Shown in pieces: positions 1 through 64,000 of a stretch of 64,000 nucleotides of DNA. The stretch's first letter is position 1; every line of letters starts with the position of its first letter. The position numbers and the translations under genes were made by a program. The stretch is from Panorpa germanica. Its lineage: Eukaryota; Arthropoda; Insecta; Mecoptera; Panorpidae. Under the pieces are notes generated by a model that saw only the letters and a list, made by a program, of their open reading frames with translations, made no database searches and had not been told where the DNA came from. The stretch lies in assembly GCA_963678705.1 (NCBI GenBank), contig OY783203.1, positions 23,728,535-23,792,534 of the forward strand, read 5' to 3'.

Positions 1-175
1 CTATTTTCGCTCAATATGGTTCGCTAGAGCCTGATGACTTTTAGTTTCCTTGGATTTTTCTCTGAATTTTTTGAAAACCCATACTTTTGGAAAAACTTGG
101 AAAAAATTTGGCACCTTTTGCTCTATAACTTCTAATCCGTAAGAGGTAGAAAGTTTAAAAGTTGCATATATATTT
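1..175 (+). repeat. Helitron-like repeat, 5'-part fragment
   Basis: The start of the window resembles the 5' part of the Helitron-like copy at 28600-30160. Both share phrases around 'cttggatttttctctgaattt', 'acttttggaaaaac' and 'gtaagaggtagaaag'. The element would begin before the window. The match is loose and read by eye. Confidence 0.4.
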
Positions 176-1140
176 CGCTATTGAATGTAAAAATATATTA
201 GAAATTAAAAAATAAAGGGGTTCGGTAAGGAAATTTGGATGAAGTTTATAATTTGGATTGTGCGATATAAGAATATAACTAATAAAAATAAAATTAAAAT
301 TTCGAAAATTTTATTCGAAGTCAGGGGAATGGTTTTGCAAGTAGTACAAGTAAAGCCAATATTCAAGCCAAATATTTTTATTTAAAAATGGAATTAAAAT
401 TAGAAAATGAAATATTAGTTACTATGTTACGTTTAAATAGAATATATCAAACAGGCGTTATTTGATTTGAACAAATCAAATAAACTGATAATACATATTT
501 TCCATTTGATTGTTTATGCCTGTTATTATTATTTAATTGAAATCATAAATTAAGAAGATTTTGTTGTTATCGAAATGATATCAGTGTTAAAATAATTTAA
601 AACGTTTTAAAATGTACACAAGCTATAAATGAACGACGTGGATGCATGCCAGTTAAAATGGACATAGATTTAGTCAATAACAACTCATAAATTAAGTTGA
701 ACTCCAAGGACGAAAGATAATAATTGTTTAAAGTTAGAGTCGGCTGTGACTACGGAGCTCTCTGGCATTTAACGCAAACAGTATACACAACTATGCACAT
801 TTAATGTTGTGTGGACTACCTAGCGGTGTGTGGTGCCAATATTCAGAGGTGCACAATCTTTTTATCGTTTTCTGTATTAGTTTAAAAAAGATTAAAGTTT
901 TTACAAATTAAAACAGTTATTTTCAGACAGTAAAAAAAATTCCTTATCAGTGATAATGTAGATAATTAATTATATATGCTAACTAACTAAGTATAGTTCT
1001 ACGCTAACATAAATGTAGCACTTAAGTTACATTACAGACGTAAATTAAACTTAAATGTAATATAACGCTACATAAAAAATAGTAAAAAAATTTAATTAAT
1101 AAACATTTTTTATTCTAAATAATTATTTTAATTGCTTCAT
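176..1140. other. Gene-free A+T-rich sequence
   Basis: I see no coding pattern, splice-flanked exon or clear repeat here. The base composition is strongly A+T rich, with short poly-A and poly-T runs. Confidence 0.5.
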
Positions 1141-1155
1141 ACTCAATCAATTATA

Positions 1156-1157
<2 letters not shown>

Positions 1158-1230
<73 letters not shown>
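1158..1230. repeat. (TA)n microsatellite
   Basis: About 73 bp of uninterrupted TA dinucleotides. Open frames across it translate as Tyr-Ile repeats and are not genes. Confidence 0.97.
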
Positions 1231-1232
<2 letters not shown>

Positions 1233-1430
1233 GTCTTTGAGGTGGTTGTGTCACAATATTATCTTCAATTTCTTGCTGAAAATGTTGTGTACTATCGGAT
1301 GAAGCAATAGATGCATGAATATTTGCAGGTGGAATATAGTCAGCATCCCGGCTATTATTATCTAAAACAATTTTTTGGTTTGAGACTGAAGAAATGCTTT
1401 GCAAATGCAAAGGTAAAAAATGTATCTTCT

Positions 1431-3240
1431 TAAATAAAATTATAACAAACTTGACCGATTCAAAAAATAATTAGGCTTTCCATAATAGTAATTTCACCTA
1501 ACTTAGATTTGGTCAGCCAGTTTTCTCTTTTTCACTTTTTATTATATTCACTCATTTTCTATTTGGAATAGAATTTAAACATACAAGTAAATTTTACACT
1601 TAAAACTTCACATTTTATACTCATATTTACACAGAACTAGAGAAATGGAGAAAACCTTTTTATAACTTTTGAAAGTACTAATCCTATTAAAAATAATATT
1701 TTACCATTAAATTTCTATTAAAAATACATTTAATTTTAAATATCTTTATTATCTGTATTATCTTGTTTATCTTTATTATAAATTATTAAGTTGCACTTAT
1801 GCTTACTGCATCAGATAGGAGATAAAATTTCACATATAACTGCATTCGATGCACTCAAATTTCGGTTTTATTGAGTTGATTCGCTCTTGTTCTGGAATAT
1901 ATAAATCTAGTTCGGTCTGCCGAAAATTTGGGCCGTGCCTGTTGCTTCAGTCTCATATTCCATATATGTGGTTAGTATATGAGCCTTAGCCCTCTGTGTA
2001 TGATTATTGCGTGTACGACATCACGGACAGTGAATCGGAGAAAAGGGCAATATGAACAGATATATTATATATCCTTTTATATGTATATTATATGTATATG
2101 TATATATGTACTTTTACCTCTTCCAACACGGTGGTGTATTAATAAACATTAAATTAAAATATTGTTTTCATTATAACCTGTTCTAATGCGAACCAATTCC
2201 AATATATCATACTGACAGTAGTAGTCTTTAGTCAGAGATTGGATGTAGTCAGTTCCATTTTGAGAAAGCCTTACGCTACTGAAGGACTGTAAACTAAAGA
2301 AATGTTGTAAATGCAGCCGCTTCCTATGCGCTCTTATCTATCCATTTTGTATTTCTTGTTTATAGGTGCTGTAAAGAAAACACTCATATGTGCTTTTATT
2401 TTAAATTGATTGAAGTTTAAAATATATTTATTTAGACCGTTATTTTATTTAACTGTCGTCCATTTACTTCTGATGATTTTTTAAAGGCCTACATTTTCTA
2501 AATTAGGCTACGTAGGTTACCTAAACCTATCGGCCGACCTTAAATAAAGAGCCAATAAGGCTTAAAATAAAGGACTTTGAAAAATCGTCAGAAGTTAACG
2601 AACGTCAGTTAAACAATTACACAATAGGGGTCTACATTTCTTAATCAACCGAAGTGGAACGCGGACTATAGTTTGTACACCCCGCCATTCATCAACGTAT
2701 ATAATTGATGATTTATTTGTTGTTTGCCTCTTGTTATGCTACTATTTGTTTTATAATTCACAATTTATTATTTTGTAACTCAATAATATTTTTAGCATGT
2801 AAATAACTTCTACTGAAAATTCCACAACTTAACTTTTTAGTGCAATGGATGGATAGAATTATCCGAGCATTGCACAGTTTTTTTTTAAATTATTCACATA
2901 ATTTATTAGTTGATAAAATAAAGTAATAATGACCCTTTTTAGCGATCTGATCAAATCTTCAATGTAAACTTATCAGAATTCAATGTAATCTAATCATGTC
3001 AGCGGTCAGATTACGAGATGGTCGCCTTGGTGTGCAATGATTTGGGGTGAAGCGTTGCCATGTGCATTGGCACCGGCACAGATTTGTGACTTTTAAAATG
3101 CAAATACAAAATACTTTTCTTATTTCATAGTGTTAATCCGTAAACACTACTTTATGACTATAAACTTAAAAACCCTCCAAGACTAGCACCATTAGCAACG
3201 TTATTTGAATAATTTTTTTTCATAAAATCATAATTTTTAA
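1431..3240. other. Intergenic DNA without recognised genes
   Basis: I find no protein family here. There are short A+T-rich repeats, and around 2460-2600 an imperfect inverted arrangement ('cgtccatttacttctgatgat' against 'cgtcagaagttaacgaacgtc' in reverse complement) that may be the ends of a small MITE of about 150 bp. Near 3095-3215 lies one arm of a dispersed repeat also present around 10290-10420 in the opposite orientation. Confidence 0.4.
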
Positions 3241-3243
3241 ATA

Positions 3244-3477
3244 CGAGGCGTGTTTTTTAAGTAAGTACCGTTTTGGAATTAAAAAAATACGTGCAAAGAT
3301 ATCGCAATAATTTTATTTTTACATGAAAGCCTGTACCTTAATCTACTTTTCTACATAATTTCCGTGAATATTGAGGCACTTGTCATAACGTGGCACCAGT
3401 TTTTGAATACCCTCCTCATAAAATTCTGCCGTCTTTTTTTAATTCCAAAACGGTACTCACTTAAAAAACACGCCTCG
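3244..3477 (-). mobile_element. Internally deleted mariner element
   Basis: The 234-bp element has inverted ends CGAGGCGTGTTTTTTAAGT and is flanked on both sides by the dinucleotide TA (3242-3243 and 3478-3479), as expected for Tc1/mariner target duplication. Between the ends, minus-strand codons 3343-3432 read as the C terminus of a mariner transposase (EGIQKLVPRYDKCLN...NYVEK, then TAG). Everything upstream of that C terminus is deleted, including the catalytic DDD region, so it is non-autonomous. Insect mariner transposases commonly end in a similar RYDKCLN..GDYVEK motif. Confidence 0.9.
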
Positions 3478-4240
3478 TATTAAAAAAAAATATATTTTTT
3501 TTATAAAAAAATATATTTCGTTTTTTATTTGAAACGAGAAGTGAGACCAATAGCCATGTTCATTCTCATCACATCGACAGATATCTCGCCGAGAGTGCAC
3601 TGCCGAGATAGAACTCTGTGCGGAAGTACAACCCTGGAGCTATTCTGGTTTCAGCCTTATCACAACATAAACAACTCTGGAATAATTTTTTACTAAGAGT
3701 ACTACTTCACAGTGAAATCGTGAAAATATAAAATAAACTTAGCGGATACCTAATACCTTTGTTCGTATACATGTTAACACACATATATTTTATATTTATA
3801 TATTTCATTTGGTGCGCCACTTGTACGGTAAGTGTTATTTAAAGTTTACTTTCGCTTTTTAAGGGTCACATTTACTTAGTTCTGTTATTTTGGAATTATT
3901 AATTTTATAAATATGTTGTGTTAATAAAGTTCTACATTTAAATTTTCAAAATGTATGATGGCACAGCAAAGAGGGGAGAGTCCACAAATTGTGACAAGCA
4001 CGGGTTCATTTGGTGGAAGGATAATGAGACCTCATCGACAAAAAATAGAAAATTTGTTTGAATAAACAGTCTCCCCCAAATAGGTATTAAAATCTGTGAC
4101 ATAAATAACACTTATATCATTAGCTTGATAGCTTGTAAATTCTCGTAGTAAATAAAAAAAAATAACGTTTATATTACATAAAAAGTATTCTATTTTCTCG
4201 TTTTTCGTATTTTGCATTTTGAAAAGTTTTTGTGCACATC

Positions 4241-4245
<5 letters not shown>
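3478..4245. other. Gene-free interval
   Basis: No supported gene. It holds A+T-rich DNA with a more G+C-balanced patch at 3540-3660 that I cannot assign. Confidence 0.4.

Positions 4246-4316
<71 letters not shown>
4246..4316. repeat. (TA)n microsatellite
   Basis: About 70 bp of TA repeats. Long open frames spanning it on both strands are Tyr-Ile artefacts. Confidence 0.97.
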
Positions 4317-4321
<5 letters not shown>

Positions 4322-4502
4322 TATATGTATGTACATTTATTGTATTGAATATTTTTGCGGTTATTAATATCTCATACTTTATACATGTTATCGATTTGTC
4401 TTTTTTACCATATTTCATTAACTGCAGACAATTGACCTACTTTCAATCTGTGGTCGTCACATAGTGTTTACACTGTTCAAGAACGGCGTGACACGGACTC
4501 AC

Positions 4503-4778
4503 TCAGTACTGATGCTGCTGCTTTAGTGCTTCACTGTTTACAATTTGATCCTTCCGTTTCAACCCCCCAGTCCCTGCCGAAGCCAAGACCTTTTCGGATT
4601 GGGTTCGGAACTGTTCGCAATGTAGACGCACAGACTCAGTGTTGTGGTACCACACTTTTCGCTGCTTCTTATTCCGGGGATCTCTGTCAGGCACGATAGG
4701 TTTGATGTTTGTGTAATGCCTCGTACACATTGCTGCGACGTCCAATATTTCTTGGAAGAAGTCGTACAACACGTCCAC
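4503..4778 (-). CDS. Unrecognised 91-aa open frame, possible exon or gene fragment
   Basis: A 91-codon minus-strand frame with ordinary amino-acid use, unlike the surrounding low-complexity DNA. It has a basic stretch DPRNKKQRKVWYHN near residue 33 and no transmembrane or signal segment. I do not recognise a family. Its 5' part (VDVLY..., then MCTRHY) has related pieces at about 5868-5915 and 11170-11250, and a shorter one near 11045-11080, so it belongs to a dispersed repeat derived from a coding sequence. It may be one exon of a host gene or part of a mobile element. No good splice pair was identified. Confidence 0.25.
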   Translation of the reverse strand: MDVLYDFFQEILDVAAMCTRHYTNIKPIVPDRDPRNKKQRKVWYHNTESVRLHCEQFRTQSEKVLASAGTGGLKRKDQIVNSEALKQQHQY

Positions 4779-4800
4779 GCTGGTGTGACATGTAACTTAA

Positions 4801-7550
4801 TACGTCGACATCTTTAATAGTTCGAACGAATTCATAAAACCTGTTTCGTATGTTTAGAAAACAAAAGTAATAAATCTCAGATTCTTAGCAATATGATGTG
4901 TTCCGCACGGGTCTATTGTTCATCATGAAAAGCAGTAGAATGCATTGAAAGCGTATGCAGCGGTATTTTATTTTATTAAATTCAATGCGTTGTCTGCTTC
5001 CCATGGTGATCACTTTGTGAACACTTACAACAAAACACAGCGAATATTTTGTTTATTCAATTGTTTTCGATATTGGATATGGAATTTCGTCATGTCGGAG
5101 GGCTCAGTTTCATATATCATGTGCCATAATAAAGATGTTGTGTTTTAATAGGTACAACTACAAGATTATCATGCAAACGGAAACGCAATTACTGAGTTCA
5201 TCTTAATCTACAAAATTGAAGCGATTACGGTGATAATTTATTAACTGATTTATAATAAATGACGATCTTCTCGACGAAGAATGCGGGCTGATGGCTCTTT
5301 TAAAAATTATATGAGAATGTCCAGTTCAGATGGAGTTGTGAACTGTGAGTTGTGATTTGGAAACGAAGCTGGCATCAGCTCCAGACTTTTTTATGTCCAT
5401 TTATTTTTTATGTTCTTTAAAAAACTGTGCTTGCAAGTTTTGTATCTTTTTTACTTACTTCTTTTTTGTTTTCATACTTTACAAATTTTGCTCTTATCGT
5501 CATGTTTTTATTTCCTGTTCATGTCCTTGGGATTCTAAAGACATGGATATTGTCCATAGTTTTCAATTAAACTTATATAAAATTCATTTGTTCATTTAAA
5601 TACCATTTTAAATTGTTTTTATTTATTTAGTAAATACAACTAAAGCAAACTTTAGCAACACACTGAGATTATACTAGAGACTAAGAACCTACTCGACGTA
5701 TTTGTTCGAGATCATACTCAAAATCGCAATCCTTTGTGATTTACTGCTTACTAAAATACTCCGCAGATGTCGCATGTTTAAGCGTAGTAATCTATACGTT
5801 AAAATAACAACACATTTCGTACACTCATGACTAAAAAACGGTTACTTATGAACGAAAATATATAAATGTTGGATATCGCATGTTAAGTCTCACTAATGTG
5901 TACGAGGCATAAGGTTTGTGTTGACTGCAGACATGGGATCTTCATTTCCTATATAATGAGATAAAAATAGATATGTGATATTCGTATTTAAATAACCAAT
6001 TATATTCGTTATCTTGAATAATATTTTCAATTTTTTAATAACTAAGTTGTACCGATTTTAAGTTGATATTTACACCAAAAGTTTAATATTTCAATAAATT
6101 AAAAATATTTCTTCGGATGACATCCAATTATAAATAGTAATTATAACACCATATATTTTTGATGTGATAACCGTAAAATAATGTATTGCCTTTAAAGTAC
6201 AGTTAACCTATTTCTAGTCAATTAAACAAAAGTCTTCTTTGTGCACGTATTTATGAAAACTTAAAATAACACTAATGGGCTTGTGAACTCTTCTTTTAGG
6301 GGTCGTTTTTTTTTAATTTTTGCTAATGTATGTATATATATATTTTTTAAATATCTGAATGTTTATGGAATTATCATCATGGGATACACAATGCAGCTGT
6401 TATACGTCTCTCTTGTATAAAAGAGATAACATATTTGCTACATCCCCGCAAATCGTTTCAGTTTTGAATAATATAACTTTGACACATTCTAAGAATCTTA
6501 GAAGTGTGTATGTAAAAAAATTATATTTCTTTAAAAGTGGCAAACAAGCGTTATATTATACAATATTTGTAGTAGATGTTAACTACTAAATTTGTAAAAC
6601 ACTTTCACCTATAATGAATTTCTGAATCAAGTTTCCCATATGGTTTAAATCTTTAATTCTGTATGGTGTATTGTCAGTAATCTTCAAAATTTTTGATAAT
6701 TTCAAATCAAATTACAATCAAATTTTTGTCAAATGTATGGGAACTTTTAAATCTCCTGCAAGCTGCTTAGCACTTTTTCTTACAAATGTATTGCTATCAA
6801 TCCAATGACCACTTTAGGAATTAAGAAAATAGGTTTGTAAAAGTTTTCAAATAGAATGTAAAATACTTTTTCTTAAAAGGTATTTAAATACAAAATAGAA
6901 AAGAGGTATTTTTATTTTGTATTTGCATTTTTAATACATGTATTTCGAAAAGGACATCTTTGCATGCATAAATAGTTATAATAAAAGGTTTTTCTGTATG
7001 CCAAGTTTAAAAAATCAGAATGATGAATCCTATTTTAATATCAAACTCTACTATCATTATTATATAATTTAATATAATTATGATTCACCATATTGTGTTG
7101 AGCTTGTCAAAAATTGTTTGTACCTGTAGTGTGTGTTAGCAGTTAGTAGTTAGTTGTAAATTAGCAGTTTGTATAAATAAGATCAAAACCATTGTTATTT
7201 AAGTTACAAACCTGTATGTACAATGGGCTTGTCTATTCATTTTTTAGTGGTCGATTTTTCAATTCACGTTATTTGTAACCGAAATTTTAAATTTCTGTCA
7301 CTGTTTTGCGAGAAGGTTAGTGGAGATGTCAAACAATTTCACTTGTTTTCTCATAATAGTAAAGTGGCAATTCGTCCCGGAAAACAGTGCTGAAATTTAA
7401 ACTTTCGGTGCAGATATAGTGTGAAGAAAAAACAATTTATATGCATATAAGTCATATACAAAGGAAAACTTATTCATTTAATTCCAGTTGTTATATGGTA
7501 GTCAGAGTCCTACTATACTAATGTGTGCAACTGTAAACTGACAACAAAAT
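4801..7550. other. Intergenic DNA with dispersed repeats
   Basis: I support no gene here. Short open frames at 4945, 5345 and 6359 have no recognisable domain or splice context. At 6770-6960 is a copy of a dispersed repeat that also occurs at about 10340-10556. At 5868-5915 is a fragment of the repeat carrying the core 'atgtgtacgaggcataa'. Confidence 0.4.
6770..6965 (+). repeat. Dispersed repeat, copy 1
   Basis: It shares with 10425-10556 the succession 'gtttgtaaaa..ttttcaaata', 'aaatacaaaatagaaa', 'tttgtatttg' and a 3' end running 'tgtatttcgaaaaggacatctttg' (there 'tgtatttgaaatagtcacatctctg'). A hAT-type end is possible but unproven. Confidence 0.5.
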
Positions 7551-7561
7551 AACAATTTAGT

Positions 7562-8529
7562 TTATAATCTTTTCCAAGCCTTAGTTTTCGCAAAAGTATC
7601 AATGACTTCGGTTAAATCTAGCTTTGATGTGGTTTTGTTTTCGACTGTTATTAGCGATAAATATCGGAGTCGAGCTTGGCCCTTAGTATTCCTTGAATAA
7701 TTTTTCATTATTTTTAATTTGCTAAATGATCTGCTGAAGTCTGCAGAAGTAACAGGAATTGTATAGAACAGTATAGAATACTTCTTCGCATTATATCACT
7801 CCATATTTTCTCATTATTTCTTTACAGAATTGGTGAATAGTCCATTTCTTAGTTAATTCAGGAAGAAGTAGGTGGTAAATATTAAGAAATTGAATGAAAA
7901 GTTAGGGCCCCAACTTTCGACTTCTATTCGAAGATTGAGTGGAATTCTCCTGCATTCTTTCAATCGAGTTGTCACGATTAAAGTAGTACTGTCGATACTG
8001 CAAGAGTCAAATGTAAAAGATACCGTCTCACTTGAGTAGCGTTGTACTTAGTATAGGCGAAATCGCGTTGGAGGGAGAATAGAGAGCATGATTGACAGTT
8101 ATTTATTAATTATTACTACCACATGCTCTGAAGCAGTAATTATGTGTTTAAAATTTTTTATACATTATTTTCTCTCATTTTCTCAATTTTGAATGGAATG
8201 TAAACGGCACTGTTTAAAAAATGAAATAAAAACTATAATTTATCATAAACCTCAATGTTAATTGCAAAAAAGTTCAAAGTTCAATATCTTTTTACTGGTT
8301 CTCTGTAGTTTTTTAAAAATTAAACGAGATCACTATCTTATCATAATCTACTAATATGCTAAATTTTGGAAAATTATAAACGGTAACTCTCTGTCGTGTT
8401 GCAACCTATTTTATTTACATTTCAAAAGTGGAAGAATTTTTAGTTAGTTCAATACGAGGTTTGTTGGTTAGGGTACGAGGGCCCCTGAGATGCATAGCAT
8501 CGTCTCGCCCATACGTAGCTACGCCACTG
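7562..8529 (-). pseudogene. hAT (ZMYM1/Zaphod-type) transposase remnant with 5' terminus
   Basis: On the minus strand the final codons of a hAT-family transposase are readable at 7562-7760: PVTSADFSRSFSKLKIMKNY, then about 45 residues to a TAA. This is the C-terminal dimerisation region typical of hAT elements related to ZMYM1-like proteins. The same-strand 5' end lies at 8529, where the sequence reads CAGTGGCGTAGCTACG, a typical hAT terminus of the 'GGCGTAGC' group, followed inside by a GGGGCCC-type stretch. The roughly 630 bp between shows no continuous frame, so most of the transposase has been lost. I did not find the other terminus below 7562. Confidence 0.75.
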
Positions 8530-8639
8530 ACAGTATCTATTCAGCGTGCGAGACTTGCTGTCTATTTTGTACTTTGGTATATCCATCACGTCATGGAAAT
8601 ATTTTTTCAATTCGGTTTTTATTTCTGCTATCCTTAATT

Positions 8640-10240
8640 TTATAGGTGACACTTTTGCTGTTTCTAAAATATTATAGGTATTGACTTGTATTATTAGGTA
8701 TTTTCCTTATAGACCTTATAGATTTTGGAACTTCTTGGCTTATGTAAAATCAAGTACATTTTGTTTCTTGTTCTTGTTGTGTTCGATTTTATTTGTTTCA
8801 TTTATTTTTTATTTCATTAGTTTTATTATTTAGCGAGAAGAAAACTATTATAAATATATGTAAAATTATTATGCTTTCTGACGAATATTATAATGCAATC
8901 AAAAGGAAGGTGTATTTGTAAGTCATTCCACATTTTTATAATTACTTAGTCATAGTTACATATAATTAAATAGTTTAAATATTATAAATGAATCTATATA
9001 ACTCAGTAAATAAAACAAAATTAAATATGATTGTATAACATATGCAACATCACATATCTCATCTCATCAAATCCGTTTCAGCGTAAATGATATAACCAAT
9101 GGTTTCTTTTTCGTCCTAGCAACAGTCTGGTGGTGATAAAGGTGATTTAAAATTAAATTATGTTATCAAAGTTATTTTGTTTTAAATTCGTTATATTATG
9201 TTTCATGCACATTCTTATAGATAAGAAAAATAAATATTACAAATAACATTACTGTATCGGGTTATGGAATTCTAAATATAGCTAGTACAACATTAATGAT
9301 GCGATTGTAATTGTGATTGTCATGCCATGCCATGTCATTTGAAATATTTTCATTTGATACTAATTACATTCTTTCAAGAAATAGTTTTTAAAGCAACTTC
9401 ATGTCGATCTGAGCTCAATTGTCCAATGATATTAACAAAAGACGTTATTGTTAAGTTAACAATATTTTGCCCGAGATAAATTTTGTTGCAGCTATCCAAT
9501 TAGGCTAAAATTAAATAATATATATTGCATATGCATAGCCATATTTATATCTCAAAGAAATTCTACCTACTTGAGTGACATGATATAATGAAGTAGCCCG
9601 GTCACAATAAACATTTCAATTAGCTATAATTCGCATAGAGCTGAAAGTGGTACAGACCTTGGCCTAAAGGGTGAAGGGGGTAATGTTTTAATTTTTTATT
9701 TATTTATTTACATTAATAACATATTAAGTTTATTGTGTGGAAATTTGAAGTCGATTGGAGTAAAACTGTCGGAGATAAAGAGTATTAAGTCTTCACCTCC
9801 CTGGTCTGGTTTTGTCTTTCTTTGAAACTTTTAAACGTGTTTTTTTTTACACTTAGGCTCTCCGCACACTACGTGACTGGTTGCAAACCTTAGCTCGAAT
9901 CTGCCCGACGCGAATGTGATTACAACTGTTTTGTTAGTGAGAGATCGAACGTGTATGCGAGTGAGAATTTTGATATTTATTTATGAAAATTTCACAAGTA
10001 TTCTTTAAATGCTATTTTATCATATTGTAGTTATAGAAATAGTTATAGAAATAATATATTAACAAAAAACAAAACAAAACTCAAACTCAAAAAACAAAAT
10101 TCAAACATTTAATAAAATGAAAGCGCCCATATACGTTTATTACCCAATATTTCAATATAGAATTAAAAAAATCATAAAAAATGAGTTCTCAACCCAATTG
10201 TGACAAAAATCAGTAGGTGGGGGTAATAGGGAGGGTATCA
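8640..10240. other. Gene-free A+T-rich interval
   Basis: No exon, RNA gene or defined repeat could be supported. Around 9650-9840 the composition is slightly richer, but no frame is convincing. Confidence 0.4.
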
Positions 10241-10289
10241 TTAAATGATACATGTGCCTGTTATTTCAAAATTTTTGAATTAGAATTAT

Positions 10290-10556
10290 GCAGACTTTTG
10301 GATCATGATGGATGGTGCTAATGATGGTGGGGTTTTTAAATTTATATCATAAAGTAATGTTTACGGATTAACACTATGAAGTAAGAAACATAAAAAAAGT
10401 ATTTAGTAATTTACAAATAGAAAATGGGTTTGTAAAAATTTTCAAATAAAATATAAAATACTATATTCTTAAAAGGTTTTTAAATACAAAATAGAAAGTA
10501 GGCAGTTTATATTTGTATTTGGATTCTATGTATTTGAAATAGTCACATCTCTGTTT
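10290..10556 (+). repeat. Dispersed repeat, copy 2
   Basis: Related to 6770-6965 in the same orientation. Its first part ('ggtgctaatgatggtgggg...taatgtttacggattaacactatgaagtaag') is the reverse complement of 3120-3215. The right edge reads 'gaaatagtcacatctctg', which could be a hAT-like terminus. Confidence 0.5.
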
Positions 10557-10669
10557 ATGTATACCTATTAGGGTTGGCCTTATTTTCAAAGTTAAATTTT
10601 CTTTCGCGCTATCTTCCCATTTAGTGCCATGGGATGACGAAATAATCTGTGTAAAATTTCATTTCAATC

Positions 10670-11046
10670 GTATAACGGAAAATCGTGGCCTAAGAAAAAA
10701 ATCGAAAAATTTCGGAAAAAAAATATTTTATGGATTTATCTTGCGAAATATTAATTTTATGCAAAAAAGTATTATATAAAAGTTGTAGATTGGTTAAAAA
10801 TACATATTATCATATATGACTTATTCCCGTATGACAAACGATTTTCGAGAAAGATGTAAAAATCACTTCTTTTTATTAGAAATCCAAGCGAACCGAAAAA
10901 TCACGAAAGAATATCTTATTTATTTGTTTTACAAAATATTTATTATATACAAAAAAATGTAATATAAAAGTTGTAGATCTATTAAAAATTTATATATTAT
11001 CATCTATCTCTTTTTTTTGTACGGCTAACGATTTCCGAGAAAAATG
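10670..11046 (+). repeat. Imperfect tandem repeat, about 180-bp unit, two copies
   Basis: Two neighbouring units share the order 'gcgaaatattaattttatgc' / 'acaaaatatttattatatac', 'aaaagttgtagatc', 'taaaaat..atattatcat', 'acgatt(t)tcgagaaa'. The second unit is shorter. It is noncoding. Confidence 0.6.
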
Positions 11047-12390
11047 TTTAAGTCGCACCTATGTGTACGAGGTATAACGGTTTCCGAAAATCATGTGACT
11101 TCCAGTGATCCTTTCAAAAGGTGATACTGAACAACTTCTTGGAATACCTTTTAATACAATACGGTACGGTTACAGCAATGTGGACGTGTTGTACAACAAA
11201 TGTTGGATGTCGCATGTTTAAGTCACACCTATGTGTACCAGGCATAACGAATGTCTGTACGGCTTTGTCGTTTGCAGTGTGAGGCGCGTATACGTATAGT
11301 CAAAAAAAATTTACTATTCAATAGTAAAATAAAATTTCAGTTTTCGAAATTTAAAATAATTTTTGACAATTTGCAATATATTTATTACAAATTTATGTTA
11401 ATGTTGTTTGTAAAAGCTTGATGTTTGCATATAATAAGTATAGCTATTTATATGTATTAGTAAAAATAAACTTACTCAAAATGAGAACGCCGTTGAATCG
11501 GATTTGGTTCAGTTCGTTTCGTTGTCAATACGCTACACGTGTTGCTACACAACCTGATGAGTTGAGACCACAACCGTTGAGACGAAGCGACTCTGTTTGT
11601 CAAGTATTGTCTCTTGTCATGTATCAAAATATCAGAACATGAACATAAATAACTGATTTTACATATCATAGGGATCCTAAATAATTTACAAATTTTTGGA
11701 AAAAAAGGTTTAAGTTGTGCAAAAATAATTTAATGCTAAATGTAGCTTATAAGTACCTGTCAATATATTGCCGAACTGAGTTTCTTTTAAAGAATATATT
11801 TGGAGAGAAAACAAGAAGACTGAAAGAGGTTAAACCTTTTGAGTTAGTGTAATCGTGCAAAACATAATACATATTTTATGCTAAATGTTTACAAGAAATA
11901 TCATAGAAGAAGGTATACTGAGAAACAAACCCTTGAATGTTTGTAATGTCTAAATGTCTAGATAGTAATACGAGTACTTATAAAATAAAAAAGGAATATA
12001 ATAATATCATAAACAATCAAAACACGTTTATAATGCATGCATGAGAGAAATCAAGTGACACTCGTATCGTATGTGAGTACATGGATACGAAATGTGCGCT
12101 CGTTGCACCGCACGAGTATTTGTGTTGGCTTACGAGTATAATCCCATATATATTTGATATGCCAAAATATATATGAATGTGGTATAGCTTCGTGGGTCAA
12201 TTCTAATTTAGAATATTACTTTACGGTAGAATATTATCTATTATCCAGTCACGGATAAATATTTTCTATCGAGTTCAGTACTAGTTATATGATCCCATAT
12301 GTAACTGCGCACAGTTGGTGTTAAAAGATACTGTTCTAACACCATTAATTCTATATTGAATTACATTATTATTCAAACTTGAAACTTTGA
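11047..12390. other. Intergenic DNA with coding-derived repeat fragments
   Basis: Two fragments of the 'tgtgtacgaggcataacg' repeat lie at 11045-11080 and 11170-11250; the second is a degenerate match to the frame at 4503-4778. Otherwise I see nothing coding. Confidence 0.35.
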
Positions 12391-12399
12391 ATATTTGAA

Positions 12400-15035
12400 A
12401 AAAAAATTGACAGTATTATCCGAAATTGGAACTCTTGCAAATTTCTAAGACTTTTGGCGTTCCTGAAATTTTCCTTGATTTTCACTGGAAAAAAGTAATC
12501 TTGTAAAATTCCAAAAACTATTTTTGCCAATATCTCCAGATATAATAATATAACCAGAAAAGATATAAAACTGAAATTTGGGGTGTGTATTAAGATCATA
12601 GTTGTGCACATTTTCCAAAAATTAGATCATCAAAATTTAAATTTAGTAGCGGCTAGAATTTTTGGAACATGTCGCAAAAAAACTAGGTCGTTGATATTTG
12701 AGACGGAAGCCCTCCATAGACGGTTATTAAAGACAAAATATAGAGAACCGCAAATTTACAGTGTCGGCGGGCGCGGCGGGTCAAAAACCAGAAACAATAA
12801 TAAACAGAGATAAAGAACTATAATTTAGTATATATTATTATATTTATATATGTTCTGGGATACAAATAAAATAGATTCCAGTGTTAAAATTTTGACAAAT
12901 TTAGTTCAGTAGTAGAGGTATGTGGGTGGGTCTAATGCTAAAATGTAAATTTCAAGCTGAAATTTAGTATACAGATTTACATTGAAATATTAATAATAAA
13001 ATTATATTAATAACTACATTTTCCTTAGTGTAACTCTTAGGCAGGGAATGCTAAATCGTATACAAGGACAACCTGTATGTTGTAAGAATGAATTTTGCAT
13101 TTTCCATAGAAGCAAAATAACTCTTTATTTTTTAAAGATCAAATTACAGCCAGCAGTAGAATTGGATAGATGGCGGATGCGCTTAGATGCAGCGCACTAC
13201 GGATCCGGATGGCTCTGTTTTTTGACATGTATTAATTTTATATATTGAATTTGATATTTTTCAATAATTTTAAATGGACCAACCTCCAGCTCATCTAATT
13301 TATTTCTATTTAGTTTGTTTCCATTCTCTACATATACCATATTCCCTGTATTGAAATTAAATTAAGTTCTATTTTTACTAAATATTTGTTTATTGTAGTT
13401 ATATGATAATTGACTTTTCAAGTACTCTTTTTCTATCTCTAATCCATTCAACTTCTGTTTTATTGCGTTTTAGTTCGTTTGGCAAAAAGGAAACCTCTGT
13501 ACCATCCTAGAGGTATTTTGGTGCAAAGTTAGTAACTGTATGTTCTGTATTATTATATTTATCTACACAGTTATGAGAAATGGTCGTCCATGCTATTTTA
13601 TTACTTTTTTCGTTTATCTTACATCTTATTTTGTTTACTATCGTTTCATTAAGTCTTTTATTTAAGCCGTTAGAAAACGGAGCATTTACTGCAGTGAAAA
13701 TAATTGGTATACATTTTTCATTTAAAAATGTTTTAAACTCTTTTGAGTTGATTCCCGAATATTGATCGCTGAGAAACATTCCAATTGTATCAGAATCTAT
13801 TACATTATTGATCAGTTTAACAAAATCATTAGCACTTTGTGTTTTAGAGGCAACGATATAAGCATATCGTGTAAAGTGGTCCACTAGAAGGTGTAAATAT
13901 CTTTTCGTCGACCGTTAGCATGTCACTGCTTTTCCAGGAGATGTTGTAATATCTCAATTTTCTCTTCATCCTGTAGAATCTCAAATCTTTCCCAAATTCA
14001 CTAATTCATTGGTCAGCATTTTATGTTTCATTTGAAAAATTTTCTATTAAAAACCTATCAGCTGTCTCATTTTTTTTTTCTCTGGCGCATTACTATTAGT
14101 GACAATAGCAGACAATATAACAGTACTAGCTAATAAAACAAATTTAAATCGTAATTTTTTCATTTTTCTTGATTTTAACTAGAAATGTCGTTTTATAAGA
14201 CAATATCTTCAATTTTATTAGGAATTGTAAATTTTTAATCAAACTTATGTGTTGCTTCTGAAATCAAAGACTTTTGTTTTAGTAATTTACATACACATTA
14301 TAGAATTACATTGTTTAACTTAAATCATACTATCCTACCTGAAATCAAAGAAACGACATTTAAAGCTTATTATTTAAATTGTCAACTCCTTTTTATCTAA
14401 TTTTATAATAACTTAACAATATGCACAGTAAATTCTGTCAACTACAAATATCAACTGTGTAAGCCGATATTCCTCACAACATCATCTATGAATCCATGAG
14501 TATATGGTAACTGTTTTACCGACAGACGAGCTTTGTACTAACTAAACAAATACAGTTTCGTTTAATTTAATTCATTATTTCAATGAATTCCTGTAGCATC
14601 GAATTGGAGGTGCAATATATCAGGGGTTGTGGTGCACTGGGAGTCGGTATTCTAAAAGGCAGCACAGCTCGGAGTAGGGGTGATGGGGGACAGAACCTAT
14701 AATGAGGTACGTACGCTACAGATCATGAACCGTGGTGCTGAATATGGGTCGACGGTGAAGTGGGATTAAAGTGAAAGAACTGAAACGATAAGGTGCTAAG
14801 TGCTAAAGCTGCTAAAGGTGCTAACCCTAAAGCGCTAAGGAGCGATTTGGAGCGTGGCTTGGGGCATTGTTCAATACAGAAATTAATTGCAGTAATTGAT
14901 GGGTTTAGATCGAAATGGGTGAAGATATATTAGCACAAAATAATTAAAGCTAATATTTTGCATTAGAATCAATTCAACGGGTAACTTTAAATTTAATCAC
15001 AAATTTTATATGCACGTCCTGATATTTTATCTGCT
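12400..15035 (+). mobile_element. Helitron-like noncoding repeat, interrupted by a gypsy remnant
   Basis: The segments 12400-13240 and 14590-15035 match, in order, the two parts of the Helitron-like copy at 25840-28599. Shared landmarks are 'gtgtgtattaagatcatagttgtgcacatttt', 'cactacggatccggatggc', 'cagatcatgaaccgtgg', 'gctaaggagcgatt' and 'attgttcaatacagaa'. Between them lies a Ty3/gypsy integrase remnant, so the retroelement probably went into an older Helitron-like copy. The expected 3' hairpin (CGTCGC...GCGACG) is not complete here; the copy degrades at 'tatatgcacgtcctg'. Confidence 0.55.
13240..13884 (-). pseudogene. Ty3/gypsy-type integrase remnant
   Basis: The minus-strand frame at 13507-13884 begins MDHFTRYAYIVASKTQSAND, the start of a retroelement integrase core. 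It continues with FLSDQYSGI (second catalytic Asp region) and a segment SNGLNKRLNETI, where the third acidic residue falls. After a frameshift the C-terminal domain is readable at about 13245-13370 (MVYVENGNKLNRNKLDELEV, then GPFKII). No LTRs, RT or gag were found, and stops and frame changes show it is dead. It interrupts a Helitron-like repeat. Confidence 0.75.
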
Positions 15036-15463
15036 TTTGTGGGGTAGTAGTGAACAATTCAATGTGTCAATACCAATACCTAATAAATTTACGATTAGGT
15101 ATGTTTATAATGAATTTAACTTGCTAACAACGACACCCAGAAAATATAACTTTGGTCTGGAGATCGGCCATTAACATTCAGCAATCAAGCATTACTGTTC
15201 TTGCCGACCATGTCGTCATATAATATTTTCATAAATGTATAAATAACATCTGGAATTTAAATTTTCCTAAAACCCATTTTTAAATTAAAGACGATGTCCT
15301 CATCGTGCGTCTCTTGCTATTCTTCATAAGCTTTAATAAGATGTTAAAAAACTAATACTAACAATGTAAACATCATTTTAATTAAAGAGTAATTAGTATT
15401 ATTGTACGGATCTAAAATGACTACTAAAAATCATTATACTAATTAATGTATTATTTGTTACAG

Positions 15464-18206
15464 ACTAACACCTTATACCGCGACATTCAGCAGGATGACC
15501 GTCTCAATCTTATGACTGACGTCATGGGATCTCATCCGACTTATCTGCAGCATTTTTTAACTACTCAGAACTATATTTTGCGTGGAGATGGTCCGCTTCC
15601 TTATGACTATAGGCATTACATTGCAATTATGGTAAATACATTATTTCAATTTCTTAATTAATTATTATTTTCTATGTATTTTCTTTTTATAACCATTCCA
15701 TTAATTCAGTCCACGTCATATAACCTCTCCGTCATATCTCTATCGATTTTTACTGAAAATTAACAGGAAATCTTTTTAAAAAGCCTTTTCAATAAGGTGT
15801 TGATCATTTTCTTCAGTCACGGTTTTTCATCATGTTATTTGGAATGTTTGGAATGAATTGTACCTACGCGAGTTAATGTTACTGTTTCGAGTGGCTTACC
15901 ATGTGACTAACTACAGCTCAATATTTAATTTAAAATACAGTTGTATAAAAATGATTTCTAGGCAGCCGGTCGTCACCAATGTAGTTATTTAATCGAGCAG
16001 CAAAAGGAGGAGTTCCTTAATCAAGGTGGAGATCCATCCTGGTTGAAAGGTCTGAACTATATCCCAAAAAAGCTCCGCGCTTTGTCCGATATCAACAAAA
16101 TATTAGCACATCGACCTTGGCTGCTTTGCAGATCGCATATCGAGGTAATTTTTTAAAATTATTGTTTATTCAAATTATTTTTGTATTTAACTTTCAACTA
16201 GAGTTAATTTTTATTTTAAAATAATTTAATTTTAGAAACTGACAAAAAGTCGTTCAAGCTGGTCTCTAGCTGAAGTTGTTCACGCTATTGTGCTTCTTGC
16301 ACATTTTCATTGTGTATCATCGTTTGTTTACGCCAGCGGAGTGCTCCAGAATGTGGATTCTGCAGGTGATGGTGCGGACGCATTTCCATTAAATGAGTCA
16401 CTAGCGCCGTCTCCCGAACCGCAAGGTAAATTGTCAATAACACTCTTCTTACATTTTATTGGTTTTTAATTTTAATTAATTTCCAGATTCTTCTAACCCT
16501 GAACCAGAAGTAGGTGTGGAAACCTTAATGGCACGCATGAAAACTCTTTCAGAATGCACTGAAGAACCAAGTCAAGTTGAATTGACAAAGCGTTTTGAGA
16601 CTGTTGAATCACAGGTATAGTATTTAAAAAACGACTAAAAAAATTCGTATGAAATAAAAATCTGTCATTTATAATTTCATACTCTTTACAGTCGGTAGAA
16701 TTGGCGGCTGCTACTGTGCCTGCAGAAATACCTGCCGAGATCGGCCCTTTAGTTGATGATGCGACCTTCTTATACCAAGATTTTGCTCGTCGTGGCATGG
16801 AAACAGAAATTGCAACTTTCCGTGTGCAGGATTATTCCTGGGAGGACCATGGCTATTCACTCGTAAATAGGTATATTCATCTTCATTGAATAATTTGAAT
16901 AATTTATTGTACCGTGTTTAAAGGTCACACAAAAGTTAGAAGCTTGAAGCAAAGTTATTACTTATATATGTATTATATATATTTTTTATTATTGAATATA
17001 TTTTTATTGCGATCTGTCATATAAACATTTTAAAATAGGTTTACAAATAAAAAAACAATATGCTCGGTATGTGTCTAGTGGCACAACCGTATGCATTATA
17101 GTTAATTTGTTTTCCACTATTTAATACTTCAAGTATATTTATGTAATGGAATATAATTTTATGTTAATTACCGTATCTTGATATGATGTACCTTGCATTA
17201 ACAGAATTATCACATATATAGTAACTTTTAATTTTGTGGCGTAAAGAGCTTATATACCCTGATTATACCCTGTTACAAAAATAAAACATTATACAGGACT
17301 TAAAAGAAAGAAATGAAATGGTTGTATTGTTGATAATGGTACTTTTCAAATATGACAGTTCTTTCCAGAAATTCTTCGTATTAAATCAAGATGTCAGACC
17401 GAATGGCAATTAATATATTTACACGTGTACCTTATTTTGTATGTTTATCAATTACTTGCGCATTGAATATGCAGGCAATTCTTTAGATTGCAGACCTTTG
17501 TCAGATTAAGTTATATGAGGTTCATGATTTACAAGTACTGTGAGACCTAGTGACCCTGTTTCTACTTCACTATTTCTTGTTATAAAGGACTTTTTTTTCT
17601 CTCACGCCAAATTCTATTGTCCATCACAATTAATAAATAAATCTTTTCTCGGGGTCATAGTGCTAATGCGGCACTGGCCACTTCGTTACTGGTTACTTGT
17701 AATTATAATATTTGAACTGACCCCATTTCATTCTAAACTTAGGTTATATAATGATGTTGGGTATCTACTGGATGAGAAGTTTCGAACTGCGTACAACTTG
17801 ACGTACTACACAATGGCAGGATGCACAGATGTGGACACTTCCCGTTTTCGTATGGCTATCTGGAACTACATTCAGTGCATGTTCGGTATCCGCCATGATG
17901 ACTATGACTACGGCGAAGTTAACCAACTTGTGGCTAGATCTCTTAAAACCTATATAAAAATGGCTGCATGCTATCCTGAACGTATCACCAAGGCTGATTT
18001 TGTTCGAGTTCTTCAGGAGTTTAGACAGAGTGAAAGGGTAATTAATTAACGTGATCTTCCATAAGTTGTATTATTTGTTATAAGATTGGATGGTTATAAT
18101 TTGGATGTTCTTATTAAAGGTACATGTCAACCTCGTTGTGCTGGAAGCTCGTATGCAGGCGGAACTCCTCTACGCACTTAGAGCTGTGATGCAGTACATG
18201 ACGTAA
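15464..18206 (+). CDS. Sesn: Sestrin (3' seven exons)
   Basis: Stress-induced cytosolic regulator that inhibits mTORC1 through GATOR2. Exons read 15464-15631, 15962-16144, 16236-16425, 16487-16614, 16692-16870, 17743-18037 and 18120-18206, each with AG/GT borders and a continuous frame. Diagnostic motifs are [14 protein letters not shown] and RHQCSYL (the alkyl-hydroperoxidase-like cysteine), [30 protein letters not shown], then the C-terminal domain [28 protein letters not shown], ending [13 protein letters not shown] and TAA. Exons 4-5 encode a variable acidic linker, as in the family. The position five residues after CSY, His in vertebrate sestrins as I recall it, appears to be Gln. The N-terminal exon(s) lie upstream of 15464 and could not be identified; the first exon given opens after a good acceptor (ttatttgttacag). 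Confidence 0.93.
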
Positions 18207-18905
18207 AAGTATTTTGACACTTAAAGATTATTCATTTATTACTACTATTAATTATAATACACACTTCAGTGTGACATATATTTATATATTACTTATAATA
18301 TTTTATTCTATTATAATAACGTTATTATATCAGTTATTTTAAAATCCATTTTCACGTAGCGCCATCTTTATTATACATACAATATTTTCGCGATAATGAT
18401 CTAAAATGAAATTTGAAGGTCGTATTGACCTAATGTTGAAATGAAAATGACTGAAAAGTAACGAGCTACAACTTTAATTTTTGGATTTTATTTTAAAAAA
18501 AAAAGAATTATAAAATACATAATGCATATTGTCCCACCATATTATACTTAGTATTTATCAATTTTCTGAATTCTTTTGTTTTAATTTACATTGCTGTATG
18601 TGACAGATTTCAATATTGTAATTTTGTTGAGTCTGTAATATTATTAACAAATTGGAAATTTTTTAAAGTTATTTAGGTTTTATAATTAAAAGAAGATCAA
18701 AAATTTTAAAATGTAAAATAATTTATTGTCTAGTGATGTTTGGTAGCTGACGAAGTTTCGGAAAAACGTAAAAATATCGCTTCAAAGTGTCAAATTCTAT
18801 TAAGGTAAACTCTGGACTAGTCTTGTATTCTAGTCGGCTGTAATATTTGTAAGTTGTGTATTTATACGAATACATGCAGCGTGTGTATTAAATAAAATAA
18901 TTCCA
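18207..18905 (+). other. Probable sestrin 3' UTR
   Basis: The A+T-rich sequence after the sestrin stop has no open frame. AATAAA-type signals ('attaaataaaataattcc') near 18888-18905 are a plausible polyadenylation site, but other AATAAA motifs occur further on. Confidence 0.4.
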
Positions 18906-20080
18906 AATATGGCCGTGAATATCAATTTGAATTATATATAATATGAAAAAAATTGTGATTGTAGATTATAATAAAAAAATCAAAAAGAAATTTTACATGA
19001 AATTGTATCAAAACTATAATATAAGATTATATTGTATAGACTATAGACAGAACATAAAATGAGTATTGCTACACTCAGATAGTACAAGATCTAGATGAAT
19101 TATTTAAAAATTGAAGTATGTTTAAAAGATAATGTTATAATTTGACTGTTTAAAGAAAAAAGTATGAATACTCTATTTTTAATTTAGTTATTTAAGAAAA
19201 TTTAAATTGTAGCGACTGACGTTTGTGGTATTTTAAAATATTATCTAACTCATTAAGAAGCTTATGACAACATTGCCTTAAACGTAAAAATGTAAGGATT
19301 TATAAATAATGTCTGGTTAAATTAATTAATTTTAAATATATTTAAAATAACAATATACTAAATAGAAATCCCATTTAATGATTTCAAAATAAAGTGTAAA
19401 AAATTAATAAACCAAAATAAACTAAATATTATTTGTTTTAGTTGAACCGAAATTAAGATAGAATCATAATTAATTAAATGTCATGACATTTTTCGTGTAG
19501 AAATTTTACTTAATAAAATACAAACTATGTATGGCTTTATAAATATTTCAAACTCAGTAATTTTGTAATAGTTATAATATGCTAGAAATACTGTTTATTA
19601 TAATCATCAAATGTATATTTTACGCTCTACATAAATTCACTATATAGCCATAAGGTATTTTTCTCGTTCAAAATAAAATTTATATCCGTATCCCGGTAAA
19701 CAATTTAGTGAAATGTCTTATTTTGTGACGTTTCTATCACTATTGCACTTCAATGATAGTTCGCATCAACTTTATCTTCATTTGTATTCTGACAGGTGGT
19801 TTCGCCATTTGTAATCGATAAAAAGACATTTTACATGAACGACTGCGAGAAACTGAACTGTAAATGATCTCTTTTATGACAAAAAGTTGTCGGTTATGGC
19901 AAAGCCAGTTTCGTTTTAGAAGAAGTGCGGACTAATGATTCCGTGAACCAAAATCTGCACCAAACAGTCTATTCATTCAAAAATTAGCCTCCTCGCTGAA
20001 GATGATTTTCTTTGGCGAAATTTGAGTCATAGACCCAAATATACCTCCATCGCCTCCTTCCTCTCGATCACTTCGAAATT
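18906..20080. other. Gene-free A+T-rich DNA
   Basis: No coding signal. At 19690-19735 the phrase 'tttagtgaaatgtctta..gtacgttt'-like sequence resembles 40185-40225 and the inverted-repeat ends near 23720 and 25110, suggesting solo ends of one TIR family. Confidence 0.35.
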
Positions 20081-21110
20081 CATTTTCGTAATAAATATTG
20101 CACCTACATACTAAATTTTATATCTATCCTACAGTTATAGAATCATTTACCACTGTCTAATTTTAGGACACTATTTTGCTCGTACCCAAGAATACATATA
20201 CTAAACTATAGCTCTCTAGCACACAACATTTCATAATTCAAGCTTTGTTGCAAACAACCCCCACCTTCCTAATGTTCTGGAATTTTGATGGTGCTATTGG
20301 CATGACAAATATGCATAATCCATGTCCAACCGCACTCTGTAACACTCTACCTCCTAACGCACCTGCTATCAAGGAAAAAATTAAGAACTATTTTGCATCT
20401 ATCTAATATTTAAAATACACAATTTTATCGTTGTACCCCTATATTGTCCTTATATTCAGTTTATCACCTCCTTCCTAATTTTACACTTTAGAAAATGTAG
20501 TTTTTAATTTATTTTCGATATTAACATTTCAATGTCAATCTGCATACTAATTTCAGCTTTGTATCTACATTTTAGGTTTTGACCTCCCACATTTAGACAA
20601 AGTAAAATTTTAGACACTGAGATATATTTTATTTGTATCCAAACACATATATAATTATACCATACCTTTGCATCTTTATTCGATATTTCAAGTCTCTAGC
20701 CAACAGCACCTGCCGCTTCTGGAATTTAGAGATTTTCTATATTTTTTCTTTAATAGCCGTCTACAGAGAGCCTGTTTCCCAAATTTCAACGTTCAACGTT
20801 TTTTTACGACATTGGCCCCACAAATTTAAGCCGGTACTGAATTAAAATTGTGGTTTTCTTATTATTATTGACAAATAGGCACAAATAATGTTATGTTCAA
20901 TAATAATGTTTTATTCAATATTTTTGACTTTTACCCTCGCACAGGGTTGTTATTTTGTTTTCCTCAATTACAGTGTATAGAGATCCTGCAAACTAAATTT
21001 CAACGTTCTAGCTCCATTCTAACTTTGCCCTCAGAAATTCGCGCCAGTAAATATACATCAGTTCATGTAGTATGTGACATCTGCAGCGCTGCACAATATT
21101 GCCATTGATG
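20080..21110 (-). mobile_element. Helitron-like noncoding repeat, degraded
   Basis: Read on the minus strand this matches the family at 25840-30160. Plus-strand landmarks are 'ctatagctctctagcacacaac', 'gccgcttctggaatttagagattttctat', 'tagccgtctacagagagcctgtttcccaaatttcaacgttc' and 'aaattcgcgccagtaaat'. Neither terminus is clear. Confidence 0.5.
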
Positions 21111-21258
21111 AAGGTGCGGAGTCTGTTGATTCAAATCTTATTATAGATTAACTCATTATACAATCTTATTTCAGTTATTGATAATGTAATTATTGCTCGT
21201 TACAAATAAAACATATGTTTTGATATTTATTTTGGTTTTATATTACAGCATATTGTTA

Positions 21259-21259
21259 C

Positions 21260-21336
<77 letters not shown>
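21259..21336. repeat. (TA)n microsatellite
   Basis: About 78 bp of TA repeats immediately downstream of the degraded Helitron-like copy. Confidence 0.97.
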
Positions 21337-21343
<7 letters not shown>

Positions 21344-21371
21344 TAACTGAAAACTTAAGAATAAATTAAAG

Positions 21372-21525
21372 AATAATTACGTATGATTTTTTTAGTTCCT
21401 TTAACCTTATTTTCATTTCTATTTCTTTAATTTGTTTCTCCAATTGTAATATGTCCATTTGTTCTTGAAATAATAATTCGCTCTGTTCCAGTTCTTTAAG
21501 TTGATTTTCTTTTTCAGAATTAAGT
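21372..21525 (-). pseudogene. Coiled-coil C-terminal fragment, possibly from a Myb/SANT-like transposon protein
   Basis: The minus strand reads an open, heptad-rich stretch of about 50 residues (SEKENQLKELEQSELLF, ...LEKQIKEIEMKIRLKELKK) ending in a stop. Such tails are common in MSANTD/zeste-like proteins encoded by or derived from Harbinger elements. The part upstream, toward 21800, is frameshifted, so I cannot confirm the N-terminal domain. Confidence 0.35.
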
Positions 21526-21539
21526 TATTTTTTGATTTA

Positions 21540-22584
21540 ATTGTATATCGTCTTCATTATATTTATCTTAATTTTTGGCTTATCTTGGTTTTGGTGTTGT
21601 GTAATTTGCAGAAGATATTAAAATGGTAATGGTATACGTAATAGATGGTGTAGGCTCGGATGTATCTGGTAAACATCACATGGACAATTTGAGTGCAGTT
21701 TTTCTAACTGATGTTTCTAAATCAATGACTGATGATGAGAGTTCTTTTCGATCTAAATTGTCTGCAAAAAGAAACGATGCTAAATTATTAAATGCTTAAA
21801 TGCTTTTGTAAATACAATTGATAATAATACTTCCTCCCCAACCTTTTGCACATAATTTTAAATAAATAAAATCTACGACAATCTAAGTCAAATCATCTAC
21901 ACGACATCTATCTAAGACAAATCTACATACTAAGATATAATTTGTTTAAGACTGTATACAAATATACAAATATGTTCTTCGTTTATATTCAAATTTTGGG
22001 TAGAAACAGAAACAAATGGCTTACGTGCAATGCAAACTCTATTCTTAAATGTTATTTAAATGGTTTAAATAAACCATATATTTGTATTTATTTTATTTTA
22101 TGTTTTTACAGTTAGGTATTACATTCTTTTACCTTAATTCTACGTTACATTGCCTTTATTAAATTTATCAAAAATGAAACTAAACTTAATCCATTTTCAA
22201 CTTCCCAAAAATATATATTCTTCTTCTCGTGTTGCTCTTCTCCTAGTCGACCACTGTAGTGCCAAATTTACTCTATATTCAACTCCATGGTTTTCTCTTT
22301 TCCTATTTGCCATCCATCTCCTTCCTCGTCTCTTCTCAGCATGTGTTTTCACTGCCATCCCTAATTTCTTCACTGCTGCCCCCACGGCTTCTCTTCCTTC
22401 TCCACTACTTCCTCTTTCTTCTCTGTATTACTGATATCTACCTCTTCTCTTTGTTGTCCTTCTCATCAGCTCTTCGTAGATTCTTTTCACAGATTTATTT
22501 TACATTCGCATGTCTCTTTTATATGCTCCAACGTCTTTATTATTTTTGCGTTTTTGCGAGAAACCGTGTTTCTCATTTCCCATT
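21540..22584. other. Intergenic DNA
   Basis: No supported gene. A pyrimidine-rich stretch at 22200-22520 opens several overlapping frames by composition alone. Confidence 0.4.
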
Positions 22585-22959
22585 CTAAACTTGAAATCAT
22601 ATATTTAAACCTAGTTGTAAATTTATTTTATCATATATTTAAACCTGTACTAAATTTATTTTATCATGTATTCAAACCTGTACGAAATTTATTTTCACGT
22701 ACATTTATAATTGGTTTGAATCTTGGCAAGTCCATATTACACAAGCCACTCTACACGTAATGATGTGTAAATTGATGGTAAATTTCACATTTTTTGGTCA
22801 ACTTTAACCTCAATAACTTCTATTTCTTATTGGTAAAATGAAATTAAAATACATTAAAAAATATAAAACAAAAGGTGTAGGTACATCCTATAATTACCCA
22901 AGGAATAGTAGATTTATTGGGTATAAATTTATAACTTCAACACATGGCAAGAAAAACAA

Positions 22960-23712
22960 ATGTAGAAATAAATTTATCATCTGACAATAGTGAAATATAT
23001 AATACTCCAATCACTTTAGACGAACTAGAATCAGCACTCCATAAAAGTAAACTGTCCAGTTCAGGTCCAGACAACATTCATAACTACTTTATCAAATATC
23101 TACACACTTAAACGAAAACAACATTCCTTAAATTCTTCAATCATATCTGGATGAACGATTAATTTCCAAGAAAATTGCAAAAAGCAATTGTATTACCTGT
23201 TCTAAGACCCGGAAAAGACGCACCCGATTAACGTCTTTAACGAACACCTTATGCAAATTGTTAGAGAAAATCTTCAGTGAATGGTTCAATATACCGTACA
23301 AACACAAAATCTTTTAGCACTAAGACAAAGTGACTTTCGCAAGAGTCATTCCACACTGGACCAAATACTCAATCTGGAAACGGAAATATTTAATACCTTT
23401 GTATATAACAGGAAAACAGTAGCAGTTTTCTTAGACATTAATAAAGCATACGATCGAAAATGGAGAAATAATATATTAAAAACAATTGAATGATGGAACA
23501 TTAAAGGTCATCTATCCCACTTCGTTAAAAATTTAATGAAGATAACAAAATTCAATATGAATTTAAATAACAATAAATCACAAGAATTTACCTCAGAAAA
23601 CGGTATTCCTCAAAGTTTAGTTCTTAGAGTAACATCGTGCTAATTTCAATAAACAACATAATCAATAACACGAATCATCCAGTGAAAGCAGGCCTTTATG
23701 CTGACGACTTAC
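22960..23712 (+). pseudogene. LINE reverse transcriptase fragment
   Basis: Across several frames the order of a Jockey-type RT is readable: ...KSKLSSSGPDNIHNYFIKY near 23045-23100, a VLPVLRPGKDAP segment near 23190-23225, LRQSDFRKSHSTLDQI and VAVFLDINKAYD at 23320-23455, an IPQS segment near 23605, and GLYADDLL (the catalytic ADD box) at about 23692-23715. Multiple stops and frame changes make it inactive. Confidence 0.8.
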
Positions 23713-23717
23713 TTCCC

Positions 23718-25112
23718 AGTAAATATTTAGTGAAATAGAATGGCTAGGTGAAGTTCGAGTCACTCGTACATTTCAATTCTAACGTTTTACAAGTTGGAGC
23801 AACAACACAGAAACCAATTTTAGTTCAAATTGATTCAAATCTGATATCTGTAGTTTTAGCAAGTTCGTTAATAGTTCAAAAGTGGTACACACAAGTCGCT
23901 TTTAGTTCAAATTGATTCCCTATCTGAACGATTTATAATTGGTGAAGATTTCAACGCGAAAAGCATTTCATGGGGGTCAAGAATAACTACAACGAAAGGC
24001 AAAGAATTGCTAGAAGCAATAAAAGAATATCAGTGTGACGCGGAATCTACTGGTAAACCCAGTAAACATTTTGGAGTCAATTCTACTTCATTTCTATTAC
24101 TTATCAGGAGTTTTTTGTCTGGAACGCGTTTGTTTTCTATTCAGTCGTTCATAGGAAAGGCCCTATTTATGAGCTACAGACATCGCAACGACGGCTCACT
24201 GCTGAATAAAAGCGACTCCGGTTTATGATTTATGACCGGAGTTATAAATTATAATTTATGCCCTGCTGTGATTGGTCAGGGATATTACATTAAAATTAAG
24301 CGGGAAGTTTAAACAGAGTATTTATTTTGAAAAATAAAATCGATTGTTATAATATATATGTATAACTTACCAAACATTTAATTTAAGAAATTTATAAATT
24401 CTTTGAACGCTATTTTATATTATTGTTTTTTTAATGCAGTATTAAAACTGATTAAAACCAAAGAACATATATTATTTCACAAAACTATCAAAATATTACA
24501 CAAAAAAACTAAGTAACTGACACGACGCTAGCACGAGCATTTGTTATCGGTGGCGTAGTTGTACCACTTGTTGAAAGGCTGTTGTATTTCGTTGGGGATG
24601 ATCAGGGGTATAAAAATTAATGGAATTCTACTTTTTAGAGTCTGCAAAATATAAATATTTAAATTAAGAAATAAATTGATGTAATATTTAGTACGGATCG
24701 TGATTTTTTTAATGAATCTTTTCCATCTTTAACAATTCTGGTTATATTAGTTTTTTACATTGTTCTGGTGATTCAAAAATCTACGATCGGCCGGTCTGCG
24801 TTAGGTTTAAAACCACTGTCTTAACAAAAGAAAAAATATTATTATGAAAAAAATTCTAACAACTAACACAAAATCTGTGACAGGTAGGGAATCAATTTGA
24901 ACAAAAGCGACTTTTGTGTACCACTTTTGACCTATTAACGAACTTGCTAAGACTACATATATCAGAATTTATTTCACAAAATCTTGACAGGTAGGGAATA
25001 AATTTGAACTAAAATTGGTTTCTGTGTCGTTGCTTCGAACTTCTAAAGCGTTAGAATTGAAATGTACGAGTGACTCGAACTTCACCAAGCCATTCTACTT
25101 CACTAAATGTTT
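23718..25112. mobile_element. Nested inverted-repeat element (TIRs about 190 bp)
   Basis: The left arm (23718-23915) and right arm (24885-25112) are inverted copies. Shared landmarks are 'tttagtgaa(a/g)tagaatggct', 'ggtgaagttcgagtcactcgtacatttcaattctaacg', 'acacagaaaccaattttagttcaaat', 'agcaagttcgttaata' and 'aaaagtggtacacac/aaa'. It starts right after the LINE ADD box, so it inserted into that LINE. The ends 'CAGTAAATATTTAGTGAA' / 'TTCACTAAATGTTTACT' match solo motifs elsewhere in the window. No transposase was recognised. Confidence 0.65.
23925..24075 (+). pseudogene. LINE endonuclease fragment
   Basis: The open stretch reads IGEDFNAKSISWGSR, then KGKELLEAIKEYQCDAESTG. This corresponds to the GDFNAKH..WGS motif and following region of the APE-type endonuclease of Jockey/R1-like LINEs. 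It is only about 50 residues long, and the downstream part is unrelated. Confidence 0.6.
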
Positions 25113-25594
25113 ACTAAAGTGGTGTCACTAATTGTGATCTTTTCTGGAGATTCCGATAATAACATACTTAAATCAGACAAATTCTGATTGTAAACAGTTG
25201 GTCTTGGTTTCGAATCTGAATTAGAAGAACTACTAACTTTTTCATTTATTATATTGCAAATTTCTGAAGATTTTCAGGTAATTATTCGATATAACTACAT
25301 CTTTTGTTTTTTACTTTGTAAAGAAACTACTGCATTTTTGGATGTTTTATTATACTTACTGTATACTCAAAACATGTCAAAATCACTATGTAATATTTAT
25401 TTTGCCACTTTTTATTAAGAAATAGAAGATATTGAGAGTTCAAGTTGACCAAAAAATGTGATATTTGACATTGGTTTTCGCATAATTTCGTTTCGTATTG
25501 GCCAGTGTAATACTTACTTCCCAAGATTCAAACCAACTATAAATATGATAAAATAAATTTACAAAAGGTTTAAATATATGATTTATAAATATTC

Positions 25595-25762
25595 AAAAAA
25601 TCGCAGTGCTTTTAAATATTTAATTTTACATGTTTCTAATTTAGTAATTATATAGATATAGGGTTTACACTAGTTTGATAAAAAGATATAAATAAAGATA
25701 GCTATATATAATTACCAAATTAGAAACATGTAAGATTAAGTATTTAAAAGCACCGCGTTTTT
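25595..25762. repeat. Palindromic MITE-like hairpin
   Basis: Arms of about 57 bp are inverted copies: 'cgcagtgcttttaaatattta' and 'tttacatgtttctaattt' on the left, with the complement at 25710-25762. The loop is about 50 bp. It abuts the right arm of the 22585-25600 element. Confidence 0.7.
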
Positions 25763-25839
25763 TTTATACCATATGGTACGAATCCTAATAAAATGATTTG
25801 GTTTGAATTCAAATAAGCCAGTATTATGCAAAAAATCTA

Positions 25840-28599
25840 TCAATTTATACACATAAAAGTGGTGACATAACCTCAATTTTTGAATAACCTTAAGTGAAAT
25901 TTGGTGTGTGTATTGAGATCATAATTGTGCACATTTGCCTATAGTTGGAGATTTGAAATTTGAGTTCAGTAGCGGCGCGAATTTCTGGGGCAATGTTAGA
26001 ATAGAGTTAGGACGTTCAAATTTAATATGTAGGCTCGCTGTAGACAGTAATAATGAAAAAAAATAAACAGCCCCAAATTTCCAGTGGCGGCAGGAGTTGA
26101 GACAGTAAAGTTAAAAAAGTAGTATTAAAACTTAGGGTATGTATTGAGACACTAACTGTGCATGTTTGTCAATAATTGGATTACCAAAATTTTAATTCAG
26201 TAGCGGCGTGATTTTTTGGGGGCAATGTCGCAACAGAGCTAGGACGTTTATATTTGGAACGTGGACAGAGTGTCATTAAAGACAATCTATAGAAAACTGC
26301 AACTTTCCAGTGGCGGCGGGCGCTGGGGGCCAAAAACCAGATATATGAAATATATAGAGATGAAAGGCTATAATTTAGAATATATGTTATGTTCTTAGAT
26401 ACAAACAAAATAGATCCCCGTGCTAAAATTTGACAAACTTGTTCAGTAGCGGAAGTACGTGGGGGGTACTAATGCTAAAATATAAATACAAAACTGAAAT
26501 TTAGTATGCAGATATAGATTGATATATTAATAACGAAAATAAAAAAAATTACATTACCATTACATTACATTACAATTACAATAATGTTACAAGTGTAACA
26601 TTAGGGTAGGAGGTGATAAACCGAATATAAGAACTATATAGAGGTACGACGATGATATTTTGCATGTTGAATATTAAATAGAAGTAAAATAGTTCTCTAT
26701 GTGTTGGACATGTTCAAAATACATTCAATAGCAGAATTGGAATGATATATGGTGCGTTTGTAGGCAGAGTTCAATCTCTTTATTTTATGTATGTTTATTA
26801 GTTGTAAATAATAAGTTATGAATTATGTATTGCAAATGTTTATATGTGTATACATTTTTCTTAGTGCTAATAACTTTTTAATGTTAAAGCACTAAAAATA
26901 AATATTTAAAAAAAATTACATCCATTATAGAATTGAATTGATAGGGGTTGCGTCTGGAGGCAGAACACTACGGATCCGAATGGCAAGCGATGGAGGAAAG
27001 GGGTGGGTAATAGTCCCAAATGTGGAAAAAATAAAATTAGGACTAAGTATTGAGATTCTAATTATACATATTTCAGTAGCGGTGCAAAATTTGTAAATAT
27101 TCGGGAAGTTTATGCTTTGTCAAATTTTACAAATTTTACATTCAATTTGTGGGGTTCTCTATAAACGGTGATTTAAAATAGCTAGAGAAAATATTGAGTA
27201 CGATCAAAATAGATTACTTTGATTAAAATTTGACAATTTTACTTCAGCTGCGGGAGTAAATGAGAAGACTAATATTATATTCTAGATATAAATATGAAAT
27301 TTAATATGTTAGTTTACAGTGCAGTATTAATTACTTGAATGAATTTTTGGAGTATCGAAGTGGAAGTATAGTATATTGGTAGAGCGAGAGGGAGGGGGCG
27401 CCGGGGTCAAAAAAGAGGCCGAGATGCTAGAAGCAGGGGTGCAACTATACTATACATGGAGGAGAGCAACTATATGAGTTAGGGACGTTGCAGATCATGA
27501 ATCGTGGTAGCGAATATGAGATCGACGGTGCAGTGGGATTAAATTAAAAGTGCCAGAATGGAAACGATAGGGGCCACAGTGCTAAGGAGCGATTAGGAGC
27601 GTGGCGCTTGGTATTGTTCATTACAGAATGTAATTGATGTAATTGGTAGGTTTAGAGTGAAATGGGTAAAAATATAATTTAACAAGCATTTACATATATT
27701 TATTTTTAATTTAACTTCATAAAAATAATGTGCATATAAGGTTGAAATTTAGTATGTAGGATAGCAGTAAAGTATTAATTTTGAAAATAAATTTCTGAAG
27801 AGATTAATACGCAGCGAGGCGGAAGCGTAGAGATATTTAATTCGAAGAACATGAGCATTGGCACGGGAGACCGGGGCCAAGTGGCGGCGCCGCTCAGTGT
27901 GTGCTGAGCGTGTGCCGCGGTACTGTAAGTTGGTGTCTGTAGTGTAGGTGCAACGAAATTAAATTAAAATTAATTAAAAATTAAGGATTTGCAAAAGCTA
28001 CAGGTCAGTACGCTAAGTAGCGGTGGTGCGCGAAATAGTGGCGATAGAGGATAGGGGCTCTGGGAGGTAGCCGCACTGTAGAATATGTGCCATGATGCTG
28101 GAAGTGTGGGCGACGGTGCAGGGGAATTAAATCGAAAGTGCAAGAACAAGAATGACAAGTGCTACAGATAAGATGATTAGGAGCGAGGGGCTAGGCATTC
28201 TTAAAAACAGAAAAGCGAAGGATTATTTAATTATTGCGCTAAAGTGGGGCGCTGAGAAAGTGCTCTAAGGATCGACGATGCTCAAGGAAGGAGTGATACA
28301 GGACTGCTGAGCGTGTGTCGTAGTGCAGGAAGAAGGGGCTCTGTGGCTGAGGTTTAGAGCAATCAAATTAAAAGTTAAGAAACGTTAGACAGCATGAAGC
28401 CAAGAGGTAGGAGCGGAGCACAGTCCAATCACATTGGCCAATACAGTCCTTAATTAGTATAAGTGAAAGGAGTAGAACAAAATAAAGGAACATCAATTAC
28501 TTAAACATAATATTTTGCATTACGTTCAATTTAGTAAATACCTTTAATTTATTCACAAATATTATATACTCGTCGCTTTGCGACGGTGCGAAGCGTCAG
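25840..28599 (+). mobile_element. Helitron-like noncoding element 1
   Basis: A long noncoding repeat with phrases seen in four other places in the window ('gtgtgtattgagatcataattgtgcacattt', 'cccaaatttccagtggcggc', 'cactacggatccgaatggc'). It contains internal reiterations, such as the 'cagtagcggcgcgaa...cagtggcgg' module more than once. The 3' end is a perfect hairpin, CGTCGC-TTT-GCGACG, at 28571-28585, followed by 'gtgcgaagcgtcag'. A 3' hairpin about 10-14 nt from the end is a Helitron hallmark; the terminal tetranucleotide TCAG is not the canonical CTRR. No Rep/helicase is present. Confidence 0.6.
28571..28585 (+). other. Helitron-like 3' hairpin
   Basis: A 6-bp stem CGTCGC / GCGACG with a TTT loop, 14 nt before the junction with the next element. 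Confidence 0.75.
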
Positions 28600-30160
28600 T
28601 CCTATATTATAATGTTCAAACTGTATGTTTATATTCTTATTTTCTGATATGTATGTAGCGATTCGTATGCTAGCTCGAAAACGGCTCCGCCAATGTTTTT
28701 TTAAGTTTGCTATTTCGTAGATTTAAAAATTCTAAAACTTTTGGCATCCTCGAATTTTTCCCTGAATGTCCTGGAAATCCATAATTTTGGAAAAACAGGA
28801 AAGAAAATAATCACTTTTTCCTGTAATTTTTCATTCGTAAAAGATAGAAAGCATGTGTATTATGATGTTCAATGCTATAATGAAGTTAGAACGTTGAAAT
28901 TTGGTATGTAGGCTCGACAGTAATTAGGAAAAAATATTTGAAAACCCCAAATTTCCAGTGGCGGCGGGTGTTTAGACCGTAAAATATAGATATTTTGAAT
29001 AAAGAGAATATGAACTTGGAAATGTATAGATACACTAATTGTGCATATTTTCCAGTAATTACAGCACCAAAATTATAATTCAGTAGCAGCGCGACATTAT
29101 GTGGCAATGTCGCAAAAGAGCTAGAACGTTGAAATTTGAAGACGTAGGCCCTTTGTAGATGGTCATTAAAGAAAAACTAGAAAACTACACATTTCCAGTG
29201 GCAGCGGGCGCCGGGGGCTAAGAACAAGAAATATCCAATATATAGAGATGAAAGGCTATAATTTAGAATATATGTTCTTAGATACAAACAAATTATATCA
29301 CCGTGCTAAGATTTGACAAATTTGTGCAGTAGCGGACTAATGCTAAAATATAAATACAAAGCTGAAATTTAGTATGCAGATATAAACTGACATATTAATA
29401 ACGAAAATATAAAAAAAATTACAATTTCTTTAGTGTAACATCAAGGCAGGGGGTGTTATATTCGAATATAAGAACAATATAGAGGTAGAACGATGATATT
29501 TAGCATGTAGAGTATTACATAGAAGCAAAATAGTTCTCAATATGTTAGATATTCAAATTACATCCAGTAGTAGAATTGGATTGATATTTGGTGCGTTTGC
29601 TGGCAGAGTGCTACGAAATCGGACAGGAGGGATGGGGGTAGGAAGAGATAGTCAATAGTCCCAAATATCAAATTAAAAAGAAACTATGTATGTGCATATT
29701 TGCGAAACAAAAATTACCATCAGTAGCGGCGCAAATTTAGGGAAATGGGAGCAGGATTATTTCGTTATAAGCGCAGGATTATTTAATTATAGCTAAAGCG
29801 AGGGCGCTGGGAAAGTGCTCTAAGGAGTGACGATGCTAAGGGAAAGCGATAGCTGCTCAGCATGTGCCGTGGCAGACATGCAGACGAATAAATTCGAAAA
29901 TGCGGGAACGATACAGAGCATGAAGCCAAGAGGTGATGATTGGTGTTTAGGGGCGGGGAACTGGACATTGTTCAATACAATGCTTAATTAGGGAAAATTA
30001 TAATTTTAGAACAAAATAAAGAAACATAAATTTAAAAAAAGATATATGTTAGTGAAAATTACTAAAAATAATATTTTGCATTAAGTTCAATTTAGTAAAT
30101 CACTTTTATTTAAGCATAAATATTATATACACGTCGCTTTGCGACGGGGCGAAGCGCTAT
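28600..30160 (+). mobile_element. Helitron-like noncoding element 2, directly following element 1
   Basis: It starts with TCCTATATTATAATG, a Helitron-type 5'-TC start, at the base after element 1 ends. It ends with the same hairpin (30132-30146) and 'gggcgaagcgctat'. The internal order of modules ('gtagcgattcgtatgctagc', 'acttttggcatcctcg', 'ccaaatttccagtggcggcggg', 'cagtagcagcgcgaca') follows element 1 but is shorter. It encodes no protein, so it is non-autonomous. Confidence 0.65.
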
Positions 30161-31150
30161 TATATATAAAGTTCTTTTCATCGTTCTGTTTATTTTTATT
30201 TGATCTAATTCTACCTCCTTCTGCGGGAGAATGTCCTCCGCCATGGTGTGTTGTGGTAAATATCTGTTTATTTTATGTACACAAATAAATTTGTTTTTTA
30301 TATAATGTAGAGATAATATCTATTATTTATAATTGTTATAATTTATGTATAAAATATATGAAAGTAAGTATTAATATCATCAAAATAATTGTTACAAGAC
30401 ACGACAAAATATATAAGATAATGTTACACAACAAAAACAATAAAAATAAAATATATCTCGGGTTTCATTAAAATTCTAATATAAATCTGCGATTGATAAT
30501 ACTTATTATTTATCCATTTTTCTCGGAGTGTACACGTTAATTTGGGCTCTGAAAAATATCTTAAATTCTAAAAATGTATATTATATGTACCGATAAAGTT
30601 AACTATCAGGATCTCAAATGCGATTTCTTTAAATAATCAATAATATTCAATAATCATTATTGAAGATATTAACAATTAAAACAGTCATTTAAAGAACCAG
30701 GATTAATTATTTTTTAATTAAATTGCGATAGCTATTCTATTGTGCGAATCAATTTTTTCTGAAATAAATTCTATAAAAAACAAATTTAGAAATACTGAAG
30801 AATATTACAATACAAAATACAATAAACTACAACAAAAATTCCATCGATTGTTAAAATTTACCAATTCAATTCGTATTTTTATTGTCAATTCTTCATTTTT
30901 GAAATATTCGATTTCATTTGATTGTCCTTGTTTCAATGAGTGTCTTCTAAGACTGGTTGAGTTGTTTTTCGGTAAGCCCAAATATTGTTTTAAGCTTCTA
31001 GTATTGATTGTGAAAATCGGCATTGATGAAAAATTCCAAAGTTATATTAAATTTTTCTTTAATTTAATTTTTTTTTTATTTTTCTGCAAACTAATAGGTA
31101 TTATGTTTGCTGTCAATTTTGATACTGGTAATATATTTCTATTCTTGCAT
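30161..31150. other. Intergenic DNA with an uncertain open frame
   Basis: A plus-strand frame of 142 codons at 30740-31168 is rich in Phe, Ile and Lys and has hydrophobic stretches, but I see no family, start context or splice signals. It is likely a chance frame in A+T-rich DNA. Confidence 0.35.
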
Positions 31151-32123
31151 AGTAGTGCAGGCATTTGAGGTAAGTGAGTCTGCATAATATGATATGAGTT
31201 CTAGCTGTCTTATAAAACAATAATATGAATGTTGCCAGTTTAAAATTTGCCGCACTTTTTTTTTATCCTTCATGTAAAAATTACTATGAGAAATCCTATA
31301 TCAGTGGCTAAATAGCATTAGAATTTTCTTTTAGGAGTACTAATTGGGTTTAAGTGATAAAATATTAAAAAAAATAAGTATTAAATTTAATTATATACAA
31401 TAATAACGCAAAAAGTTTATTGTTTATAAAAAAAAACAATTAAAAATGTTGATTTTGATAACAACTAAGAAAAATCTCACAAAAAAAAATATGTTGCCTA
31501 AACATTTAGTTTAATTTAACCGTTTTACAATTATGTACAATATATTTACACAATTTATATTCAATTTTTTGCAATTATATGCCTTGGTATGACAATCTGT
31601 CTTGTATTTACAAGGATTGATTAAGGATTCCGGCAGAGATGCTTTAGTTATTTGTTTGGGGTACAAGGAAGAACCCTTTAGTTCATACCCACATTGAATA
31701 AAATCAATAGGATCTATCTATCAGGCGTTCTGAAGATTTATTTCAAGCATTTCATACATGTGAGCTTATTAGCTCATCCGCTGTCAGTTTTGGCTTGTTA
31801 AATAGGTAAATGCACATTAAGAGGTATGAGGTAAGACCTCATTTGAATCTTTCAATATCTAAAAATTTATTGCCAAAGGATGAAAGTTCTTTCTGGATAA
31901 AATCAAGTGATGTAGCTTTCAGGCAATGTTTCTTATCGCAACCGGTTAAAGCATGAAATGCTGGCAAAACACAGCAGAATCTTTAGCAACGGATTCGGCT
32001 ACCAAATTACAACCAAGGACGAGTTTTTTTTATGTGAACCATTGAACCATACAGCTCGACAACCAATATTTCTAAGCTTAGGCCAAAACTGAATCCCAAG
32101 GACTAAAATGTCGGTATAGGAGC

Positions 32124-32704
32124 CAGGGGCGTAGCTACCGCCGTATCAGCCGTATCAATGATATGGAGCCACCGGGCTACAGGGGCCCCAAACCTGTGTA
32201 AGCAAATATTCGTTTTTTTTTCTTCATTATTTTAAATCATTAATTCTGTTTCTAAAGCTTTACAGCATGAAATTAATGTCTTGCAGAAAGCTAGCATTTT
32301 ACTAAGTAATCTTTTGAATTGACTGAGTGAAATAAGAAATTAAAATTCATTTCATGGTTTGCAAAAAGGAGTCCAGAGATCTAGTAAAAGAGTGGGGAGT
32401 AACAACTATTTTCAAAAATAAAAGAAAGAGGATAGCAAAGCATTTTTTGATGAACTAAATACAGTAAAGACATGTCAGTTGATCTTTATGAACAATTCAT
32501 TGCTTTGCAAATATGCTTAAAATCTGAAATTTAGAAAATTCATTCCATTAAGGAACTCATGGAATTATTACTGATAAAGAAATATATATAATTAATTTAA
32601 TTCAATGCGAACGTTTTTGTTTCTTTGTGAAAATTTTTTACCCATCATTTGGGCCCCCCAACAAATTTTGATACAGGGCTTCTCTAAGGCAAGCTACGGC
32701 ACTG
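32124..32704 (+). mobile_element. hAT MITE with perfect 8-bp target duplication
   Basis: It starts CAGGGGCGTAGCTACC and ends GCTACGGCACTG. It is flanked on both sides by ATAGGAGC (32116-32123 and 32705-32712). Subterminal GGGGCCCC (left) and GGGCCCCCC (right) patches are typical of the hAT group with CAG.GGCGTAGC ends. No transposase is encoded. It interrupts the coding remnant of the long-TIR element, giving the relative order of insertion. Confidence 0.93.
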
Positions 32705-32904
32705 ATAGGAGCTTTAATTATGATTCTCAGTATTTTGGTTTTTTGCCGCATGGAATATATGTGAAAAAATTCTAGCGTCTGCTTCTAAATGAACACATAC
32801 CTCGTTGACCCCATAAACATTAGAAACTTTTATATTCTGGATTATGTTTTTAATATCCTGCTCATCTTTTGAAATTCTATTTTTACTCTATTCGATATGA
32901 AAAT

Positions 32905-33276
32905 TCAAATGAATATCACCTGTAGCGTGTGACGTATTTTAAGGTATGACAACATAGTAGAGTGCATTGCATTTTTTAATGGATACAAAAGTAACCACCT
33001 CTGTAATGCGTCTTTATTTTGCGTTATACCTATCAAGCCTCCAGTCACTGCAGATGATCTATTTTGTGATTGCTCTAACGCTAAGTCATAGGCCACTGAA
33101 TTATATTTTCCTTTTACTCGCTTTACAAAGAGCATATCTCTTTTTAATTCATTTACAACTTCCCCAAGTAAATTAGGCATGTCTTGTATGTAAAATGTGA
33201 CACACCGGACATAATTAGTGTAGTTCATGGAATGAAAGTCCACTAACATTTGTCTGGTAGTTAACAAAATCAACAT
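32905..33276 (-). pseudogene. Fragment of an uncharacterised transposon-associated protein family
   Basis: The 123-residue frame contains the order DFHSMNYTNYVRCVTFYIQD, then LKRDMLFVKRVKGKYNSVAYD, LALEQSQNR and GGLIGITQNKDALQRW. From memory, a widespread animal family of unknown function has the same order (an NYARW-like motif, F.VKRS...F..VA.DQA.EQ..NR, GG.IG.T.....L.RW). The usual Trp after NYAR is changed. The region toward 31580 retains a possible cysteine-rich tail (CKYKTDCHTK) interrupted by the hAT MITE. It lies inside the long TIRs, so the family is probably carried by this element. Confidence 0.5.
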
Positions 33277-33599
33277 TTTTGATTGTTTTTTATAAACAAT
33301 ACACTTTTTTGCATTATATTTGTATATTATTTAACTTAATACTTATTTTTTACAACATTTTATCCCTTAAACCTAATTAGAACTACTAAAAAATCAAATT
33401 CCAACGCTTTAGAGCCTAGGATTTCTCATAGTAATTTTTACATGAAGGATAAAAAAAAGTGCGGCAAAAGATCCACTGGTAACATTCATATTATTGTTAT
33501 AATATAAGACAACTAGAACTCATACAAGTTGTCAGAATTCGTTCCTCATATCATGCAGTAATACTCACTTATGCTACCTCCAACGCCCGGTCTATAGCT

Positions 33600-36500
33600 T
33601 CTCTATTCTAGTACGTTTTGGAAAATATTATTACGTATTTACGTAATAATTACCTATTTTGTAGCGTTGGCAATTTTTTTTTGTTTTAAATTTATTTGTA
33701 CACCTACAGATTGTTACTATGTAGTTTCAAGGTAAAATGATTTTGTATAAAAGCATAATATATGTTTAGTTTAGTTTTTGTATATAAATTATTATATTTG
33801 TATAAATAAAATTTAGAAGTACTTGTATATTTATCAATTTTTCCTAATTAAAAACGCGATAAATAATATTTGTAATTTTCTAGCACGCACACATAAAAAG
33901 GTTTGCCACCACTGCACTAGAACATATCAGAACCTAGAAATGTGTTTCATAAAAACAGTTAAAAACACAATCAAAAAACTTACAATGTCAAAATTGCATT
34001 TCTTTAAAAAACATCTTGACATGGTGTGTACACTGGGTCTTTGAGGGATCAGTTGAGTTTCTTTCGAGTTTTCTAAGCTTTCAAAGAATCTGAAAAAAAT
34101 CTGGATTACTTCTTAAAGTATCTACTACATGGTCCAGAAGTTGCCAAAGTCCAATGTTTAAAACCGTTGTTAATAAAAATTCACAAATAGTGAAAAACGC
34201 GTAAAAAACGGAATATTGTTAAAAAATTCATAACTTTAGAACAAACAAATATTAAGAAAAACGGTTTTAGACTTTTTTATCTTAGACTATAAGCTTTCGT
34301 AAGAATGTAGTGTCTTTGGTGGATTGACTAATTTAAAATAATTTTCTAAATAAATAAAATCATTGTTAATTGACCATCAAACAATACACAAATGATGAGA
34401 GGAAATTCAATATTTGTTTTTAACAAATATAATAAATAATTTATACATAAATTTGTTGATATTCCTTTTAATTTTGAACAACGAACGACATTTCTTGCAC
34501 ACAGTGCAAAAAATGAACACGTGTAGATAAATATTGCTCACATTGATTGACTAATACAACCTTTCAAGTGTTCATCTGGTTATACATTAGTTCAGACATT
34601 CAGAATTTGTTAAATTTATATTATCATATTTTGAAAACTTAAGTACAAGAATTTGCATGGGTTGTAAATTTTACAAAGTACTCTTTTACGAAGATATATT
34701 TATTATTCAAGGCTGTATAAATTCTTAAGGGGGATCGTTGAATATATATGGTACTCTTTTAAAAGAAACTGTTAAGCTCGATCCCCGAAACAAAGTATAT
34801 GTACACACATAATCATAAACTTCTCAGACTGCGGTATAGTTAACATATAATAGGCAACGCCACCATATAAACTGCCAACATAGTAGAAGGTATAGGTTTT
34901 AGTACACTCAAGAAAAGTGTTTTTTAAACCTGTTTCAGGTAATATTTAACTTTTTTTGCCTAGATCCTAGACCCAATTTTGGACATTTTTTAAGGATGCC
35001 CATTAAGTTTTTCAGGCATTCTGTGGCCTGTATATTAACTGTCGCCTGTCAAACTTTCTTTGAAATGTGAAATGTTTTCTTTAAAATGCAAAGGAGGTGT
35101 ACGTCCTTAATTTTTCACAGGATAGCTAATGCAACCCTTAAAGTGGCGTCTCAATTTCAGGTAATTTGCATACAAAAGTTATTTTATTCGTTATTTTGTC
35201 GAAATTTGTAAAGAAAGAATATTGTGAGAGCTATAAAATTTATAACCCTTTTTAAATAATTTATAACTTAAGTTAAATTTAAGTTTGGGATTCCGACATT
35301 GTAAACCAGTGCCGCACAAATTTACCAGTCGTTTGCCCAATCCTCAATATGTTCCCCTTTTTTTAAGATATTCTAATTACAATGATCATCTATCCTATAT
35401 TACATATATTCTATAATATCTTTTTTATTGATTTAATTAATCTGTTGAATTCTGTCTTGATTCTTTTGTGTTCTAAATGGTTGTACGGTAAGCTTAACAT
35501 GTTACCAAATTTGTTGGGATCATTGGTATGTTTTTGTGTAAGTCTACCAATATCTTTGTTAAATTATTAATAGTTTTTAGTTTTCCATATGCGGAATAAT
35601 GTTTATCAGAGTTGTTTTTCAATTATTGTTCTTAACGGTTCTAAATCTACTTCAATTGGTCCAGGTGTACTGCCATCTTACTTTGTATTATTACAAAAAG
35701 TGAGCACTGAGATATTATAAAAGATTACCCATCATGTGGAATATACCGTTATCTGAAAAGTTTATAATTGTATATGTACATAATGAATTTAACCCAGAAA
35801 ATATAACTCTAGTTCAGGGTCGAACTCGAAGACACAGCAGTCGGTATCAAACTTCATGAAATATACAAGCAGTAACATATGCAGCAATTTTTACAATAGT
35901 TCTGCTACTGCACACTGGTTTTTTCCACACTAGCTGAATGAAGCTTTCATTATTGTTTTTATTGAATCCACTGATACACCTAGAGAATAAATTATCATTA
36001 CTCAGATCTTCATAAATTGGACTGCATCTCACCCCTCAAGTAAGTTGGCTTATAGGTGATATATGTAACCAGTATACAATAATTATTAAAAAAGTACGAT
36101 TTTTTCAATATTTAGGATACTTTATCATGGTTATAGACCTATAGGTTTCATTTTACTCGTTAATACTTCACTATCTCATAGTTCTTCATAGTACCTCTTC
36201 ACCCATAGTTCTAGATGATACATAACTTAGTTGAGTAGTTTACAAATTATTTTTGATGTAATTTAAGTACAGGACATACCGTCAATATAAAAAGTTTATC
36301 TCTCGGTAATATGAAATACGGATTTCGGAGTATGTGAGGGACGAGCAAATATTGGGACTGTACCTTTGAAAATAAATTTTTCAATTCCCTATTAAACTGC
36401 TTTTTGCCTGCTAAAATGATTTTTTTATGCATATAATAGTTTGATAAATGAAAAATGACCTATAATTAATATCAAATTTATATTAATTCAATTTAAATTC

Positions 36501-36690
36501 AAATTAAATATTTTGAAAAATTAATAAAGAATTTGGCAACGCTGTAAATTTTTCGTATGTTGACGAATGCGTGTTTTTTTTTTTTTTTTTGACAGTTAAA
36601 TTGTTATATTTTATATAATATTTATAAGTATATTAAATGTTATATACTGTGCAAATATTTAAAATATTATTTACAATAGTGTGCAATAGA
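33600..36690. other. Gene-free interval
   Basis: About 3 kb of A+T-rich DNA in which I find no gene, RNA or defined element. Short frames at 33823, 35382, 35847 and 36247 have no recognised domain. A T-run of about 18 lies at 36574-36591. Confidence 0.4.
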
Positions 36691-36701
36691 GTGCAGTAAA
36701 A

Positions 36702-37345
36702 ATGAGTGAAGAAATAAAACGTTATTATTGGCAAGGCAAAAGAGTTACTGAAAAGAATTTTAACCAACGAGTCGCTCAGAATGAATCAGGACAAAAAAGA
36801 AAAATAATAGATAACCCAATATCTCCCATATGTAATATCGTACAGGGAAGGAGAATAATAGAAATAGATCATTTGGTTAAACACATGAAATGTATAAAAT
36901 GTAATGGATTATTGGATTTAGAAAATATTACATCAGAAGAACGGCAAGGTTTGGGTTCAATTTTTTACATTTTGTGCATTGTTTGTAATATAAATAATCT
37001 TGTGCCAACTGACAAGCAGGATAAAGTGACTGATTCTACTACAAAAAGAAAACGCTTTGACGTCATTCCAAAGTTGTCATTGGTAAATAAATAAGTTGGT
37101 ATTGGTAAATAAATTAGACAATAGAAAATAATTATATATGTGTATTGTGTATGTAATATATATGCACTATTTTCGTAGGTGCGCTACATGCTGGGATGGG
37201 ATCAACACACCTAAACAAGCTTTTAGCGTCATTAAATATTCCATCACTTGATGGAAAAACTTTCAAAAATTATGAATATGAAATAGGAACAACTATTGAG
37301 GAGGTGGCGAAGGATAGTTGTCGTGAATGGACCAAAGTCGAACGA
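36702..37345 (+). pseudogene. Mutator-like transposase N-terminal remnant
   Basis: The first part (36702-37094) begins MSEEIKRYYWQGKRVTEKNF and contains GRRIIEIDHLVKHMKCIKCNGLL followed by a second C..C pair. The second part reads ALHAGMGSTHLNKLLASLNI and IEEVAKDSCREW (about 37178-37325). I recall this order from insect and cnidarian proteins with the 'Mutator-like transposase' domain. A 37083-37177 segment has GT...AG ends and may be an intron, but joining it leaves the frame off by one as I read it. The catalytic middle of the transposase is deleted and the exonuclease part follows at once. Confidence 0.6.
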
Positions 37346-38120
37346 AAAATGACGAAATTCAAAATCTGGTTTGTCAAGGGATTCCGATATTTTACAAATT
37401 GCAGCACAAATTGCAAGAACTCGACATTTTCTGTTTATATTAATCCAATACAGAGAATATCACCCCAGGCTTCTGCATGAACGGACTAACCAATGAACAA
37501 GGTGAATTGTTGCTTAATGGCACCAGAGTACCATCGATCCCACTGAGATTAGCTTTGGATGCGTTTCGTAGCTTTCTAATCAAGCTAAAATATTCCGTTG
37601 TTTTAGTTGCTCATAACTGTAAATTTGATGCACCAATTCTCATAACATCTATAAAAAAAATGTCTATGATTGATGATTTTGGGTCCGTTGTTATAGGTTT
37701 CGTAGATACTCTGCCTCTTATCAAATCAGTGACAGATCGTAAAGGAAAAGGAAAGTGCACTTTAACTGGTCTAGCTTCATGGCTTAATATTCCTGCTGAC
37801 GGTGCTCATAATGCTGTGTATGATGTTCTAATGTTAGCGAAAATCTGTGAAAATCTTAAAATAACTACTGATCAGATCATTGGAATGATTCCATTGTTAA
37901 CATTCAAAATGCAGAAAATGTAGCTATAATTTTTAAAACATTAATTCCATTACATAATTGTATATCAGTTGGAATGAGAAGGAAGTTAGCAGAAGCTAAC
38001 ATAAGTTACAATGATTTAGTGAAAACATTTCGTGAAGATGGAGACGCTGGTATAAGAAAATTATTAGGAAAAGATGAAAAGGGAAAAGTACGAGTCTCGA
38101 AGTCAGAAAATTATCAGTAG
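37346..38120 (+). pseudogene. DEDDh 3'-5' exonuclease (Mutator-like element companion), frameshifted
   Basis: Exonuclease-fold motifs appear in order: a weak motif I region ending SGLSRDSDILQIAAQIA (37362-37420), then VVLVAHNCKFDAPILI (motif II, Asp in CKFDA), DTLPLIKSV, and AHNAVYDVLML (motif III, H....D). The main frame is 37477-37923. One frameshift near 37900 leads into a C-terminal extension with RRKLAEANISYNDLVKTF ending in TAG at 38118-38120. The same architecture, exonuclease plus this tail, accompanies Mutator-like proteins in other insects as I remember. The frameshift and damaged motif I make activity unlikely. Confidence 0.7.
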
Positions 38121-38535
38121 CCAGTTGAATTATTTAAAAATATAAAATCCTAAAATGTATTATATGAATATAATAAACAATTCATTTACATTTACATTTA
38201 CATTTAATTGTATGAATTATAGTATGAAAAGGAAAAAGTTCGAGTCTCGAAGCCAGAAAATTATCAGTAGCCTGTTGAATTATTTCAAAATATAAAATCC
38301 TAAAATGTATTATATGAATATAATAAACAATTCATTTACATTTACATTTACATTTAATTGTATGAATTATAGTATGAAAAGGAAAAAGTTCGAGTCTCGA
38401 AGCCAGAAAATTATCAGTAGGCTGTTGAATTGTTTCAAAATATAAAATCCTAAAATGTATATAATAAACAATTCATTTACATTTACATTTACATTTACAT
38501 TTACATTTAATTGTATGAATTATAGTGAAGTCATA
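38072..38535 (+). repeat. 150-bp tandem repeat, three units, duplicating a gene 3' end
   Basis: 'cgagtctcga' recurs at 38091, 38241 and 38391, an exact 150-bp spacing. Each unit carries the last codons of the exonuclease (SKSENYQ, then TAG), 'aaaatataaaatcctaaaatgtatt', an AATAAA signal and a (CATTTA)n run. The third unit lacks about 8 bp before AATAAA and has a longer CATTTA run. Confidence 0.93.
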
Positions 38536-38539
38536 TACA

Positions 38540-39192
38540 TATATGAAATTTTGTAAAATGTTTAAAATATTTATTTACTACTATTTACTATTTTTCTTTA
38601 ATATTGAACATATTTATGGTATATGTCTCTACGATTTTACAATCTTCTTACAAATAATCCCAATCCCACCATGCTTCAAAAAGAAATGACAAACATTTAT
38701 TGTGTTTAGTATTGGTTTTTTTTTTTTTTTTTTAAAATAGGTATTTTTGTGATAAGATTTTTTTACATACAAGTAGTTTTTGAAACCCAATAATTTTCTT
38801 TTTGCAATAGTTTCAGAAAAGATTTTTTTATATACACCTAGTTTTTGAAAGTCGTGTCACCATTTTTTCATAGTTAAAAGTTATATTATGTGGTGAAATT
38901 GAGCTAAAAATTATGATTTGTATGGAAAATGACTATTTTAAATCATTTATAAAAAAAAAACTATGCTCCCTATGTCTCTAAAATTTTGAGACAGTATGTG
39001 TTTCATCTATTTTTATCGACCCTCCAAATTTCACGACGTTTTCATCATTTACGTTTACCTCCTGTACCTCTTTAAAACAATATTCTTTATTTGTACTGAA
39101 AGTGTTTGCTGGTTTTTAGATTTATGCTTTTCATGATACGATTTTACTTTTTTGTACTAAATATATTTATTAATATGTATTTGATTTTACAG
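38540..39192. other. Probable intron or upstream DNA of the bZIP gene
   Basis: No coding signal. It ends with a good splice acceptor (gtatttgattttacag) 22 bp before the bZIP start codon, so at least the 3' end of this interval is intronic. Confidence 0.5.
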
Positions 39193-39214
39193 ATTACGTT
39201 CGAAAAAAACAACA
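39193..39214 (+). promoter_or_regulatory. 5' UTR segment after splice acceptor
   Basis: An acceptor 'gattttacag' ends at 39192; 22 bases of leader follow before the ATG, with 'aacaacaATG' as start context. Confidence 0.55.
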
Positions 39215-40081
39215 ATGTTTCCATTTTGGTATTCCACTCCTTTAACTGAGCCGTTAGACCTGTCTTATCCGCGTCGTAGTGATAGTGTGGAAACCCACAA
39301 ATCCCCATCCCCGCCGATTAGCTCTCACTCATCAGAGGAAGGATCTAATAATCATGAATCTTCAAGAACTTCCACTAACGAATACAAACCTACGACTCAC
39401 ACGATCAACCATTTTGGTGTTCGCATTGCCAATATGTCAACGTATCCAGGTTTTCTGCCGCTATATACGGGTATGCATTTCGATCAGCAGACGCAGAATC
39501 AATTCTTTGCACATACCGTTGCTCGTCAAATGCTCCAAATTGCCACTCCAAAAAGAAACTCAGAAACACCTGAGTCAGAATCGGAAGCATCAACTAGTAA
39601 TCAAGAAGTCAAAGCTAATTCGATTTCATCGCCAAACAGTTTTAAGAACTACCCAAAATACCCAGCAGAATTACCAGCATATTTTAATGCTAAAGATAAT
39701 GAAAATTATATAAAGTTTCGAGACGCGCAAATGGCTCAAATATATGCTTCGAGGGGGGGTCAACCCACTGTCACAAACCCAAGAATGCGCCGAACTGTTT
39801 CTTCTAATAAAGTATCAGAACAAGAATCTTCAGAAGGTGACGCTGATAAGAGTTCCAACCCTAAAAAGGATCAAGCTTATTATGAGCGACGAATGAAGAA
39901 TAATGCATCTGCTAAAAGATCTAGAGACAAAAAAAGAATTCATGAAGACGAATTAACCATCCGCAATAAATTCTTACACAATGAAAATGCGATGCTTCGT
40001 GCTGAATGTAATGCGTTACGAGAACAATTGTCGAGGCGTCAGAATTTGTTTAATTTTAAACCATGTTCCAAAGTAGAGTAA
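39215..40081 (+). CDS. PAR-like bZIP transcription factor, giant-like
   Basis: A 288-residue protein in one coding exon. The acceptor at 39192 ends a 5'-UTR intron and the ATG at 39215 follows. Near the N terminus is PLDLSYPRR, a PxDLS-type CtBP-binding motif, as known in the Drosophila gap repressor Giant. The middle is Ser/Glu rich. The C-terminal 70 residues form a bZIP of the PAR/giant type: KKDQAYYERRMKNNASAKRS, then RDKKR, followed by a short zipper with hydrophobic heptads. It should be a nuclear DNA-binding protein, probably a repressor. Assignment to giant rather than another PAR-like bZIP (ces-2, Pdp1, vrille types) rests on the CtBP motif plus the bZIP and is not certain. A poly(A) signal may be the AATAAATAAATA near 40358. 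Confidence 0.85.
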   Translation: MFPFWYSTPLTEPLDLSYPRRSDSVETHKSPSPPISSHSSEEGSNNHESSRTSTNEYKPTTHTINHFGVRIANMSTYPGFLPLYTGMHFDQQTQNQFFAHTVARQMLQIATPKRNSETPESESEASTSNQEVKANSISSPNSFKNYPKYPAELPAYFNAKDNENYIKFRDAQMAQIYASRGGQPTVTNPRMRRTVSSNKVSEQESSEGDADKSSNPKKDQAYYERRMKNNASAKRSRDKKRIHEDELTIRNKFLHNENAMLRAECNALREQLSRRQNLFNFKPCSKVE

Positions 40082-40880
40082 AATAATTTATTAATAATTA
40101 TTAAATTAGTGTTAAGTTTTAAATTAAAGACAACAATTTTTGGACTTTGGCAACGTTGCCAATATCAATTTTACACAGCCCAGTAAATCATTTGGTGAAA
40201 TGTCTTACGGTACGTTTTGTTCATTTCACCTCAAATTCTCTATGAATTTGAAGTAGAAGAGAAGTCACTCGGACTCCTAATTCATTTCACTGCGCTTTAT
40301 ACTTTTTAAAATAATATATTTTAGTAGTTAAAGCAAAGTGGGTTTATTGAGTAGTGTTAATAAATAAATATTTGATATTTAGAAAATTTACTTCAATTTT
40401 TTGAAGTTTTGTGATATATTACGTGACTTTTTAGTTGACAGTTTTATATTTAAGGGATCTGAATTAATGATACCTGCTCAAAGGTTGACTGATTGCTGAT
40501 ACAAATGTAGTTAATAATGTAATATATATGTATATCATATTTTTTGTAATGTATTATTTAAAAACCCAATAAAATAAAATAATCAAATATCTGGGAATAA
40601 TCATTTGTATACCTTGAGTTTTGAATTACATTTTGAGAAACAATTTCTTTAAAGTAAATAATTGTTACAGAAAACTTTCTGTTGTTTGAAATATAATGAC
40701 TTCATTTATTTTATAAGGTAATATTGACAAATGGAAAAGTTTGCTGTTGGTGAGCTGTAAATTGTTCACATAATGTTACATATTAAGGTAATATATTTGA
40801 AAAGAGTTTCAATTCGTATTTATCTATATAAGATAAATGCATGGTAAAATTTATTTTCACACTTTTTACTGTAAACCTTA
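40082..40880. other. bZIP 3' UTR and downstream A+T-rich DNA
   Basis: Several AATAAA signals (about 40360 and 40568). A short motif 'cagtaaatcatttggtgaaatgtctta' at 40180-40206 resembles the TIR end at 23718. Confidence 0.4.
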
Positions 40881-42300
40881 TTAATTTATGTTTTTAACAG
40901 TGCTCAGCACTCGCTCCTAATCATCTCTAACCCCAGCGCCTCCGCTATTTACCACTTATACTTACCTTATCGTTCCCATTCTAACATTTTCGATTCATTC
41001 CTCCTGCACTGCCGCCAACACTTCAAGCACAACGGCACATATTCTGCAGCGCAATTACCACCTAAAGCCCTTAACCTCTATCGCCACTACTTCGAGCGCC
41101 ACCTCTACTTAGCCTACTGACCCCTAGCTCCCCCACCCCTTCGGTGAAGCACTTCCCATTTGTTGGTACCAAATATTCTCTCTACATTTTATAAATGATC
41201 GTTTATAGGTACTGTCCACATACTAAATTTCAAAATTGAGCTTTATTGCAAATCTGTTCTTGCCCCCACTTTCCCAAATTCGCGACGCTATTGAGGTTAA
41301 TTTTTTTTCGAAATTATGACAAATACGCACCAAATATCAATCCAATTCTACTACTGGATGTAATTTTAATATCTAACATCTAGAGAACTATTTTTCTTCT
41401 GTTTAGTATTCTACATGCAAAATATCATCGTTGTTCCTCTATATTGTACTTATATTCCGTTTATTATCCCATAGCCTAATGTTACACTTAATAAAATGTT
41501 GTTTCTTTATATTTTTATTATTAATATATCAATCTATATCTGCATACTAAATTTCAGCTTTGTATTTTAGCATTAGTACCCCCCACATACCTGTGCTACT
41601 GAACAAATTTTAGCACGGGGATCCATTTTGTTTGTATCTAAGAACATATATTCTAAACTATAGTCTTTCATCTCTATATGTTGGATATTTCTGGTTTTTG
41701 GCCACAGCGCCCGCCGCTTCTGGAAATTTGCAGTTTTCTATAATTTGTCTTTAATGACCCCCTACATAGGGCTATGTTCCAAATTTCAACGTTCTAGCTC
41801 TGTTGAGACATTTCAACAAAAAATTCGCGTCGCTACTACATTAAATTTTTTGTGTTCCAATTATTGGCAAGCATGCACAATTAGTGTCTCAATACATACC
41901 CCAAGTTTTAATATTCTTTGTTTAATATTTCTGGCTTTTACCGTCTCAACTCCAGCCGCCACTGGAAACTTGGGGTTGTCTATTTATTTCATATTAAATT
42001 TCAACTCTATTCTAACATTGCTACCAGAAATTCGCGCCGCTACTGAGCTCAAATTTCAAATCTCCAACTATTAGCAAATGTGCACAATAAATGATCTCAA
42101 TACACACATTAAATTTCAGTCTTTTATCTTTTCCAGTTCGTCAGATAATTGCAAAAGTATTTTTTCCAGAATAAGTTTTTCCACGGATATTCAGGAAAAA
42201 ATTCATGGACGTAGAAAGTCTTAGAAATTCGTCCTTTACAAAATATCAAAATTTAAAAAATTTGTAGGCACCGTTTAGAAGATACCATATACGATTTTGT
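40880..42300 (-). mobile_element. Helitron-like noncoding repeat, reverse orientation, next to the viral locus
   Basis: Read on the minus strand, the family modules appear in the usual order: 42200-42120 ('cgaattt..', 'gtgtgtattgagatca'), 'cagtagcggcgcgaatttct', 'ccagtggcggctgg', 'cggcgggcgctgtggcc', and at the far end 'gaggcgctggggttag..gatgattaggagcg' (40910-40950). The 3' hairpin is missing. The 5' side runs into the TA stretch where the Polinton-like element starts at 42324. Confidence 0.6.
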
Positions 42301-42304
42301 TACA

Positions 42305-42323
42305 GGATATATATATATATATA
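42305..42323. repeat. Short TA tract flanking the viral insertion (left)
   Basis: TA repeats immediately before the element's AGTAGT end. The last six bases (42318-42323, tatata) equal the six after the right end (57931-57936), compatible with a 6-bp Polinton target duplication but uninformative in a TA repeat. Confidence 0.6.
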
Positions 42324-42639
42324 AGTAGTATATAAAAGAGGGGACCTAACCCAAACTCAGATTTGATTGATTTGACACCTAAAATTTACCAAATTGTTAT
42401 ATATAACCAAATATTTTGAAAATATTAAATATTTATAAAAAATTGCAAAAATTGTTATATATAACCAAATATTTTAAAAATATTAAATATTTTTTAAAAT
42501 TTACAATAATTAATAATATTTATCAAAATATTGACATATATTTAGACTTCTAGAGATTCTGCATTATAGTGCTCTAAAAGTGATAATATATCATGTTTTA
42601 CCATATTCACAAAATACTGAATAATTTTTTTTCTATTAA
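42324..42639 (+). repeat. Terminal region of copy A (inverted repeat end and leader of polB)
   Basis: It starts AGTAGTATATAAAAGAGGGG. The same sequence ends copy B (56664-56979, inverted) and copy C (57615-57930, inverted). At least one substitution distinguishes C near 57679 (42575 in A). It includes the subterminal tandem repeat and, just before polB, a T-rich run ending TTAAATG. Confidence 0.85.
42391..42505 (+). repeat. Subterminal 58-bp tandem repeat, two units (copy A)
   Basis: Two units begin 'aaattgttatatataaccaa' at 42391 and 42449. Each unit includes self-complementary TTATATATAA and AAATATTT cores. Equivalent units lie at about 56798-56912 (B) and 57749-57863 (C). The position next to the terminus suggests a replication or packaging function, which is inference. 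Confidence 0.85.
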
Positions 42640-45600
42640 ATGGATTATATAAGAAACCAATTTCAAACTCAAACTATGATCCAATTAAAACAATATTGTA
42701 GAGATAATAAAATTCGAGGAGTATCTCAGTTAAGAAAAGCACAATTAATTAATACAATAATGAGATATATTAATAATACTAGAACAGAAGAGTATATACC
42801 ACCATTCCAAAATGTTGATATCCCATTTACAATAGAAAAACCATATTTACCCCCATTTCGAAGTATCAAAGAGGATGATGAAGATATATTTCCCAAACCA
42901 ACAGATTTTGAAAAGAATTTAGAAAGGAAGAGATTAATTAAAGAATTAGAATTAAAACCAAATAGAGCGTTTAATGGAATAATAAGTGATAAATATTTTA
43001 TTTCAAAAAATAATGAAGATATTAATATACATTTTGAAGAAATTAGAAAACCATTAACGAATTATATAAAATTTCAAATTGAAAAATATAAATATTTAAA
43101 GTTTAAACTTTCTACTTTTATTGAGTATGTAGAATTAAATCAAGATGGAGAAGAAGTAAATACACATACAAATAAATTTAGTACTGACATTATAGAAATT
43201 TCAAGTTATGTAAAAGATATTCATAAATTAATTAAAGTTATTGAAGATATAATTGACAATAAATTTGATCAATGGACTGAAAAGAACTCTAAATATAGAT
43301 TTAAACAAGTAAAATATTCTGTTTTATATAGAGATAAATTTCAACCAATAAAAGGTGGATCATATATTGATTTACCACAATATATTAAAAATAAAAAATG
43401 TTGTATAAATGTAAAAAATATTAGAACTAGACAATTTAAGTGTAAGGAAATGGAAGATAATAGATGTTTTGAATATGCTTTAGAAAGTATACTAAATCCA
43501 GTAGATAGACATAATGATAGACCATCAAAATATAATATAACAAGATATGAGGAATTAGAAATGGAATATCCCCTTGCTTTATCTCAAGACATTATTGAAA
43601 AATATGAACAATTTTTAAATATTTCAATTAATTTATATGAATTAATAAAAATGGGAAGAGAAGAAGAAGAACAAATAATATTAGGCTATAGAAGTAAGAA
43701 TATTTCTAATGATAAAACACATGTTAATTTATTAGTCCTTAGTGAATTGATTAATGATGATGGTGATTTAACTTATCATTTTGTTGGTATAAAAAATTTA
43801 AGTAGTTTAATAAAAGGTAAAATTCATCATTGTAATATTCGTTTTTATATTTGTAATAAATGTAGTAAGAGATTTAAAACTGTTATACAATATAATACTC
43901 ATACAAAAATTTGTGGAATCTCAACTAGCAATATAATTATGCCAGCTGAAAAAACCTACAAATTATTTTATAAATCTAATGGAGCAGAAATATATCACCC
44001 TTATTTTACAACATTAGATTTTGAATGTACATTATCTAAAGATTTTCCCTCAGATAAAATAAATAATAAAAAAATTATTTCTAAACACATTCCAAATAGT
44101 TATTGTTTTACTACAAATGAAAAAACTATTTTGAGAAGAGAAAAAGACTCTAATATATTAATGAAAACATTTAATAACGATTTAACAGATTTGGCAAAAA
44201 ATTATTACAAAATAAAGAAAATAAATGAACCTATGAAATGGAATGAAGAAGATATAAAATTATTTGAATCACAAACAAATTGTCACATTTGTGGTAAAGA
44301 TTTTGAAGGTCTTCCTTCTAATAAAGTTTGGGATCATGATCACATAACTGGTAAATTTAGAGGTGCCGCACATAAATCTTGTAATTTAAATTTAAAATTA
44401 CCCAATTTTGTACCCATTGGAATACATAATATAAAATATGATTCAAAAATATTTATTGAATGGATTTTAAAATTGAGCAAAGAAGCTGAAAATATTAAAA
44501 TACTTGCTGATACAACTGAAAATTATAAATATTTATCAAAACGAGTTTTGGTAAATGAATATGAAACAAAACAAGATTCAATATATTGCTCAAATTGTAA
44601 AATATCAAGAAAAGGTGAAAACCTATTTGAAAAATGTACTAAATGTGAAGGTATAACAAAACTTGAAGTGTGTGGAGAAAATAAAATTAAATGTTTAAAA
44701 TGTCTAAATATCTATAAAACTGCTAAGCAACTCTGCGAATCAGAAACAGAATCTCTTATAGATCTCTCCGAAGGAGAATCTCTTATAAAACTCTTTGAAG
44801 GAAAATCTCTTACAGAGCTCTTTGAAGGAGAATCTCCTATAGAATGTAAAAATGATAGTTGCACATATAAATGGGAAAAACTTAGAATAACACCAAAAGG
44901 AACAATAATACAAAGTTTTATGGAAATAAGATTTATTGATACATTAGCATTTATGGGTGTTTCATTAGATAAAGCAATTAAAAATTTATTAAATATTAAC
45001 TCTGGATATTGTTATAAATGTAAGAAACAACGAGAATTAAAAAATCCTATACTACTTTGCAAGACTCCAGAGGGTATAATAGCATATGATGATTGTGAAT
45101 ATTGTAATACTAAAATTGAAAAAATATGTGATTATAGTTCTTTTAAATATTGTAATGAAAGATATAAAAATTATTCATTAGAAGGAAAAGCTTTCTTATT
45201 ACAAAAAGGAGTTTATCCATATGAATGGGTTGATGATTATAAAAAGTTCGATGCATTAAATTTACCAGATATTAAAGAATTTTATTCCAATTTAAATTGT
45301 AAAACAATAACTGATAAACAATATAAATTTGCCAAAGACTTTTGGAAACATTTTAATATTGATACTTTTGGTGAATATCATGATAGATATTTAAGATTAG
45401 ATAGTATATTATTATATGATGTATTTAATAATTTTAGAGATATGTGTTATAAGGAATATCAATTAGATCCAGTTTATTTTATGAGTGCTCCACATTTAGC
45501 TAACTCAGCTTCATTAAAATATACCAAACAAACATTAGAATTATATCAAGATCAAGAAATGTATGAATTTACTGAAAAAGGTATTCGCGGTGGAATTAGT

Positions 45601-47034
45601 ATGATATCAAATAATTATGCTTTATCAAATAATTGTTATTTCTATGATGAAAAGTATGAGAAAGTTATCAAATTATCAAAAGAAAAAGCTGAAGAAAATG
45701 GTATATATAATTCAAAAAAAAATTTAAGTTATATAATGTATTTAGACGCTAATAATTTATATGGTTGGGCAATGTCTCAAAAACTACCAGTATCTAATCA
45801 TGAATGGCTGTCAAACGAAGAAATTCAAGATTTAAAAAAAAATAAAAATATAATGAGCATCGATGATGAGGGGGACATAGGATATATATTAGATGTTAAT
45901 TTAGGAATTCCAAAAGAATTACATGATAAATTTGATGATTATGCATTAGCTCCAGAACACTATTCTCCAAAATATGATGAATTATCAGAATATCAAAAAC
46001 AAATGATTGATATTGGATTAGGATCAAAACCATCAAAAGAGAATAAAAAATTAATGTGCACATTATACAATAAAAAAAATTATATTATAGATTATAGAAT
46101 ATTAAAAGAATATATAAGACAAGGTGCTAAATTATTTAATATTAATAAAGGTATTAAATATATACAAAAAGCTTGGTTAAAACCATATATTGATAAAAAT
46201 ACTAAATTACGACAAAATGCTAAAAATGATTTTGAAAAAGATTTCTTTAAATTAATGAATAATAGTGTATATGGAAAACAAATGGAAAACGTTAGAAATA
46301 GATTAAATGTAAAATTAATTAAATCTGAAGAAGCTATGCAAAAAATGATAAATTCAAATCATTATCAAGACAGAAGTATATTAAATGAAGATACTGTCCT
46401 CATGTATGGAAAAAAAGTTTATGTTAAATTAAATAAACCTATATTTGGTGGATTTACTATACTTGAACTATCAAAATTATTAATGTATAAATTTTATTAT
46501 AACTATTTAAAACCTAAATATGGTGATAAAGTTAAACTATTAAGCACTGACACAGATTCCTTTATCATACATGTAGAAACAGACGATTTTTATGAAGATA
46601 TAAAAAATAATATTGAATATTTTGATACAAGTGATTATCCAGATGATCATCCTAATAATATACCTCAAAAAAATAAAAAAATTCCAGGATTATTTAAAGA
46701 TGAATATAATGGTATTCCAATTAGAGAATATTGTGGATTACGATCAAAAATGTATGCGTTTAGAACTGATAATCATGAGAAGAAAATATGTAAAGGAATT
46801 AAAAAATTTAATATTATGAAAATGACATTTGATAAATATAAAGATTGTCTATTTGAACAAAAAAGGACAATTGAATCTAGTTATAGTATAAGATCATTTA
46901 AGCTACAATTATATACTATTCAAGAAGAAAAAATTGGATTAAGTCCTTATGATGATAAAAAATATTTAATTGATAAATTTAATAGACTATCATATGGTCA
47001 TAAAAATATTGATGAATTTTTCTATAATAAATGA
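42640..47034 (+). CDS. polB: Protein-primed type B DNA polymerase with embedded endonuclease VII domain (copy A)
   Basis: 1464 residues, intact. Residues 13-42 look like a SAP motif. An ordered N-terminal region (DNRCFEYALESILN) is followed by a C2H2 finger (C..C then H....C, about 405-428). The exonuclease I motif LDFEC has Asp460. An HNH/endonuclease VII insertion starts at Cys548 with DHDH at 565-568; the exonuclease II motif HNIKYD is at 596-601. Polymerase motif A has D1036-ANNLY, motif B NNSVYG around 1208, and motif C DTDS at 1304-1307. Several CxxC pairs lie between 660 and 850. Residues 704-736 are a repeat of 9-residue units (ESLIDLSEG type). The gene replicates the element's DNA by protein priming, by family knowledge. 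The start has TTAAATG context and the stop overlaps the next gene by ATGA. Confidence 0.95.
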   Translation: MDYIRNQFQTQTMIQLKQYCRDNKIRGVSQLRKAQLINTIMRYINNTRTEEYIPPFQNVDIPFTIEKPYLPPFRSIKEDDEDIFPKPTDFEKNLERKRLIKELELKPNRAFNGIISDKYFISKNNEDINIHFEEIRKPLTNYIKFQIEKYKYLKFKLSTFIEYVELNQDGEEVNTHTNKFSTDIIEISSYVKDIHKLIKVIEDIIDNKFDQWTEKNSKYRFKQVKYSVLYRDKFQPIKGGSYIDLPQYIKNKKCCINVKNIRTRQFKCKEMEDNRCFEYALESILNPVDRHNDRPSKYNITRYEELEMEYPLALSQDIIEKYEQFLNISINLYELIKMGREEEEQIILGYRSKNISNDKTHVNLLVLSELINDDGDLTYHFVGIKNLSSLIKGKIHHCNIRFYICNKCSKRFKTVIQYNTHTKICGISTSNIIMPAEKTYKLFYKSNGAEIYHPYFTTLDFECTLSKDFPSDKINNKKIISKHIPNSYCFTTNEKTILRREKDSNILMKTFNNDLTDLAKNYYKIKKINEPMKWNEEDIKLFESQTNCHICGKDFEGLPSNKVWDHDHITGKFRGAAHKSCNLNLKLPNFVPIGIHNIKYDSKIFIEWILKLSKEAENIKILADTTENYKYLSKRVLVNEYETKQDSIYCSNCKISRKGENLFEKCTKCEGITKLEVCGENKIKCLKCLNIYKTAKQLCESETESLIDLSEGESLIKLFEGKSLTELFEGESPIECKNDSCTYKWEKLRITPKGTIIQSFMEIRFIDTLAFMGVSLDKAIKNLLNINSGYCYKCKKQRELKNPILLCKTPEGIIAYDDCEYCNTKIEKICDYSSFKYCNERYKNYSLEGKAFLLQKGVYPYEWVDDYKKFDALNLPDIKEFYSNLNCKTITDKQYKFAKDFWKHFNIDTFGEYHDRYLRLDSILLYDVFNNFRDMCYKEYQLDPVYFMSAPHLANSASLKYTKQTLELYQDQEMYEFTEKGIRGGISMISNNYALSNNCYFYDEKYEKVIKLSKEKAEENGIYNSKKNLSYIMYLDANNLYGWAMSQKLPVSNHEWLSNEEIQDLKKNKNIMSIDDEGDIGYILDVNLGIPKELHDKFDDYALAPEHYSPKYDELSEYQKQMIDIGLGSKPSKENKKLMCTLYNKKNYIIDYRILKEYIRQGAKLFNINKGIKYIQKAWLKPYIDKNTKLRQNAKNDFEKDFFKLMNNSVYGKQMENVRNRLNVKLIKSEEAMQKMINSNHYQDRSILNEDTVLMYGKKVYVKLNKPIFGGFTILELSKLLMYKFYYNYLKPKYGDKVKLLSTDTDSFIIHVETDDFYEDIKNNIEYFDTSDYPDDHPNNIPQKNKKIPGLFKDEYNGIPIREYCGLRSKMYAFRTDNHEKKICKGIKKFNIMKMTFDKYKDCLFEQKRTIESSYSIRSFKLQLYTIQEEKIGLSPYDDKKYLIDKFNRLSYGHKNIDEFFYNK
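44749..44847 (+). repeat. 27-bp in-frame repeat inside polB (copy A)
   Basis: Three full and one partial 27-bp units encode ESLIDLSEG, ESLIKLFEG, KSLTELFEG and ESPIEC. They contain 'ctccgaaggag' and 'ctctttgaagga' words also found in and between the other genes of the element. Copy B holds the same at 54456-54554. Confidence 0.9.
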
Positions 47035-47498
47035 ACGTCTCTCTTTCAAAGCTCTCCAAAATAGATACATATTCGTCCGAAGGAGATACTACTAGTGTAG
47101 ATATTGTTTCACAACGCTCCGAAGGAGATACTCTTTCAGAGCTTTGTAAAACAGAATCCCTTTCAAAGCTCTCCAAAATAGAATCTCTTTCAAAGCTTTC
47201 CAGAGAAGAATTAATAAACAAATTGAATAACATTAATAATCTTTATAATAATTTCATAAATTTGTTAGAGTTAGAATTAAATATACCATATCTCATTATG
47301 AATGCAAAAATGATAACATCAAAATATGGAGATAGAATAATTTTAACTCTTGAAAATAAGAAGAAATTGAGTTTACCAGAAAAATATAATAAAATAATTG
47401 ATAATCCAGATGATTTAAAATTATTGAAAATAATATACAAAGGTAAAACTATTATGAATGATAAATACGAAAAACATAACATTACTTTTAGTCAATAA
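47031..47498 (+). CDS. Putative DNA-binding small protein with repeat-derived N terminus (copy A)
   Basis: 155 residues; the start overlaps the polB stop (ATGA). Residues 1-62 are low complexity (SLSKLSKI, SQRSEGDTLSEL) and are written by the short palindromic DNA repeats of this element. The C-terminal 90 residues look folded: NIPYLIMNAKMITSKYGDRI, then ILTLENKKKLSLPEKYNKII. Similar 'TKYG...LP.RY' proteins accompany PolB in related arthropod and cnidarian elements as I recall, where a single-strand DNA-binding OB fold seems plausible. That function is inference. Confidence 0.75.
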   Translation: MNVSLSKLSKIDTYSSEGDTTSVDIVSQRSEGDTLSELCKTESLSKLSKIESLSKLSREELINKLNNINNLYNNFINLLELELNIPYLIMNAKMITSKYGDRIILTLENKKKLSLPEKYNKIIDNPDDLKLLKIIYKGKTIMNDKYEKHNITFSQ

Positions 47499-47520
47499 AA
47501 AAAAATATTTTTTATAATAA

Positions 47521-47973
47521 ATGAATCTCTTTCAGAGCTCTCCAAAGGAGATTATCTCCTCCAAAACATATATTGAAAAACGAATGTATGTATATAGAAA
47601 AAGTTATAATTATTATCAAAAAATTGATATTGGTTTAACAATTAGTAAAGTATTATTTAGTGCATCTGGATTCTCCTTCGGAGCACTACCAAGTGGATTA
47701 CCAGATTTAATTTTAATACCATTAGCAGCATTAGGTTTAGGTGGAGTAATAATTGAAATTTTAGATAAAAAAATTCAAATTAAGGAAAAAATGTCTGAGT
47801 ATAAAGTGGCCTATAAATTTTATAATCAAATGTTAACACAAATAAAAGCAAATATAATAAATGAAAATGATGTTTATATTAAAGAAGCAGAATTTATTGA
47901 AAATCTTAAATTTTTTCCATTGGATAAATATTTAAAGAAAGCAAATATAAATGGAATACCATCTTCAAAATAG
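47521..47973 (+). CDS. Small membrane-associated protein of unknown function (copy A)
   Basis: 150 residues, intact, starting 22 bp after the previous stop in a TAAATG context. A hydrophobic Gly/Ala-rich region at residues 46-80 (LFSASGFSFGALPSG, LILIPLAALGLGGVIIEIL) suggests one or two membrane segments, flanked by basic, tyrosine-rich N- and helical C-terminal parts. Part of the hydrophobic region (ASGFSFGALPSG) is written by a 'ctccttcggag' repeat. Proteins of this layout occur beside PolB in related elements from memory, with no known role. Confidence 0.7.
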   Translation: MNLFQSSPKEIISSKTYIEKRMYVYRKSYNYYQKIDIGLTISKVLFSASGFSFGALPSGLPDLILIPLAALGLGGVIIEILDKKIQIKEKMSEYKVAYKFYNQMLTQIKANIINENDVYIKEAEFIENLKFFPLDKYLKKANINGIPSSK

Positions 47974-48035
47974 AATCCTTCAGAGCGCTCTTTCAGAGAG
48001 AAGCTCTTTCAGGGAGCATTTATTTATTGTAATAA

Positions 48036-48257
48036 ATGGATATCTCAGAACGAGTATATTGTGTAAAATGCAAAAAGAAAACAGATAATATTGATATTAA
48101 AACAATTAAAACAGAAAATAATAAATACAGATTATCAGCAAAATGTAAAATTTGTAATAGCAATAAAAGTCAATTTATTAAGAATCTCCTTCGGAGCTCT
48201 GCAAAACAGAATATCTTTCAGAGCCCTACAAAAAAAAAAACTCTGAAGTTCTTTTAA
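48036..48257 (+). CDS. Cys4 zinc-ribbon protein (DUF5679-like), apparent N-terminal part of the integrase (copy A)
   Basis: 73 residues with YCVKCKKKT near the start and CKICNSNK around residue 45: two CxxC pairs making a zinc ribbon like DUF5679. The frame runs through a run of eleven A (48230-48240) and stops at 48255-48257. The integrase frame (-1) is open from that A-run onward with no ATG before the first catalytic Asp. In related elements as I recall, ribbon and integrase are one protein. So this is likely the N-terminal zinc domain of the integrase, reached by slippage, or a frame broken before duplication. Confidence 0.8.
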   Translation: MDISERVYCVKCKKKTDNIDIKTIKTENNKYRLSAKCKICNSNKSQFIKNLLRSSAKQNIFQSPTKKKTLKFF

Positions 48258-49060
48258 AAGAAGCAATTGAATTACATAAACCAGTTATTAAAAAATTTAG
48301 ACGAAGAAAAGTTATAACACTTGGAATAGATGATTTATGGGCTGCAGATTTAGTTATAATGAGAAAATATGCTGATGATAATAATGGTTATAAATATATA
48401 TTAAATGTTATTGATACTTTTTCAAAATTTGTTTGGTCTAAACCATTAAAATATAAAACAGGAAAATCAGTTGCTAAAGCTTTTGAATCATTATTACATA
48501 ATAGAAAACCAAAATTATTACATGTTGATAAAGGCTTAGAATTTGTTAATAAAGATTTTATAAAAATTTTGGATAAATATAATATAAAAATGTATCACAC
48601 TGAAAATGAAGAAAAATCTACAATTATTGAAAGATTTAATGGTACTTTGAATCGTAAGATGAAACCCTATTTTACAGCAAATAATAATTTTAAATGGATA
48701 AATATATTAGATACTTTAATAAAAGAGTATAATTATAAAGATTATCATCGAACTATCAAAATGAAACCCTTTGAAGTTAATAAAGATAATGAAAAATATA
48801 TTTTGAATACTGTATACTCTCCCAATAGGGATAGATTTTATGAAAATATCTCAAAATTCAAAATTGGTGATAAAGTTAGAATAACAAAATTCAAATCAAC
48901 ATTTTCAAATAAATATGAAACTAATTGGACAAATGAAATATTTAAAATTCATAAAATTTTATATACCAATCCAATAACATATAAAATAAAAGATTTAAAT
49001 GGTGAAGAAGTCATTGGTGGATTTTATAATAAGGAACTTCAAAAATGTAAGATTTGCTAA
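48242..49060 (+). CDS. int: Retroviral-type (rve) integrase of Polinton type (copy A)
   Basis: Inserts the element into host DNA. The frame is open from the A-run. The first ATG (48359) lies after the first catalytic Asp (codon 48347-48349 in LWAADL), so a start there would give a dead enzyme. The second Asp is at 48527 (HVDKGLEF) and the Glu at 48629 (STIIERFNGTLNR); D-E spacing is 33 residues. A C-terminal chromo/SH3-like tail follows (FKIGDKVRI, then ...LNGEEVIGGFYNKEL). Feature start 48242 marks the frame, not a proven start codon. Confidence 0.9.
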   Translation, partial: SEVLLKEAIELHKPVIKKFRRRKVITLGIDDLWAADLVIMRKYADDNNGYKYILNVIDTFSKFVWSKPLKYKTGKSVAKAFESLLHNRKPKLLHVDKGLEFVNKDFIKILDKYNIKMYHTENEEKSTIIERFNGTLNRKMKPYFTANNNFKWINILDTLIKEYNYKDYHRTIKMKPFEVNKDNEKYILNTVYSPNRDRFYENISKFKIGDKVRITKFKSTFSNKYETNWTNEIFKIHKILYTNPITYKIKDLNGEEVIGGFYNKELQKCKIC

Positions 49061-49095
49061 AGACTGCGAAGGCTTTCTTTTTTTATAAATAAATA

Positions 49096-49625
49096 ATGGG
49101 GAAATTTATTAAAATTATTGGAAACAAATTGAGATTTGAAAATCCAATTAATCTTGATCCACAGAAAAGATATAAAATTGGAGTATCTGGTTTTAAATAT
49201 GATTTAATTGATATAAATAATTTTACAAAGTTCAAATTTCCAAAATTTAGTATAGATATTATTTGGGAAACTATATATGGATATTATTCATTAACATGTA
49301 ATATAAATGCAAATATATATTCTATTAATGATTTAGAAACAAAAATTATACAATATTTAACTCGTATGAGTTTTATAATAAAAACTAAAGAATTTAAAAT
49401 TAAAAATAATCAACATGTATTTGATTTTTCTAATAAAAATGCTGATGATTTTTTAAATTATATAACTTTTATACCAGAAGGAGAAATACCAAAAGGAAAA
49501 AGTTTTCATAGTACTCAAACATTTTTTGATCATGGTTCATTTGTAATGGATGTTATTAATCAAAATAAAGTGAAAATTAATAGTCCAGTTAAATTAATAT
49601 TTTCAAAGGAAATTAATAATATAAT
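49096..49625 (+). CDS. Truncated putative minor structural protein (copy A side)
   Basis: About 176 codons lie on the palindrome arm; the open frame then runs on to 49743 through the loop and back along copy B by chance. It begins MGKFIKIIGNKLRFENPINL, with YKIGVSGFKYDLIDINNFTK, LTCNINANIYSINDLETKII and INNII at the break. Proteins starting with such 'L...Y.IGL..F...N.I.NI' and 'Y.I.DIE..I' blocks lie beside integrase or capsid genes in related elements, perhaps penton-like, which is inference. The natural 3' end is missing. Confidence 0.65.
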
Positions 49626-49677
49626 TTTATTTTGTGGAATAATTCCAACTCCAATTATATTATTATTTCCAAATCCT
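49626..49677. other. 52-nt loop of the palindrome (strand-switch junction)
   Basis: The only unpaired sequence between the two 7.3-kb arms. On the minus strand it extends the truncated gene naturally (GFGNNNIIGVGIIPQNK after INNII), so it belongs to the copy B side. It contains 'aataataatataat', repeating the arm end, a likely microhomology for the switch. Confidence 0.85.
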
Positions 49678-50207
49678 ATTATATTATTAATTTCCTTTGA
49701 AAATATTAATTTAACTGGACTATTAATTTTCACTTTATTTTGATTAATAACATCCATTACAAATGAACCATGATCAAAAAATGTTTGAGTACTATGAAAA
49801 CTTTTTCCTTTTGGTATTTCTCCTTCTGGTATAAAAGTTATATAATTTAAAAAATCATCAGCATTTTTATTAGAAAAATCAAATACATGTTGATTATTTT
49901 TAATTTTAAATTCTTTAGTTTTTATTATAAAACTCATACGAGTTAAATATTGTATAATTTTTGTTTCTAAATCATTAATAGAATATATATTTGCATTTAT
50001 ATTACATGTTAATGAATAATATCCATATATAGTTTCCCAAATAATATCTATACTAAATTTTGGAAATTTGAACTTTGTAAAATTATTTATATCAATTAAA
50101 TCATATTTAAAACCAGATACTCCAATTTTATATCTTTTCTGTGGATCAAGATTAATTGGATTTTCAAATCTCAATTTGTTTCCAATAATTTTAATAAATT
50201 TCCCCAT
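49678..50207 (-). CDS. Truncated putative minor structural protein (copy B side)
   Basis: Identical in translation to copy A up to INNII. On this side the loop adds about 17 plausible codons before the frame turns back into the palindrome and ends at 49560. This is the longer authentic stretch of the gene in the window. Confidence 0.65.
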
Positions 50208-50242
50208 TATTTATTTATAAAAAAAGAAAGCCTTCGCAGTCT

Positions 50243-51061
50243 TTAGCAAATCTTACATTTTTGAAGTTCCTTATTATAAAATCCACCAATGACTTCTTCA
50301 CCATTTAAATCTTTTATTTTATATGTTATTGGATTGGTATATAAAATTTTATGAATTTTAAATATTTCATTTGTCCAATTAGTTTCATATTTATTTGAAA
50401 ATGTTGATTTGAATTTTGTTATTCTAACTTTATCACCAATTTTGAATTTTGAGATATTTTCATAAAATCTATCCCTATTGGGAGAGTATACAGTATTCAA
50501 AATATATTTTTCATTATCTTTATTAACTTCAAAGGGTTTCATTTTGATAGTTCGATGATAATCTTTATAATTATACTCTTTTATTAAAGTATCTAATATA
50601 TTTATCCATTTAAAATTATTATTTGCTGTAAAATAGGGTTTCATCTTACGATTCAAAGTACCATTAAATCTTTCAATAATTGTAGATTTTTCTTCATTTT
50701 CAGTGTGATACATTTTTATATTATATTTATCCAAAATTTTTATAAAATCTTTATTAACAAATTCTAAGCCTTTATCAACATGTAATAATTTTGGTTTTCT
50801 ATTATGTAATAATGATTCAAAAGCTTTAGCAACTGATTTTCCTGTTTTATATTTTAATGGTTTAGACCAAACAAATTTTGAAAAAGTATCAATAACATTT
50901 AATATATATTTATAACCATTATTATCATCAGCATATTTTCTCATTATAACTAAATCTGCAGCCCATAAATCATCTATTCCAAGTGTTATAACTTTTCTTC
51001 GTCTAAATTTTTTAATAACTGGTTTATGTAATTCAATTGCTTCTTTTAAAAGAACTTCAGA
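50243..51061 (-). CDS. int: Retroviral-type integrase (copy B)
   Basis: Inverted duplicate of 48242-49060 with the same translation from the ATG at 50944 (233 residues), again with the first catalytic Asp upstream of that ATG (50954-50956). It carries the same relation to the A-run (51063-51073 on this strand), so the frame break predates the duplication or is functional. Confidence 0.9.
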   Translation of the reverse strand, partial: SEVLLKEAIELHKPVIKKFRRRKVITLGIDDLWAADLVIMRKYADDNNGYKYILNVIDTFSKFVWSKPLKYKTGKSVAKAFESLLHNRKPKLLHVDKGLEFVNKDFIKILDKYNIKMYHTENEEKSTIIERFNGTLNRKMKPYFTANNNFKWINILDTLIKEYNYKDYHRTIKMKPFEVNKDNEKYILNTVYSPNRDRFYENISKFKIGDKVRITKFKSTFSNKYETNWTNEIFKIHKILYTNPITYKIKDLNGEEVIGGFYNKELQKCKIC

Positions 51062-51267
51062 GTTTTTTTTTTTGTAGGGCTCTGAAAGATATTCTGTTTT
51101 GCAGAGCTCCGAAGGAGATTCTTAATAAATTGACTTTTATTGCTATTACAAATTTTACATTTTGCTGATAATCTGTATTTATTATTTTCTGTTTTAATTG
51201 TTTTAATATCAATATTATCTGTTTTCTTTTTGCATTTTACACAATATACTCGTTCTGAGATATCCAT
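51046..51267 (-). CDS. Cys4 zinc-ribbon protein (copy B)
   Basis: Inverted duplicate of 48036-48257, same 73 residues, reading through the same run of eleven A into a -1-frame stop. Confidence 0.8.
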   Translation of the reverse strand: MDISERVYCVKCKKKTDNIDIKTIKTENNKYRLSAKCKICNSNKSQFIKNLLRSSAKQNIFQSPTKKKTLKFF

Positions 51268-51329
51268 TTATTACAATAAATAAATGCTCCCTGAAAGAGC
51301 TTCTCTCTGAAAGAGCGCTCTGAAGGATT

Positions 51330-51782
51330 CTATTTTGAAGATGGTATTCCATTTATATTTGCTTTCTTTAAATATTTATCCAATGGAAAAAATTTAAGAT
51401 TTTCAATAAATTCTGCTTCTTTAATATAAACATCATTTTCATTTATTATATTTGCTTTTATTTGTGTTAACATTTGATTATAAAATTTATAGGCCACTTT
51501 ATACTCAGACATTTTTTCCTTAATTTGAATTTTTTTATCTAAAATTTCAATTATTACTCCACCTAAACCTAATGCTGCTAATGGTATTAAAATTAAATCT
51601 GGTAATCCACTTGGTAGTGCTCCGAAGGAGAATCCAGATGCACTAAATAATACTTTACTAATTGTTAAACCAATATCAATTTTTTGATAATAATTATAAC
51701 TTTTTCTATATACATACATTCGTTTTTCAATATATGTTTTGGAGGAGATAATCTCCTTTGGAGAGCTCTGAAAGAGATTCAT
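51330..51782 (-). CDS. Small membrane-associated protein (copy B)
   Basis: Inverted duplicate of 47521-47973, 150 residues, same translation. TAAATG start context. Confidence 0.7.
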   Translation of the reverse strand: MNLFQSSPKEIISSKTYIEKRMYVYRKSYNYYQKIDIGLTISKVLFSASGFSFGALPSGLPDLILIPLAALGLGGVIIEILDKKIQIKEKMSEYKVAYKFYNQMLTQIKANIINENDVYIKEAEFIENLKFFPLDKYLKKANINGIPSSK

Positions 51783-51804
51783 TTATTATAAAAAATATTT
51801 TTTT

Positions 51805-52272
51805 TTATTGACTAAAAGTAATGTTATGTTTTTCGTATTTATCATTCATAATAGTTTTACCTTTGTATATTATTTTCAATAATTTTAAATCATCTGGATT
51901 ATCAATTATTTTATTATATTTTTCTGGTAAACTCAATTTCTTCTTATTTTCAAGAGTTAAAATTATTCTATCTCCATATTTTGATGTTATCATTTTTGCA
52001 TTCATAATGAGATATGGTATATTTAATTCTAACTCTAACAAATTTATGAAATTATTATAAAGATTATTAATGTTATTCAATTTGTTTATTAATTCTTCTC
52101 TGGAAAGCTTTGAAAGAGATTCTATTTTGGAGAGCTTTGAAAGGGATTCTGTTTTACAAAGCTCTGAAAGAGTATCTCCTTCGGAGCGTTGTGAAACAAT
52201 ATCTACACTAGTAGTATCTCCTTCGGACGAATATGTATCTATTTTGGAGAGCTTTGAAAGAGAGACGTTCAT
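51805..52272 (-). CDS. Putative DNA-binding small protein (copy B)
   Basis: Inverted duplicate of 47031-47498, 155 residues, same translation, overlapping the polB stop by ATGA. Confidence 0.75.
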   Translation of the reverse strand: MNVSLSKLSKIDTYSSEGDTTSVDIVSQRSEGDTLSELCKTESLSKLSKIESLSKLSREELINKLNNINNLYNNFINLLELELNIPYLIMNAKMITSKYGDRIILTLENKKKLSLPEKYNKIIDNPDDLKLLKIIYKGKTIMNDKYEKHNITFSQ

Positions 52273-55200
52273 TTATTATAGAAAAATTCATCAATATTTT
52301 TATGACCATATGATAGTCTATTAAATTTATCAATTAAATATTTTTTATCATCATAAGGACTTAATCCAATTTTTTCTTCTTGAATAGTATATAATTGTAG
52401 CTTAAATGATCTTATACTATAACTAGATTCAATTGTCCTTTTTTGTTCAAATAGACAATCTTTATATTTATCAAATGTCATTTTCATAATATTAAATTTT
52501 TTAATTCCTTTACATATTTTCTTCTCATGATTATCAGTTCTAAACGCATACATTTTTGATCGTAATCCACAATATTCTCTAATTGGAATACCATTATATT
52601 CATCTTTAAATAATCCTGGAATTTTTTTATTTTTTTGAGGTATATTATTAGGATGATCATCTGGATAATCACTTGTATCAAAATATTCAATATTATTTTT
52701 TATATCTTCATAAAAATCGTCTGTTTCTACATGTATGATAAAGGAATCTGTGTCAGTGCTTAATAGTTTAACTTTATCACCATATTTAGGTTTTAAATAG
52801 TTATAATAAAATTTATACATTAATAATTTTGATAGTTCAAGTATAGTAAATCCACCAAATATAGGTTTATTTAATTTAACATAAACTTTTTTTCCATACA
52901 TGAGGACAGTATCTTCATTTAATATACTTCTGTCTTGATAATGATTTGAATTTATCATTTTTTGCATAGCTTCTTCAGATTTAATTAATTTTACATTTAA
53001 TCTATTTCTAACGTTTTCCATTTGTTTTCCATATACACTATTATTCATTAATTTAAAGAAATCTTTTTCAAAATCATTTTTAGCATTTTGTCGTAATTTA
53101 GTATTTTTATCAATATATGGTTTTAACCAAGCTTTTTGTATATATTTAATACCTTTATTAATATTAAATAATTTAGCACCTTGTCTTATATATTCTTTTA
53201 ATATTCTATAATCTATAATATAATTTTTTTTATTGTATAATGTGCACATTAATTTTTTATTCTCTTTTGATGGTTTTGATCCTAATCCAATATCAATCAT
53301 TTGTTTTTGATATTCTGATAATTCATCATATTTTGGAGAATAGTGTTCTGGAGCTAATGCATAATCATCAAATTTATCATGTAATTCTTTTGGAATTCCT
53401 AAATTAACATCTAATATATATCCTATGTCCCCCTCATCATCGATGCTCATTATATTTTTATTTTTTTTTAAATCTTGAATTTCTTCGTTTGACAGCCATT
53501 CATGATTAGATACTGGTAGTTTTTGAGACATTGCCCAACCATATAAATTATTAGCGTCTAAATACATTATATAACTTAAATTTTTTTTTGAATTATATAT
53601 ACCATTTTCTTCAGCTTTTTCTTTTGATAATTTGATAACTTTCTCATACTTTTCATCATAGAAATAACAATTATTTGATAAAGCATAATTATTTGATATC
53701 ATACTAATTCCACCGCGAATACCTTCTTCAGTAAATTCATACATTTCTTGATCTTGATATAATTCTAATGTTTGTTTGGTATATTTTAATGAAGCTGAGT
53801 TAGCTAAATGTGGAGCACTCATAAAATAAACTGGATCTAATTGATATTCCTTATAACACATATCTCTAAAATTATTAAATACATCATATAATAATATACT
53901 ATCTAATCTTAAATATCTATCATGATATTCACCAAAAGTATCAATATTAAAATGTTTCCAAAAGTCTTTGGCAAATTTATATTGTTTATCAGTTATTGTT
54001 TTACAATTTAAATTGGAATAAAATTCTTTAATATCTGGTAAATTTAATGCATCGAACTTTTTATAATCATCAACCCATTCATATGGATAAACTCCTTTTT
54101 GTAATAAGAAAGCTTTTCCTTCTAATGAATAATTTTTATATCTTTCATTAAAATATTTAAAAGAACTATAATCACATATTTTTTCAATTTTAGTATTACA
54201 ATATTCACAATCATCATATGCTATTATACCCTCTGGAGTCTTGCAAAGTAGTATAGGATTTTTTAATTCTCGTTGTTTCTTACATTTATAACAATATCCA
54301 GAGTTAATATTTAATAAATTTTTAATTGCTTTATCTAATGAAACACCCATAAATGCTAATGTATCAATAAATCTTATTTCCATAAAACTTTGTATTATTG
54401 TTCCTTTTGGTGTTATTCTAAGTTTTTCCCATTTATATGTGCAACTATCATTTTTACATTCTATAGGAGATTCTCCTTCAAAGAGCTCTGTAAGAGATTT
54501 TCCTTCAAAGAGTTTTATAAGAGATTCTCCTTCGGAGAGATCTATAAGAGATTCTGTTTCTGATTCGCAGAGTTGCTTAGCAGTTTTATAGATATTTAGA
54601 CATTTTAAACATTTAATTTTATTTTCTCCACACACTTCAAGTTTTGTTATACCTTCACATTTAGTACATTTTTCAAATAGGTTTTCACCTTTTCTTGATA
54701 TTTTACAATTTGAGCAATATATTGAATCTTGTTTTGTTTCATATTCATTTACCAAAACTCGTTTTGATAAATATTTATAATTTTCAGTTGTATCAGCAAG
54801 TATTTTAATATTTTCAGCTTCTTTGCTCAATTTTAAAATCCATTCAATAAATATTTTCGAATCATATTTTATATTATGTATTCCAATGGGTACAAAATTG
54901 GGTAATTTTAAATTTAAATTACAAGATTTATGTGCGGCACCTCTAAATTTACCAGTTATGTGATCATGATCCCAAACTTTATTAGAAGGAAGACCTTCAA
55001 AATCTTTACCACAAATGTGACAATTTGTTTGTGATTCAAATAATTTTATATCTTCTTCATTCCATTTCATAGGTTCATTTATTTTCTTTATTTTGTAATA
55101 ATTTTTTGCCAAATCTGTTAAATCGTTATTAAATGTTTTCATTAATATATTAGAGTCTTTTTCTCTTCTCAAAATAGTTTTTTCATTTGTAGTAAAACAA

Positions 55201-56663
55201 TAACTATTTGGAATGTGTTTAGAAATAATTTTTTTATTATTTATTTTATCTGAGGGAAAATCTTTAGATAATGTACATTCAAAATCTAATGTTGTAAAAT
55301 AAGGGTGATATATTTCTGCTCCATTAGATTTATAAAATAATTTGTAGGTTTTTTCAGCTGGCATAATTATATTGCTAGTTGAGATTCCACAAATTTTTGT
55401 ATGAGTATTATATTGTATAACAGTTTTAAATCTCTTACTACATTTATTACAAATATAAAAACGAATATTACAATGATGAATTTTACCTTTTATTAAACTA
55501 CTTAAATTTTTTATACCAACAAAATGATAAGTTAAATCACCATCATCATTAATCAATTCACTAAGGACTAATAAATTAACATGTGTTTTATCATTAGAAA
55601 TATTCTTACTTCTATAGCCTAATATTATTTGTTCTTCTTCTTCTCTTCCCATTTTTATTAATTCATATAAATTAATTGAAATATTTAAAAATTGTTCATA
55701 TTTTTCAATAATGTCTTGAGATAAAGCAAGGGGATATTCCATTTCTAATTCCTCATATCTTGTTATATTATATTTTGATGGTCTATCATTATGTCTATCT
55801 ACTGGATTTAGTATACTTTCTAAAGCATATTCAAAACATCTATTATCTTCCATTTCCTTACACTTAAATTGTCTAGTTCTAATATTTTTTACATTTATAC
55901 AACATTTTTTATTTTTAATATATTGTGGTAAATCAATATATGATCCACCTTTTATTGGTTGAAATTTATCTCTATATAAAACAGAATATTTTACTTGTTT
56001 AAATCTATATTTAGAGTTCTTTTCAGTCCATTGATCAAATTTATTGTCAATTATATCTTCAATAACTTTAATTAATTTATGAATATCTTTTACATAACTT
56101 GAAATTTCTATAATGTCAGTACTAAATTTATTTTTATGTGTATTTACTTCTTCTCCATCTTGATTTAATTCTACATACTCAATAAAAGTAGAAAGTTTAA
56201 ACTTTAAATATTTATATTTTTCAATTTGAAATTTTATATAATTCGTTAATGGTTTTCTAATTTCTTCAAAATGTATATTAATATCTTCATTATTTTTTGA
56301 AATAAAATATTTATCACTTATTATTCCATTAAACGCTCTATTTGGTTTTAATTCTAATTCTTTAATTAATCTCTTCCTTTCTAAATTCTTTTCAAAATCT
56401 GTTGGTTTGGGAAATATATCTTCATCATCCTCTTTGATACTTCGAAATGGGGGTAAATATGGTTTTTCTATTGTAAATGGGATATCAACATTTTGGAATG
56501 GTGGTATATACTCTTCTGTTCTAGTATTATTAATATATCTCATTATTGTATTAATTAATTGTGCTTTTCTTAACTGAGATACTCCTCGAATTTTATTATC
56601 TCTACAATATTGTTTTAATTGGATCATAGTTTGAGTTTGAAATTGGTTTCTTATATAATCCAT
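52269..56663 (-). CDS. polB: Protein-primed type B DNA polymerase (copy B)
   Basis: Inverted duplicate of 42640-47034, 1464 residues, intact. I found three residue differences from copy A: Thr to Lys in a NTH(T/K)NKFS segment, Cys to Phe in KY(C/F)NERY, and Lys to Glu in FTE(K/E)GIRGG. All exonuclease, HNH and polymerase motifs are conserved. No indel separates the copies. Confidence 0.95.
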   Translation of the reverse strand: MDYIRNQFQTQTMIQLKQYCRDNKIRGVSQLRKAQLINTIMRYINNTRTEEYIPPFQNVDIPFTIEKPYLPPFRSIKEDDEDIFPKPTDFEKNLERKRLIKELELKPNRAFNGIISDKYFISKNNEDINIHFEEIRKPLTNYIKFQIEKYKYLKFKLSTFIEYVELNQDGEEVNTHKNKFSTDIIEISSYVKDIHKLIKVIEDIIDNKFDQWTEKNSKYRFKQVKYSVLYRDKFQPIKGGSYIDLPQYIKNKKCCINVKNIRTRQFKCKEMEDNRCFEYALESILNPVDRHNDRPSKYNITRYEELEMEYPLALSQDIIEKYEQFLNISINLYELIKMGREEEEQIILGYRSKNISNDKTHVNLLVLSELINDDGDLTYHFVGIKNLSSLIKGKIHHCNIRFYICNKCSKRFKTVIQYNTHTKICGISTSNIIMPAEKTYKLFYKSNGAEIYHPYFTTLDFECTLSKDFPSDKINNKKIISKHIPNSYCFTTNEKTILRREKDSNILMKTFNNDLTDLAKNYYKIKKINEPMKWNEEDIKLFESQTNCHICGKDFEGLPSNKVWDHDHITGKFRGAAHKSCNLNLKLPNFVPIGIHNIKYDSKIFIEWILKLSKEAENIKILADTTENYKYLSKRVLVNEYETKQDSIYCSNCKISRKGENLFEKCTKCEGITKLEVCGENKIKCLKCLNIYKTAKQLCESETESLIDLSEGESLIKLFEGKSLTELFEGESPIECKNDSCTYKWEKLRITPKGTIIQSFMEIRFIDTLAFMGVSLDKAIKNLLNINSGYCYKCKKQRELKNPILLCKTPEGIIAYDDCEYCNTKIEKICDYSSFKYFNERYKNYSLEGKAFLLQKGVYPYEWVDDYKKFDALNLPDIKEFYSNLNCKTITDKQYKFAKDFWKHFNIDTFGEYHDRYLRLDSILLYDVFNNFRDMCYKEYQLDPVYFMSAPHLANSASLKYTKQTLELYQDQEMYEFTEEGIRGGISMISNNYALSNNCYFYDEKYEKVIKLSKEKAEENGIYNSKKNLSYIMYLDANNLYGWAMSQKLPVSNHEWLSNEEIQDLKKNKNIMSIDDEGDIGYILDVNLGIPKELHDKFDDYALAPEHYSPKYDELSEYQKQMIDIGLGSKPSKENKKLMCTLYNKKNYIIDYRILKEYIRQGAKLFNINKGIKYIQKAWLKPYIDKNTKLRQNAKNDFEKDFFKLMNNSVYGKQMENVRNRLNVKLIKSEEAMQKMINSNHYQDRSILNEDTVLMYGKKVYVKLNKPIFGGFTILELSKLLMYKFYYNYLKPKYGDKVKLLSTDTDSFIIHVETDDFYEDIKNNIEYFDTSDYPDDHPNNIPQKNKKIPGLFKDEYNGIPIREYCGLRSKMYAFRTDNHEKKICKGIKKFNIMKMTFDKYKDCLFEQKRTIESSYSIRSFKLQLYTIQEEKIGLSPYDDKKYLIDKFNRLSYGHKNIDEFFYNK

Positions 56664-56797
56664 TTAATAGAAAAAAAATTATTCAGTATTTTGTGAATAT
56701 GGTAAAACATGATATATTATCACTTTTAGAGCACTATAATGCAGAATCTCTAGAAGTCTAAATATATGTCAATATTTTGATAAATATTATTAATTAT

Positions 56798-56912
56798 TGT
56801 AAATTTTAAAAAATATTTAATATTTTTAAAATATTTGGTTATATATAACAATTTTTGCAATTTTTTATAAATATTTAATATTTTCAAAATATTTGGTTAT
56901 ATATAACAATTT
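56798..56912 (-). repeat. Subterminal 58-bp tandem repeat (copy B)
   Basis: Inverted equivalent of 42391-42505. Confidence 0.85.
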
Positions 56913-56982
56913 GGTAAATTTTAGGTGTCAAATCAATCAAATCTGAGTTTGGGTTAGGTCCCCTCTTTTATATACTACTTCA

Positions 56983-57264
56983 TAAATTACAAGATTTATG
57001 TGCGGCACCTCTAAATTTACCAGTTATGTGATCATGATCCCAAACTTTATTAGAAGGAAGACCTTCAAAATCTTTACCACAAATGTGACAATTTGTTTGT
57101 GATTCAAATAATTTTATATCTTCTTCATTCCATTTCATAGGTTCATTTATTTTCTTTATTTTGTAATAATTTTTTGCCAAATCTGTTAAATCGTTATTAA
57201 ATGTTTTCATTAATATATTAGAGTCTTTTTCTCTTCTCAAAATAGTTTTTTCATTTGTAGTAAA
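56983..57264 (-). pseudogene. polB HNH segment in copy C
   Basis: Corresponds to 44108-44388 of copy A, with ExoI already lost. The HNH cysteines and DHDH residues are intact, but the segment is cut at HKSCNL by the junction with copy B. Confidence 0.85.
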
Positions 57265-57281
57265 CGTAAAGTAAACGTAGT

Positions 57282-57614
57282 AAACGCTCTATTTGGTTTT
57301 AATTCTAATTCTTTAATTAATCTCTTCCTTTCTAAATTCTTTTCAAAATCTGTTGGTTTGGGAAATATATCTTCATCATCCTCTTTGATACTTCGAAATG
57401 GGGGTAAATATGGTTTTTCTATTGTAAATGGGATATCAACATTTTGGAATGGTGGTATATACTCTTCTGTTCTAGTATTATTAATATATCTCATTATTGT
57501 ATTAATTAATTGTGCTTTTCTTAACTGAGATACTCCTCGAATTTTATTATCTCTACAATATTGTTTTAATTGGATCATAGTTTGAGTTTGAAATTGGTTT
57601 CTTATATAATCCAT
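57282..57614 (-). pseudogene. polB N-terminal 111 codons in copy C
   Basis: Same translation as copies A and B up to KPNRAF, then out of frame after the filler, ending at 57237. It contains the SAP-like motif. Confidence 0.85.
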
Positions 57615-57748
57615 TTAATAGAAAAAAAATTATTCAGTATTTTGTGAATATGGTAAAACATGATATATTATCACTTTTAAAGCACTATAATGCAGAATCT
57701 CTAGAAGTCTAAATATATGTCAATATTTTGATAAATATTATTAATTAT

Positions 57749-57863
57749 TGTAAATTTTAAAAAATATTTAATATTTTTAAAATATTTGGTTATATATAAC
57801 AATTTTTGCAATTTTTTATAAATATTTAATATTTTCAAAATATTTGGTTATATATAACAATTT
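57749..57863 (-). repeat. Subterminal 58-bp tandem repeat (copy C)
   Basis: Third instance of the two-unit repeat, inverted relative to copy A. Confidence 0.85.
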
Positions 57864-57928
57864 GGTAAATTTTAGGTGTCAAATCAATCAAATCTGAGTT
57901 TGGGTTAGGTCCCCTCTTTTATATACTA

Positions 57929-57930
<2 letters not shown>

Positions 57931-57985
<55 letters not shown>
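57931..57985. repeat. (TA)n tract flanking the viral insertion (right)
   Basis: About 55 bp of TA repeat directly after the ACTACT end of the element. Confidence 0.95.
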
Positions 57986-57988
<3 letters not shown>

Positions 57989-58009
57989 ATTATTAATTAT
58001 ATCCAATAA

Positions 58010-58310
58010 ACTTGAAAATGGTTCAAAGTTATATATCAGCTATAAGCATTTAATTAATACCATGAATGAGTCTGCGGAGGAAAGTATTCAATACACTAAA
58101 ATTTATTAAAACATGAAAAACCTCTATGGTGGGACAGCAATTGTAATAATATAGTTGCTAAAAGAAGATTAGCTCTATCTAAATTTAATAGAAATTCTAA
58201 TATGGAAAATTATCTAAATTTTTAAAAAGGAACAACCATACACACAAGAATAGTTTAGGAGAACAAGGAAGGAAGAAAAAACAAAAAGCTATCGTGTATT
58301 TATGTTGTAA
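58010..58310 (+). pseudogene. LINE fragment (endonuclease-RT linker)
   Basis: One frame reads ...KHEKPLWWDSNCNNIVAKRR and continues LALSKFNRNSNMENYLNF, then a frameshift. This is the P.WWD..C...I..R..A...F.R block between endonuclease and RT of Jockey/I-type LINEs. It differs from the LINE starting at 58.45 kb. Confidence 0.65.
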
Positions 58311-58487
58311 TAAATTTTGCTCCTGAAATTATTTTCAATTTATTAAATTTATTATACTAAATAAAAATTATTTATTTAATAAATACATTTATTTAATAAA
58401 TATAAAGGAGTTTAAAAATAATAAAGTGTAAAAACGAAGTAATAGATATTTTTTTTTTTATTAATTTGTGAAAGTGAGGTTATAATT

Positions 58488-59627
58488 ATGAATGACAGGT
58501 CTCATGAGAAAGACCTCTTTGAAGCAAAAAGCATAAGAACCAGCTATTATCCACATAGTTATTCAGGAGTGTGCTTGGTAATTCTAAAACCAATTTGTTA
58601 CAATACAAACCCTGCCTTTATAGCACAATATTTGCGATTAAATTACAAGGAGATCAACATCATTGTTGTCAGCCAAAGAAAAATTGAGGTAGAGACTAAT
58701 AGCCCATTTCTGGCTAATAAAATTATAGAAGACGCCATAGTTCTAGCTAAATACAAGAGCATAATTCCAAAGAATTTGGTAGAAGTACAGGGACTAATCG
58801 ACTTACACCCCGATAATCTGGATGACGTATTCCTAGATGACGCAGTAGGCTTTAATAAAAATAGTAGACAGTTACCACCAAAAATTACCGATTTTATTAG
58901 ATTTAATAGAATTGAGGAAGGCAAAAAGACTTCTACTTGGAAGTGCCTGTTGCGTACTATAAGTTTTTAATAGACAGAACAAGCTGATGGACCACATCGG
59001 CTCTTTAATTTTAGTTTTTTTTTGTTATAAATGTAAATTAATTGTAAATTTTGTATTCATTTCTTAGTCTAAGGCTTGTGCTGTTAACCTTGTAATTTGA
59101 TTCCATTGTACTTATGTTTATTTTAATTTTTACTATTGACTTTAACTTTTATATTCGACGAACAAAGACATTGCTTTCATTGGCACCGTTGCTTGTAGTT
59201 GATAGTTCTTAATAAATCAATTTAATTTAAACTAAAAAATATTCGTGGTTTTCTTCACATAATTCGACAACATCATCGTACAACATCGCAAAAATAAATC
59301 GCGGTAAACTAACTAACAGTGCCTAATATCCTTTAGCGGGGATAAGATCCCGGAATATATAGCCTTCCAGGGTATCCTTTACCCAGTTTCAGCATATATA
59401 CAAAGAATTAGACAGTGTCGTCGGTGCTGGAAATTTGGCCACTCCACTAATTTCTGCAGAAGTGCTGAATATTGCCAATTTTGTGGTGGAGATCACAGCT
59501 CTTTAAGTTGCAAGAAAGAGAAAATAGTGTGTCGTAACTGTAAACAAGAACATAAAGCTGACGATAGATCCTGCAGCAAATACTTAGAATTGAAGAACAA
59601 AAACGAAGCTAAAGCTAAAGGTTTTTA
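58488..59627 (+). pseudogene. LINE ORF1 (gag-like) with an insertion and CCHC knuckles
   Basis: 58488-58970 encodes the N-terminal part (160 residues, MNDRSHEKDL..., with an RRM-like region). The frame is then broken by about 370 bp of unrelated DNA. It resumes near 59332 with FSGDKIPEYIAFQGILYPVS and three CCHC-type knuckles (CRRCWKFGHSTNFC, CQFCGGDHSSLSC, CRNCKQEHKADDRSC) before a stop at 59625-59627. A separate Lys/Glu-rich stretch follows at 59654-60088. RNA-binding gag of a non-LTR retrotransposon; broken. Confidence 0.8.
58960..59331 (+). mobile_element. Insertion within LINE ORF1, possibly a solo LTR
   Basis: About 370 bp separates gag parts that are contiguous in related LINEs. The insert has a late AATAAATCAATTT signal and ends 'cgcggtaaactaactaacagtgcc', an LTR-like or 5'-leader-like layout. 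The edges and target duplication could not be defined. Confidence 0.35.
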
Positions 59628-60119
59628 AATTAAATCTCTTCGAGTTCCCTTCTTTGGAAGAGAGTATAAATAAAAAGAATATTACAGACTGTATCATAAG
59701 CGGTGAACCGGAAAGAAAAATTCGTAGAGTTTTAAAAATTTCAAAACCCCGCAGATCCCCCCGAGAAGTAAAGAAAAGGACGTGGAAGCCTGATAATACA
59801 CATAAGGCAAAGGAAAACGAACGCTCTAAGCCAATTCCTGTAAATAAGACCGATAAAGTTAAGAAAACAGAGATAACTAAGAAATCAGAGTTAGGTAAGA
59901 AACCTGATTTAGAGAAAAATATTATTGAAAATTTGGAAGAGATCAGAAATTCAGAGGAGATAAACCATAATATTGACACTGACCAGGTTGTTTTATATGC
60001 AGAAACTCTTACTAATAATTTGAAGCCAGAAATTGTAAATAACCATACTATTCCACCCCCAGATAATCAAAATATTGAAATGTTCTAATACAAATGTTAG
60101 TTAACAAACATAATAAATA

Positions 60120-61380
60120 ATGTATAAAAATACTTGTATAATGCAATGGAACTGTCGCAGCTTAAAATCCAAATTGATAAATCTAAAACAAATAGTTTTT
60201 GAAAATAATATTGAAGTAATCGCACTCTCGGAAACCTGGCTTGATCCATCTTATAAAATCAAATGGAGAAATATGGAACTAGTAAGAGCAGATAGAAATA
60301 ACAACGGTGGAGGCGTTGCTCTAGTAATAAACCACAACATTTTTATTGACAGAATTCTAATTCCTCTCTCAGGGGATATTGAGATTATAGGAGCAAATTT
60401 AAATGGGGTGATGGGCATATTAATGTTGTATCTCTTTATGCCCCAGCAACAGCATCTATTACTACAGGAATATTGAATACAATATTAAGATATATTCCAG
60501 AACCAAGGCTAATTCTAGGTGACTGGAATGCTAAAGCCATTGCTTGGGGAAACACCTATGACTATCCAAGGGGTAAAATTATATGTCAGGTGATGGACAA
60601 TAATAACATGATGTTCCTTACTCGAATCCGTTCTCCTACTCGAATCGACATCCATTCAGGAACAGCGTCAGCAATTGATTTATCATGGGCAACTCCATCT
60701 CTTGGTAGCCAACTTTCATGGAACGTAATGGAGGATCAATTAGGTTCAGATCACGCCATAATACTTATGAATGGGGCACAAATTGGTCAATCAAGCAGAG
60801 GCAAAGAAAGATTTAAATTAAATATTGTACCAAATACAATCGACTGGGACAATTTCTCTAACCAAATAGAAGCAGACTTATTGGCAAACCAAATTCAGTC
60901 CAATACTACGCTGGAAAAAAAATATAGTTGTCTAATTGACACAATTGAATCTGCAGCTAAAAAGTGGGGGAAAAATATTGCAAACAATAAAATCCCAAAA
61001 TATCCGCCAAATCCTTGGTGGGATGATGAATGTAAAGAGGCTGTGCAAAATAGAAAAAGAGCCTACAGAAGATACCACCGAAATAGTTCTGAAACAAATA
61101 AAGTAGCCTTAAAAAAAGTAGAATCTGAAACGACCAACTTACTAAAGTTCAAGAAAAGACAAGCTTGGAAAAACCTTGCCGAAGAGTTAAACCATAATTT
61201 AACTACTAAACAATTATGGGAAAAAATTAATAGGATGAGAGGTTCAGGAAAATGCACGAAAACAATTTCAGCTAACAGTGAGGACTTGTTATGTGAACTT
61301 TCACAAGTAATAGCACCGCCCTGGGTACCTGAGCAAGAAAGCGTACTATATGGAGTAACTCAAGACGATCGAGTAAAATG
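60120..61380 (+). pseudogene. LINE APE-type endonuclease
   Basis: 60120-60476 reads MYKNTCIMQWNCRSLKSKL, LSETWLDP (catalytic Glu) and GGGVALVINH. After a frameshift near 60450 the second frame (60473-61381) contains LILGDWNAKAIAWGN and GSDHAIIL, the C-terminal catalytic motifs, then the linker PNPWWDDECKEAVQNRKRAY. It creates the target nick in retrotransposition. The frameshift makes this copy inactive. Confidence 0.88.
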
Positions 61381-62535
61381 ATGATTAAAGAAGTAGAAAT
61401 GTGGGAGCTACAATCTCAGCTTATAATGACGAAAACAACCACGCCTGGTCCAGATGGAATATCATATGAAATGTTAGGCCATCTCCCATCAATCGCTAAA
61501 AAGTTATTATTAAACATATACAACAAAATTTTGGAAGAAGAACTAATTCCTGAGTCCTGGAAAAATACTCAGATTGTTCCAATATTAAAAATAGATAAGC
61601 CAGTAAATCAACCAACCTCATATAGACCTATAACTCTCATTAATTGCTGCAGAAAAGTCTTTGAGAAAATATTGAAAACGAGATTAGAACATTGGTTAGA
61701 TTCTAAGTTAATACCAAAGCAAATTTTAGGCTGTAGAAGAGGTAGAAGTACCAGGGATGGCATAGTTGCATTATCAGCTAGAATTGAAGCAGGAAAAAAC
61801 AAAGGCAACGTATCAATGGCCTGTTTTGTAGATATCAAAGCAACTTTCGATAATGTAAACATCAATTTTTTATTAAGGCAATTATATGTAATAGGAGTAC
61901 CGAGACTAATAATTAATATATTAAAGAATTTACTAAGTGGCAGGAAAACTCAACTATGGTTTAATGGATTATTATTGGACTGGAGAATATGTTTCAAAGG
62001 CATTCCACAAGGCTCAGCACTAAGTCCTCTCCTCTTTAATATGATGGTTAGATCAATAAAACCGTATCTCAACCCAACAATATCATGGATATCATATGTG
62101 GATGACTTAGTTTTCTTATCACAAGAAAATACTACAGAGGAGACTGGAAAACAAATGCAAAAGACTGTAAATAACTTAGAGAAATGGCTTAATGATGCTT
62201 GTTTAGAAGCATCAACCGAAAAATCTAAACTAATGATTTTTAACATGAGTTCAAAAATATATCAGCCACCTATAATAACTCTAGGTAAACAAAAATTGGA
62301 ATACACAAATAATTATATTTACTTAGGATTTCCATTTTCCACAAAAAAATCCGAAAAATCAATAATACTCAATATTAAAAAGAAAGCTGAACCTGCAATC
62401 AATATACTCAAAATGTTTGCTGGACAAAGATGGGGACTAAATACATCTTCGCTACTAAATTTATATAAATTATTAGTCCGCCCTCATTTGGAGTATGGTG
62501 CAGAGGTACTAATAATGTGTAAAAAAAAACAATAG
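61378..62535 (+). pseudogene. LINE reverse transcriptase
   Basis: 385-residue open frame with RT blocks in order: TTTPGPDGISYEML, PVNQPTSYRPITLINCCRK, RRGRSTRDGI, ACFVDIKATFDNV, GIPQGSALSPLLFN, ISYVDDLVFLS (YVDD catalytic box). It is out of frame with the endonuclease upstream and stops at 62535, where the thumb region should continue (62550-62771 in another frame). The catalytic core is intact. Confidence 0.92.
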
Positions 62536-62549
62536 AATCACTTGAAAAA

Positions 62550-63526
62550 TTGCAATATAAAGCTTTAAGAATAGTATTAGGAGCTATCTGTACAACTCAT
62601 ACCCTTTCATTACTAGCAGAGGCTTGTATGCCACCATTAAAAGAAAGATGGATAAAGAAAACGTCGTACTTTATGGCTAGCGCTTTAATGACAAATAACA
62701 CATTAATAAGGGACGAACTTAACGAATTATCAAGAACAGGTTCAAGAAGTCATGAGCTTAATGCAATTTAGATAAATGAAAAAAGGAAATGGACAGAAAG
62801 AGGAACCCCAGTAGAAATACCAATTTTCGAATTAGATTATTATTACGCAGGTAGAGGAACTCCTGCAAATATAACTATTGGCAAGGAGCTAAATATGAGT
62901 AACATATTACCTGAGCTAATAACTATAGACTTACAACATAAATTGGAGCAACAATTCCCGAATTATACAAAATTATATACTGACGGCTCAAAAGAAGCAG
63001 ATGGAGTGGGTGCAGCAGTAGTAGATATTAACAATAGCGGAATTTACAAGCTTCATAATCAAGCATCCATATATACAGCTGAGTTATGTGCCATAGATCT
63101 AGCTGTGGATCAATTCATTACTGATGACAGAGACAACACTTTAATATTATCCGACTCGTTATCAGTCATACAGTCGTTAAGCAGTAAGGGAATCAATACA
63201 AAATTAGACAACAAAATTTATTATGTCAAAGAAAAAATAAATAGGGAAATAGATAAGGGCCGAAATATTTAACTAATTTGGATACCGTCACATAAGGGAA
63301 TTAAGGGAAATGAAAAAGCTGATCAAATGGCCAAGGTAGCTTCTTCCTGTGATAAATATATTTCATTTTTTATAAAATCAGACATGAAAGCAGAATTGGA
63401 AAAAAATGAAATGAAAAATTGGCAAGACAAGTGGGATAATTCTGATAAAGGTAGAGAATTTTATACAATACAACCAATACTGAGACGTAAGCCATGGTTT
63501 GCCAAACTAAAATGGCCAAGAAGATA
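62550..63526 (+). pseudogene. LINE C-terminal region with RNase H
   Basis: 62895-63272 carries an RNase H domain: LYTDGSKEADGVGAAVVD (first Asp), YTAELCAIDLAV (Glu), LILSDSLSVIQSL (Asp). After a stop the next frame gives WIPSHKGIKGNEKADQMAK (fourth Asp). The tail ends RRKPWFAKLKWPRR at 63526. An RNase H after RT places the element in an I/Loa/R1-like or RNase-H-bearing Jockey lineage. Several stops show decay; the 3' end appears truncated. Confidence 0.85.
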
Positions 63527-63689
63527 AATTACAATGACCTCTGGATAATAAAATCCTCGTGGATTTTAGCGGAAGTCTAATTTTGTTCATGAACCGATAT
63601 ACATCTGGAAGCTTGTCGATTCTCAAGTCGCGAACTCCTGAGCGTCGTGCGGCTTTACACCACGTTTTTATACAATATTGCGATATTAG

Positions 63690-64000
63690 ACCAATAAAGT
63701 GGCTGAAGTAACAGGTATAATTCTGAAACCAGGTAAGGATCCAAATGACAAAAAATCTTACCGGCCTATATCCTGCTGCCTATAATATCCAAGATCTTTG
63801 AAAAAATATTGCTAAAGCGCCTGAAGCCTATAATAAAAGAAATATGTTCAAGCGTCTTCCTCGATGTGTCTCAGCGTTTGACAAAGTATGAATTGAGGGA
63901 CTGCAATTTATATTGTAACGATATCTCCCGATTTTAGTTTGAAATACTAAAATCCTATCTGGCAGAGAGAATCATCCGTGTTCAGTGTAATTAATGAATA
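63690..64000 (+). pseudogene. Second LINE: Jockey-type RT fragment running off the window
   Basis: Across frames it reads EVTGIILKPGKDPNDKKSYR, PIS, then IIS-KIFEKILLKRLKPII, and after a gap a VFLDVSQ-FDKV-IEGL-like block and ILKSYL near the window end. The order matches RT blocks of Jockey elements, with an internal deletion between the 'KRLKPII' and 'DVSQ' blocks. It is a different family from the LINE at 58.5-63.5 kb. Confidence 0.7.

Follow-up and report, generated by a model that had tools for sequence, protein, structure and literature searches.

How does one half of a mobile element come to stand in a chromosome facing its own mirror image, with the same outer terminus at both ends? 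The question is raised by a unit at positions 42324–57930 of a 64,000-nt stretch of Panorpa germanica DNA (the window, to which all coordinates refer), situated in the 48-Mb contig C21 of a genome of 464 Mb in 249 contigs. Positions called native are numbered from the left terminus of the intact element. An earlier note on this DNA had described the unit as an integrated, palindromic Polinton-like element of snap-back form.

Anatomy of the mirrored unit

The core of the unit consists of two mirrored arms of 7,302 bp each, whose paired positions add up to a constant sum of 99303 and whose outer ends both bear the AGTAGT/ACTACT element terminus (Table 1). Alignment of one arm against the other finds no indels and four substitutions, at 43169/56134, 44445/54858, 45152/54151, and 45577/53726. 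The tail-to-tail arms, the 52-nt loop, the terminus at both ends, the constant sum, and the indel-free pairing described in the earlier note are all recovered in this alignment; the two copies are not identical, however, as the four differences attest. An indel-free inverted repeat of 7.3 kb is far beyond chance, and there is no ambiguous base (N) anywhere in the window. PolB (1464 aa), ORF2, ORF3, a 73-aa ORF, and the rve integrase are open in each arm.

A simple palindrome over the whole of 42324–57930, as had been claimed, is ruled out: the symmetry ends at 56979, and beyond it lies an appendage of 951 bp, so that the integrated unit is asymmetric (7,302 + 52 + 7,302 + 951 bp). The appendage is composed of TCA, a 282-nt piece of PolB that matches 54915–55196 at 100%, a 16-nt filler, and a third, 650-nt copy of the terminus with a single difference from both arms, at 57680. 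Read from its right end, the unit runs through native 1–650, filler, native 1784–2065, TCA, and native 1–7354, and then turns back from 7302 to 1. Because the appendage is present on one side, the unit needs further joins beyond one copy-back event.

Table 1. Features of the mirrored unit and its immediate flanks, in window coordinates
Feature	Position	Strand	Remark
Left flank TATATA	42318–42323		End of (TA)n run; candidate 6-bp target duplication, matches 57931–57936
Left arm, native 1–7302, terminus to ORF5	42324–49625	+	
PolB ORF, 1464 aa, endonuclease VII-like domain	42640–47034	+	Open in both arms
ORF2, 155 aa, no assigned function	47031–47498	+	
ORF3, 150 aa, no assigned function	47521–47973	+	
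ORF4, 73 aa, no assigned function	48036–48257	+	
Integrase (rve), 233 aa	48359–49060	+	PF00665 2.7e-10
ORF5, frame crosses loop into other arm	49096–49743	+	Native copies continue otherwise
TATAAT/ATTATA, 6-nt complementary stretch at switch point	49620–49625		
52-nt loop, native sequence continuing right arm	49626–49677	-	39 other loci
Right arm, native 7302–1	49678–56979	-	
Right-arm integrase, protein identical to left copy	50243–50944	-	
Right-arm PolB ORF, 1464 aa, 3 residues unlike left copy	52269–56663	-	
TCA, 3 nt between right-arm terminus and internal piece	56980–56982		
282-nt PolB piece, native 1784–2065, oriented as right arm	56983–57264	-	Private variant native 1963
16-nt filler, GTAAACG-like repeats	57265–57280		
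Third terminus copy, native 1–650, outer right end of unit	57281–57930	-	Private variants native 177, 252
Right flank (TA)n	57931–57985		

Elsewhere in the window, Sestrin exons are found at 16653–18049 (PF04636, 2.4e-17 and 5.5e-50); sestrins being animal genes, they indicate that the host is an animal. The interval 36690–38526 holds a Mutator-like transposase frame (PF20700, 1.2e-6) followed by an RNase T-like exonuclease frame (PF00929, 3.3e-5), as well as a 150-bp tandem array of three copies. Downstream of the unit, at 60593–62535, are non-LTR retrotransposon frames with a reverse transcriptase (3.2e-34) and an endonuclease-like match below the cut-off.

The Polinton family and its ordinary copies

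The PolB ORF of the window contains an Endonuclease_7 domain (Pfam, 1.1e-6), and its protein gave no match to the Pfam DNA_pol_B_2 model at 0.1. Its last 585 aa (residues 880–1464) found relatives with E <= 0.001 in 5,377 of 7,991 scored proteins; one relative of this C-terminal portion (P0011), 53% identical to it, carries DNA_pol_B_2 at 1.3e-11. The ORF further displays DANNLYG, LMNNSVYGK, and TDTDS, which we take to be the named PolB motifs. By its relatives and motifs the ORF is a PolB, and protein priming is putative. Matches in PHROGs were to endonuclease VII, transposase, and families of unknown function. The PolB had no match among PDB sequences, a bZIP protein found one database hit that spans 19% of its length, a scan of viral contigs for the integrase returned four pattern matches with none confirmed, and Rfam and tRNA scans gave none.

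The capsid side of the element was searched with Pfam in one native copy, on contig C8 (L009). It encodes a double jelly-roll capsid protein (4.2e-29) and an adenovirus-type protease (1.7e-4; 21.7 bits against a cut-off of 21.3), while an ATPase is represented by a weak, A32-like match below the cut-off (Pox_A32, 0.0044). Capsid, protease, and ATPase genes are absent from the window unit by Pfam and by reading of its ORFs. The capsid protein of the C8 copy has six database relatives, the best of which is 95% identical and lies on a 2,050-bp contig.

Three further observations concern gene content. At L009:5305–6840 the C8 copy carries a matrixin-type metalloprotease (PF00413, 1.5e-33) that also matches hemopexin and begins with a hydrophobic N-terminus; by BLAST, most of this region (about L009 5344–6392) is missing from the copies on C98, C147, C3, and C21, and it looks like an accessory gene gained or lost. 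A 504-aa frame at L009:1601–3115 contains a phospholipase A2-like domain (PF08398, 1.2e-13) and possibly encodes a minor virion protein; in parvoviruses, a phospholipase A2 resides in a minor virion protein. Within PolB, nine of 14 other copies have a 39-nt insertion at native 2750 (window 45073), which the window arms and the other five (C8, C147, C5, C3, and C1) lack.

Ordinary copies were sought with a 505-nt query spanning the fold, with 40 of 74 candidates scored; in this search, palindromes whose fold point lies outside the query are not recognizable as such. Among the candidates scored, only the window matched the whole query across the fold, on both strands. All 39 other loci read straight on through query positions 221–505 (window 49620–49904) and match query 1–226 or 6–226 on the opposite strand. 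Since these 39 loci read through the loop, the loop is native and forms a continuation of the right arm. Probes for the left border at 38 of them (one lies at a contig end) located the terminus in 30; the eight copies without it look truncated or diverged, to judge from their sequence, and some may be rearranged. When 17 of the 30 were followed rightward, 15 proved to have both termini and to measure 13,744 to 15,006 bp. The remaining two are the C21 copy at 36.69 Mb, with no right terminus within the 10 kb read, and the C3 copy at 18.77 Mb, a near-duplicate of another copy, whose right terminus was not found in the stretch probed. The earlier note had proposed looking in the same genome for full-length elements sharing the termini and for other palindromic copies: the former exist in the 15 two-ended copies, while no further palindrome across this fold appeared among the 40 of 74 candidates scored.

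The ordinary copies begin with AGTAGT and finish with ACTACT, and the terminal inverted repeat of the C8 copy is 321 bp long. A target duplication can be judged where both ends were read and the flank is other than TATATA, as is the case for 6 of the 15 copies. Five of these six show a 6-bp duplication (CACACC, GATATC, TACATA, TATGTA, and TGTATA). The nine other two-ended copies are inserted in (TA)n. Runs of (TA)n are a favored target, with a strong preference, since TATATA ends 18 of 30 left flanks. The window unit, too, is flanked by TATATA on both outer sides and sits within (TA)n, which fits a target duplication and, because of the (TA)n context, is not decisive. Two loci stand somewhat apart. 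The C9 copy (L025, L061) has mismatched flanks, AAATGT and TATATA, and may be a recombinant of two insertions. On C3, 65 kb separate the loci L007 and L008 (18.83 and 18.76 Mb), which show three mismatches in 3,285 positions and similar left flanks over the 40 nt compared; by sequence, the pair is likely a segmental duplication.

These same-genome copies, with their (AGT)2 ends, 321-bp TIR (C8 copy), 6-bp duplications, PolB, rve integrase, and a double jelly-roll capsid gene in the half missing from the palindrome, bear out the Polinton identity given in the earlier note. A linear mitochondrial or yeast plasmid is ruled out by the capsid gene, the integrase, and the chromosomal copies with target duplications. 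Vertebrate Mavericks have (AGT)2//(ACT)2 ends and 6-bp target duplications, according to the available part of PMC8097293, and carry two modules on different strands as a rule, with a one-strand case in X. tropicalis. Compared with the same portion of that account, the present family is alike in its ends, its duplications, and a TIR and total size within the published ranges; in the native copy read, it also has the PolB, the rve integrase, the double jelly-roll capsid, and the protease. It departs from the two-strand rule stated there: a single strand encodes both the PolB and integrase of the window arms and, apart from a 108-aa frame, the capsid-side genes as read in C8. The window copy itself differs from a Polinton/Maverick in comprising the PolB-integrase half only, twice and mirrored, together with a partial third terminus.

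The fold point and the probable common source of the pieces

Native copies read ...CACAAAATAAAATTATA, continuing into ORF5. In the window unit the sequence reverses at ATTATA, which can pair with a TATAAT separated from it by 52 nt, and the native sequence diverges right after ATTATA. Complementarity of at least 6 nt at a random snap-back point arose in 0.09% of 200,000 draws from this AT-rich element DNA. A 6-nt partner lies 20–200 nt upstream for about 13% of 5,000 3′ ends drawn at random, so suitable fold sites are not rare, and an unguided join is unlikely to land on one.

Nine substitutions are common to both arms and occur in no other copy read at the site concerned. They lie at native 177 (17 of 17 others differ), 252 (16 of 16), 1963 and 2731 (14 of 14 each), 3376 (all five ungapped copies differ, nine being gapped at the alignment end), and 4484, 4875, 5838, and 6710 (10 of 10 at each). 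The three that the appendage covers recur there as well: the third terminus copy carries 177 and 252, and the 282-nt piece carries 1963. Over native 701–3400, 8–10 alignment columns separate the arms from their nearest relatives among the other copies, and four separate the arms from each other; over native 3401–7302, the corresponding figures are 16 substitutions and none. The shared private variants argue for one source molecule behind all pieces, and the arms, the third copy, and the piece most likely derive from one genome or its direct descendants. It is possible that this source was a close relative among copies outside those read. The snap-back reading put forward in the earlier note gains strength from the native junction, the 6-nt complementarity, and the substitutions private to both arms.

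Each part also has changes of its own, at native 2829 in the left arm, at 846, 2122, and 3254 in the right arm, and at 251 in the third copy. All 14 other copies read there match the unchanged state at the four arm positions, as do 16 at position 251. Each part has thus mutated separately after the common origin, and PolB residues are altered by three of the four changes in the arms, as expected of decay without selection. With an insect-like mutation rate of 3e-9 per site and generation, the arm divergence of 4/7,302 (95% range 1.5e-4 to 1.4e-3 per site) corresponds to an age near 90,000 generations, with limits of 25,000 and 230,000. All four differences fall within native 846–3254, in the outer 3.3 kb, and none within 3401–7302, an arrangement with a chance of about 4%. 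This uneven spread could reflect later gene conversion between the arms, in which case the unit would be older than estimated.

Origin of the unit and its probable place among snap-back genomes

Long inverted repeats are a known trouble spot of genome assembly, and missed-adapter or chimeric reads, or two copies misjoined, might in principle have produced the mirror. Here, however, the point at which the mirror stops is no arbitrary one but the element terminus, and the two outer flanks are unlike each other; a hairpin read would have mirrored the adjoining host flank, whereas other element pieces follow the terminus. The own substitutions, one on the left and three on the right, at which 14 of 14 other copies agree with the opposite arm, occur without indels and mark the arms as separate DNA, and the nine shared private variants oppose a misjoin of two different copies among those read. 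By this evidence the palindrome is probably not an artefact, and we regard an assembly origin as very unlikely. A break in an integrated copy, followed by fold-back and fill-in by host repair, is more improbable still. Host repair can yield fold-back inversions with microhomology, but it would have mirrored the left host flank. Instead, the right arm goes no farther than the terminus, beyond which lie element pieces; mirrored host DNA as an extension of the arms is ruled out, none being present within 41000–59000.

A mirror that stops at the element terminus, and not in mirrored host DNA, is what a molecule with a free end at that point should give. Two independent side-by-side insertions are excluded because the inner terminus shows no target duplication (the left flank is TATATA, the six bases beyond 56979 are TCATAA) and because all pieces share the private variants. 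Two full-length copies from the same source might also have fused tail to tail, with a subsequent central deletion removing both capsid halves. The junction and its 6-nt overlap would be no different after such a course, the 52-nt loop would be left off-center, and joins of other types did occur in this unit, at the filler and at TCA. It takes two steps, however, where a snap-back yields a short loop in one, and its deletion ends must fall no more than 58 nt from mirror positions in halves of about 7.6 kb, for which the chance is about 1.5%. We therefore hold fusion with deletion to be unlikely, if the least so of these alternatives.

We consider it probable that the unit represents a defective Polinton (Maverick) genome that snapped back outside the chromosome, was end-joined to a deleted fragment, and integrated. 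A linear extrachromosomal copy would have been replicating from its left end when the new strand halted at native 7360. Its 3′ end, ATTATA, would have annealed to TATAAT on the same strand, looping out 52 nt, and a polymerase would then have run back to the 5′ end to give a hairpin. Replication of this hairpin from its terminus would produce a linear palindrome with the same terminus, and presumably also an origin, at both ends; it would hold two PolB and two integrase genes and have lost those for capsid, ATPase, and protease. One end may next have acquired a broken fragment of the same genome that carried an internal deletion (terminus 1–650, filler, 1784–2065); end joining is suggested by the look of the TCA junction and of the filler, with its GTAAACG-like repeats. 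We infer that the integrase finally used the two outer termini of the product to insert it into a (TA)n run. In an alternative order of events, the appendage would once have been on both ends and the left one lost. Against the snap-back course stand the single locus, the one-sided appendage, which a single copy-back leaves over, the target duplication blurred by (TA)n, and the commonness of suitable fold sites; no extrachromosomal form was seen.

By arm alignment, one end of the element is inverted and duplicated with its terminus at both ends, and the arms, traced to a single template by nine variants, meet at a short loop (52 nt) with a complementary switch point (6 nt). On this account the unit would be a snap-back defective viral genome, a known kind, here integrated and derived from a Polinton. 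Symmetric left-end defective genomes of adenoviruses, which are protein-primed linear dsDNA, are likewise inverted duplications of one end, and they are encapsidated, not integrated. Nothing direct on this adenovirus precedent was found in the open-licence papers searched. The nearest documented precedent, in the available part of PMC8235507, is found in the AAV snapback genomes (5′-SBG), which are symmetric or asymmetric, the asymmetric form holding a loop, and which are reported to replicate with Rep and helper functions; an end-joining origin is proposed by the authors. Both systems share a self-complementary genome from one end. The parvovirus forms come from single-virion genome analysis, whereas here the genome is integrated and the element encodes PolB and integrase. 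Among titles and the beginnings of abstracts in the open-licence literature, which lacks most subscription papers, no report of a palindromic or defective-interfering Polinton was found. The string “palindrom” occurs 0 times in PMC10120064 and PMC8097293, and palindromic elements are not mentioned in the accessible portion of PMC6431247.

Polinton particles or extracellular forms had not been observed, as stated in the available parts of PMC8097293 and PMC7805220, so a free replicating stage in animals has largely been deduced. The present locus, a single one, suggests that these elements generate and integrate defective genomes, as the earlier note had it. A bolder reading, to which we give little credence, is that the Polintons of this animal go through a replicating stage outside the chromosome and regularly throw off capsid-less snap-backs, which re-enter the chromosome because they have integrase sites at both ends and keep PolB and integrase; a fixed one, if transcription crosses the loop, would give a 7.3-kb hairpin RNA that silences the intact family and so act as a natural anti-Polinton locus arising from an error in the element’s own replication. 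Mu killer of maize, a plant transposon derivative with demonstrated silencing, is comparable in that a portion of a mobile element, duplicated in inverted orientation and fixed in the genome, can give rise to hairpin RNA; silencing by hairpin RNA from the window unit is, by comparison, putative. The mirror that ends at the element’s own terminus would be a physical trace of a free-ended intermediate, and the outer ends suggest that a duplicated left terminus suffices for integration. If this is true, defective genomes could be counted and dated with the unit as a search image, and the unit would also be a testable candidate locus for hairpin RNA.
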